Part shown: positions 1 through 64,000 of the stretch, one piece after another
Layout: each line of letters begins with the position of its first letter
Numbering within the stretch: position 1 is the stretch's first letter
Assembly: GCA_001414345.1 (NCBI GenBank)
Contig: LLCB01000014.1
Span: forward strand, 307,333 to 371,332
DNA from: Hymenoscyphus infarciens
Taxonomy: Eukaryota > Ascomycota > Leotiomycetes > Helotiales > Helotiaceae
Direction: 5' to 3'
Length of the DNA stretch: 64,000 nucleotides
The notes under the pieces: model-generated
The model's input: the letters and a program-made list of their open reading frames with translations, nothing else
Told to the model about the DNA's origin: nothing
The model's database searches: none
Made by a program: the position numbers and the translations under genes

Positions 1-85
1 TTAGTCCCGAATTTTGTTTTATACATCATGCAAAACCATTCTTACCCTCCGTACTATCACTAGCAATCAACAACCCCAACCAAAC

Positions 86-1841
86 CTAATAAAACCCCTC
101 ATCAAGGAACCCATACTCATTCAAAGTCAAAGTCCGACCCGTCGATCCTTCATCGACCCCAATATCAACACCCTCATCTCGATCCGACAAAACAATATCC
201 CGGGTTTCCCTCTCGTCATCAGCATCATCCAGCACGACTCTAATAAGAAACCCAGCAATCTGATTCTGACCCCCATTCCCGTCCCTAATATTAGTCGCAC
301 TAGCACCCTCCCCCACCTCGTATAGCCCATCGACGGCAACCACCAGACTTTTCTGTTCCTCTTCTATCCGTTTCCTCTCAGTCTCCACACCAAAACTGAC
401 ACAGTCAACTTTTATACCCCGAGCCATCTTTTCCGCTTCTTTCCAGTCTAATTCCTTTTCCCCTTCCCTCTCTTTGCCCCTATTTCCCCCCATTATCATT
501 CCACCATCATCCATTAGTCCTCTCAATGCCTGTTTAGTTCCCCAATCCGCACCTGCGAAGTCAAGTAAGAATCTGAGCATTTCTCCTCTAAACGGCGGAT
601 GTCGTGGTTTGAATAACCCCGGTCTTGTTTGGAGAAGGGTCATGAACCACTCGGTAGGCTTCCCTAGGTGGAGATGGGTTATATATGTTAAGAGGAGGCG
701 AAAATAAATAAATTTTGGGGATGGGAGATTGTGGTTGTTTAATGGGGAGGGTCGGAAAAGGAGGTTGTGAAAATTCTGCATTCTGTCAGCAATCTCGTTT
801 TCAAGTTTAAGTCGTTGGGAAGTTGAAATGTAAAGGGTGATGGAAGTGATACCTTCGCTGGTCCTTGACCTGTGTCTTTCTCGGCGTAGGTTTGATCTGC
901 AAGTATGAATGTGTAACCCGCTGGATCTCCGGCTTCGTCAAGTGAGCTGGGGATGAGGACCAGGATTCCTCGAGAGACGGCTATAGCAAAGGGTTCGTGG
1001 AGGGCGATTCCTGTTGGGGGAGTAAGTTAACACCTCGCTTAACCAAAAAGTGTAGAAAAGACATACCATTACCCCCCTCCAGAAACAAACCCTCAAACTC
1101 TCCCCCTCCCCCCTCCCAACTCGCAAACAGACTTGCCAACTTCTTAGAAACAAGCTGCAAAGGAACAACCCGAACCATCTTCACCCCTCGTCCACTCCAC
1201 CCTCCGAGAACATGACACCAATTCTTCCTCGGTCTCAATCTAGGGGGGATCACAGATGGGCTTCTCTCTCTTTCTTGGACGCAAGAGTATGCGAGAACGT
1301 TATCCCTAAATCTTTTTTCGGTGAAGGAGCGGGAGTTGCGACCTAGACCATTAGGTTGGCGGAAATTTTGGGGGCTGGTTATGGAAGCTAGGAGGAGGGT
1401 GTAGCAGTTGCAGATTTGTACGTTTGTTAGGGTGGGATTGGGGGTATATGTTAAGGGATCAAAGGGAGCTTGGGGGAGTGCAAGGCGGGTTTGTGAATTT
1501 TGGAGGAGGGGTATGAGGGATTGTTCCAATTTTTTGGGGGAAAGGAGGAAGTGCGATTCCCATTCTTTGGCGTGGATTTGGGACTGTAATTGCTCGTTCT
1601 CTGTTGCGAAAGAGAGGAATGCTCGAGGTGACGTGGAGGTGGAAGGGGGGAGGTTCTTGGTTTGAAGGGTGTGTAGGAATAAAACTGAGGAATCTTGGGT
1701 TAAAGAGACGATCCTTGCTTTGTAGGTTAGGTAGTTTGGTATTTTTGTTGAAGCTCTGAGGAGTTGGTTGAGGGGTTGGAGTTTGGTTAAGAGCTCTTGC
1801 GCGATTTCCTCGCTTGTTGAAGGGAAAAGGGGGAGGCCCAT
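86..1841 (-). CDS. Unrecognised conserved-looking protein, 540 aa, three exons
   Basis: I read three exons on the minus strand: 1841-1067, 1010-853 and 775-86. The 56-bp intron starts GTATGT and ends CAACAG; the 77-bp intron starts GTATCA and ends ATGCAG. Joining them gives one uninterrupted frame of 540 residues from ATG (MGLPLF) to a stop at 86-88. The N-terminal half reads as a mostly soluble helical protein (residues about 10-130). A basic stretch containing RPRKNW lies near residue 205. A conserved-looking hydrophobic segment (FAIAVSRGILVLIP) follows the first splice. The middle of exon 3 carries RPGLFKPRHPPFR and FAGADWG, and the C-terminus is acidic. No zinc finger, signal peptide or nucleotide-binding motif was seen. 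I do not recognise the family. The splice choices are supported by frame continuity, which makes the gene model better supported than any function. The sequence composition is ordinary, without RIP damage. Confidence 0.72.
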
Positions 1842-2249
1842 TATGAAGATAGGTAGTAGTGAGTGTGAACAGTCAGTGAATTTGGTTGATACGGTACTTT
1901 ACAGTAGTGAAGATGGAGAAATGAGGATGTTGAAATTGCGTCAGTGATAAAGTGAGCTTTATATGGATCGATTATTTCTGTGAATATGGGTCTTGTCACT
2001 TTTGTGACTGGTTTTCAGGAGCAATGATTCATGAAATGAACTGCCTTTGGATTGCTTTTATTTCGTGTGACTTTTGGAGTCGATGATTCATAGTACGCAA
2101 GCAGATGATCTTTCTGTCATGAGAAATTGTCGTCAAGTGTGAAGTAGCAGTACGTTACCAAAGTAAGGGAAGGTGGAATTTTGCCCGAAATTATATTGGA
2201 AGTTACAAACACAAATGAGCCGGCCTGAAAAAAGAAGAGAGCGCGTACT
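1842..2249. other. Upstream intergenic region of the 540-aa gene
   Basis: There is no supportable gene here. The first part presumably holds the promoter of the minus-strand gene that starts at 1841. No clear TATA box or repeat was recognised. Confidence 0.5.
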
Positions 2250-2465
2250 GAAAGACTACTGGGAGATACGGGTGAATATCCTACATTGAACCCATAATGG
2301 CCTGAGATTTGGAGCAAACTTGTCCAAGATATCTTCGAGAAATCACCATCCGACGCAATCTTGGTTTATGATTGCTGCCACCCGGTGGTTACCAACAATT
2401 CGGGCGCTATTCGCGAAACCCTTGCTGTTACTGAAACATTTGCAGCTGAAGAGGCCGAAGAGTAA
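2250..2465 (+). pseudogene. Fragment resembling a fungal caspase-like (peptidase C14-type) protein
   Basis: One frame reads a plausible protein fragment. It contains LLGDTGEYPTLNP, an in-frame TAA at 2295-2297, then a segment with SDAILVYDCCHP and SGAIRETLAVTE, and ends at TAA 2463-2465. The LVYDCCH core resembles the Cys-containing strand of caspase-like domains seen in fungal heterokaryon-incompatibility-type proteins. The TAA at 2295 could be a CAA changed by a C-to-T transition. There is no start codon or upstream domain, and AT-rich relic DNA begins right after it, so I read this as a remnant. The family assignment rests on a short motif recalled from known fungal proteins and is tentative. 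Confidence 0.33.
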
Positions 2466-2823
2466 CTAAACCAAACATACAGTAAGTTATAAGTTAAGCT
2501 TCTCTTTTAATCCTTTTTTTTTTCCTAGGCTTTTCCCTTATTTATTTTAGAGAATAGAAAACTAAAGTACTTTTTAAGATAAAAGACCTAGCTAGAAAGA
2601 ACTACTATATCTTCTTATATCTCCTCTCTATTCATTACTATCTCTAAGTAAGTATAATAATAATAAACTTAATTCTTAAAAAACCCACTTTTTATAAGAA
2701 AATAAATTTATACTTCTATAAAGTTAAGTAGTCTCTACTAAGACCTTATAAAAATTTAGATATATATAAAAGTGTCTATTTTCTTTCTAAAAAGTTTATA
2801 TAGTAAGAAAGCGGGTATTAGAG
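2466..2823. other. AT-rich, RIP-like relic DNA without a gene
   Basis: Composition drops sharply to A+T with many TA steps (tatatata, ttaag, ctagc). No open frame of note and no recognisable domain. It is probably degraded repeat sequence next to the inverted-repeat element that follows. Confidence 0.5.
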
Positions 2824-3452
2824 CGTCTCGTATATATTAAAAGCTAGAATTAAATAAATCGTGAATCGTAAATCATAAAACGTAAAAAGAGGTAAAATTA
2901 TATTAAAGCTACTAGTTAAATCGACCTAAACTTACTATCTCTCTCTACTACTCTATCTTCTCCTTTATTCTTATACTCTAGTAGACTAGCTTCTTCTCTC
3001 TTCTCCTCTTTGCTTCTCTTTAAAAAGCAGAAGGAAGAGAGAGCTAAAGGTAGGGAAATATGTTTACTTCTTACTTATTCTAGCTCTTCTCTAGAGAGGT
3101 AGGAGAGTAATATTTTAACGTGACTATTAATTGTTTACTAGCTCTCTGCCGCTGCCCCGCTACCCTCTTTCCCCTCTCTATCCTCCTTCTTTTCTATAAC
3201 AGTGTAAGCTGCTTTTATTCTTCTTCTTCTTCTTCTTCTTCTTTTATACCCTACGAGAGTGTATAAGAGTAATAAAAACAGAGAGCGTGCGACAGTGTGA
3301 GTAGAGCAGTAAAGGTATATAAAAGCGAGAGCGAGAAGAAAAATAATATAAGATTATTACTCTATTTCCTACCTTGAAAAATGATACTTTACGAGTTACG
3401 ATTTACGTTTTGCGATTTAGTCGTTTCCGACTTTTGGTATATACGGGATGCC
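2824..3452. mobile_element. Small RIP-damaged element with terminal inverted repeats
   Basis: The left part holds CGTATATATTAAAAG at 2829-2843. The right part holds its inverse CTTTTGGTATATACG at 3431-3445. The match continues inward through AAATCG and AAACGT blocks for about 50 bp. Most differences are C/T or G/A, as expected if RIP altered the two arms independently. The interior is AT-rich, contains a (TTC)n run near 3220-3245, and has no coding sequence. A non-autonomous miniature DNA transposon of about 630 bp is the simplest reading. The exact ends and target duplication could not be fixed. Confidence 0.4.
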
Positions 3453-5587
3453 GTAGATATAGAGCTCTTAGTAGCTATTCTTAAAGATATAATAATATAC
3501 GTTGTTATTAAGTAAAGAGGAAAAGAGTGTCTAGGAACTAAGAAATTTTCTAAAAACACACGGTTTATAAAATATCGTTAAAAGGGAATCTTAACTCGTA
3601 ACTCACTGTATTCGGCATCAGGAAAAGGTTCGGCAGTGGAGAGTTGTTCGACAATGGAGAGTTATTTGAAGAAAGAGAGTTAGAAGGCGACAAATAATTG
3701 TATGCCATCACAATGTTTGCGGTTGCAGCACGCTGTGTGAAAACAAGAGCATATATTTTTATGTCGGCATCTACATGTAATGCTTATTACCCGTGGGCCT
3801 CTAGAGGAGTCCTATGGGTGGCAACACTGGATGGTAATCGTGTGGCACCAGCTCTCTTTTAGTTCAGTTCGCGAGTACGATAGAAGCATAGCTTCGCCTA
3901 GCTTCTCTACTAATCTTGTTACAACGGGACAACGATTAAGCAAGACTATGGGTACTACAGCGAGATGATAGTATACTTGACATGGATTTAAAGCGGGTCA
4001 ACGATAATCTAATACGTTGTACCTTCCCCTTTCAAGCACTTCTCTTGTTGTCAAAGTCTAGTCTACCATTAAATCAAAATATGTTGCCGAGTATCTTTCT
4101 TTTATTGTTTCTTTGCTTTTGAACTGTGCGTTTAATAACTAAATAACGCTCGCCCCCCCCCCCATTGAACTTTTTAGTATTTCTTCTATTCGCTGTCACC
4201 AAGGTCGACATGTACTCAATAAGCCTTCAAGACCAGTATTCAACATGTTTCCATGTCAATTATTCAACATGCAGAATAGCCATTGTGTTCTAGCTAAAAT
4301 AAAAAGTTGATTCGATATAGAGGGTGTTTGGAGGTTGAAGTGATAGTAAGAAGGAGGCCGATGTGCCGAGGCCCTTTTCATCGAAAAGGGTACAAGAAAG
4401 CCTTCAAGAAAAGTAGAGATATTGAAGCGGAGGACAGATATGACGACAACATATCGGAGAGAAGAATATACAAACAAGGTTTGAGAGTAGGAAAGGTAGA
4501 AAAGGAATACTGGTACGAATGCGACAGCAGAGAATCTCGGTGTTGCCATTAATAATTTTGATATCTTTTCGGCAACAACTCGAAGTGCGAGCTTTGAAAA
4601 TCCAGCAACCCTCCGCTAACTTCTTATACTGTCCTATCTGAACCTTGCTTAATCGATCCAGGAACTAGCTTCGAATAACAAACCACCTTCCTTCCAATCC
4701 CTACTCTCGAAAATTATTTTCCCATCCTTCCTCATACGGACAAGTGGAATGCACATACTTGTTCCTCGTCGCCAAAATTAGTCGTGGTCATCGTCGTAGT
4801 CCGCAAGACCATACCAAAAAGCCCCTGCCACCTGGTTCCCGAGGCATTGAACCGTCTTCTCCAACAGCAAGTACTGGCTACTTCTGGGGGCTTTACGGTG
4901 ACGGTACTGAAGAGCTACCAGTGGGGGGTATTTTTCCTGAGGGCTATCGTGACTTGCGGTAGAAAAGTCCCTTGTTTATATGTTCCTCTCGATGCCTAGA
5001 AAGTTGATCTAACTTGAAGATGCTTTATTCACTAATTGACTTTATGGTTCATCTCTTACTTCTAATTATCTTTTTCAAAAGTATCCGACATAAACAAGTA
5101 AATCAAAGATACTTTCCAGAGCCCGAGCTCAAAAGGCATATAACACATCTATAAAAAAATATCTATTCAATGAAATTATCCGAGAAAGCCTGTAACAATA
5201 AGGCAAGTCTCAGATATTTGGTATAATCATTTCAGGGTATGCTAAGACAAAATAAATCCTACTACTATCTATGATGATGATTGAAGAGCTCCAGCTCTGA
5301 GGAAGTACTCCTTGTTTTGCACCAACGGAGAAAGCCTCTGTGCTTACAACATATGGGCTAGTTCGAAACTTCGCTTCTCAACCATTGATCAGAGATTTGT
5401 AGGGGGCAGTCTTGGGAGACACTGGGTTGGGTACTCTCCAGATCACACATCGCAGGATATTGGTAAGTCAATAACAGCAGGGTATCATTATCTTCCAAAC
5501 TAGCTACCAATGCTAGACCATATACATATGCCGATTCTCAGCGCTTCATCCCCTCATCTCATAAACCAAATCTCCAGATCCCCGACC
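3453..5587. other. 2.1-kb intergenic stretch, no supportable gene
   Basis: Composition returns towards that of the gene space after about 3600. Several short frames occur (for example 4307-4552 and 5312-5503), but none shows a motif, a splice structure or codon use that would support a gene. A C-homopolymer lies near 4151-4163. The end of this stretch is the 3' side of the ZW10-type gene. Confidence 0.5.
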
Positions 5588-8564
5588 CTAATCTCCACCC
5601 CTAGGCAACTCTCCCTCCATAATCTCTCGAATAACACCCCTGACCTTCTCATTATTCTCAAAACTCAATTTAATCAAATCCACCACCTCCTCCCTCGAAA
5701 AATACAAACTCAAATCACTCTCCCGCCACAAGAACCGGATATCCACCAGGTTACTCTGCAACACCTGATTCAAGAAATTCAACTTCAACCACTGATCCAC
5801 AAATTGAGCCGTAAGACTCATGGGTGGTTCCTGCTTTCCGTTTTTGGAGTTGCTAGAGGCGGGAGGTTTGATGAATAGATTGTCGAGTCCCTCAACCAGG
5901 GTGAGGATTTCGGCGATGAGTTGCGCATCGTCAACTCCGATTGTGGGGAGCTCGAAGATGTCGGTTATGAGCTTGGTAGCGATAGTGTTTACCAGTGAGC
6001 CGATAGCAGATGCACATGCGGACCAGGTAAGGATTTTGTTCCATGCTGTGGCTTTCTCGCGTATGAGTCTGGTGACGACCTTTGCACCATTCTCAATTTC
6101 CGACTTATCCTGTTGAAAGAAATTTTGAGGGCCTTGACGAAACTCATTAGAAAGAATCAACCGAAGGGGGTAAGTCTAAAGGGCATAATACCAGCTAAGA
6201 AGTCTGTCAAAGCGGTTCGCTGGCTGATGAGCTCGTTTGTATATGCTCTCTTTCCGAAACTCTCCAGGACTTTGACTTCTGGATCCAGCTTAAGCCTGCC
6301 ATAGAGACGCTCACTAAGATCTTTTCGTACTTCCCAGTCTTTGCTAAACTGCCGAAGTTGATCTGCAAGCCATATGGCATCATTGTAAAGATACCTATGA
6401 AAGAGGGTCAGTTTGTGCAAATTTGTCATTTGCAAATATTACTCACAAATTGCCATTCTCGTCATCGTTGTAGTATGTGGGTGATATCGCCCTATACATG
6501 GCGAGAATAAGGATCGCAACAGTAAACAAACCTGGGGCGGCTGGAGTGATAGGCGACTCGGCGTTCCTAGAAATTGTTAATCAATCGATACTTCCCAGCC
6601 ACAATCAAAACGTACTCTGGCTGCGTCAATCTCGCAGCGTCTTCATATATTGAAGTCATGGTCAGAAATACTTGCTGTGGCATAGACGAAGTGTAGTATC
6701 TTTCTTTGATAATCATTTCTCGCACTTCACCCGTCAGGGAATCGCTCGTGGGTGGCGTTGGTTCAGGAAGCGACTCAGGCTCGGTAGCATCCTCCTCACC
6801 CCACCCCCAAGCATCCGCTCCGTCATCTTCTTCGTCTTCCAAGGGAGTCGGAACTGCTGAAGGTGTTGTCTCTGAGACTTCGCGCTCTTCATCTATCGAG
6901 CTCCGGTGTCTCCTTATTGGTGGAGGTGAGGTAGATTTTGTCGAGGGTTGTGGGGAGTCATTTCCACTATCCCAGGCAGCGTCCCAGTTATCCTCATTAA
7001 CAACATTGCCTTTGGCTGGGATGTGCATGCCTTCATCACGTTGTACCATACGTCTCTCAATTCGATCTGCGGGTCGTGGATAACCAATGCCTGAAACATA
7101 TTGATTAATCAAAATTCTCCACTCTTCGAACATAAGGTGACTTACCTAGAGAAAGTTGATTCCGCGTCCAATCTAATGCATTCGCCTTTCTCTTGTCTAG
7201 CCAGTTTTTGGCCGCTGTTGAGACCCATTCATTGAGGGTCCATGCTCCAGGCCATGAAAGTTCCTCCAGATGTCTGACAAAGTCTGATACTTGCAACAAT
7301 GCTCTCTGGTATTCCATCAAATCGTCTAAAGAGGTTGGGACCGCGGAGTCAAGCCATAGCTCTTTGATCCTCTCACAGAGGGGTGGCATCATGGCATCTG
7401 AGAGATGTTTAATGAAATCTTCCGGTAGTCTTTCGCAGAGAAAGCCAATAATGCCTTCCATGTCGTCGAATAGAGACTTGACGGTTAGATCCGCGTCCTC
7501 TCGGCCACCGGTGATGGTGTTCTATGACAGTCAGTACTATTTTCAAATTGGCTATGTAAATGGGCTAACCTTTTCAATGACAATTCCGGGAAGCCTTCCA
7601 ACACGAAGAAAGGTTCGTGGCCCAATGATGAACTCATCTAATTCCTCCCAAAGTTTCGATGCAGTTTTTTCTATCTCTTGGTAGGCTTTTAATGCGTGCA
7701 CAACCTGCTCTAGAGTCATGATTTCGGCTGAAGCTTATTAGCTTGTGGTTCCCAAAACTTCCGAGCGCAATGTCGACTACTTACAGGGCAGGACTTTGTT
7801 GATAGTCAAAGTTCGGTTCTTCGTATCAAAACGAACGAGGTAGTTAAACACGCCCCGTAATTGTTCATGTAAGAATTCCGATATTTCACTGTATCTCGCA
7901 TCGAGAACCCTTTTCGCTCGGGCCGTGTTGTCGGGAGCATGAAAAAGAGAAGCCGTGTATTCTGGGATTCCATCAGTAAAACATCTTCCAATTCCAGAAT
8001 AGACCACGACGTACTTGTACATGCAGACAATGCTTCAAGTAGGTTTCTCTCCTTGGCCAGCGATTCAATATTGTCCAATTTATCATTCATATCCTGCAAG
8101 TACTGCAGTGACCGACCGATATGCTCGGAAAAGGCCACCTCATTTTCCAGGAATGCCACGAACTTTTCCTGCTCCTCGAGAGCCTCCAGACGTTCCTCAT
8201 CTGCCTCCGCCTCACGGACTATGCTGCCCGCCAGGCGGCGCGAGGATTCAATATCATGTTGGATCGTCTCGGCGTGTGAAATCCAGGTATCGACGTCCGT
8301 GGCACTATTCTGACTGATCTGGCGTATCTCCGTCTGGGGGAAGCGTTAGTCCAATGCTTCATTGGCATAGTTCGAGTGTAATGTGCTAACCTCTAGTGCT
8401 CTTTGAGCTTCTTCTAGAGCTTGCAGGGCACCTGGCAGCACCGAGCCTTGCACATAAGCTGCAGAGATCTCTTCTTCGTAGGGGAACTGCCTGTTGGCCG
8501 CGAATTGTATCAACGAGTCCGCCACACGAGCCTCAATGCTAGGAGTTGCCATGTTGAGAGGCAA
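5588..8564 (-). CDS. ZW10/Dsl1-type ER vesicle-tethering protein, 848 aa, nine exons
   Basis: Exons on the minus strand are 8564-8391, 8333-8015, 7961-7785, 7727-7570, 7521-7146, 7090-6616, 6566-6447, 6394-6192 and 6132-5588. All introns are GT-AG and 48-64 bp long, and the joined frame is open for 848 residues, a usual length for fungal homologues. The N-terminal half (about 1-400) is coiled-coil-like. A long acidic, low-complexity loop (about 430-520) carries two tryptophan motifs, WDAAW (437-441) and WGW (496-498). The C-terminal block with WRESDLSLYFSREEVVDLI is the conserved end of ZW10 proteins. In fungi this family is the Dsl1/ZW10 subunit of the ER tether that captures COPI vesicles together with Tip20/RINT1- and Sec39/NAG-type partners. 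In animals ZW10 also acts at kinetochores. The acidic Trp loop corresponds to the COPI-binding lasso known in yeast Dsl1. A second Met at codon 5 (MATPS) could be the real start. Confidence 0.88.
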
Positions 8565-9664
8565 GATTCAAGAACAAGCTGTCCTTTGGGCACCTTTGGG
8601 GCGGGTTAAGAAGGGTGGTGGTGTATGGGTCCCAGGTGCATCCTTGGGAAGAAGAATGCAGGTAAAGCTTGAATGGGAGGAAGGAAGGAAAGGCTCAACC
8701 CAATATCAAATGGCAGGAGCTGCCCAGCGCAACCTTGGTGGTCTTTCCAATGAGGTGGAAACGGAGCTCGGGTTTTGCTGGTCGATCGGCCGGTCCGATC
8801 CGACACCGAAGCCGCTTTGAGCGGCGGAGAGTCAGATCGCGGGGTTGATGTTTGGTGGTGGATGTTTTTCGTGTTGGAAGAGACCCCTTGAGGCACCGCG
8901 TTCAACTGGCACAGAAATCTTCTCTATTTTCCTCCTTCTCTCCTCTCTTGAAGTCGGCTGGATATTGACTTGTCCTCCGAGGTCAGTGCTCACCCATAAC
9001 CGCACCCTTATTGTGGATAGCTTCATTTCACTGGCATCGACCTCGTTATTCATGCCACTTTATTGGCAGTGCAGGGTAATGCAACACAATGTTCATAGGG
9101 CTGACTTGCATATAGTGTCGCCTTGAGTCATCCTGCATTGCACCAGGGTCTCAGCTACCTTGTTTTCCAACTCGAGGTACGTACAGTACAATTCTTTTAT
9201 ATATGCCTTGCCACGTACAGCCCTAGATCACTGGCTTCCCCAAATCTTCCAAGCCGACCTTGTACTTTCCTAGACCTATCTGCTCATTGTATTTGGCTCT
9301 GCGCTGGCAATCCTCAGTGCCCAAATCATGGCTACACCGTCTTCCTCCTCCTCATCTCGCCGTATCTTCTTACCAGCAATTATCACAACTATCTTCGCAA
9401 CTATCTTGTATCAAGTGGTCAACAACCAAGGGTATGCCGGTGGATTATTATTTTATGTATCTTGGTCTTGAAAATTCTAGCACCTGCTGGTCATAACATG
9501 AACCTGCTCATACAAGAAACCCAGAAATTCACCATGTTTCAAACGGGCCTTCATTATTTATGGGTTTTCAAGTCCCAAGGGTATCCTACTGATGAGTTCT
9601 CAGGTTCAGCTCTTTTACAAGGTCGGAAAACTCTCTTCGCAAAAGCATTGCCACAGTATTCACG
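8565..9664. promoter_or_regulatory. Divergent intergenic region between the ZW10-type and M16C genes
   Basis: These 1.1 kb separate two genes transcribed away from each other, so both promoters should lie here. Pyrimidine-rich stretches occur near 8920-8945, which is common upstream of fungal genes. A 227-residue frame at 9123-9806 overlaps the start of the protease gene in a different frame and shows no features of a protein. No specific transcription-factor site is claimed. Confidence 0.45.
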
Positions 9665-12600
9665 ATGCCGAGTCAAAAAAGGAAAACGAGTTTCCGGACA
9701 ATCCAGCAATTCAAAACCGATTATGCTCCCGTATCCATCACTCAGTATGTATCTGAACGGACTGGAATGCATGTTGTTGTGGCCGACCAAAAAGGACCAA
9801 AAGTAAACGGCTTCTTTACTCTGGCAACGGAAATCTTTGATGACTCTGGATCGCCCCACACCTTAGAGCACTTGGTATTTATGGGATCCCGAAATTATCA
9901 GTACAAAGGTCTCTTGGATAAGCTTGCTTCACGAGCATACTCAAATACCAATGCTTGGACCGCCACTGACCACACGGCTTATACATTGGAAACCGCCGGA
10001 TGGGAAGGATTCGCCCAAATTCTACCCGTTTACCTTGAGCATGTCATCTTGCCCACTTTGACTGATGAAGGTTGTTATACCGAAGTCCATCACATTGATG
10101 GAGAAGGAAATGATGCAGGCGTTGTCTATTCAGAAATGCAAGGCGTGCAAAATACAGGTGGTGAGATAATGGATATCCGCGCCAGGCGTCTTTTGTACCC
10201 CGAAAATGTCGGCTTCCGGTATGAGACTGGTGGACTGATGCCCAACCTAAGAGTCTTGACAGCAGACCGCATTAGAGCTTTCCACAAAGAAATGTACCAG
10301 CCCAAAAATCTATGCCTTGTTCTTGTTGGAGAGATAGATCAGGATGAGCTTCTCCGAATTTTAGATGAATTCGAGGACAGCATCATCGATGATATTCCTT
10401 CGCCAGATGCCCCATTCAAACGGTACGTTGCGAACTCTTGATAAGTACCACTTCGGGGTATCTTGCTAATTCTTTCAGACCTTGGGTCGATTCCCCGCAA
10501 CCACCTCCACTGAAGGAAACCATCGTAGAAACCGTGCAATTTCCCGAAGAAGACGAAACTATGGGTGAAATATCCATCGGAATGTTTGGCCCGGATTGCA
10601 ACTTGCCCGTCGAAACCGCAGCTCTGACTGTTCTCCTCACCTACCTAGCTGGATCTTCTGTCTCCATCTTGGAAAATATCATGGTGGAAAAGGAGGAGCT
10701 TGCAAGTGCAATCTACCAACAGTGGGACGCGAGACCAAATTCAGTCATTTGGCTTCAGCCTTCTGGTGTCGCAACCGAGAAGCTGGCTCACGTCGAAAAG
10801 CGCCTCTTTGAAATTCTAAGAGATGTTACAGCAAACCCCCTCGACATGAAATATATGCTGGACTGTATCAGACGAGAACGAAGACGCGTGAAATTTCAAG
10901 CAGAGAGCTCTACCAGCTTCTACGCAGATGGCATCATCAACGACTTCCTTTTCGGAAAACGCGACGGTTCCACTCTGAAAGACATTTCCACTCTCGCAGA
11001 GTTCGATGTCTTGGAAGCTTGGACCGACCAGCAATGGAGAAAATTCTTGGGGAAGTGGATAACTAATGCTCCCCATATCTCTCTCCTCGGCACGCCATCC
11101 AAGGAGATGGCAGAAAAGATCAAGGCATCCGAAGAAGAGCGACTTGCCAAACGACGTAAGGAACTTGGACCAGAAGGCCTTGCCAAACTTGCAGAAAAGC
11201 TGAAGGCTGCTGTTGCAAAAAATGATGTTGAAATTCCTGCGTCTGTTTTGCAGCAATGGCCAGTCCCAGGTGTTGATTCAATACACTTTATCGAATCAAC
11301 CACGGCAAGGTCTGGTCTTTCCAAAAGGCTTGGTACCCCATCAAACAGCATCCAGACCATCATTGACAAAACCTCCGAGCACATTCCACTCTTCGTCCAG
11401 TTCGAGCATGTCCCTAGCAATTTTGTGCACATCACGGTTCTTCTGGGTACTTCTCAAGTCGCAACCGAGCACCGCCCACTGTTGCCCTTATTCATGGACA
11501 ACTTCTTCAACACACCAATCACCAAAGACGGGGGAAAAATTGAGTTTGAAAAGGTTGTCACAGAGCTTGAACAGGACACTGTTAGTTATTCCATCAATGG
11601 CGGAGGCCGTGTTGGCTATTCTGAAGGTCTCGTTATCCAATTTGTAGTTGAGCCCGACAAATACGCAACTGCAATTGAATGGATCCGGACCATGATGTTT
11701 GATAGTATCTTTGACGAGACCAGACTCAAGGCAGGAATTTCCAAGATTCTCGCTGAGGTGCCGGAATCCAAACGAAGCGGCAATAGTATGATGAGTAAGT
11801 TGATTGTGGACGTTTATTTCCCGTAAGGATTGTGCTAACCTATTTTAGATGCTGTTGACTCAATGATACATATGGATAAAGATTCAAATATCAAGGCTCG
11901 TGGAACTCTTGTCAAGGCAGTCTATATGAAGAGACTCAAGAGTCTGCTCGCAAAGGAACCTGAGGTGGTACTTGGTTGGCTTGAGACTCTCCGAAAATCT
12001 CTCTTCACATTCGAGAACGTCCGAACGCTTGTCATTGCAAACATCGAGAAACTCCCCCACCCCGTCGATGCATGGAAACCTCTTATCGCTGGACTGGATG
12101 CAACAAAGCCACTTCTCCCACTCGTAAAACTTGACCAACGTCTCAGCAGCGATGGCCAAAATCCCGGTAACTATGGTGTAGCTATTGTACCCATGCCAAC
12201 AATCGACTCTTCATTCCTCCTCTCCACCGCAAAAGGACCAAATTCATACTTGAGCCCAGATCTACCAGCTCTACAGGTCGCAACATCATTCCTAGATGCT
12301 GTTGAAGGACCCATGTGGACAGCAGTCCGGGGAACAGGTCTAGCATACGGCGCATACTTCCGTCGCGATCCAGACGGAGGACACGTCTCCTTCAACGTCT
12401 ACCGATCCCCAGACGCCTTACGTGCTTTCAGCGCCGCCAAGGCAGTCCTCGAATCGTACATTGACGGAACTGCGAAATTTGAACAATACGCACTCGAAGG
12501 AGCGGTTAGTCAAATCGTTACTGGGCTTGCGGATGAACAGTCTACTATGGCTGCTGCAGGTCAATTCCATTTTGTGGATAGTGTTGTGAGAGAAGTGGAT

Positions 12601-12983
12601 GATGAGTACAATACTCGAACATTACAGTTGGTTAGAGCTGTTACGGTGGACGAGATTAAGGCTGTGATGAGGGATGTTTTGTTGCCTATTTTTACGCCGG
12701 GGAAGGCGAATTTGGTGGTTACTGCTGCGCCGATTATGGAGGAGGTATGTTCCTATTTCATATCGCTTCGTGTTGAGCTTTGAAGATGTGGATTTGCTGA
12801 CTGTTGATTTAGGCACTTGTTAAGGGCTTCACGGAATTAGGTTTTAAGACTCAGACACAGCCACTTTCTAGCTTCCAGGAGAATTACGGACTTGAAGCTG
12901 GAGAGGATGAGGGTGATGATGAGAGCGAAGAGGAGGAGGGGAGTGATGAGGAAATGGGAGAGGGTAGCGGTGATGAGGAATGA
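9665..12983 (+). CDS. M16C-type zinc metalloprotease, YOL098C-like, 1046 aa, four exons
   Basis: Exons are 9665-10422, 10479-11794, 11849-12744 and 12813-12983, with introns of 54-68 bp that all follow GT-AG and keep one frame. The 1046 residues match the roughly 1,000-residue size of this family. The inverted zinc motif HTLEH is at residues 65-69 (His65, Glu68, His69). By position, Glu157 in VVYSEMQ is the expected third zinc ligand, as in presequence-protease-type M16C enzymes. The context SNTNAWTATDHTAYTLET (93-110) is typical of the catalytic N-terminal domain. The rest covers the non-catalytic M16 repeats that close the chamber, and the protein ends in an acidic tail of about 25 Asp/Glu/Ser/Gly residues. 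There is no obvious mitochondrial targeting peptide, so a cytosolic role in peptide breakdown is more likely than one in the matrix. The start is the first ATG in frame and precedes the conserved FRTIQQFKTDYAP segment closely. Confidence 0.9.
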
Positions 12984-13525
12984 TTTCTTTTCCTAGTGAA
13001 CTACGAAGCTCTAAGGCAATGAAACAAATTACCTGTGAGTGACTAGTCAGAGATGGTTCATAGGGACTCAAAGAGGTATGTGAGAGAGTTCAGGTGCGTA
13101 AACATGGCTATTTATTCATAATATGAAGATTAAGAGTCTATTGTTAGAAAGTCATGAACGACCTGCTATGCAAGTCTGTTCCGAACATATGTCAACTCTC
13201 CGAAGACAACAGCCGCTATAAATCTCGTTGTCGGCGACCTATAAACGTACTTTGCTACTGAAACTCCTAGATATGCTCGATGTAGACCTAATTCCAATCA
13301 CAACTACCACAAAAACAGCGGGACTCTTTGACACGAAAAGGCGCGCCAGTGAAACGCAAAACTCGTTTCCTGGCTGGGAGCCTGGCAGAGCAGGAAATTG
13401 GACTTCAATTAGTCGTCTCCTGTATGAGGCTTTTCCCGGATAGTGTGCCTCAAACTTCGCCCGACAGTCGAGTGCAATCAATCCAGCCTTACTTAGACGG
13501 ACGTTAATCCCAAAATCCCAGAGTT
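12984..13525. other. Downstream intergenic region of the M16C gene
   Basis: There is no supportable gene. The frame at 13228-13443 lacks any recognisable domain. The first 150 bp presumably hold the 3' untranslated region of the protease gene. Confidence 0.45.
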
Positions 13526-14047
13526 TTGTTCCAAACAGTTGACCCCTTCAATCTTACAACTACAATCAACAGTCTCCTTACAATGCCGACACCGCTAACA
13601 AGTCAATTCTCCCTCTCCCTGGAATTGAGCCGCGTTCTCCCTGCACTCGGAATCGCCTCTATAGCCGCGGGTGACGCTCTCATGAAGCTCGCCCGTGATC
13701 TCAGCGCATCAGGGTCAGATATTATGATTGAAGAGGATCTGGCCGCTGTCTTCCGCTAAAACCGCATCGATCCAGTATTTGAGAACCAATTCCGCAAAGA
13801 TGTTATTACTATAACAAAGTTATCTTCCTTAGAGAAGATGCTGCCAGTTTCGCTATTGAGCGGTCCAGGGCCGACGGTCATAAGAGCGCTCAAAGATCCA
13901 GCATATATACCGCTTATAGTACAACTTTCGTTGCTCTATATATTATATAATATCGAGCCTTTAGCCGATGCTTTGTTAGAGGCATTGAGGTTACGAGCTA
14001 TGGCGTCAGGAATTAATGAAGGGGCTAAGCCAGTATATTACAAGTAG
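13526..14047 (+). pseudogene. Broken gene for a hypothetical fungal protein, next to the transposon block
   Basis: Two frames in the same phase (13526-13759 and 13838-14047) read as one protein interrupted by a TAA at 13757-13759. A likely start is the ATG at 13583 (MPTPLTSQFSLSLELS). After the stop the frame continues with NRIDPVFENQFRKD, then GPGPTVIRALKDPAY and LADALLEALRLRA. These are the kinds of motifs I associate with a group of uncharacterised ascomycete proteins. Around 13828-13866 another frame reads LREDAASFAIER just before GPGP, which suggests a pair of compensating indels. The stop could be a CAA-to-TAA transition. No function is known to me. The chromovirus begins about 125 bp downstream. 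Confidence 0.42.
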
Positions 14048-14173
14048 CAGTTCTCTCTAGGGAACACTGTAAGCATATGCTAACTAGACTGCTGGTTTCA
14101 ACTGAGAACCGTTAATATAACAGGTTCAAGTAGAACTCCATATGCCTTATTAGATGCCGGATACTAGAGATGG

Positions 14174-14362
14174 TGTGATAGTCCCAGTTACATACGTCAC
14201 TTACGTAACTAGGTTAGCCCGAGGCTTTGCCGAGGCTTTACTTAATATATATAAATAAAGCTAGAGTGCCTACACTCTTCGCTTTTCTCTTTAGTTTAGT
14301 TTTCCTTAATATTAGGTACTATTCTATAAGTACTCTCTTTATATATTTATAGAAGGCTATTA
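14174..14362 (+). repeat. Left LTR of the chromovirus (189 bp)
   Basis: It aligns end to end with 25741-25929. Differences are almost all C/T and G/A transitions, consistent with RIP rather than age alone. A TATA-like stretch (taatatatataaa) and a CT-rich segment lie in the middle. Confidence 0.88.
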
Positions 14363-15102
14363 TACTAAAACTAAACTCTCTCTCTTTACTTAGAAAGGCT
14401 TTTACTAATATCCTAATAATAATATATATATTTACTTATATTAAATCTATTAAATTCACTATCTTCCTCTATAAAGCCTAACCTATTTATATCGAGTAGT
14501 AAGGTCCGACGTTCTTCTATTAGCTATATTAAGTCCTTTAAAAGTAACCTATTAACCTAAGAACTATTCTACTCTACTTTAGAGTTAGTAGAGCTAATCC
14601 CTCTTCCCTCTTCTATTAACGTCGTATCCTAATCTAGCTTAAGAACTCGACTCGAAAAAACATATATACTAGCTATTACTATACCACCACTACCTCCTCC
14701 TACTAAGGCAACTACTAGTTCCTTATAGTATAAGATCTCTAAATCACCTCTACCTAACTCTACCTTATAATAAATCCTTAAAGTAATAACCTCGTTAATA
14801 AGTAAAGTTCACAAACTTAAAGTAAATACTTTAAATATAGCTAGTACTTCCTATTAATATACCTCTATTTAGCTACAAACTCTTAATATAACTCGTTCCT
14901 CTTCCGCAGTTCTATTATCTAAGAAGATAAGTAGAATAGCTAATCCTTACTAATTTACTATAAAAGACAAATTCACCTATATAACCTAGGAAACTAAAAT
15001 CATAGTAAAGTTATCTATTAATACTAACTACTTTAAGTTTAAGAAAGCAAGAATAAATTTGATTTTCTACTATACTTCTAGAAGAGCTTAAAACTATATT
15101 TA

Positions 15103-15793
15103 CTTTACTGCTAACTAGCGAGGGTTTTAAGACAGGGTTAAATCCGGTTCAACCCCGACTCGAGGTGATTTAGACCGATTCCAGAAGCGTGTTCGAGCTA
15201 GTTTATAAACTAGATTAAAGTAGTTTAAAATGATTTAAGAACTAGGTTAAATATGCTTTAAAACCGACTTAAGATAATTCATAGCAGTAAAACCCGACTC
15301 GTTTCAGCGAGTTAAACTCGTTTCAGCGAGTCGAACCAGGTTATGAACCGGGTCAAGTGAGTTAAGTTAGTGTCGGACCCGCCTTAAACTAGTTTAACTT
15401 AATTCTAGACCCGCCTTAAACTAGTAGTAACTTAGTATTAGAGTAGCCTTAAATTAGTACTAAAAAAATCACTAGCAAATATAAAAAAAGACTAGAATCA
15501 GATCAGGCGTATATTACGTAGCTACACTACTCTTATACAACATGCCCTGGTTCGTCGAATGCCCGAGTCCTGCTTCCACAAATTCCACCAATTCCACCGA
15601 TTCCACCGATTATTCCACTGAATGTTCTACTGAATGTTCCACCGATTGTTCCACCGACCCAAATGACGTTATCCATGTATGTATGCCACGCTGTGATTGG
15701 TCGGATCGGTCGGTCGGTCGGTCGGTCGGTCAGAAACTATAAGGCCCGCACGTCAGTTTAGAAAGTAAGGGTAGAAACAGTACGTACCGTAAA

Positions 15794-15825
<32 letters not shown>

Positions 15826-16730
15826 CGATGACGTAGATGACAAATCCGATGCTTTAGATTCGCTAGGTCACCAATTTAGGGCTTCTTATTCGCCTGTACT
15901 GGCCGATGTTGTTCGACGACGTGGAATTGACCGGGGTAGCGAATGCGACGAATACGACCTGGATTACGATGCCGATAAGCAACCCGATGCCGATGCCGAG
16001 TAAAGAATGCGATGCGATAGCGATATTAATAGATAGTTATCGTCGTCGTCGTCGTCGTCGTCGTCGAAGTGAAGTGTCGAAGTTGAAGATGTCGAAGTCG
16101 AAGTCGTCGAAGTCGAAGGTGGGGGTGGCCCGTGTGCTAGGTCTTGGCGGCTACGTAGCTAGTTATACGTAGTACACCGTGTTCAGCAAGAGCGACCCTG
16201 GTACAAAAGCCACGCCCTACCATATGACCTACTTTAGTTACGTGACTTCTATTTTTTATAGGCTAGTAGCCCTATTTATAAGGATTATTAATATATAATT
16301 ACTAATTAAAGTTAATATATAAAAAGCCGCTTAAATCGTCTTTAAAAAAAAAACACTCTCTCTAGACTTTTTATTTTTTCTTCTAAGTACTTTATTTTTA
16401 ATATATTTTTTAAACTAAGTTAAGAGCTAGATTATAAGTTAGTTTCTAATTTTAAATCGTTTTATAAATCGGTTTCTTACTTTAAATCGTTTTATAAATC
16501 GGCTTAAATTACTTTGAATCGTTTTATAAATCAGCTTAAATTCCCTTAAATCGTTTTATAAATCGGTTTCTTACCTTAAATCGTTTTATAAATCAGCTTA
16601 AATTACTTTAAATCGTTTTATAAAACGTATTAGAGCTACTTTAAGAAATAACTCATATCTTAAACCGGTATTAAACCGGTATTAAGTCTAAGTTAATACT
16701 AGCTTAAAACCCTAGTAGAGGGCATATAAG
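15103..16730 (+). mobile_element. Family A copy 1: TA-flanked non-autonomous DNA element, 1,628 bp
   Basis: It starts CTTTACTGC and ends GGCATATAAG, with TA on both sides (15101-15102 and 16731-16732), giving short imperfect terminal inverted repeats. Internal landmarks shared with the other copies are a subterminal hairpin, a CTAGTTTATAAACTAG palindrome, a GC-richer middle with short tandem motifs (GGTC, GACAGC, CGT, CGAAGT), and near the right end an array of about 18- and 30-bp units containing AAATCGTTTTATAAATCGG. The short frames at 15542-15742 and 15906-16172 are products of these simple repeats and not genes. It lies inside the chromovirus. Confidence 0.8.
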
Positions 16731-16732
16731 TA

Positions 16733-18336
16733 CCTAAGATATAAGTTTAATACTATTAACTAGTTTAGTAGCTATAAAGAGATATTAACTTACCTCTAAA
16801 ACATCGCTGTTAGCCCTTACTTATACTAAGAAGCTCGTATCTAATACTAAGACCTTATTATATTAAAGATAGAAACTTTCTATAACTTCTATACTAAGTT
16901 CTAACAACTTATAGATAAAGCCGAAGTTCTTCTATAAGACTAGGTAGAAGACTTATAGAATAAGTTAACTCTTATACTACGCTAATCTCTTATTATTACT
17001 AAGTTCTAAGCTAAGAGAGATATAAACTCCTTTTATAATCTTATAAGTAGTATTAATAATAACCTTTAAAATCTCGCTTCTTAAAGAGTATAAGTAACGA
17101 ACTTTCCTCCTACTTCGAACCTATATACGCCTACTCCTACGCCTACTAGCCCTTCTTCCTCTATAGCCTCTTTTATCTCTCTTAGACGTCTTAACGCCTC
17201 TACTATAAATAACTGCTTAACTCTAAGACTATTAGATAAGTGCTTTAACTATAGTAAGCCTAGTTATTATATTAAGAATTATCTAAAGCTAAGAATATAT
17301 AGAATTAACTTTAAAGAGCTTAAAAGAAAAGACACTAGCTTAGAGTTAGGAAACGAAGAAGCTTAAAAGAAGACTCCTTCTTAGGTAAATATAGGATTAA
17401 TCTCTCTAAGATTAATCTATAGTTATTAATTAGTAGAAAAGCGTTTACTTTACCTAGTATAATAACTATTAATAGATTTAGTATATAAACTACTATTCTT
17501 AATAACCTTAGAGTAAATACCTTTTCTTTTATAAATACCTAACTTAGTTATAACTTTATAAAGTTCTATAGTTTAAAGACTAGAAGACTTCCTACTCCTA
17601 TTAAGATTCGTAGATATAATAGAGAAATCGAGAGTAAAGCTATATACTATCTCCTTTTAAATTATATCTTAAATAGCTAAAAATTCTTTAATATACTATT
17701 TATCCTCTTAGACTTAGGTTTATATAATATCATCCTTAGTTAGAGGTTCTTTAAGTACTTTTATATTAATATTAATATAACTTATTAGAAACTACTCTAG
17801 CCTAATAACCTTAAGCCTTACTTCTCTACTTAATAGCTAACTCCTCTCTCTTAAGACGCTATATAACTAAAAGACTTTATACTCTCTTATTAGGATAAAG
17901 CTAATACTTACGACTAAGCTATAGAAATAGACGAATAGTACTAATAAAGTAGAAGGCTCTTAAAGCCTATAGATTACCTTAAAATTAATACTATAACCCT
18001 GGCTAGTTATACCTTAACTATACGTAGTAGAGGAGGCTATAAGTCTTTAATATAAGTAAAATACTAGGTTATAAAGAAAAAACTTAAAAACGTTATAAAG
18101 AAGGTACTTGCTCTAGTATACTATTAGAAACCCTTTATCTTAAAGAAGTTAGACTCTATTATTAACATTTTAGCTATTTTAGCTATAGGAATATATTATT
18201 ACTTACTCTAAGAGAATAGTAAGATATTTACTATAAGTATATACGAAATTAATACTATTATAGCTAATCGAGAACTAGATATAGCCTCTAATATCGCTCT
18301 TCTTAATAAGTACTAGAACTTTAAAGAAGTATTTTC
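16733..18336 (+). pseudogene. Chromovirus gag and protease region, RIP-damaged
   Basis: At about 17229-17285 a frame reads KCFNYSKPSYY followed by IKNYLK. This fits a CCHC zinc knuckle in which the later Cys and His positions have become Tyr by transitions. About 450 bp further on (near 17695-17720) LLDLG replaces the aspartic-protease D-S/T-G core. Many in-frame TAG/TAA codons interrupt it. The segment ends at the TTTTC target site of the inserted LTR element. Confidence 0.65.
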
Positions 18337-21300
18337 TATAACGGTATGCCGTTCTATATAGCCGATATTATATAATATATGCCGTATATATTAGCTTTCA
18401 GTAGTTGTTATTTTGTATTATCTAATTTAGGAAGGTTACGTCTGTCTAGACTTTTAGACGTACTTTGTAGAGTTTAAGCTTTTATATTAGCCGACGTATA
18501 TTATTGTTTAGTTTTATACCTCTTTTATATTATCTAAAACCTCTTATATATAGTAGCCTACTCCTAGAGTTAGAAAAGGCTAGTTATTATTTTCTTTTAT
18601 ATTAGTACCTAGTATCTATATACGTTATTCTACTATATATACTTCTATATACCTCTACTATAGTTATATATATTTTATACTATTATATAAAAACAATAAC
18701 TATTCTTTATTAGTAATAGCCTTAATAATATCTCCTTTAAGCTTATCGCTACTCTTTATTTAGAAGTCGATTTACTCTTAATTTAGAATATTATAATAGT
18801 ATTCTTAAATAGCTAGGTAATTAGAGACTACCTAGATAGCTAGTAATACTAGGGTTTAGTATTTATATAGATAGCTAGTAAAAATCGTATTTTAGTATAT
18901 ATTAAGAGATTAGAATACGCTAAGTATTCCTAAGAGTCCTAATAACCTTAGATTTAGTGAATAAGTCGACTTATAATAGTTATCTAGAAGGCTTCTAAAT
19001 CTAATCTTACCCCCCCCTCCTCTAGTTCTACTACGAGGTGTTAAGCGATAACTCTCTTCTAAGGCTACTACTACTCCTCTTTTTGAAAGACTCTCTAAAC
19101 TCTCTCTGAACTGAAACTATATAGTAAATATAAAAGGTCTTAAAAAGACTTTTTAAATATAGATAATATATAGATAAGATAGTAGTATAAAGGATAAAAC
19201 GATCGGTTAGCTAAGAGATAGAAGACAAAATTATAAGCGAACTTCGAAGTTAATAACTAAAATCCACCTCTAAACCCTCTCTAATCCGACTCTTCTTCGC
19301 CTTTAGACCTCTTTTACTTAAGAGACACTACTACCTCTAATACCTTTCTACTACTTCCCTTAAATCGGATATAAATCGGTTAAAATACGCTTTCTATTAG
19401 AATAAAACTTAGAAGCGAGCTCTTAGCTAAGTTATTACTATCTTTATTAATCTCGACTAAACATTATCTAACTCTACTCTAAACTTCTCTTAAAAATACC
19501 TCTACTAGTAAATAACTAAAAAGAATACGAATTACTTAGTTATAGACTAAGTCCTAGCTACTAGTATAAAGGTTAAAAGAGATAGAAGTTAAAAGAGATA
19601 GAAGTAGAATTAAGAAGAAGATTATACTAAAGAAACTTTTACTAACTTTAAAAGGTTACTTTTTAAGTATAGCTATACTTAGAGAGATACTAGAATTAGA
19701 AAGGTTCTTTTATATATAGAATAAGATTATATCTTAGCTCTAAAACCTGTCTACTACTCTTAAGAGACGCTAGAATTATAACTTTACTAAAATAGTAAAC
19801 GATCTTTTAGCTATAGATAAGAAGAGATACTTAAGCACTAAATATTTAGAAACAACTATACCTATTAATATTAGTACTTTAGTTTAAAAACACCTCTCTC
19901 TTGTCCTATTTAGCTCTAAACTCTCTATAATCTAATAGCGACTCTTTCTTTGAAATCAGAAGATAAATAAGTCCTTAAATACCTTAAAGAGAATAAGACA
20001 GCCTACGGGCCTAAGTAATATAGTTTTATATAACTAGATCTAGATCTCTGAACTTAGATACTACTATATCTATAACTATCTCTTTTATTATCTTAAACTT
20101 CGAATAGTAATTTTAACTTCGATAACTTAGCTATAACTTCGCCTTTAGCTAGCTAAAACCTCTCTAACTCTAATAAAGAGTCTTTCTTACTTTCTTTTTA
20201 CTTATAGTAGACTAGAAGTTCTTTTTTTATTTAAACTTTTTAAATTAGATATAAATTAGTATACTCTTAAAAGGATAGTAACCTCTTAGCTAAGTTATTA
20301 CTATCTATAATATTATTAACTTTTTTGTTCTAACTTTACTCTAAGTCCTCGCTAACTTTAGTTTAGATAAACTTATACTCTTTTATTATTTTGAATTCTT
20401 TGAATTAGATATAAATCGGTATACTCTTAAAGTGAACTCTTAGCTAAGATATTACTATTACCTATAACGTTATCTCTTGATATTTGCCTCTAACTCTACT
20501 TTAAATTTTTTCTAATTTTACTTTAGACTTTTTCTCTACTACTTCTAAAGTAGAATCGGAATTAGAAAACGATTTCAAATAAGTCTTTAAGTACTCTAAT
20601 TTAGACCTAAATTACTAAAGGGAACGAGGTAGCCTATAAGCCTAAGTAATATAGTTCCTATAATAGTACTAATAAATATTATACCTAAAACTATATCTCT
20701 TTTTAAACTTTAGTATTAAGTTTATTTATCTAGCTAAAACTACTCTTTTTTATTATCTCTAGTTACTTAGATAATATAATAATATTCGATAATAACGTAT
20801 TTAACTAGCTAAAACTATCTCTTCTCTTATTATCTTAAACTTTAGATAGTAAAACTCTTTAATATTTAGTAATAAACTCTTTTAACTAGCTAAACCTCTA
20901 CTCCTTATTATTCTAAACGTTAGATAATAATTTCAACTTTGATAACTTTAGTAATAACTCTTTTATTTTAACTAGCTAAAACTCTCTCTTTTATTATTCT
21001 TAGATACTTAGATAATTTAATAAACTTTAGTATTAAGTTTATTTAACTAGCTAAAACTTCTCTTTTTATTATCTTAAACTTTAGATAGTTAAACTTTAAT
21101 AACTTTAGTAATAACTCTTTTAACTAGCTAAAACTACTCTTTTTATTATCTTAAACTTTAGATAGTAAAACAACTTCGGTATTAACTTTACCTTTAACTA
21201 GCTGAAACTCCTTCTTTTATTATCTTAAACTTTAGATAGTATTTTTAATATTCGGTATTAACTCTATTAACTAGCTAAAACCACCTCTTTTATTATCTTT

Positions 21301-22659
21301 AGATACTTAGATAAGAATTTTAACTTTAATAACTTAGCTATAACTTTGCTTTTAACTAGCTAAAACTACTCCTTTTATTATCTTAAACTTTAGATAGTAA
21401 TTTTAAATTTAATATTAAGTCTTTTAACTAGCTAAAACCCTACTAACTCTGGTATAGAGTCTTATAGTCTTTATATTCTTTCTTACTTTTATTACTTTCT
21501 TTTACTTCTAGCTAGGCTAGAGGTTCTTTTTTTATTTAAATTCTTAAAATCGAATACGAATTAGTACGCTCTTAAAAGAATAGTAACCTCTTAGCTAAGT
21601 TATTACTATCTATAATATTATAGACTTTTCGTTTCTAATTTCACGTTTTTAAATTCGAATTAGATACGAATCGGTACGCTCTCGAAGTGAGCTCTTAACT
21701 AAGTTATTACTATTACTCTTAACGCTGCCTCTTAATCGAACGACCTCTAACTCTACTCTAAATTCGCCTTCGACTATTCTAAACTTTTTCTTTCCTACTT
21801 TCTTTTACTTCTAGCTAGTTTAGAAGTTCTTTTTTTATTTGAATTCTAATTAGATGTAAATTAATACACTCTTAAAGTAAGCTCTTAACTAAGTTATTAC
21901 TACCTCTTAACTAAACAACCTCTAACTTTACTCTAAATTCGCCTCTATCTCTACTTTAAACTTTTCTAATTTTACTTTAAACTTTTTCTAATCTACTAGA
22001 TAGATTAGACTATACTCTTTTAATAGACGTAAATACTTATTTTAATATTAAAGGATTAAAAACGAAGTCTTTTTTATAAGTATCTACGAATTAGATTAGT
22101 TATAATTTAAAACCGATATCTTAATATCTCGCTTCGCTTATAACAAATCTTAATAAAAAAACAAAGCATCTTTGAACCTAGGTTAGCTACGATTTAGACC
22201 CTAACCGACTTATAATAATATAATAATATAACACTTACGCTATCCTAATTTAGCCTTAAACGATAAGAGATAGAAGACTCGAGATAAGTCTTTTTTAAGA
22301 GAGAGAGATATAATAGTATACTATCTTATATAACTAATATTATATAATATATACTATATATATTAGCTTTTAGTAGTTATTGTTTTATATTATCTAATTT
22401 AGGAAGGTTACGTCTATCTAGACTTTTAGATATACTTTATAGAGTTCGAGCTTTTTTATTAGCCGACGTATATCGTTGTTTAGTTTTATACCCCTTTTAT
22501 ATTATCTGAAACCTCTTATATATAGCAGCCTACTCCTAGAGTTAGAAAAGGCTAGTTATTGTTTTCTTCCGTATTAGTACCTAGTATCTATATACGTTAT
22601 TCTACTATACGTACTCCTATATACCTCTACTATAGTTATATATATTTCGTACTATTACA
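18337..22659 (+). mobile_element. Non-autonomous LTR retrotransposon nested in the chromovirus, 4,323 bp
   Basis: Two 351-bp LTRs (18337-18687 and 22309-22659) flank 3.6 kb of sequence. A perfect 5-bp target duplication, TTTTC, lies at 18332-18336 and 22660-22664. The least mutated ends read TATAACGGTA and TACTATTACA, which fit an original TGTAACGGTA...TACCGTTACA palindromic pair. A purine tract (AAGAGAGAGAGA) sits just before the right LTR. I found no gag or pol domain in either strand. The interior instead carries a degenerate tandem repeat. This is the structure of a large non-autonomous LTR derivative that borrows enzymes from another element. The host frame reads on after removal, so it is younger than the chromovirus. 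Confidence 0.87.
20080..21440. repeat. Degenerate tandem repeat inside the non-autonomous LTR element
   Basis: A unit of roughly 80-110 bp recurs about a dozen times. Its core is AACTAGCTAAAAC, then CTCTTTTTATTATC, then TTAAACTTTAGATAGT. Spacing and sequence drift from copy to copy. No reading frame is conserved between units. Confidence 0.7.
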
Positions 22660-22664
22660 TTTTC

Positions 22665-25600
22665 TAAGGCTACCTTAGACACTCTCCTACCTTACTAATA
22701 CTATAACTATAAGATTAATCTTAAAGGTCTAAACACTCTTAGATATTCCCCTCTATATAAGATATCTATAGAAGAGTTATTAGCTATAAAGGAATATATC
22801 TTAAAGAATCTTTATAAAGGGTTTATTAAATATAGCTAGTCCTCTTTTACTACTTCTATTCTATTTATAAAGAAAGTAGATAGAAGGCTACGTTTCTATA
22901 TTAACTTCTAAAAACTTAATAATCTTACTTAAAAAGACTACTATCTATTACCTCTAATTAATAAAACGCTTATATATATTAGTTAAGCTTATATTTTTAC
23001 TAAGCTAGATATCTAACAAGCCTTCTACTATATATAAATAGATCTAGACGCTAAGGAATTAACTACTTTTTATACCTACTATAGAATATATAAGTATAAG
23101 GTCCTACTATTTAGTCTAATAAATAGCCTATCTACCTATTAGTGCTATATAAACGACGTCTTATTTAACTATCTAAATAACTTCTACTCTACCTACTTAG
23201 ATAATATCCTTATTTACTTATTAAATGTTCTTAAATATAAAGAGTATATATAAAAAGTCCTTTAATATCTTAAGAATACTAGGTTATAGGTCGATATTAA
23301 GAAGTATAAGTTTAACGTTAAGAAGATAAAATACCTTAGGTTTATTATTAGTACTAATAGTATTAAAGTAGACTCTGAAAAGGTCTTAGTAGTATAGAAA
23401 TAGTAAGCTCTAGAGATAGTAAAAGGCGTTTAAAGCTTCCTTAGTTTCTATAACTTCTATTAAAGGTTTATCTAGAACTATAACATAATTACAAAGCCCT
23501 TAGTATATCTAATATAGAATAACGTACCTTTTAATTTTAATAAGGAGTACTAGGAAGTGTTTAAAGACTTAAAGGTAGCACTTACCTCTATACTAATCCT
23601 CTACTACTACTCTTCTAATCTCTCTACTATAATTAAGATAGACGCTTTAGACGGAATTATTACTAGAGTATTATAATAATAATAAGCTAATAGAGAATAG
23701 TACTTTGTAGCCTACTTTAGTAAGACTATATCTCTAGCTAAGTATAACTATGAAATATATAATAAAGAGCTACTTACTATTATATACTTACTTATAAAAT
23801 AGAGACTAGAACTATAAAGTACTTATTTAAAAATCTACATTTATACTAATTATAAGGCGCTTAAGTACTTTATAACTACTAAGTAACTTACTACCTATTA
23901 AGCGAGGTAGGCTAAAGCCTTAGCCGAGTACTATTTTATTATTATATTCTATTTAAGGTGTAAGAATAATAAGATAGATGCTTTAACTTATAAAGTAAAT
24001 AAGATACGCTTATAGAAGGAACTTAAAGAGTAGTACTAGACTTATATACTTCTAATAAAGGAATAAGTTAATATAGAAGTATTTAAAGACCTAAGAGTTG
24101 AAATAAGCTTAATTATACTAGCTCTAGTTAATAATAACTACTTCTAAGAATCATTTATACTTTTAGAACGAATCTACTAAGTAAATAAGGATGCTATAAC
24201 ACTTTAAGCTATATAAGTATAAGCTAAAACTAATACTAATTCCCTATATACTCTAGAGGAAGGCCTTTTACTTTACTAAAACTACTTAGTAGTACTAGAC
24301 GTAGATATGCTAAGAATAGACCTCATTCGTAAGGCTTATAATTAGATACTTTTAGCTTACCTAAAGAGAGATAAGACCTACTAGATTCTATATTTAAGAT
24401 ATATCTAGTAAAATATAAAAGCTAATATTATAAGATATATACAAAACTATTATAATTATAGAAGAGTAGACGTTTCTTAAGATAAAATACTAGGCTATCT
24501 ATACCTACTCTTAGTACTACTACGTATATAGTAATATATAGCTATAGATTTTAAGTCCTTTCTAGTTAATAAGCATAGTTACGATAATATATTTATAGTA
24601 ATAGACTACTTATCTAAATAGTCTATTTTAATACTCTATTATAAGAACATTACTTCTAAATAGATAGTAAGGTTATATATTAAACATATTCTATAATACT
24701 ATAGGATTCTAGAAAGTATAATATTAGATAAAGGCTCTTACTTTATTACCGCGTTCTAGAGAGAGTTTACTCGAATCCTAGGTGTTCGGCTTCGACTCTC
24801 GACTATAAACTACGCTTAAATAGATAGCTAGACTAAGATTATAAATCAATACCTCGATTAGCGCTTATAGCTGTATATTAATTATTATTATACTAATTAG
24901 TCTAAGATCCTTTTAATAATAGACTATATATAGTTAGTACTACTTTATAGTATTATTAGAATATCGCCTTTTAAGTTATAGAAAGGATATATACTAAGAA
25001 CCTTATTTAACTAGTAAACACTAGAACTAGCTAATATAAAAGAACAGCTATTATAAGAAGAGGTTATAGTAGTTATAAAGATAATCTAGGAGGTTCTAGA
25101 CGTTAGCTAAGTAAATATATTAAAAGCTTAATAGAAGAAGGAATAAGATATAAATAAATATAAATAAGACGTCGATTTTAGAGTAAGAGATATAGTCTTT
25201 ATTATAACAAAGGACTAGGTAACTTAACGACTAAGCTAAAAGCTAGACTACTAGATAGCTAGCCTTTTTAAGATTCTTAAGGAAGTAGGTTCTGCTTTCT
25301 AATTATAACTACTAGCTTCTATCAAAGTTCACTCTATCTTCGCCTCTAAGAAGTTATATAAGGCTATAGATAATCCCTTACTAGAATAGGTAGTTATACT
25401 ACCTCTACTAATTATTATAAATAAAGAAGAGGAATAGGAGGTTAAAGAAATACTAGCTAGTAAGAAGAGATAGCAGTCCCTCTATTACTGAATTAAGTAG
25501 AAAGGCTATAATAAAGACCTTAATTAGTATCTAGCTTAATAACTAATATATATACTGTAACTAGTAGAGAGGTTCTATTTAGAGAAGCTAAAAATAGCTA

Positions 25601-25740
25601 GTCCTCTAGAAGCTCTTTTACTATAGAAAACAGTATATAAGGCTAAGAGAGAGGATTATAGTAAGCTAGAGCTTAATACTCCTATATCAAAAGAGGACAA
25701 AGCCGCTTAGTTATAGAGGGCTCTTTTAAAGAGGGGGTAG
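22665..25740 (+). pseudogene. Chromovirus pol: reverse transcriptase, RNase H, integrase, chromodomain (decayed)
   Basis: Reverse transcriptase lies about 22770-23250. The catalytic YxDD box reads YLDN at 23194-23205, with the second Asp changed by a G-to-A transition. RNase H occupies about 23550-24000. The integrase zinc region and catalytic core span about 24300-25000, with recognisable phrases such as VRLRLSTINYA. After a linker, about 25440-25540 reads EILASKKR and IK.KGYNKDL, which is the chromodomain core. Several in-frame stops and the changed catalytic Asp make it non-functional. Order and chromodomain identify a chromovirus. Confidence 0.82.
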
Positions 25741-25929
25741 TATAATAGTCCCAGTCATATACGTTACTTACGTAACTAGGTTAGCTCGAGGCTTTACTAA
25801 GGCTTCGCTTAATATATATAAATAAAGCTAGAGTGCCTACACTCTTCGCTTTTCTCTTTAGTTTAGTTTTCCTTAATATTAGATACTATTCTATAAGTAC
25901 TCTCTTTGTATATTTGTAGAGGGCTGTCA
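25741..25929 (+). repeat. Right LTR of the chromovirus (189 bp)
   Basis: Same length as the left LTR. It keeps the intact 3' end GGCTGTCA while its 5' end is altered (TATAATAG for TGTGATAG). It is preceded directly by the purine run AAAGAGGGGG and three further bases. Confidence 0.88.
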
Positions 25930-26302
25930 TAGATAGCGGGAATATAGCTCATCAGGTTCAACTTTAACAGTGCCTATTCTCTAAGCTTGCTTAGGTATGC
26001 TTGCCGAGGTGTAGAGACTATATAAGGACTCGATTATAAAGGTTAAGAGCTACTATATATTACGTTAGTATTATAAGCTTATTACGTCCTTAGTTTAATA
26101 GTACTTTACTTTATCTACCTATGTTACTATTTAGTTAAATAACTTATAGTATAGATCTACGTCAAAGATATAGAGACTAGTACCGTGGTGTTTAGTATTA
26201 GAGGGCTCTTAATCGTTATTGAAATGTTTAAACATCGTCTTTAGGTGCCCTTCTTAGTTATATATCTTCTTAACGCGTCTAATAAGGTCCTTCTCAAAGT
26301 GA
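25930..26302. other. Short unassigned segment between two retroelements
   Basis: Moderately AT-rich and less damaged than its neighbours. In one frame I see fragments such as VVFSIRGLLIVIEMFKHRL, which might be the displaced downstream part of the broken gene at 13526-14047. The link is speculative. Confidence 0.3.
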
Positions 26303-27344
26303 TATAATAGCACGCTATTCTAAATTATTAGCATTCGTAAAACTACTAATACTCCTAAGTACTACTAATACTACTAAGCTAAGATTATAAATAACTAATA
26401 CTTATATAATTAAAGTACTAAAGGTATTAATATCTAATATTTATATATAGAAGGGATTAAGGTTTATATATTATATATTTAGCTTTTTAGCTCTTATTAT
26501 TTAGTATTAGCTATATTAGACAGGGCTTAGTTATTATTATTATTAGAACTTAGTAGCTTCTAATCTCTTATATATAGACGTTTATATTTAGTATAGAAGA
26601 GAGATAGTTTTTCCTTTTCTTTTATATTAGAGCTTAGTAGTTATATATATTATTCTATCTTAAATATACTTCTATATACCTCTTTAGTAGTAGTATATAT
26701 TTTAGTACTATTATATAAAAAGGAAAAAATCTTCTTTACTAGTAATAGCTTTAATAATATCTCTTTTAAGCTTATTATTACTTTTTATTTTAAATTTAAT
26801 TTAGCCTAGATTTAGATTACTATAATATTATTCTTAAATAGCTAGTAATACTAGGGTTTAGTATCTATATAGATAGCTAGTAAAAATCGTATCTTATATA
26901 TTAAGAGATTAGAAGATACTAAGTATTCTTAAGAATTCTAATAACTCTCTTAGTATAGAGACTACTATATATAATTTAGATAGTTAATATGTAATAGTTA
27001 TCTAGAAAACTCCTAAATTAACCTCTTTATCTTCTCTCTTAATTAATATTTAATATATTAGAATTAGAAGCGATTCTAGATCTCTTCTAAGCTCTACTTC
27101 TAAGTATAAAGCCTTTTATTAGAGAAGAGAGTTAAGCACCTGCTAAAAGGTTCTAGACTTATATCTATATACCTAAGAATAGTAAAAAGTTATAAAATAA
27201 TAAAGGTAAAGGTATAGCTCTTAGAAGCTAGAGAGACTAATAAGACTTTTTAAATATAGACGAGATATAAGGTATATAGGTTATAGAGGCTAAAGACTAA
27301 GAGAAAGAAGAGAGGATTCTATAGTAAGATAACTAAATCGTATA
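26303..27344 (+). mobile_element. Truncated relative of the non-autonomous LTR element
   Basis: The segment 26303-26715 begins TATAATAG and ends TACTATTATA, the same RIP-altered ends as the 351-bp LTRs, but is about 413 bp with a divergent middle. What follows (26716-26960) closely matches the start of the 4.3-kb element's interior, including AGCTAGTAATACTAGGGTTT. The match fades before the family A copy at 27345 and no second LTR is seen. It is a 5' fragment of a sister subfamily. Confidence 0.65.
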
Positions 27345-28830
27345 CTTATATGCCCTCTACTAGAGTTTTGAGCTAGTATTAACTTAGACTTAATACCGGT
27401 TTAATACCGGTTTAAGATATTAGTTATTTCTTAAAGTAGCTCTAATACGTTTTATAAAACGATTTAAGGTAATTTAAGCCGATTTATAAAACGATTCAAA
27501 GTAAGAAACCGATTTATAAAACGATTTAAGGTAATTTGACCTGATTTATAAAACGATTTAAAATTATAAAACGATTTAAGGTAATTTAATACGATTTATA
27601 AAACGATTTAAAATTATAAACTAACTTATAATCTAGCTCTTAACTTAGTTTAAAATAGATGTCTAAAATAAAGTACTTAGAAGAAAAAATAAAAAGTCTA
27701 GAGAGAGTGTTTTTTTTTAAAGGCGATTTAAGCGGCTTTTTATATATAAATCTTATATAATTTTTATATTTTAGTAGTCCTTAAATTTAGAGCTACTAGC
27801 GTATAGGTTTTAGTATGACACGTGACTAAAGTGGGTCACATAGTGGGGCGTGGCTTTCGTACCAGGGTCGCTCTTGCCGAACACGGTACGCTACGTACGC
27901 TACGTAACCGTCAAGACCTAGTATATAGGCCACCCCTATCTTCGACTTCGACGACTTTAACTTTGACTTCGACATCTTTAACAATAACATCTTCGACGAC
28001 GACGACGACGATAACCATCTATTAATATCGCCATTGTAGGCATCGTAATCCACGTCGTATTCGTTGCGTTCGCTACCCCGGTTAATTCTACGTCGTTGCA
28101 CATTTTACGGTCGGACTTTTAGTAGAGCGAATCAGAAGCCTTATATTTATTATCTACGTTATCGCTGTCGCTGTCGCTGTCGTTATCGCTATCGCTATCG
28201 CTTTTATAGTACGTACTGTTTCTACTCTTACTTCCTAAACTAACGTACGTGCCTTATAGTTTCCGACCGACCGACTAACCGATAGAAAGACCGAACGATC
28301 CAACCAATCACATCGCGGCATATATACAGGGATGACGTTATTTGGGTCGGTGGAGTATTCGGTGGAATCGGTGGAATTGGTGGAAGTAGGACTCGGGCAT
28401 TCGACGAACCAGGGCATGTTGTATAAGAGTAGTGTAGCTATGTAATATACGCCTAATCACGTGATTTCAGTCTTTTTTTATATGTATTCGCTAGTGATTT
28501 TAAATAGTTTTTAGTACTAATTTAAGGCTACTCTAATACTAAGTTACTACTAGTTTAAGGCGGGTCTAGAACTAAGTTAAGCTAGTTTAAGGCAGGTCCG
28601 ACACCGACTTAACTCACCTAACCTGGTTCGACTCGCTAAAACGAGTCGCGTTTTACTACTATAAATCATCTTAAGTCGTTTTTAAAGTATATTAAACCTA
28701 GTTCTTAAATTATTTTAAACTGCTTTAATCTAGTTTATAAACTAGCTTAAACACGCTTCTAGAATCAGTCTAAATCACCTTCGAACCCGATTCAACCCTA
28801 GCTTAAAACTCTCGCTAGTTGGTAGTAAAG
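27345..28830 (-). mobile_element. Family A copy 2 (inverted), 1,486 bp
   Basis: On the plus strand it starts CTTATATGCCCTC and ends TAGTAAAG, the reverse of copy 1, with TA on both sides (27343-27344 and 28831-28832). The AAACGATTTA/ATTTATAAAACG array (27450-27620), the CGACGA and CGGTC runs and the palindromes are all present in inverse order. Heavily RIP-altered outside the simple-repeat core. Confidence 0.78.
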
Positions 28831-28832
28831 TA

Positions 28833-29469
28833 GTCTTCTCTTAATCTTATAGAATACTAGTATTCTTATATAGCTCTATTATATATAGTTTTTCAATTAC
28901 GTTAAATACGTTATTAAATATACTTCTAGAAGTAATAAATTATAATTCGATATCTTAAAATCTTAGTAATAATAATAATTTATTTAATAGCTACTAGCGC
29001 TATTAGATTGTATTTCTTAGTCTATAATAAACTCTTAATTAATCTTAGTTCGTATTATATTCGTCGCTATCGCTGTTTTATCGTTATTATTACTAAGTAT
29101 TTAGTTAGTAATCTCTACTATTTTAATAATATACTTATTTTTTATAGTTAGAATTCAACTCTAATAAATCGGAAGTAATAGCCTAGCTAAATACTATACT
29201 ACTAAATAGCTATCTATTTAACTTCTATTTAGCTTCGATTTAGCTTCGATTTAGCTCTAGTTTAAACCGTGGTTAACTCTAGTACTAGGTTAGGATTATA
29301 GCGGTTCTCTATATACTCGGAACTAGTCTTAAAAGAGAGCTAAACCTATTCTTAAAACTATAATATCTTAAGTAAATCTAATTCTTAGTTAACTTTATAT
29401 AAATAACTCGGAGCTAGGTTTAAGCTAGTATCAACTTTATATAAACTACTCTAAGGTTATATCGAAGTA
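28833..29469. other. Unclassified AT-rich repeat relic
   Basis: It continues the RIP-like composition. Phrases such as TTTAGCTTCGATTTAGC recur near 29220-29260, suggesting degenerate short repeats. No gene or element end was recognised. Confidence 0.4.
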
Positions 29470-30747
29470 CTATACTGCCGAAATGCTATTTGCTTAACAC
29501 TAATTTAACTCCGATTCGACTCTAATTCGACTCTGATTTAAATTAAGATTAACCTAGGGTTAGATTAGTATTAGAGTAGTTCTATTAGTTTAGAACCGAT
29601 TTAGAACCGATTCAGAACCGGTTCGAAACTGTTTCCGAACTAGAGAGGTTCTACTAGTTTAGAGCTAGTTTAGAACCGATTTAGAGCTAGGTCTGAAAGA
29701 GAGCTAAATTAGTTTCTTAATCTATAATACCTTAAACACATCTAATCCAGAGTCGACTTTGTATAAATAGTTCTAAACTAGTTCTAGACTAGTTCAGAAC
29801 TAGTTCAAAGCTGGATTAGAGCTAGTTTTAAGCTAGTATTGAAAAAGAATTAAGAATAAAATAGCTGAAAAAGAGCTTAAAAAAGGAGTTATCACGTGAT
29901 CAGGTGTATATTACGTGGCTATACTACTCTTACGTAACATGCCCTTGTTCGTCGAATGCCCTTGTTCGTCGAATGCCCTTGTTCGTCGAATGCCCTTGTT
30001 CGTCGAATGCCCTTGTTCGTCGAATGCCTAAGTCCTACTTCTACAAATTCTACTCCATCGATCATTCCACCGATTATCTCACCGATTATCCCACCGAATG
30101 TTCTACCGACCTAAATGGTGTTATCCTTATATATATGCCTCGATGTGATTAGTTAGATTATTTGGTCGGTCGGTCGGTTAAAACTATAAGGCACGCACGT
30201 CAGTTTAGGAAGTAAGAGTGGAAATAGTATATACTATAAAAGCGATAGCGACAGCGATGACGTAGACGATAAATCCGAGGCTTCTGATTTACTCTGCTAA
30301 AAGTCCGACTATGAAATATGCCTAAATCGTCGAAAAACAAGGGGTATGTTATTATTATTCAACGACGTAGAATTAACCAGGGTAGCGAACGTAACAAAGA
30401 CAACGTAGAGTATAATACCGATAAGTAGCCTAATACCGAGTAATAAATACAATGTAATAGCAATAGAGAGTTATCGTCGTTGTCGTCGTCGTCGTCGTCG
30501 AAGTAAAGTGTCGAAGTATCGAAGTATCGAAGTCGTCGAAGTTATTACGCCAAGCCTACTACGTAGTTAGTTATACGTAGTGTACCGTGTTCGGCAAGAG
30601 CGACCCTAGTACGAAAGCCACGCCCCATCATAGGACCCACTTTAAGTCACGTGACTTACATTCTTTCTATACTTATTACCCTAATTATAAGGATTATTAA
30701 TATATAATTACTAATTAAAGTTAATATATAAAAAGTCTCTTAAATAG
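29470..30747 (+). mobile_element. Family A copy 3: variant, cut by the copia element
   Basis: A TA at 29468-29469 is followed by CTATACTGCC, a variant of the family A left end. The first 400 bp differ from other copies (repeats built on GAACCGATTTAGA). From about 29890 the sequence follows family A through the GGTC run, AGCGACAGCG and the CGT run to CTTAAATAG at 30747. There it stops at the start of the tandem LTR-like units. The missing right third should lie beyond the window, after the other end of the copia element. Confidence 0.6.
29941..30025 (+). repeat. 17-bp minisatellite, five copies
   Basis: The unit GCCCTTGTTCGTCGAAT is repeated five times almost without change. Other family A copies have a single related unit here (GCCCTGGTTCGTCGAAT), so this is a local expansion. 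The 82-residue frame over it is a by-product. Confidence 0.85.
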
Positions 30748-31285
30748 TGTTAGTATATAATAAGCACTTATACTAGTACCTAATTATGCTAGTATAGTAT
30801 AATATCTCTAGATCGACAATGTCTAGCCTAGACAAACGGTACCTAGTACAGATCACTAGTATTAAATAATATCTAATACGGATTACTATTATTTATAAGA
30901 ATAGTCACGTGATAAAGCAGTCAGGGAGTGAATATATATGAATTGTATATATATATGAATATGTGGGTATGTGTGTGTATACACCTCATTTTCATCTTTT
31001 CGGTGTGCCAAAGGCCTCCTTATATAGACCGAAGGCTTGGCAGTCTTGGCGCGCGGAACCAGGTGTGGAATTAGGTCCGCAGCACGTAATATCTACTAAG
31101 GTAGTGGACTTATACCGATCCAGCGATTTCTTTATACTTTTAGGACAAAGAGCTAAAATAAAGGATCCTTTGTTTTAGGTCCATATATCAACGCGTTGCT
31201 CTAGAGCGCCCTTGACACGTTATAGACGCGCGGTTATATAACATACTTATTAGGCTTACTAAATAGGCCTATATAAGATTGAGCA
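30748..31285 (+). repeat. LTR-like unit 1 of a tandem pair
   Basis: It begins TGTTAGTATATAATAAGCAC and ends GATTGAGCA. It is the close homologue of 31288-31865 and contains a shared segment around CGGTGTGCCAAAGGCC and GGCAGTCTTGGCGCGCGGAAC, with little RIP damage in the GC-rich middle. It abuts the broken family A copy 3. TG...CA ends and size fit a solo or terminal LTR of the copia element. Orientation cannot be decided because the ends read TG...CA both ways. Confidence 0.6.
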
Positions 31286-31287
31286 CG

Positions 31288-31865
31288 TGTTAGCATATAA
31301 TAAGCACTTATGCTAGTACTTAATCATGCTAGTATAGTATGATATCCCTAATATCCCTAGATCGACGATGCGTAGCCTGGATAAACAGTACTCGATACGG
31401 ATCACTAGTATCCGACGGACTAAATACTATCTAATAGACTGAATACTATCTAAGTATATAGATTAACACTATTATAAGAATAGTCACGTGATGAAGCAGT
31501 CAGGGAGTGAATATATATGAATTGTATGTATATATAAATGTGTAGGTATATATATGTGTATACCTTATTTTTCATCTTTTCGGTGTGCCAAAGGCCTCCT
31601 TATATAGACCGAAGGCTTGGCAGTCTTGGCGCGCGGAACTAGGTGTGGAATTAGGTCTGTAGTATATAATATCTACTAAGGTGGTGGACTTATACTGATC
31701 TAGCGATTTCTTTATACTTTTAAGACAAAGAGCTAAAACAAAGGATCCTTTATTTTAGGTCTACATATCGACGCGTTACTCTAGAGCGCCCTTGACATAT
31801 TATAGACACGTAGTTACATAACACACTTATTAGGCTTACTAGATAGGCTTATATAAGATTAAGCA
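31288..31865 (+). repeat. LTR-like unit 2 of a tandem pair
   Basis: It begins TGTTAGCATATAATAAGCAC and ends GATTAAGCA. It is longer than unit 1 by a segment around 31409-31445. It is separated from unit 1 by two bases (CG) and followed by the same CG. About 180 bp further right the minus-strand copia reading frame ends (stop at 32046-32048). This places unit 2 where the copia 3' LTR is expected. Confidence 0.6.
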
Positions 31866-32045
31866 CGTGATCCTAGGTAGCTTATAGCGTAAGTTATAAA
31901 TTATTTATAATAATTTTATTATCTTAGACTTAAATACTTTAAATTCTTAACTTACTAATCTTATATTATTATATATATTATATCCCCTTATAAGGTAGAT
32001 ATATATGTTAAGTACTATATCTATCTTATATTATTATATATATTT

Positions 32046-32087
32046 TTAGCTATCTTTAAGATTAAGACTTTTAATAAATATATTATA
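32046..32087 (-). pseudogene. Copia polyprotein, last codons
   Basis: Read from the single TA onward the frame gives NIFIKSLNLKDS and a stop at 32046-32048. It follows directly on DKTK from the piece ending at 49067, the usual end of copia RNase H proteins. An AAGGGGATA purine stretch lies about 60 bp beyond the stop on the same strand. Confidence 0.75.
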
Positions 32088-32550
32088 CTTTACTACCAAC
32101 CAGCGAGGGTTTTGAGTCAGGGTTGAATCCAGTTCAACTCTGACTTAAGGTAACTTAGACTGATTCACGAAGCATGTTCGAGCTATTTTATAAAATATTT
32201 CTATAATAGATTAAATTAGTTTAAATTAATTTAAGACCTAGGTTTAACATAGTTTAAAACCGACTTAAAATGATTTATGATAGTAAAACCTAACTTATTT
32301 TAATAATTTAGAACTGATTTAGTGGTTTAAACTGGTATTAATCCTAAGTTAAACTATATTAAGAAATGGTTTAAATTATTTTATAAAACGACTTAAAGCA
32401 TTTTAAGAAATAGTTTAAGTTATTTAGTAATCTAGATTATTATATTATACTTAATTATATAAAAGTATTTAAGAGAATTAAAAGTAGATTTAAATCATCT
32501 AAGTTATTAGCTTAATCTTCTTTAATCTCCTAATATATTTCCACCTAATA

Positions 32551-32685
32551 ACAAATTTCTACTTAATTATAAATTTCTACTTAATTATAAATTTCTACCT
32601 AATTATAAATTTCTACCTAGTTATAAATTTCTACTTAGTTATAAATTTCTACCTAATTATAAATTTCTACCTAATTACAAAACTC
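32551..32685. repeat. 18-bp tandem array near the left end of the 17-kb element
   Basis: About seven copies of AATTATAAATTTCTACCT, with C/T variants between copies. It lies between the left terminal region and the coding relics. Confidence 0.8.
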
Positions 32686-33309
32686 CTCTACTATATCGTA
32701 CTTTCACTAGTTCCTACTATCTGTATAATCTAGTCTAAGCCTAGGTATTTCTAGATAATTAGAAGGAATATTATATAATCTAATATTAGCTATATATTAT
32801 AAATAAGGGGAAAAGATAATATTACTAAGCTACTTTGCTATAGTCTAAACACCTGTATAAAATATAGTTGTTATTAAAACAGAGGCTAGACTTAGCTTAC
32901 TACTTTTCTACTAGATTTGTAGCTTAGGTAATTCCTACATTATGACAGTTCTAGTAATAGTGTTATTAAATTAAATTCTATTTCTCAGTGTTAATAATAG
33001 AACTGTCTACTATAGTAGCATAACCTTAATTCAATAACATCCTCCTCCTTAATAGTTTCTCCTTCTTTTTAGCTATACTAAGTATATAATAAATTATAAG
33101 AGATAGTTAGTTAGTTATTAGATGTTTATTAACGTCGTTGTTTAGATTAGTAATATATATAAGTCTTAAGATTTATAGTGTTATAGTTTTCCTAGTGTCT
33201 ACTAAATACTACCTGAGTATTAAGATAAACCTCTTCTACTCTTATTAATCTATATCCTTCCTTAACTACTTATATCTATTTAGAACTAAATTATTATATA
33301 TTTATTATA

Positions 33310-33925
33310 TACGTTGTCAAGGAGGAGGCTTGATAAAGAGGCTTAATAAGGAGGCTTAATAAGGAGGCTTGATGAGAATATTCGGATCTTAGAGAAGGCT
33401 TAATAAAGAGGCTTAATAAGAAGGCTTGATAAGGATATTCGGATCTTAGAAAAGGCTTAAGAAGGCTTGTTTAGAACTTAGATTTAGAACTTAGATTTAG
33501 AACTTGTATTTAGAACTTAGAAAAGGCTTAAGGAGGCTTGATAGAGATATTCGAAACTTAGATTTAGAACTTGTATTTGGAACTTAGAGAAGGCTTAAGG
33601 AGGCTTAAGGAGGCTTGAAGAGGCTTAATAGAGATATTTAGAACTTAGATTTGGAACTTAGAGAAGGCTTAAGGTATAGGCTTGAGGTATAAGCTTAAGA
33701 AGGATATTCAGAACTTGGATTTAGAACTTAGAGGCTTGATAAGGATATTCAGAACTTAGAGAAGGCTTAAGGAGGCTTAAGGAGGCTTAATAGGGATATT
33801 TAGAACTTGGATTTAGAACTTAGAGAAGGTTTAAAGAGGATATTTAGAACTTAGATTTGGAACTTAGATTTAGAACTTAGATTTAGAACTTAGAGAAGGC
33901 TTAAGGAGGCTTAAAGAGGATAGTA
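33310..33925. repeat. Compound minisatellite of two motifs
   Basis: Two motifs alternate irregularly over 600 bp: AAGGAGGCTTAATAAGG and TTAGAACTTAGATTTAGAAC, with ATATTCGGA linkers. Unit order varies, as in repeats that grow by slippage and local duplication. No coding frame is kept. Confidence 0.8.
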
Positions 33926-34649
33926 AGCTATAAGCAGATCTTAGGTAAGCTATTCTTAATATCTCAACTAATAATAGTTCTACTAAATTCTCTACTTCCC
34001 TCTAAGTAAGTCCTATTAATTAGTGCTAGTATTACTCTTAGGTCTATATTCCTATCTATTTATTACTACTATTTAGGTATTCGTTGGTTTAAGGATTAAA
34101 GTTATTAGACTTAAGAAAGGTTAATAGTCAATAGTTATTAGGATCCTCTTACTGTTTATACTATGGTTATATTAAGTGCTTTATATAAGGCTTCTAATTT
34201 AATACTAATATTATAGTATTAAGACTCGTTACTTAAAAACAATTACATGTTATAAAGATATATTATAACTTTAGTATCTATTTAATATTCTTTTAATACT
34301 TAGACGTTATTAAGTAGTTATTTGTAGTAGGTGTAGGTGATGGTGTTTTTAGAAGAGGATAGTTAGTCATACTCTCTAAAGACCTAGGTAAAGTAAGTAA
34401 CTATACCTACTTCTTAATATCTATCTTATAGGCTGAAGTCTACTATTTATAGATACTTATAATAATAATTATTATACCTTTTTATTTCTACTATTATATA
34501 TCTCTTATATACTTACTTCTAGAATAAAATTTCCTTATAATATATTCTTCTAGATATTAAATTTTAAAAAAGCCTAGACTAGAGTCCTCTCTCCTGTATA
34601 TTAGAAGAACATAATATTTAAATTATATAAAATCTAGTTACTATATATA

Positions 34650-36900
34650 CTTTAGGTAAAGACTTTAGCTATCTGCGGCCTCCTTTTTAAAACTATCTAG
34701 TATAGGTAATATATACTCTTTCCCCTTCTTAATTGATCTTAAGCTATAAATCTTAGTATTACTAGTAGTAGTATATACTAGCAATCTTAAAGTTAGCTCT
34801 TTAGTATATATATAATTAAGAATAGTTAATAATAAGAAAGCGTAGAATTTTCTCTAGAATCTAATTACAAAAACCTACTTAAGTTTATAGATGTTATACT
34901 AAGAATGTCTTATAAAATCACTAACTATAAAGGTCTACTGGTGTATATTATATGTATAAGATATCTTAGTAAACTAGTTTATCTTTTTGTTCTTTATAAA
35001 GATAACGATATTTTAGACCTGGTACTCTTCTTAGAATGTGACCTTAAGCTACTGGTAAAAGACTAAATCTATAGCTAGTGTAGATAGAAAGAGCTATGAT
35101 TTGACCTTTAATATTCTTATAAGGTAAGATAAAAGATGATACTTTTTTAAATCTACTCTTATTCTAGTATATCTATCGATCTTTTAAAGGTCCTTGGTAT
35201 TAGTAGTATAGTCCTTGATATCTTACTTAGTTAATAATACAAAACTGTTGAAGAGTTTAAGATACTCGGATTTAATAAATTTAAGTAGGTCTAATAACTC
35301 TAGAAAAGCCTTTACCTATAATCTTATAAAACCAAGTTATATAGATATAACAATATTATCTTTAGCTATTAAGTACTCTATTAAGTTTACGGGTACTACT
35401 GTATCTACTTAATCTTTTTATATTATATACTTTAATTTACTAGCTAGAATATTAAGGTTTATAATATATATATATTCAAAGGTGTTATTAGTAATATATA
35501 TACCTATATAAAAGTTTGGTAACTTATAAAGTTTATTCTATTTATCTAAGCTAGTTTTTATTACCTTTTTCTTTAATTTTAAGAGCTGTTCTAGGCTATA
35601 CTTAGATATATAACTCTAAACTTCCTTATTAGAATTATACTATAACATACTATTATTATCCTTATTCTTATCTCTATTTTCTACTATTATTAGATTAGTA
35701 ATATCTAGAACATTCTTATCTACTTCTTCTTTAACTGTAGCTTCTCTTGCCTTTATATAATTAATAAGTAAGAGATATAACTGTCTTAACCTTAATACTT
35801 CGTCCTCTACTTTATAACTTAATATTATGTAAGTACATAACTCTATAATAGTAAGGGTTTTAGTAATATTCTTAAATAAAGTAATAAGTGTTATTAATCT
35901 AGTTGTATAAGTATATAGAAGTGTATACTAGCTTATATATGTTAATAATATTTAAATAAAACTTAATTTATACTAAGTACTTCTATTATAATAGTATAAG
36001 ATTAGAGGTATAAGAATAATTATATAGCTAGTTTCTAAAAATAACTATAAGTAAAGATAATAAGGTAACTAAATACATAGCTAATTATATAAAAAAGGGA
36101 AAGAGTATATAGCCTTTATAAATTCCTTTCTTTTATTTACTATAAGGATCTTATTTATTAATATTATAAAGATAACTCTACTAATACCTCTTTATTTAGA
36201 GTATAAGATATTATAGCCTCTATTAAGTATAAGATCTAATAAATAAGTAATCAGTACAATAGTAGCTTCTTCTTTATACATACTAAGCTACTAGAAAAAA
36301 AGAGCTCAGGTCTTATTATACTTAATGTCTTACTCTTTTTTATAAAGATAAACAGTATTAAAATAGTAATGTCTATACTCTTTAGTATTAAAGTCTAGCT
36401 TATATTAGTTCTATGAAAATATATAATATATATAATATCCTAAATCTGCTAAAAAGTATATAAAAGTAGAATTGTTAGCTACTATTAGTATATCTCTAAT
36501 AACAGTGTAGAGAAAGGCTTTTACTAATGTATAAGTGCCGTTAATATTGATTATAATGCTTTTAGCTAAAGTCTATATACTAGGAGTAATATTCCTAATA
36601 ACTTCGTTAAGCGCTACTCTATATAGGCTTAATATTAAAGTAAATGTATTTGTAAGCTTATGTCGTTTATTATAGTTAAGATATAATAGTATAAGATAGA
36701 ATCCTTTTAATACCTTATATATATTTTAATAAATGCTGAAGTTGTTAATAAATAATGTAAGTAATAGCAAGAGATATAACTAAACATTTTTAGAAAATTT
36801 AATAAGATAATTACAGCTATATATAAAAACCTTAATATCTACTCTTAATAGATAAGTAAAGTAGATAGGCCTTATAGTCTCTTAAATAAGATTAACTTAA
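34650..36900 (-). pseudogene. Tnp2/Plavaka-like transposase relic
   Basis: The minus-strand frame is long and interrupted almost only by TAA/TAG. In order, from about 36870, it reads NNFSIYQNIYKVLKGFYL, NKRHKLTNTFTL, SLYRVALNEVIRNITPSI, FLYTVIRDILIV, ADLGYYIYYIF (about 36410-36456) and LDFNTKEYRHYYFNT. This order and spacing match the transposase Tnp2 family found in fungal Plavaka-type elements. There a phrase like GFYL is followed by TLGPHG, then a GD(I/M)P segment, then a Cys-x-x-Cys zinc site and a DF-T-x-x-(G)RYH phrase. Here the two Cys are Tyr, as RIP would cause. Further downstream, to about 34650, the same frame stays open but is not recognised. The upstream part of the gene may extend to about 38400. 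Confidence 0.6.
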
Positions 36901-38879
36901 TACTTTATAAATAACTTATTAAGTAGATTAACGACGTTTATAGAAGGATTATTTAAGTCTTATTACTAGTTTATATTAATCTTATAAATATAGTAGATAA
37001 ATTATTTAAGGATCTTTATAGTACTTATTACTAGTATAAATTCTTTAGCCTCTATTCTTAACTTTTTAGATAAATTAGAGAATAGCTCTTTTATATTCCT
37101 TAATATAATGATCAGTTAAACTATGAAGATAATTTCTTTAAACATTTGAGCTAATAAACGATAATCTTGCTTAATAAAAGTAACTTATCTTCTATTATAA
37201 TACTTAACTATCTTAGTAAATCTAATAATATTTCTAGGAATTATAATATCACTATAAATTATATAAGTAAAGTCCTTAGAAGTCGTTATTGTAAATAATC
37301 CCTAAGATTGAGAATTCTAAAATTTAATAAGTTTATTAACGTAATAAGTAAGACTAAAATATATCTTTTTAGTAAGAGCTACTATAGAAAGGATTTTTGT
37401 AGATAGATCTATTAGATTATACTAGTAGTACTAACCTTTTTACTTAATATATCTACGTTTAGCTCTTTATCCTCAAATTTGTCCTTTTTCGCTTATTATA
37501 AGGGTTAGGACTTTGTTAAGATTAACTTTAATTAGCTAATATATTATATAAAGAATTAGTAGATATATACGAAGTTTATACTTTAGTATATCTAGTTTTA
37601 TAGGAAGCTAGAATTCGTCTTTGTCTTTGTCTTTTTCTTTGTTAACGCTTATAAAAGCCTTTGCTATATACTATACCTCTCTTAGCTACTAGTAATATAA
37701 TTGTGAAATCGAGCTTCTTTTATACTATAAACTAAAAGCTAGATAAAAGTTTAAGAGAGGCTTATTACTAAGTATCTATTAAATAGACTCGACGTCTAAG
37801 TTATCTAAATTCTATAGAAGAAGCTCTATTAAGTAGTAGTTAAATACTATTATATTAATATCTCTATTAGACAACGTACTGCCTTTATTGTCAGTATTGT
37901 TATTATCATTGTTCTCTAAATCAGCGAACATAGGTGCTAGAACTGCTTTATTAATTATATTATATATATTTTATAGAAGTTAGAAAGATAAATACTTCAT
38001 ATAAAAGAGTAAGTATATTATTATAGTATACTACGATCTTATTCTTAAAATTAGCCTCTTCAGCGGTATCGTTTTACTCTAATTTAGCTACTTCTTTAAA
38101 TATCATATACTCATCTTTATAATACTAAGTAGGCTCTATTATGAGGATTTCTAATCTATTTACTATTTATATATTAAGTATTACTTCTTTATCTTTAATA
38201 TAAATAGGTAATGTAGAAATAAGATTAATCTCTACCTCTACTTCTTTATATCTATCTAGTTCTTATATAGACTTATTATTAGCTATATTTCTACGTATAG
38301 AAAAGGCCTATATAGCCTTACGACGACGACCTAAGCTAGCTATATTAGAAGGACCTGCCGTGGTATACTATTTAATAGTTTCTAATAATTTAGCTATACG
38401 TTTTATAGTTAAATTTAAAAATAAGGTATAGAGTAGTATTTTAAAATTATATAGTATTATGTTAAAGTTATTATGTTAAAGTTACTTATGCCTTCCTTTC
38501 TCTAGTAGAAATTTAGTAATAAAGAATTAAAAAAGCTATGATATTATATTTTAATATAATTCAACTATATTAGTAAATTATAGTACCTAAGAAAGGCTTT
38601 TATAGAAGAATAATTAATTAACTTTTATTACTACTAAATATTACTCTATTAATATTAAGGAAAACTACTATATAACTAGTAAATAATATAAAAAACCTAC
38701 GAGATAGGAGTAAGCTTTATAATAGATAGAAGAAAGAAAAAAGAGAGTATGTATATTAAGTATTATTAGGTATTAGGAAAACGCTAATAGACCTCTATTT
38801 ATATGAAAAATAGATAAAGAAAGAAAAGTAATAAATAAAAAGGAATATATAAGTGGTTATCTCTACCTACTCTATTATA

Positions 38880-40500
38880 GATAACTAAAGAAAGCCTTCC
38901 CTAGATATACTTATAAGCTATTAAAATCATTGTCTAGGTCTAATTTATTAAGCGCTTTAGTAATATCTACTAAGCTCTACTTATCTAGTTCTATTACTGC
39001 TATTATAGTCTCTTAAATAATATAGAGTATATATTCTACGAGCTACTGAGTATTAAGTGGTTACATATTATAAGAGATATAGTTATTAGGTATATAAACA
39101 AGCTCTTCTTAGATAAGAAACTAATTATCAATAACGTACTCTTTATTACTATTAGTACCTACGACAGTGTTAACCTCCTTATTAAGCTCGGATATTACTA
39201 TTAGTAAGTATTTATAGATGTTATTTAGAATAATACAGTTGTAAATAGTATTAATAATATGTTAGTGAAGGTAGTAGACGTTGTCTAGTTAACTCTATTA
39301 GTAAAGTCGGCTTAGTTCTTAAGCTTCGATACCCTAGTTTAATACTAGGTCCTAAGACTAACCATAGTAATATAGCCCTTAGAGATTAGCTCCTCTTTAA
39401 CTAATATAGTACTCTCTGATAAAGGTGAAGTATGAATTAGAATTAGTTATAAATTTATTAATTAGATCCTAACGTTTAAGTATATCTAATTCAGATATAA
39501 AAGTAGTATAGTTAATATCTAAAAGTTATAGAATACTATAAACGAGGAGCTGAGTAGCTAGGAGGCTATATTAAATAGTTATCTTTTTTTACTTTTAAAT
39601 TATAATTAACAAGATAATATAATAAGCTTCTCTGATTTTAGGGGCTCTAGCTCCTACTATATATAAAATCCTAAGCGTGTCTATCTTATTAGATAGAGTA
39701 GTAAAGGCTTATCTACCTTAATTCTTATATAAGTGTAGCTATAACTAAAGTATATAAGAGTCCTACTTTTATTCGCTTAGAGACCGCGAATATAGAGCAT
39801 CCTTAATAAGCTTAAACTATATAGAATTAGAATATAGTAGTAGGTAATAATACTTTTGACGGTTCTAGACTAATTTCCTATCCTCTACGCAACAGTATAT
39901 AAGCTTTCTTATTAAGAGATATAATATATAAGTATACTTTAAAAGCTCGTCTAGTATAAATATACTATATAACTAGTAGCGTATAAGATAGATAAGGCTA
40001 TCTCTAATAGAGTTCTTAGTCTTAGGATTTAAGAAAGACTAAGTATACTTAATTATAATGTTCTTAAGAATATAGCTAAGGTATAACCTCTACTTTACTA
40101 GATTACACTTAAGATCCTGTTTAATTTTACCTAACTAGATATATTTCTTAATATAATAAGTAGTCTTATATAAAACCTATATAGGATATCTATCGTCTAG
40201 CTTAAATAGGTTTATTTATAAATTAACGCTCTATTTAGCTAATTAGTCTAGTAATTCCTAGTTCTTTCTAGCTTTTAATAAATAAGCGATCTTAAAAACA
40301 TTGGTAATAGAATTAGGAAAAATTTTTATATTAGCCAGGATGTAGAAGCTGCTAAAAAAACGTACTAGGCTATTCCCTTCTATATATAGATTCTTTAGAT
40401 TAGACGCTTCGTCTACGTAGTCTCTAGTAAAATAACCACTGATATAGCCAGGCTATATTAGGTCTAGAGTAGTATAATAGTCTAGATATTATATAGATTC
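38880..40500 (-). pseudogene. Long decayed frame of unknown function in the 17-kb element
   Basis: Reading the minus strand with TAA/TAG treated as mutated Gln/Trp codons leaves one frame open for about 1.6 kb. It contains phrases such as YISGYFTRDYVDEASNLKN, NLFKLDDRYPIQVLYKTTYY, ANLQGLYYYGQSQ and YVIDNQFLIQEELVYIP. The near-absence of TGA stops and the continuity argue for a former gene. I recognise no domain. It could be a second gene of the element or an upstream part of the same transposase transcription unit. Confidence 0.45.
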
Positions 40501-43179
40501 CTTTAACTAGTTATTTTTCTGTTACTAGAGAGAAAGGCCTTATAGTCTATGCTGACCAGTTATTATACTAATAGAAGAGATAATAACTATAGCTATATTA
40601 TCTTTATCCTCTTTGTCTAAGAGAGAGTAAGTCTACTAGTTAGTCTTAATTAATTCTCTAACTACTTTAGAATATATACTATATATCTTTGCTTATTTAT
40701 TATTATAGTATATTAAAGGAGTTAAGAGATTTGAGAACTTCTTAAAAGTAGCTACGTTTTAGAGAATCAACAATAGTAGACAAAGGAAGTACTATAGCTA
40801 CAATAGTCTACTATTCTATTTAAGCTTAATAGGCTTTTAACTTATTCTCTTATATTATTTCTAGAGGTGCTTTATTATATAATAAGATTTCTTAAGACTA
40901 TAATAAACTACTAGAGCTTTATAGCGAACTAATACAGACTATTATTAATTAGTACTTATATACTTAGGAAAGGCTTTTCTAGATATACTTTATAAATAAA
41001 TCTAATTATAGATAAGGTCTTTTTTATATTAACCTTATCTCTAAGTAAGGTAATATTATATTCTAACTCCTTAATTACAAATATAGTATTAATAGCTATA
41101 ATCTATTATAAGAGAAACAAGTAAGTAATAAACATTTAAGAGAAAATAAGGTAATTAAGATTTAAATATATCTCTTAATATATACTAAAGTAATTACTTA
41201 GCTTAAAGATAGAGTTCCTTATTATGTTTTTAATTATTTATAAAAGGTTTTATTCTTTAGTTATATGTTCTTTAAGTTTAATTATAGTATTATTTATGAT
41301 TTCTTTAACAATATTGTTCTAATATTTTATCTTTATTTTCTAAATCTTTACTAAGAAGTTAGGTTACAACTCTAGTCTTTATACTAATCTCTTAATAAGT
41401 ACTAGATCGTTATTTTAGTAGGTAGCGATTTATAAGAGTATATATACGCTATATATAGTAGACTTGTTTTAAATATTATTAGGATTCTTAGTAGAGATAA
41501 GCTACTCTTAATTAGATTATCTAATATCCTCCTCTACCTTATCTACTTTATTCTCTCTACTAACGTCTCTTTTATTAATAGTAGTATTCTTTATTTTAGT
41601 CTTATCTACTTTTATAAATTCCTTCTTAGATGTAGTATTATCTTCTATAAATATATACTTTATAGGTGATTTTATAGATTAGTGCTTAGTAGGGGTAGCT
41701 TTAAGGCTAAGTAAGCCTTACCTAGTAGTAGCTATACTATGTTGAAGACGAGATAGTAGGTTATTTAAGTCTAGTACTAACTATTTAAGACTAGTTTAAG
41801 AAATATAGTACTTACCTTTCTTACTCTTTAATACCTTTCTAGAGGAATTTACTAGTTCTACGTCTTTAGCTACCTTCTTTATCTATAGTGTCTTTATATA
41901 GCTTATATATTATAATATCTACTAATAGCAGTAGAGATTCTAGATCTACTAGTTAATCTTGTTTTATATTATATTACCTATATAGTTAGTAAAAAGACTG
42001 TTCTTTGTTATAGTTATCTTATATATATAAAATAGAAATCGAGTCTTACACTCCTTTTCTCTCTAATTACATATATTAATAATAGACGTACTATATTTTA
42101 CTTACTAGCTAGACTCTCTAGCTTCTAGTTCTTATTATACTTTATTTAATTTAGATCTCTATTAGCTCTTTCTCTCTTTAATATTTTATTTAGTTTAAAG
42201 TTTTAAAATATACTCTTATAGTTCCTTCTAGAAAGGCGTCTACTACTTAGATTATATAAATTCGTCTATTGCTTTTTTAGAGCCTAAGCCTAAATATTTA
42301 ACATATTCTTTTAGATTTGTAAACTTCTTTTAGTCCTATAATGGATTACTATATAAATAATCTGTGTTATTACTACTACTAGCAACTAAGGCTTTAGTAT
42401 ATATAGCTTTTAGAGGTAGTATGTTAAAAAAGGCTTTATTATACTATATTCTTTAATAAAAAGGTATTATAAGGTAATATAGAATTAAGAATAGTTTCTA
42501 AAAGGTAAGGTAAATACGATCGATCTTATATAGTAGCTTAGTATAGCTACTAGTAAAGCCTTTTCTATATATTAGTAAGATAGCTTTTTATTTAATAAGA
42601 GTGTACTTACTAATATTATAATAGAGGATCGTTTTACGCTCTTGTTTAATTAAGTTAATTGTATCGTACGTAGTAGATACTAGTATAGATTAGTAGATGT
42701 TGAGTATAATATATTAGTTAATTAAGAGATTATGAAGTTATAAGGTTATTAATTTTTTAATAAACGTTATAAGGCTCTAGTACTCTACAATAGTAGCCTT
42801 GTATACTCTACCTTTTCTAGTAGAGGTAGGGTAATATTTATATTTAGTAAGAGCCTCTCTTACCTCTAAGATCTTTTATAAATAAGCTTTATTTTATAAC
42901 TTTAAGTATTCTAGAATATGAATAAATATGAATAGTTAATAGAGAATTCGTCTATAAAAGGCCTTACTAACCTAATCACGTGCCTTTTCACCTATATTAA
43001 ACTTATAAATCTATAATACTCTATCCTTAAACTTATATTAGATTAATTCTAGTAGTGCTACTATCCCTTATCTAATAACTTAATAAACTATACAAGTATA
43101 AAAGGCTAACTATTCCTATTTCTTAGTAAGTCTTATTATTATTATCTATTATTTTCTATAATATCTTTTATTAATATAT

Positions 43180-44950
43180 TTCCTTCGTTATTATTAAATA
43201 TATACTTATTTTTTAGTAGTACTAGTATAATAGTTTATAATTTAAGTAAACCTAGTAATATTAAGTTCTAACCACCTAAGTCTAAGAAACCTACTATTAT
43301 ATCTACTAAGAAGATACTATCTTATTCTATAGATAAATTAGCTAAAACTTATAAGCGAGTATAGAACCTAGATAATACTAGTAAAGAAGAATAGATAACT
43401 TCTTCTCTTATACTAAAAAAGGTATTTTATATCTACTATCTACTATTTACAGTCTTTATACTAAGAAAGCCTTTTTTAGGTAAATAAATCTAAGAATAAG
43501 TCTAAAGAATAAGTACTATTAGCTTTGATTAATAAACTTTTAGATAACGTAACTAGTGTAGGAAGTTAACGTAAAGTAAAATATACTTAAAAGCTATCTT
43601 AGGAGAGCGATTGTTGTATACTTTTATAATAATCTTAAAAGCTATCTTAGAAGAGTAATTGTTATATACCTTTATAATAATCTTAAAAGCTATTATAGAA
43701 TAAGAAAACCTACTTAACTAATGATTTCTATGTAGAAGAAAATTAAGATAAAGAGTTAGCTACTTCTTATCTATTATAATAAGAATAATATAAAAATAGT
43801 TTTCTAGAGGGTGTAGATAATACTTAAGTTAATAATACTTGTTATCCTATATGTCCTTTTTAATTGAATAATATGTATGAGGAGGAGCTAGAGTATAATA
43901 TAGTAAATTAACATAAATAAGATAATAATAGTCTTACTCTTAACTTTCTAGATAAACTATCTAAGTTAAAGTCTTAGAAGTTAACTCTTTTCTTTAAAAG
44001 TAAGATATATCTAGGAAACCTTTTCCTAGAGTACTCTATTAACTAATATACTATATTCTAATAACTCTACTAAGGTTATAGTAAAGGTATCTATTATTTT
44101 AAAATCTAAGGTAATAAAGGCTAAACTAGCTTCTTCTAAAGTAAGAAAAACAGTAGTAGTAGCCTTCTAAACCTCTCTACACTTACTAGTAATATCTATT
44201 AAAGAGTAAACCGTGGATTATTATAACTTACTTTCTAAAGACGTTGAAGTTATTAAATTTTCTATTTCTAAGACTGAAGCTAACTATAAACTTAAGCGGC
44301 TTAACTAATAACTATTCTTAGCTACGTTTTACTATAAAGATATTATATTACTAGGTATAAAAGTATATTATCTATATAAGAAGTGTTATCTTTTAGTAAG
44401 AGAGGCTAGTAAAAAGACTTTATAAGATATAAAGAATTAGAAGCCTTAGACGTATGATTAGGTATTTTAAATCGTCGTCTAAGTGTTTATAGATAATATA
44501 GAGTAGGATAGATTAACTAAATAAGATAACGTGTTTAATACTGTTAGATAGGAATATTAGAAGTATTAGTTACTTGTATTATTCTATTTTACTTACTAAT
44601 TAGTAGATTTTAATTAAATTACTTAAAAGGGTTATTGTTAGTTGAAATATAAGTTCTTTTACCTAAGAAGGTGATAAAGGCTTACTTAGAATAGTTATAT
44701 ATATCTATATACTTATACTGGCTTATATGAATGTCTTATATAATTAAGGTGTTTTATTAGACGACTCTCCTTATAATCGCTAATAGGCTATGATGTTTTT
44801 AGAAAGTATATATAAATATAAGAAGATTACTAAGTATTATATTATTAAGTACTTTCTTTTATAGGATGTTAATCTTATACTAGCTTCTAAGATAGTATCT
44901 ATATAGTTAGATATTAACGAGATAGGTGAGGCTAATATCTTAGATAGGTT
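43180..44950 (+). pseudogene. Decayed plus-strand frame with residual Cys motif in the 17-kb element
   Basis: The plus strand reads SNPSNIKF, PPKSKKPTIISTKK and, after 44260, TEANYKLKRLN, LYKKCYLLVREASKKTL and NVFNTVRQEYQKYQLL. Stops are nearly all TAA/TAG. The part around KKCYLLV may be what is left of a Cys-rich zinc site. The strand is opposite to the transposase relic, so two genes may converge in the element. Function is unknown. Confidence 0.35.
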
Positions 44951-46149
44951 CTTTTTTAATAGTAATAAAGAGAGGGATAATAAATTAGGAGAAGAGTAAT
45001 AATCCTAATAAGGAAGAGAAAAGCTTTTCTTAGGGCCTCTTTAGTCTAGGTATCTAGTGTTTAGTATCTTAGTATTTAATTTTCTACTTTTTGCTTTTTT
45101 TTATTTTTTCTATCTTTTACTTTTTCTTATTACTTTTACTTTTAAGTCTTTTCTATACTTTATATATGTTAGTTATATTAAGTTGAAAAGCCTTTCTTAG
45201 GTATAGGTTAGTATTATCTTTAATAATTATATAAATTTATAAGAGAATGATAGAATGAAGGAATAAGTAAATAGAGAGAAGATGTTTTAGTGTTAATTTG
45301 TTTTATTATACTTAGTAGAATTTGCTATTTATTATTATACTTTAGTTATTATATTTTATTTATAGTAGGAGTTTAGGGTTAGTATATTATATTGTTTATT
45401 TTGTATAATACTATATTTCTTGTTCTATGTAAATAGTAAAGATTTGTTTTATACTTTGTAATTGTAATACCTTACTCTTGTTTTTTAATAATATAGGTAT
45501 ATTTTATGGTTGGACTTTTAATAAAAAGAAATAATACTCTAGAATACTTAGCTATTTATAATTTATATACTAGAGGTGAATTAAGTTATGTATATTAGCT
45601 TCTAGATATCTTGTAAGATGTAAGAATAGTAATTTTAGTGAAAAAAATAGTAGTAAAATAAGGATATATTTAACTATACTAAAATTTAAGGAACTTTATA
45701 ACTAAGAAATAGTAGTAAACTTTATTTGAAGACTTTTAAATTAAGATATGATTAGAGGTATAATAATCTTATAAGACTATAATTTTATATCTGGTTAAGG
45801 AAACTTCTACTCTTAAAGGTAAAGTGTATATACTAAGCCAGAGAGCTATTAATACTACTATAAATATTCATTAGTAGGTTAGTTATGTGTCTTAATAATA
45901 GAAATAATAAGTTAAGCTTTTATATAACGCTTATATAACTATATATTAACTAATTAAGCTACTCTTTCTATAAGACATTTGTAACTTTGTTTAATTATAT
46001 TTAAGTAATATAAAGTTAAATTTATTATAGGAAAGCTAGCTAATTAGAAGCTATTTATAAAGGATATATGCTAGAGATTAGTTTTTATGGCCTAGCTTTG
46101 AAGTCTTAAGTTTACGATATAACAACTCTATAATTTAATAACTCTACGA

Positions 46150-46360
46150 TTTGTAATATAATAACCTTGTGACGATTTATAAATATGATTTACAAATACG
46201 CTTCTTTACGAATACGCTTTTTTACGAATACGATTTATAAATACGCTTCCTTATAAATACGCTTTCTTATAAATACGATTTACGAATACGCTTTCTTATA
46301 AATACAATTCCTTGTAAATACGATTTATAAATGTGCTTTTTTACGAATATGATTCTTTAT
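46150..46360. repeat. About 21-bp tandem array (ACGAATACGCTT type)
   Basis: About ten degenerate units built on TTTATAAATACGCTTTCTTA with C/T and A/G variants. AT-rich and non-coding. Confidence 0.75.
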
Positions 46361-46519
46361 AATAATTTAACTCTACTTAATCTTAACTCCTCTCTCTACA
46401 ACTAATAGCTGCTTTTATACTGTAACGAATGCTCCTTTGAATTATATATGAATAAATAATACTAAGATAGGTATAAACTATAGGAAAGTAAAGAGGATTA
46501 GAGACTCTAGAAGACTAAC

Positions 46520-46680
46520 ATGTTATAAGAGATAGAGGACAAGGATATTATAGAAGATAGAGGATAATAATATTATAGGAGATAGAGGACGATAATATTA
46601 TAGGAGATAGAGAACGATAATATTATAAGAGATAGAGAACGATAATATTATAAGAGATAGAGGACGAGGATATTATTAAG
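46520..46680. repeat. About 30-bp tandem array (GAGATAGAGGACGATAATATT type)
   Basis: About five units alternating GAGATAGAGGACGATAATAT and TATAGGA/TATAAGA linkers. Purine-rich on the plus strand. Confidence 0.75.
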
Positions 46681-46964
46681 TCTTAATAGCTTCTTAACTT
46701 AGAAAGGTGTTTATTATTTAATTCTATAACACAGCTAGAACTAAAACTGAACTTAGGCTTGCTTTATAACGCTACTATGTATATATAGTTACGCTGTAGC
46801 TAATAACTAACTTTTTATAATATCCTTTTTACACGTTTGATCTTAGCCCATGCTCTTAGGTAAGACTATTAGAGGCAGTAGCGGTGTAGCTAATCGAATA
46901 AATCTGCCTATTTATAATTTAATATAGATAAGGTCGTCTAATCTATAGCTTTAGTGTGAAACCT

Positions 46965-47130
46965 CTCTTATCTATGAAACCTCTCTTATCTACGAAACCT
47001 CTTTTATCTATGAAACCTCTCTTATCTATAAAACCTCTCTTATCTATGAAACCTCTCTTATCTATGAAACCTCTCTTATCTATGAAACCTCTTATCTATA
47101 AAACCTCTTATTTGTGAAACCCCTTAGTTA
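46965..47130. repeat. 18-bp tandem array (GAAACCTCTCTTATCTAT)
   Basis: About nine units, the first seven nearly identical. Pyrimidine-rich on the plus strand. Confidence 0.8.
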
Positions 47131-47319
47131 TCTACGAAGCTTTTTATCTAGTGTTATATTTAAGAAGGTACTTATTTATCTAGTAGGTATGTATCTAAGC
47201 TTCTCTTAGATATATATTATAGAACTCTATTTGATACTCTATGTACTCTCTCTATTCTACTAGAATGTCGAGAGATTGTAAGTCCTTGTAGTAAGAGTTG
47301 ATATTACCTCTATAGATTT

Positions 47320-48300
47320 AAAAGCTCTTTATCTACTAACCCTCTATTTATAAAGCTATCTACTAACCCTCTATCTGCTAGCTCTCTACTAGCTCTCTAC
47401 TAGTTCTCTATTTATAAAGGCTCTCTATCTATAAAAGCTCTTTATCTGCTAGCTCTTTAGCTCTCTATCTGCTAACCCTCTATCTATAAAGCTATTTACG
47501 AAGCTATCTGCCTACTCTCTATCTACTAGCTCTCTAGCTCTCTAGCTCTCTAGCTCTCTATTTGCAAAGCTATTTGCGAAGCTATTTACAAAGCTATTTA
47601 CGAAGCTATTTATAAAGCTATTTATAAAGCTATTTGTGAAGCTATTTATAAAGCTATCTGCGAAGCTATTTGTAAAGCTATTTACAAAGCTATCTGCCTA
47701 CTCTCTAGCTCTCTATTTATAAAGCTATTTACAAAGCCATCTGCTAGCTCTCTGTCTATAAAGGCTCTCTATCTACGAGCTCTATATCTATGAAGGCTCT
47801 CTATCTATAAAGCTCTCTAGCTCTCTAGCTCTCTAGCTCTCTATTTACAAAGCCATTTACAAAGCCATCTACGAAGCTATTTATAAAGCTATTTACTAGC
47901 TCTCTGCTAGCTTACTAGCTCTCTACCAGCTCTCTATCTGCTAACCCTCTATCTACGAAGCTATCTACGAAGCTATCTGCTTACTCTCTATCTGCTAGCT
48001 CTCTAGCTCTCTAGCTCTCTAGCTCTCTATCTGTAAAGCTATTTATAAAGCCATTTATAAAGCTATCTATCAGCTCTCTATCTATAAAGGCTCTCTATCT
48101 GTAAAGGCTCTTTATCTATAAAGCTCTCCATCTATAAAGCTTAAAGCCATTTATCTACGAAGCTATTTATCTACTAGCTCTCTACTAGCTTACTAGCTCT
48201 CTACTAGCTCTTTATCTACGAAGCTCTCTATCTACGAAGCTATTTATCTATAAAGCTCTCTATCTACAAAGCTATCTACGAAGCTATTATCTACTAGCCT
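47320..48300. repeat. Nearly 1 kb of short AGCT-based repeats
   Basis: Three short motifs are mixed: CTCTCTAGCT, CTATTTATAAAG and TATCTACGAAGC. They form blocks of local expansion. The base composition is strongly strand-biased (C/T-rich plus strand with A interruptions). No frame is conserved. Confidence 0.8.
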
Positions 48301-48542
48301 TATATATTATTACTAACTAGCTTTATTAACTTACTCTTCATCTCTCTCGCGTACTCCTACTTATTATCGCTATATTAGGTAGATTTAGGTAGTTTTATAG
48401 ATAGAGAATAAATGATTTTCTTATAGCTTGCTTTTATATTAATTCTCGTTTTAATTAAGTATCTGTCTAATTATCTTATAATAGTCTTAGAATAAGACTA
48501 AGTATCTTTAATAATATATTAAAGGTATATTAGGATAATATA

Positions 48543-48800
48543 GGTTAAGTTTTTAGAAAAGTTATAATATACCTTAAGTAAGTTAAAGATATAGTTTAAG
48601 TTTTTAGAAAAGTTATAATATACCTTAAGTAAGTTAAAGACATAGTTTAAGTTTTTAGAAAAGTTGTAATATACCTTAAGTAGGTTAAAGATATAGTTTA
48701 AGTTTTTAGAAAAGTTGTAATATACCTTAAGTAGGTTAAAGACATAGTTTAAGTTTTTAGAAAAGTTATAATATACCTTAAGTAAGTTAAAGACATAGTT
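48543..48800. repeat. 51-bp tandem array, five copies
   Basis: Five almost identical units contain AAGTTTTTAGAAAAGTT, ATAATATACCTTAAGTAAG and TTAAAGACATAGTTT. Differences are single A/G changes. It lies 270 bp inside the right end of the 17-kb element. Confidence 0.85.
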
Positions 48801-49066
48801 TAAATCACGAACTCGATTTCTAATACGAGTTTATAATACAAAATGCTTTTTAAAGTAAGTCTAATATGTTTTATAAAACATTTTAAACCGATTTATAACC
48901 TAGCTTAATACTACTTTCTATCTTAAACTCGACTTAACCTATATTATAAACTGATTCGAGGTAGCTCGAGGTGGCTTATAACACGACTTAAATCGCTGAA
49001 TCGTCTCCAACTCTATGTCGAGTTAGACTTAACCCTATCTCAAAACCCTCCTAGAGGGCATGTAAG

Positions 49067-49549
49067 TACTTAGTCTTATCTAAGCCTTTTATAAAGCCGT
49101 CAACTATATCGTCTTTTATACTAACATATACTAGCGTTATTCAACTACTATCTATTACTTCTCTTATAAAGTAATATATAATATCAATATACTTTATTCT
49201 CTTATAAAACTCAGGATTATTAGCTAGTTTCTAAGCTAATTCACTATTAGTTAGAAGAGTAGGTATAGTAGTAGTATTATTAGTTATAAGTTTATTAAAG
49301 TAATCTACTAGGTTATTTAAGTAGAGCACTTCTTTAACTACTTCTTTATAAGCTATATATTCGGCTTTATAGCTAGATATAGTAACGGTTTTCTGTAATA
49401 TAGTATTCTAGCTAATAATATAGTTATTTATATATGTAATATAGCTACTAGTACTTTTTTGACCTATAATACAACCTTTTTAATCTGCATTAGTAAAGGC
49501 CTTTAGGTCTAGTCTATTATCTATAACATTATAGTATAGCTCTAGAGTA
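49067..49549 (-). pseudogene. Copia RNase H segment
   Basis: The minus strand reads, from 49549 down, LELYYNVIDNRLDLKAFTNAD, then QKSTSSYITYINN, SSYKAEYIAY, NPEFYKRIKYIDIIYYFIRE and DDIVDGFIKGLDKTK. These are the standard copia RNase H blocks in order. A few TAA/TAG codons replace Gln or Trp. It is bounded on both sides by TA-flanked insertions. Confidence 0.85.
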
Positions 49550-50949
49550 CTTTACTGCCAACTAGCGAGGGTTTTGAGACGGGGTTGAATCCGGTTCAAC
49601 CCCGACTCAAGGTGATTTAGACCGATTCTAGAAGCGTGTTCGAGCTAGTTTATAAACTAGATTAAAGCAGTTTAAAATGATTTAAGAACTAGGTTGAATA
49701 TGCTTTGAAACCGACTTAAGATGATTTATGGCAGTAAAACCCGACTCGTTTTAGCGAGTTGAACCGGGTCATGAACCGGGTCAGGTGAGTTAAGTTAGTG
49801 TTCAACTTAATTCTAGACCCGCCTTAAACTAGTAACTTAGTATTAGAGTAGCCTTAAATTAGTACTAAAAAAATCACTAGCGAATATAAAAAAAGACTGG
49901 AATCACGTGATCAGGCGTATATTACGTAGCTACACTACTCTTATACAACATGCCCTGGTTCGTCGAATGCCCGAGTCCTGCTTCTACCAATTCCACTAAT
50001 TCCACCAATTCCACCAATTCTACTGAATGTTCCACCGACCCAAATGACGTCATCCCTGTATGTATGCCTCGATTTGATTGGTTGGATCGGTCGGTCGGTC
50101 GGTCGGTCGGTCGGAAACTATAAGGCACGTACGTCAGTTTAGGAAGTACCTTAGCGGTGACCCCTAGCTTAGAATACGGTGTATAGACAGTGGAAGCACC
50201 GTTTTTTTTACTAAACAGTTTCTTACTATTTGCTAACTGTATACTGTTAATAAGAGTAAACGTTTTAAATTATAAGTAGTAAATTAGTGTTTTATAGTAG
50301 ATTTTTTATAAAGATTATATTAAAATAAGCGGTTAATAAAATGTATAGTTAAATATTATTTAAGGTGTTTAGAAAAGAAACTATTAATAATAAATAAGTG
50401 GTTAAGAAAACGTACTATTAAATATTATTTAAGTCGTTTATAGAATAATCTAGTTTATAATTTTATATAGTTAGAGTATAGTATATAAAGAGTTTACGAT
50501 GATATTACGTTTTAATGGTTTAAGGGGTTAACGGTTTAGAATTCTTAACAGTTTAAAGTCCTCTTATTAGCTAGGCGAATTCCAGCTACTCTAGCTCGGC
50601 CTAGCTCCTAGCCAGCTTCTAGCCAGCTCCTAGCTCCTAGCTTAGATAATTGTAAAGCTATTTATAAGAATTGGATATCCTAGTTAATATAAAGTAGCTA
50701 ATCACTGGTGTTGATGTCTAAGAAGTTAAATTCGCCTAAGTTAAGTAATCTAGGCTATGCTACATTGTAAACTAGTACTATATATAATATCTTGTTATAT
50801 ATCCTAATATTAGGAAGTCCGATATATTTAAATTAGCTAGAGAGTTTATAGATAGGAATATTAAGAGTATTATCTACTCTAGATATGTTAATAACTAGAG
50901 TAACTATAATAAAGAGGCGGGTTTCTAGTTACTTTGTAAATTAAGTAGT

Positions 50950-52560
50950 AAAAATACTATTAATTCTTCTAATTAAGTTTCTATAGTAATAGATAAAGTC
51001 CCCTCTATAATAAATATAGCGCTTTTTACTATAAAAGTATTAGTATCTAGTTAAAAAAGTGTAGAAAAGAAAGTGTAGTACTAGTAGTACTATAAAGGTT
51101 AAAACTTTACTAAGTCCTAAGGTCTTCTTAGGCTGCCTCCTAGGCTATAGTGTATCTTAACCTTAGACCTAAAAAAAGTCTACTCTAACTTTGTTAGTAA
51201 CTATAATATAAATATAAGATTTTATTATATATAAATATAGAAGAAAGTAAGTATATTACTTTTATTTAAGTTTAGAATTATAAAACTATTACGTTATTAT
51301 AATATAGCTTATTAGGTTTAAGGGTTACTAAGAGGTAGATAGGCGACAAGAGCTTAAAGAGCAGCGCTAAAAAAGGACTTTATAAAATCTCGACTTTTAT
51401 AGTAGCTAAAGAGATCTTAAAAGAGAGGGTAATAGGTGGTTTACTTACTTAAAATTATAAGCTAGCTTCTTATACTAATAGATAGGACAATTTCTAATAC
51501 TAATAAGGTTATAATAGCTGTAATCCTAAGAATATATATTAATAAGGGCTTTTATAAAAGCTTAATTTACCTTGTCTGCTTTAATTAGAAGTTAGAGACT
51601 AGTATAGTAAAGAGAAGCTATACGGCTAATTACTACTAGATATATATAAGAGCGGTTAGATTAGATATTACTAAGAGCTTTACTCTCTTCCTCTAAATCT
51701 ATAGCTAGTTCTTATTCTAATTTAAGGAATAATATAGTAAATAAGCTAGGATAATTAGTATAGAGACGTATAAATTACTAAATTAAAGCTAGCTTATCTT
51801 ACTTTATTATACCTAAAATAAGAAGGCGAGTAGTTATTTTAAAATTGACTTATAGAAGTAGATCTCGTTTGGGATTTATATAATTAGTATTATAAATCAA
51901 GTTTTTGAATTTCCTATAAAGTACCTAATTAGTTATATAAAGAGTAAGTAGAGGTTTAAAGACTTACTTATATATAAACTCCCTAGCTTAGATAGAATTA
52001 ATCCTAGGAGTACTATATACTTCTATCATTTAGAAGAAATAAAGTCTAGTATAAGCATTTAGGCGAGCCTAGTCTTTACGTATCTTAGCTCTATAAATAG
52101 TCTTTAAAGCCTTAGCTGCTATAATACCACTACTACTAAAATCTATAGTATCTGTATCTTCTAATACTAGATAGCTTAGAATCGTTGCTACTAAGCCTCT
52201 ACAGCTTACTAAGGGTAAAGGAACTAGTATATTTTAAGGCGTACTCCTTAGATTAAGCTTAGCTAAGACTACTAATACTTTATATAAAGACTAGAATAGA
52301 CGACGAGATATCTTAACTATAGCTTGTAAATTTTGCCTATCTATAGCTAATAATTTGTCTAAGAGAATAAGTATATTAGACTTAGCGATATATATATATA
52401 CTATGATAATAGTATTAACTATAAAGTTTTAAGCTTAAGGATTTATATCTAAGGTAATTCTAAAGACTTACTTAATTCCTTAAATAAAGAATAGCCTAAT
52501 ATAGAATTCCTAGAGAAATACTTAAAGAAGTACTAGTATAATAATAGACTATTAACAATG
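50950..52560 (-). pseudogene. Decayed long frame in the 7.6-kb TIR element
   Basis: From about 52560 down, the minus strand reads AIVKISRRLF, SLYKVLVVLAKLNLRSTP, LEDTDTIDFSSSGIIAAKAL, ARLNAYTRLYFF, AREFIYK and VFKPLLTLYITN. It ends with CPIYQYKKLAYNFK and LLPSLLRSLQLL. Stops are TAA/TAG only over long stretches. It looks like one large former protein. I know no matching domain. Confidence 0.4.
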
Positions 52561-52835
52561 CTATTACATAGAATAAGAGCTGATATAGTAGGCTAGTAAT
52601 AGAAGGGATTACTATCTAAGAGAGAAAGGAATTCTTTTTAAAAGAGTAACGTATTTGACTAAAGCGTTTAGAGTAAGTATAGAATCCTTAAGTATAAAAT
52701 ATATTAATTTTATAATACTATTATACTTAGAGTACGCTAAATTAATTAGATTATATAGTATAAGATTAAGAGCTAGAGTTAAGTACTTTGTCGGTAGAGG
52801 CTTAATAGAAATACCTATAAATAATTAGTAATAAT

Positions 52836-52884
52836 TAGTAATAAATAAACAAATAAATAAATAAATGAATAAATAAATAAATAA
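52836..52884. repeat. AAAT simple repeat in the 7.6-kb element
   Basis: An imperfect run of AATA/AAAT units (AATAAATAAACAAATAAATA type). A second run of the same type lies at 56418-56448. Both sit beside possible coding segments and might lie in introns on the minus strand (TTTATTTATT after a GTAAGT at the second site). Confidence 0.6.
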
Positions 52885-55800
52885 TTAAATTACTTACTAG
52901 TTTAACTTATAAATTCCTGCTACTAATTTAGACTTAGCTTAGCTTCTATAGCTTTACGTTATCTAAGAACTTTATAGTAATATTGACTATTTAAAATAAT
53001 ATCATAGTTAATTATATAACGTATTTCCTTTAGGATATTACAAAGCTAGTAAGAAATATTACCTCTAAAAGCTATAATACTAGCATTCTTATTAGCCTCT
53101 TTTATATTAGTAGTATAATTAAGAATAAAGATATAAATAATAGTTTTTATACTATTAATTAATATCTTAATACTCTACTAAAGTTCTAAAATAGATTAGC
53201 TAAGTAACTTAAAGACATCTATAAGGTTACTTATAGAAAAGTTAGAATTATAAACTTAGATTTTAGTAGATTACTTACTACTATATAGTCTAAGAGAAAG
53301 GAGGAGTATATTAACACAGCGATTACGTTCTTTATTAGTAAGCCTAGTAAAGAATAAATATATACTTATTAAAGATCTATTTATATTTCAATATAAACTA
53401 AAACTATTAGAGAAGTAAAGAAGAGGTATACTTAAAACTGGTTTTTACTACTTTTAAGAGCTTAATCTAGTAAGTAATTAATCTTAGCTATAACATTATA
53501 ACTCTAGCTTAACACATACTATATATAAAGTATTAAGAGAGTAGTATTATATATTACTATTACTTATAGTCTCTTAAATCTAGCATATAAATCTAAGACC
53601 CTAGCTGTTATAGTACTTATTTTAAGGCCTAAATTTACTCTAAAATATATAAAGAAAAGTAATTTAAACTATAGCTTAGTATACTACTAGTTTAAGAATA
53701 TATGAAATATTATTCTTAAGAATAACTAGTTCTCTAGGTATAAGGGGTTAAGAAGTACTAGGTGTGTTCTAAAGCTAGGAAAGCTACTTAAAGTATTATA
53801 CTTTAATAGTAGTAGATCTAAGAGGTCCTCTATATTTCTAGATACTACGATAATCTCTAGTAATTACTAGAATACGTCTTATATAGGTAGTATCTTAAGA
53901 AGTATAATAATAGTATCTAAGATTACTATAAAAGTAATTAACTAAATTAGAAGGATATATAGGGTATAGTAGTGTATTATCGATAGCCTTATAGTATATA
54001 AACTCTCTAGAAGTACTTCTAATAGAAGAATACTATTAATCCCCCTTCTAGGTTTAAGAAGGAAGGTTAACGAAATAACTAAGTCTAGTATATAATTTAG
54101 CTCTAATTTCTAGTATAGAAAGAAAGGATTTAAAGAGCTTAACTAGATTAAAGTAATATAGATCCTTAATAGTAGTTTTGATTAAGCCTTTATTAGCTAT
54201 TATTTCGTCTTTATTAGTTTGTTTTTCCTAATTTCAAGAAGTCTAAAGCTTATTAATATTTAAGAGGATTAGCTTCTTATATATCTTAAGTAATAGTATC
54301 TAAGTATTAAGCTTATGTTTAAGAGTATTAATATTATTAGAAAGCTTCTTAATTAAAAGATAATCTACTATAGATAATATTTCTCTAAGAGTAGTATAAT
54401 AAGAGCGAGAAAGTCTAGTAGTTTTAGTCTATAAAGTAAATAGAAGTTAAAAATCCGAGAGTAAAGGAAGAGCTTTTTAACGCTTTAAAGGAATAGGTTC
54501 TAAGTTATTTAGAGGTCTAGAGAGTGGTAGAGGGCCTAAAGGTGCTATTAAGAGAGAGGCTAGAGATAGTACATTTATTATTAGAGATTAAGTAGCTATA
54601 GTAGCTAGAGAAAGGGTTTCTAGAGAATCTATTTCTTTAATACTTTAAAGAGGAATATTAGTATTAAAATTGTTATTTTACTACTACTAATAATCTAAAA
54701 CCTTAACTAGTTCTTAAAGCTAGGAGAAAGCTAGACTATTAGTAATAGTATTACCTAATTTAGAGTCTATATCTCTTTTATACTTAAATAGCTACTTAAC
54801 TACTTTATTCTTATTTAAATCCTTTATTAATTAGAAAATAAGCTATAAAATAATCTAGAAATAAGACTTATAATAATAGTAGTTCTATTATTATTATTAT
54901 TATTATCTAATCTACTAGGAAAATTATAACTAGCTTTAAAGCTAGGCTCTTCTTCTTCTATATAAGGTCGTTTAAAGAGGCCTACTATAGTGAGTAATAA
55001 AGTTTAACAAGGTAGGGCAAGCTTATTAAGGTCTAACTTAGATTTACTAGGTCTCTAGACTATACAACTACCTAATATTACTATAGTATATATATTAAGC
55101 GTATAGTGTTACTACTATAGTATAGATAAGTTGTAATAGAGAGGTAAACTAAAGAGGCAAAATAGAGAGGTAAAATAGAGAGGTTACTACGAGCGACCTT
55201 AAAACTCTAATTTTAAGCCTTATTAACTACCTTATATAATTTTAAATTACTATAACTTTAGAATATAAGATTTAAAAATACTTAAAAGTATATTTAATAC
55301 TTTAAGAAAAGATATTAATATATAAAAAAATTTAATTTATTAATTAAAATCATAATTCTAAGGCCTCTAAAGTTATAATCTCTTACCTCTTTATAAATAC
55401 TTATAAATCCTAACTTAACTATTCAAAGTTACTTTTAAATTTAACTTTAAGACTATAAGTAATCTTTTTAGATTATTACTTAATACTCTAAAAATAATTT
55501 AAGGTTTCTAGTCTAACTTTAGTAATAATTTAGATATCTATTTATTAGATTTATTTAGTATAGATAGAATAATTAGCTTAATAGATTTTAGCGAAGTATT
55601 AAGTGATTTCTACTTCTATGTTATAGGACTAGGAGTATTAGGATTATGTCTTATATAAGACATATTTTATATAAGATAGTTATAGAAATACTAATACTAG
55701 CTAGAACCTATTTCTAATTCTAGAATAAAATATATAAGCTAAGAATACTATAAGTATAATAGTTATTATAAAAAGAGGTATAATACAAGTAAAATAGATA

Positions 55801-56129
55801 GCTAAAGCAAGGGTATCATCTACTATATAAATCCACTAAAAACTCCGTATATAGTAAGAATAATTAAAAAAGCAATAATAAAAAGCGATAATAAAAAGCA
55901 ATAATAAAAAGTAATAATAAAAAGCAAATAGGTATAATAGAGATATACGAAAGAGAAACAAAAAAGGGAGATTAACTAGAACTAGTATTTCTAGTAGTAG
56001 TAGAAGGTTCACTAGTTATTCCAGCTAAAGCTAGGTTAATATTAGAGTTAGAGAGGGCTAGAGTAATAGTTCAGAGTCTCTTAAGAGGAGGAAGGTCGGT
56101 ATTATTCATTCTATATTATAATTAGTTTA

Positions 56130-57000
56130 ATCTAGTAATTAGTTACTTAACTTACCTAGTAAGCCTAGACAAATCCTTCTTAGTCTTCTTAGCCTTCTCT
56201 CTAGTAGTAATACTAAAAGCCTTAGCAAAGTCCTCTTATTCTACTTTATTAAATAATCTATATAAAAACATAGTATTATAAAAGTTAAGTATAACTTAAC
56301 GCTTAGAGGTAAAGGCTGTCTTCTTCTTCTCTAGTATAGCGAGTATTATATTAACATAAACCCTTATTTCTAAAAGTAGCTCGTAGTAAATTTCTATAAT
56401 AGATAAGTTAGAATAATAAATAAATAAATAAATAAATAAACAAGTAAATAAGTTACTTACTCTTATAAAAGAATTTCCCTAACTTCTCTAACTTATTAAA
56501 GTTAATAAACTTACTAATCTTATACTAGATAGTAAGGAAATTCTCCTTATTAAAGAAGGATTTAAAATAATTCTTAATAGTAGTTTAAGAGAGAGATAGC
56601 TTAGTAAGGAAGGGCATCTACTTAATAGTAGCTTAGTAGTATACCTAGAAATCAAGTAAATTAGAAGACTTATAGCCAAGTATCTAGAAGAAAAGTAAGG
56701 CTTACCTTATATACCTTAAGAGTATTACTCTTAAATACCTTATATCTATCTTATACTTTTTTTAAGGTAAAAGTAGCCTTAGTAGATTCCTAAATTATAT
56801 TAATACTAGGAAATCACTTTTTAAAGTAAGCTTACTACTTATTAAGATATGTCCTATATAAGAACGTATTGAATTAGAAATCTTAGTCTAGGAGTTTCTA
56901 TTTCTCGTTATCTACTTATACTTTATTAGTAGGTAGTAGTATAGCTCTATAAGATCTAGACTTTCTCTTAAGTAAATTAGTATAAGTCTCGTATAAATTA
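56130..57000 (-). pseudogene. Second decayed coding stretch in the 7.6-kb TIR element
   Basis: The minus strand reads DNEKQKLLDQDF, QESTKATFTLKKVQDRYKVF (about 56900-56720), then MPFLTKLSLS, TTIKNYFKSFFNKENFLT and INFNKLEKLGKFFYKS (about 56610-56470). A GTAAGT follows at about 56460, then the T-rich simple repeat, and after about 56400 IYYELLLEIRVYV and LEKKKTAFTSKR. This suggests at least one intron. The protein family is not recognised. The 63-residue frame at 56488-56679 is an alternative frame over the same segment. Confidence 0.38.
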
Positions 57001-58012
57001 TTATAATAAGCCTAGTAAACCTATTAGTTATATAATTATTTAAGTAAATAAGTAACTAAGTAAATAATTTAATAAAGAAATAATAAGATAAATTTAAGTA
57101 TTTATTTAATTAAATATCTAATAAATTAATAGATTAAAAAGAGTATAATATACCTAAGCTATAGTAGAGCTATTTGAGAGGAAGAGAGGAGGGTCTTTAG
57201 TAAAGTTAAATAGGTCTAGATCAATACTAGGAGAAGTAGGTTAGTAGGCCATTATTTTAGCAAATCAGCTAGGTCCTTGTTAGAAAGAGGCTTTTGCTTA
57301 TACTTAGTAATTATTAAGATTTAGAATAATTAGATAGCTAGGGTTAGGTAGAGTTATAAATAGCTTTACTCTAGAATTAGTAATACTAAGTTTAGAAGTA
57401 GGGTTACAGTTGTATACTAGTTTAAAATTTCTAGTAGTCTATTCTATAACTAGTTTAGTAGATCTTACTACTTACTATTTTAAACTAATAAAAGACTGTA
57501 GGTCTACTGCTTAATTCCGAATCTCTGTTATCACGTATAGTAGTTAAGGTCTTAAATAACCGTTACCTAATAAACTATCTCTAAACTATTAACATTTTTA
57601 AACCGTTTAAAAGTTTAATAGCTATAATTTTACACTGTATATTCTTAATTACTATCTCCTTACTGCTAATACCCTTAAACCATCCCCCTACAGTCTTCTG
57701 ATTTGGCTGTCACCGCTAAGGTAAGGGTAGAAAAAGTACGTACCGTAAAAGCGACAGCGATGACGTAGATGACAAATCCGATGCTTCTGATTCGCTAGGT
57801 GACCAATTCGGGGCTTCTGATTCGCTCTGCTGAAAGTCCGACCGTGGAATATGCCTAAATCGTCGAAAAACAAGGGGTATGTTGTTGTTATTCGGCGACG
57901 TGGAAATGACCGGGGTAGCGAATGCGACGAATACGACCTGGATTACGATGCCGATAAGCGGCCCGATGCCGAGTAAGGAATGCGATGCGATGGCGATATT
58001 AATAGATGGTTA

Positions 58013-58064
<52 letters not shown>

Positions 58065-58717
58065 AGTGAAGTGTCGAAGTCGAAGTCGAAGTCGTCGAAG
58101 TCGAAGGTGGGGGTGGCCTGTGCGCTAGGTCTTGGCGGTTACGTAGCTAGTTATACGTAGCGCACCGTGTTTGGCAAGAGCGACCCTGGCACGAAAGCCA
58201 CGCCCCACCATATGACCCACTTTAGTCACGTGACTTTTATTTTTTATATGTTTATAGCTCTAATTCTAAGGATTATTAATATATAATTACTAATTAAAGT
58301 TAATATGTAAAAAGCCGCTTAAATCGCCTTTAAAAAAAAAAACACTCTCTCTAGACTTTTTTTTTTCTTCTAAGTACTTTATTTTTGATATATTTTTTAA
58401 ACTAAGTTAAGAGCTAGATTATAAGTTAGTTTCTAATTTTAAATCGTTTTATAAATCGGCTTAAATTCCCTTAAATCGTTTTATAAATCGGTTTCTTACT
58501 TTGAATCGTTTTATAAATCGGCTTGAATTCCCTTAAATCGTTTTATAAATCGGTTTCTTACCTTAAATCGTTTTATAAATTAGCTTAAATTACTTTAAAT
58601 CGTTTTATAAAACGTATTAGAGCTACTTCAAGAAATAACTCATATCTTAAACCGGTATTAAACCGGTATTAAGTCTAAGTTGATACTAGCTTAAAACTCT
58701 AGCAGAGGGCATGTAAG

Positions 58718-58849
58718 TAGGCTTATAATTTAGATATTTCTATATCCTTTCTAAAGCTCTAAAGTAAGCTATACTAGGATTAGACATAAATCTAGCATAT
58801 CTATTAACTATAAAGGTAATATTAGGTCTAGTTTTAGTACTAAGGTACT
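58718..58849 (-). pseudogene. Copia segment between two family A insertions
   Basis: The minus strand reads STKTRPNITFIVNRYARFMS and RALERIQKYLNYK, the conserved stretch between copia reverse transcriptase and RNase H. It connects in frame with 60684 on one side and 49549 on the other once the insertions are removed. Confidence 0.85.
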
Positions 58850-60683
58850 TTACTGCCAACCCGCGAGGGTTTTGAGTCGGGGTTGAATCGGGTTCAGAGG
58901 TGATTTAAACCGATTCCAGAAGCGTATTCGAGCTAGTTCAAGAACTAGGTTTAATATGCTTTAAAACCGACTTAAGATGATTCATGGTAGTAAAACCCGA
59001 CTCGTTTTAGCGAGTTGAACCGGGTTATAAACTAGGTTAGGTGAGTTAAGTTAGTATCAGATACTAGTTTAACTTAATTCTAGACCTACCTTAATAACTT
59101 AGTATTAGAGTAGCCTTAAATTAGTACTAAAAACTATTTATCACTAGCAAATACATATCAAAAAAGACTGAAATCACGTGATTAGGTGTATATTACGTAG
59201 CTACACTACTCTTATATAACATGCCCTAGTTCATCGAATGCCCAAGTCCTACTTCTACTAATTCTACCAATTCTACCAATTCTACTGAATGTTCTACTGA
59301 CCTAAATGACGTTATCCTTGTATATATGCCTCGATTTGATTAGTTGGATTGGTCAGTCAGTCAATCAGTCAGTCAGTTAGTCAGAAACTATAAGGTACGT
59401 ACGTTAGTTCAGGAAGTAAGGGTGGAAACAGTACGTACTGTAAAAGCGACAGCGACAGCGATAACGTAGATGATAAATCTAATACTTCTGATTCGCTCTA
59501 CTGAAAGTCCGACCGTGAAATATGTCTATATCGTTCGATATTATCCTACTATTCGACGACGTGGAATTGACCGGGGTAGCGAATACGACGAATACGATGT
59601 GGATTACGATGCTGATAAGCGGCCTGATACTATGTAAATACGATACGATAGCGATAGATAGTTATCGTCGTCGTTGTCGTCGTTGAAGTGAAGTGTCGAA
59701 GTCGAAGATGTCGAAGTCGAAGAAGTCGAAGTCGAAGTCGAAGTCGAAGGTAGGGGTGGCCTATGTGCCTGTAGGTCTTGGCAGTTACGTAGCTAGTTAT
59801 ACGTAGTGTACTATGTTCGGCAAGAGCGACCCTGGTACGAAAGCTACGCCCTACTATGTAACCCACTTTAGTCACGTGACTTCTATTTTTTGTAGGCTAG
59901 TAGCCCTATTTATAAGGATTATTAATATATAATTACTAATTAAAGTTTATATTAAAAAAGTCTTTTAAATCGCCTTTGAAAAAAAAAACACTTTCTCTAG
60001 ACTTTTTATTTTTTCTTTTAAGTACTTTATTTTAGATATATTTTTTAAACTAAGTTAAGAGCTAGATTATAAGTTAGTTTATAATTTTAAATCGTTTTAT
60101 AAATCGGCTTAAATTACCTTAAATCTTTTATAAATCGGTTTCTTACTTTAAATCGTTTTATAAATCACCTTAAATTGTTTTATAAATCGGTTTCTTACTT
60201 TAAATCGTTTTATAAATCAGCTTAAATTACTTTAAATCGTTTTATAAATTAGTTTCTTACTTTAAATTGTTTTATAAATTAGCTTAAATTACCTTAAATC
60301 TTTTATAAATCGGTTTCTTACTTTAAATCGTTTTATAAATTACCTTAAATCGTTTTATAAATCGGTTTCTTACTTTAAATCGTTTTATAAATCAGCTTAA
60401 ATTACCTTAAATCGTTTTATAAATCGGTTTCTTACTTTAAATCGTTTTATAAATCACCTTAAATCGTTTTATAAATCGGTTTCTTACTTTGAATCGTTTT
60501 ATAAATCGGCTTAAATTACCTTAAATCGTTTTATGAATCGGTTTCTTACTTTGAATCGTTTTATAAATCAGCTTAAATTACTTTAAATCGTTTTATAAAA
60601 CGTATTAATATCTTGAACCGGTATTAAACCGGTATTAAGTCTAAGTTGATACTAGCTCAAAACCCTAGTAGAGGGTATGTAAG
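58848..60683 (+). mobile_element. Family A copy 5, 1,836 bp
   Basis: It starts CTTTACTGCCAACCCGCG and ends GGGTATGTAAG, with TA at 58846-58847 and 60684-60685. It interrupts the copia frame. The right-hand arm of the subterminal hairpin is deleted here (GGGTTCAGAGGTG). It has the longest AAATCGTTTTATAAATCGG array of all copies, which explains its greater length. Confidence 0.82.
60080..60600. repeat. Subterminal array of AAATCGTTTTATAAATCGG units in family A copy 5
   Basis: About 17 cores spaced 18 or about 30 bp apart, with linkers TTTCTTACTTT and CTTAAATTACC(TT). The last core ends in CGTTTTATAAAACG, a perfect 14-bp palindrome. Equivalent shorter arrays lie at 16440-16625, 27450-27620 (inverse) and 58436-58615. 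Confidence 0.85.
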
Positions 60684-63600
60684 TATATTAAAGACTCTAC
60701 TTCTTATTAATAGGTAGTAATATTGTCTTTAGTAGCTTAGTCTTTGTTTTTATCTAAGTATAAGCCAAGCCTAGCTCTATAGGTATAGATATAGGAGTTA
60801 GTTTATCTTTATTAAATTTAGTCTTAATATTAGTTAGATATTTGTTTTGATTTATAGTAAGTGTTTGATTACTAATATTATACTTTATTTCTATTCCTAA
60901 GAACTGGTTTATAAGGCCTAATTACTGTATTTTTAGAACCTTAGTTATATTAGATATAATATTATCTATGTCTTTCTTATTAGGTCTAGTTATTATTAAG
61001 TTATCTATATAGTATATAATAATAACTTTAGTAATTCTATTAATAAAAATACCTTAGTTATATAGTAAGACTATAAAGCCTAGCTTAGAGTAAATGTCTA
61101 ATAGGTATTTATACTATAGCTTAGGCGATTGTTTTAGTCTATATAAGGCCTTATTAAGTTTATAAACCTTATTATCTACTTTAAAGCTTATAGGTTATAT
61201 AATATAGATATCTTTATCTATATTAGTATATATAAACGTGTTTTTAATATTATATTAATATAAATGCTATTTATTTATTATAGCTAGTAGGAATACTAGT
61301 CTATATGTCTTAGGTCTATATATAGTAGAGAACGTTTCTAAGTAATTAATACTTAAAACTTGATTAAATCCCTGTACTACCTATCTAGCTTTATATTTTA
61401 TAATATTATTATTAAGGTTGGTTTTAATTTTATATATCTACTTACTTTTTAAAGATATTCTATTACTAGGTAAGTCTACTAGATCTTAAGTGTTTTATAA
61501 CTCTAGTTTATCTACTTCTAGTTTTATAGTATGAAGCTATTTAGTACTATTAATATTAGATATAGCCTCTTTATAATTAGTAGGCTTATTATTGATATTA
61601 GCTACTAGAGCTAGCTTGTCTATATTATCTATATTATTTAGTTTATTAGATTTGGGCTTATTTATTTTAAGACTATTAAGTCTAGTATTATTTGTGTCTA
61701 GTTTTTCTAAGTTACTAGTTATAGTTGATATATCTTTATTAGACTTATTAATATCTATATTATTAGTTCTAATATTATTTGTGCTAAAATCGCTAAGATT
61801 AGACGCGTAATTAGACGCGTTTTTAATTTTGATCTTATTTATATCTAATCCTCTTAGATTAGAGTTCCTTCTATCTTCTAGTAGGCTAGTATCTATATAA
61901 TTACTATTATTTGTTATATTTATAGTATTTAAAAACTTATTTTCTATTATATATATGTCTCTAACCTAAATAGGTTTTTTAAGTATAATATTATAGAGTT
62001 TATATAGGTTTTCGTTAAAGCCTATTAGTATAGCTTTATTAGCTTTTTTATCTAGTTTTTTAATACTATTTTGTTTATTCTTATAGTAAGCTATAGAACT
62101 AAATGTCCTTATATTACCTATATAAGGTTATTCCTTATATTTAACTTTATAAGGAGTTTTATAGTCTAATTTAGAGTGAGGTGTTCTATTATATAGATAA
62201 GTAGCTGTTAATACAGCTTCTCTCTAAAATATAAAAGGTAAGTTAGTCTAATATAAAAGATATCTAGCTTTATTAAGTATAGTACGATTTATTCTTTCTG
62301 TTAAACTATTAGGTTTAGGAGTCTAAATAGGTGATAATTAATATATTATTCCATGTTCTTTTAAATAGGTATTAAATTTATTATTAACGAATTCAGTACT
62401 ATTATTTATACTAAATATTCTTATATACTTATTATTTATATTATTTTCTTCTTTATTCTTAAATTCTTTAAAAGCTATAAAGGCTTCACTTTTACTTCTA
62501 AGTAATTTAACTTCTAAGAACCTAGAGTGCTTATTTAGAAAGGTTATAAAGTATTTATAGTTATTATAAGTATTAGGTTTTATAGGACTATATAGATCGC
62601 TACTAACTTTTTCTAATAGACTAAAGACTTTGCTATTTATTAGTTTATTTATCTTATTAGTGAATTTACCTTTAAGATAGTTTTTATAATTAATAATACT
62701 ATTATCTATATCTTTATTAGATATAATATTATTATAACCTTTTATAGTATTAATAATCTTATTTAATACTTGTAGACTAATATGTCCTAGTCTATTATAT
62801 AGGTATAGTTTGTTTATGTTTTTATACTTTATTATATTAAGTATAGTATTACTTAATATAGTGTTTTTATATTTAAGAGGAATAATATCTAAATAATATA
62901 AGTTATCTATCTTATTACTTTTAGTTATAAGTTTATTTGTTTTATTATCTTTAATATAGTAGTTATTAGAAGTAAATATAGTATAGGAATTTACTAATTT
63001 ACTTTGACTTATTAGGTTATAGCCTAGCTTAGGTATATATAAACAGTTTTTAAGTATAAAAGACTTAATAATATTATTATCTTTAAATCTAATATAAATA
63101 GAACTAACTCTTTTAATACTAATTGTTTTTACTTCGCCTTACTTAACTAGTTTATTACTAGGCTTATAATCTATAAAATAGAGCTTATTACATATTATAT
63201 GTTTTATAGCAGTAGTGTCTAGTATAAAATTAGATTTATTATCTATAGAGTTAGAGGTAGTAGTAAGAACCTATTTAGCTTATCTAGTATTTAATAAGAA
63301 GTTAAAGGTATTTATACTAGTATTAGTATTAGAGTTTATAGAGTTTTTATTTTTAGTATTAATTATTTTAAAGTCTAGATTATCTAGGCTAATATTATCC
63401 TCTTTATTATTAATAACTTAAGTGTTATTATAATCAAGGTTAGTAAATATAATATTAACGTTTATATCTCTTTTATTTTAAGATAAGCTCTTTTCTTCTT
63501 TTTCTTTATTAGAGCTAGTTTTAAGTATACCCTTTTTAAATACAAAGCCTTTAAGTGCTTTTTATAGATTAAGATAGTAATACTTATTTATAAAGTATAT

Positions 63601-63875
63601 AGTCTACTTATAATAGGTATAGTATTTCCCTTTTATAATCTTATAAGGCTTCTTTCTTTTATAAGAGTTCTTATAAGAAGTAAAGCTTATAAAGGCTTCT
63701 TCTTCTTTAGACTCTTGTCTTTTAGACTTATTTATAAGATTAGAGAATAAGTTCTCTATAGTATAGGTATTAATATCGTTTTATAAGGATTAAGTCATAT
63801 TAGATATAATATTCTTATAATCCTTACTTAGATTATTAAGTACCTAAGCTATAACTACTTATCTACTAGTAAGTA
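60684..63875 (-). pseudogene. Copia gag, protease, integrase and reverse transcriptase
   Basis: From right to left on the minus strand: gag with a zinc knuckle whose Cys are mostly Tyr (about 63560-63630); protease core NFILDTTA (about 63210-63235); GAG-pre-integrase LYNRLGHISLQVL (about 62770-62810); integrase core with SSDLYSP (about 62595), NNSTEFVNN (about 62385-62410) and SLTERINR (about 62295-62320). Reverse transcriptase follows from about 61480, with catalytic YIDN at about 61000-61011, the second Asp changed to Asn. The frame is open apart from TAA/TAG at Gln/Trp sites and one shift near 60730-60770. The plus-strand frames at 61592-61810 and 63215-63421 are shadows. Confidence 0.87.
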
Positions 63876-64000
63876 CTTTACTGCCAACCCGCGAGGGTTT
63901 TGAGTCGGGGTTGAATCGGGTTCAACCCCGACTCAAGGTAATTCAGACCGATTCCAGAAGCGCGTTCGAGCTAGTTTATAAACTAGATTAAAGCAGTTTA
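63876..64000 (+). mobile_element. Family A copy 6, left end only, little mutated
   Basis: It begins CTTTACTGCCAACCCGCG after TA 63874-63875 and runs out of the window. It is the best preserved left end: bases 63900-63936 form a perfect 16-bp hairpin stem. It lies in the gag part of the copia element. Confidence 0.8.
63900..63936. repeat. Perfect 16-bp inverted repeat (hairpin) near the family A end
   Basis: TTGAGTCGGGGTTGAA, a 5-base loop TCGGG, and the exact complement TTCAACCCCGACTCAA. Related hairpins lie at 49572-49608 (one mismatch) and, decayed, near 15124-15160 and 32108-32144. The arm is deleted in the copy at 58848. Confidence 0.88.

What the first reader, a model, noticed from the sequence alone, without database searches (positions are those of the whole stretch)
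32088..49066. A 17-kb TA-flanked DNA element with a Tnp2/Plavaka-like transposase relic appears to be the parent of the family A miniature elements
Seen: its termini and inner end motifs match those of six 1.3-1.8 kb copies in this window, and all have TA at both sides. A minus-strand relic inside has the phrase order of Tnp2-family transposases. Known: Plavaka/CMC-type elements carry Tnp2-like transposases and have short TIRs and non-autonomous derivatives. Inferred: the short copies are deletion derivatives moved by this protein. Its size, with seven tandem arrays and more than one former gene, is unusual for a cut-and-paste element.
Basis: partly seen in the sequence, partly recalled or inferred. 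Interest (0 to 1): 0.8.

Follow-up and report, generated by a model that had tools for sequence, protein, structure and literature searches.

The report
Decayed 17-kb fungal cut-and-paste transposon
A long, mutation-silenced DNA transposon of a fungus, present in several copies, shares its ends but not its inside with many short elements that probably borrowed its transposase; it is a new variant of a known kind.

Summary
The 17-kb unit is real. Window 32088-49066 (16,979 bp) is a discrete insertion flanked by TA. Its two flanks, joined with one TA, recreate an uninterrupted repeat present elsewhere in the genome (24 of 43 rows run through the junction; read base by base in 4 of 4 fetched loci), so TA was duplicated. 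Three more near-full-length copies exist. One clear gene relic lies at 34602-38450, minus strand (85 stops in 1283 codons; 166 and 162 in the other frames). Pfam and direct protein searches find nothing, but a profile comparison (E 1.1e-5) and a mutation-aware score (30.3; 200 shuffles maximum 23.0, 60 negatives maximum 19.4) link its core to a Rhizophagus protein family whose poor model resembles RAG1. PF18759 Plavaka proteins do not match. The short family A copies share about 200 bp at the left end, 34-40 bp at the right end and the TA; their 1-kb interior is not in the long element, so 'deletion derivative' is not supported. Size is not exceptional: published relatives are 11.5 and 20.5 kb. 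A second TA-flanked element with a similar relic lies at 50149-57721.

The parts
32088..49066 (.). 17-kb element (16,979 bp), TA at 32086-32087 and 49067-49068
   Evidence: empty site; sibling copies
32088..32302 (+). left terminal region shared with short family A elements
   Evidence: 75-83% identity, best E 7e-47
49029..49066 (+). right terminal region shared with short family A elements
   Evidence: 34-40 bp including TA, 82-88%
32533..33925 (.). left subterminal tandem arrays
   Evidence: present in C6, C9, C112 with other unit counts
46177..48803 (.). right subterminal tandem arrays
   Evidence: present in C6, C9, C112 with other unit counts
34602..38450 (-). transposase-like gene relic
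   Evidence: 85 of 1283 codons are stops, other frames 166 and 162; same frame in sibling copies and in paralogues about 33% identical
36426..36767 (-). block of the relic (residues 562-675) that matches the Rhizophagus family around the two D positions and C(2)C
42900..45100 (-). possible second gene relic, identity unknown
   Evidence: 61 stops in 733 codons against 95 and 83; dip of stops at the same place in 3 of 3 copies tested; only sibling copies match
15101..16732 (+). complete short family A element with both TA
27343..28832 (-). complete short family A element with both TA
58846..60685 (+). complete short family A element with both TA
49548..58719 (+). short family A element in two halves (49548-50148 and 57718-58719), split by the element 50149-57721

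Best explanation
A degenerate class II (cut-and-paste) transposon, 17 kb long, of the broad CMC/RAG1-like clade (EnSpm, Mirage, Chapaev, Transib and relatives), inserting at TA with a 2-bp duplication. Shown: boundaries, TA duplication, repeated copies, decay typical of repeat-induced point mutation (RIP), one transposase-like gene relic. Inferred: its DDE transposase recognised the short imperfect inverted ends, cut the element out and joined it at TA; the arrays beside both ends bound the transposase or an accessory protein, as subterminal repeats are thought to do in CACTA elements; the same or a close enzyme moved the short family A elements, which share its ends and TA target but carry another interior (non-autonomous partners, not plain deletion products). 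RIP then silenced the copies examined.
For: Empty sites and TA duplication; sibling copies; inverted ends; relic frame and diverged paralogues; profile match to the Rhizophagus family E 1.1e-5; mutation-aware score 30.3 against 15.3 sd 1.7, maximum 23.0 in 200 shuffles, and maximum 19.4 in 60 negatives; similar scores in 2 of 2 sibling copies and 3 of 3 paralogues tested; RAG1 chains among the matches of the family's model; an independent TA-flanked element in the same window with a similar relic; RIP indices.
Against: No Pfam, PDB-sequence or direct database hit; null against PF18759 proteins; the C-terminal part of the relic is not clearly above its shuffles; the family's model is poor (mean pLDDT 45.5) and no Foldseek match reaches E below 0.001; the H(3-4)H motif and the last E were not located; TA duplication is also the mark of Tc1/mariner elements (recalled).
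Confidence: 0.75

Rival explanations
1. The short family A elements are moved by, or derived from, another autonomous element with similar ends, for instance one that carried the diverged transposase paralogues; the 17-kb element is a cousin, not the parent.
For: Short interiors are absent from the 17-kb element; the genome holds paralogues about 33% identical; ends differ by 17-25%.
Against: Divergence between short and long ends is about that among the short copies themselves; no 17-kb or short-type end adjoined the paralogue relics in the fetched stretches as the end of the same element, but those stretches are short.
Confidence: 0.3
2. The mover was another enzyme, for example a Tc1/mariner-type transposase; the relic is a passenger.
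For: TA duplication is the hallmark of Tc1/mariner (recalled); the possible second gene is unidentified.
Against: The element's only clear gene relic is transposase-like; a second TA-flanked element, with other ends, also holds such a relic; TA duplication is described within the CMC-related clade as ESTA (PMC12730594).
Confidence: 0.12
3. The 17-kb interior is an unrelated insertion into a short family A element.
For: The ends are shared.
Against: C6, C9 and C112 carry ends and interior as one unit at other sites; no short-element interior flanks the 17-kb interior.
Confidence: 0.02

Closest known systems
Rhizophagus transposase-like family (P0001 and others; several named BAH domain-containing protein)
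   Same: Block around the two D positions and C(2)C is collinear with the relic
   Different: Undecayed, from Glomeromycota; its ends and target site were not examined; BAH-like domain not seen in the relic
Plavaka (PF18759)
   Same: CMC-related, fungal, 2-bp duplication in PlavakaA, 2 or 3 bp in PlavakaB (PMC12730594, passages)
   Different: Relic does not match PF18759 proteins; termini differ from TGT..ACA and CATCA..TGATG
ESTA (EnSpm-like with TA duplication)
   Same: TA duplication and RAG1-like transposase (PMC12730594, section 3.1.6 read)
Sly1-1 of Neurospora crassa
   Same: Large CMC transposon with a transposase gene and a second gene, RIP-decayed copies of about 12 kb (PMC4592977, passages)
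   Different: 11,534 bp; duplication has at least three bases; sequence not compared
Tgmt* CACTA element of soybean
   Same: 20.5 kb, Tnp2-domain transposase, repeats beside both ends (PMC2613891, passages)
   Different: CACTA termini, 3-bp duplication, plant host

Membership tests
Cut-and-paste (TIR) transposon | Inverted ends and target duplication with an empty site | tested here: met
CMC/RAG1-like clade | Two D positions and C(2)C of the DDE core | tested here: met
   Aligned block with states equal to, or reachable by RIP from, those of the Rhizophagus family; first D reads N in the six sibling rows
CMC/RAG1-like clade | H(3-4)H and last E | tested here: inconclusive
   Alignment ends before them; C-terminal part not above shuffles
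Plavaka | Transposase matching PF18759 | tested here: not met
   decay lowers sensitivity
Plavaka | Termini TGT..ACA or CATCA..TGATG | tested here: not met
   Ends are CTTTACTRCC..GGYATRTAAG; published termini from PMC12730594 passages
Tnp2 (PF02992) | Match to PF02992 | tested here: inconclusive
   No hit, but the control genomes did not ring and the gene is decayed
ESTA | TA duplication | tested here: met
ESTA | Transposase grouping with ESTA in a tree | not testable with these tools
   ESTA sequences are in a supplement that was not available
Deletion derivative of the 17-kb element (short family A) | Interior made only of parental sequence | tested here: not met
   a stretch of about 50-80 bp shared with some shorts is the exception

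The most novel reading that the evidence does not exclude
A lineage of large, TA-inserting, RAG1/CMC-like transposons in an RIP-active fungus, distinct from PF18759 Plavaka and nearest to a BAH-bearing Rhizophagus family, with at least two families in this window (16,979 and 7,573 bp), one of which mobilised many short satellites that share its ends but carry an interior of other origin.
Probability: 0.35. Interest if true: 0.55.

Novelty: new variant of a known kind. Interest (0 to 1): 0.4.

Why it matters
It shows that a heavily RIP-decayed element can still be bounded exactly, through empty sites in older repeats, and assigned by mutation-aware profile scoring where ordinary searches give nothing. 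If the assignment holds, it extends TA-inserting RAG1/CMC-like transposons to an RIP-active genome and gives a case of short satellites that share only the ends of a long partner.

Tried and rejected
Pfam on the relic and on six read-through rows: nothing. Two protein-database searches with the relic or its alignment: nothing. PF18759 and PF02992 in the own genome: nothing, but no control genome rang, so no proof of absence. PDB by sequence: nothing for the relic alignment A1 or the PF18759 set A3; four weak, seemingly unrelated rows for the Rhizophagus set A2, best E 0.0088. BFVD fold search of the Rhizophagus model: no match at E 0.001. Second gene: only sibling copies match, no Pfam, null against the Rhizophagus family (14.8). 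C341 looked like an empty site but lacks about 190 bp around the junction and was not used. Of the diverged loci, L034-L036 were fetched in the hope of undecayed copies; they have no long open frames (GC 0.18-0.29). Assembly artefact rejected: copies lie on several contigs. A restored consensus, which the finding proposed, was not made.

Full report
Observation. The window lies in an unnamed 65.6-Mb genome of 742 contigs (C47:307333-371332). Window 32088-49066 begins CTTTACTACC and ends GGCATGTAAG, with TA on both sides. Near-full-length sibling copies lie at C6, C9 and C112 in the same order; C389, C257, C465 and C341 hold partial or rearranged ones. C257 lacks window 33055-38027 and matches only to 45886, so it is an internally deleted and right-truncated copy. 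Joining the window flanks with a single TA gives a sequence that is continuous in many copies of a repeat: of 43 rows, 24 run from query position 13 or less to 453 or more and 2 more cross the junction (only 40 of 106 candidates were scored). The junction was read base by base in 4 of 4 fetched loci. That this flanking repeat is Copia-like is my reading of its coding remains and comes from no call. The element is a discrete insertion that duplicated TA. Nested short elements in C112 and C389 sit at sites that are intact in the window copy, again with TA duplicated. In 19 of the 46 sources held, 28 of 29 left ends and 16 of 16 right ends have TA.

Ends and arrays. The two ends are imperfect inverted repeats (alignment score 20.5; 500 shuffles, maximum 11.0). 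Tandem arrays lie near both ends in the window copy, C6, C9 and C112, with differing unit counts; in the window copy the one exception is the 48-bp array at 43586-43700, which C6, C9 and C112 also have, and C9 and C112 show one or two more inner arrays (those inside the nested short element of C112 not counted). Subterminal repeats are a mark of CACTA elements (PMC2613891, passages read).

Decay. The window copy has GC 0.256, TpA/ApT 1.59 and (CA+TG)/(AC+GT) 0.33, against 0.45, 0.80 and 1.19 in window 1-13000, as expected of RIP.

Gene relic. On the minus strand, 34602-38450, one frame has 85 stops in 1283 codons, the others 166 and 162. The frame is kept in the sibling copies and, at about 32-40% identity over 94 to 1056 aligned columns, at diverged loci in C741 (two), C216, C257, C307, C30, C703 and C737 (rows for six of these contigs' loci with siblings aligned). 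It was an old protein gene, not a chance open stretch.

Identity of the relic. Pfam, PDB by sequence and two direct protein searches found nothing. A third search, with a query typed from recall, returned 2450 proteins, 120 of them listed: Rhizophagus proteins, mostly without a Pfam name, and PF18759 Plavaka proteins. I aligned 14 listed proteins of each kind: A2 (11 named as Rhizophagus, 3 unnamed) and A3 (all 14 with PF18759). A2 matches the relic alignment at E 1.1e-5, probability 82%, over 253 columns; A3 does not (E 0.56). A mutation-aware codon score gives 30.3 for the relic against A2. Controls: its other two frames 14.9 and 14.0; 200 codon shuffles mean 15.3, sd 1.7, maximum 23.0; 60 frames of other stretches maximum 19.4. 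C6 scores 27.0, C9 26.4, C741a 33.9, C741b 28.2, C216 32.9 and window 52500-54800 27.9, against 15 shuffles each with means of 14.7-16.5 and a highest value of 22.4. Against A3 the relic scores 14.5, and C741a, C216 and the 52-kb relic 13.8-17.8. The matched block, residues 562-675, covers both D positions and C(2)C; where residues differ there the states are RIP-reachable. The C-terminal part alone scores 17.6-19.5 in three copies against shuffle maxima of 18.1-21.5 and is not counted as support.

Short family A. The three complete short elements share with the long one about 200 bp on the left (75-83%), 34-40 bp on the right (82-88%) and scattered subterminal repeats; their roughly 1-kb interior is absent, apart from two weak short matches of the copy at 58846 (48 columns 83%, 114 columns 69%). 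Some other shorts share stretches of 32-80 bp with about 45448-45554. At least 21 of 96 rows cover 1-1632 of the copy at 15101 (40 of 302 candidates scored). They are best read as non-autonomous partners moved by the same or a closely related enzyme.

Second gene. 42900-45100 minus has 61 stops in 733 codons against 95 and 83, with a dip of stops at the same place in 3 of 3 copies tested. All 18 rows of its genome search lie in contigs that hold copies of the element; identity unknown.

Comparison and novelty. Large CMC-clade elements are known: Sly1-1 of Neurospora (11.5 kb, two genes, RIP-decayed copies; PMC4592977, passages) and Tgmt* of soybean (20.5 kb; PMC2613891, passages). TA duplication in this clade is described as ESTA in rust fungi (PMC12730594). 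The listings showed no title or abstract describing an element with these ends, but they cover only the open library. I rate it a new variant of a known kind.

Noticed in passing
window 50149-57721: A separate 7,573-bp TA-flanked element with 13-bp perfect inverted ends CCTTAGCGGTGAC..GTCACCGCTAAGG, inserted in a short family A element, holding a transposase-like relic at 52.5-54.8 kb minus (score 27.9 against 14.7); its left 1,452 bp recur at C570 and C581, 91%.
   Followed up: partly
window 31475-32087 and 49069-49547: The 17-kb element sits inside a repeat with at least 24 copies in the genome; by my reading its coding remains are Copia-like. C250 and C539 hold this repeat interrupted by other insertions near the same place.
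   Followed up: partly
window 45474-45533: A stretch of about 50-60 bp inside the 17-kb element recurs, 83-90% identical in the best cases, in a number of short elements but not in the copy at 15101; origin and meaning unexplained.
   Followed up: partly
window 9665-12783: Open, undecayed pieces of an M16 peptidase gene on the plus strand, in the GC-richer left part of the window.
   Followed up: no
P0001 residues 259-380 (Rhizophagus relative): The Rhizophagus transposase-like family appears to carry a BAH-like domain just before the first D position.
   Followed up: partly
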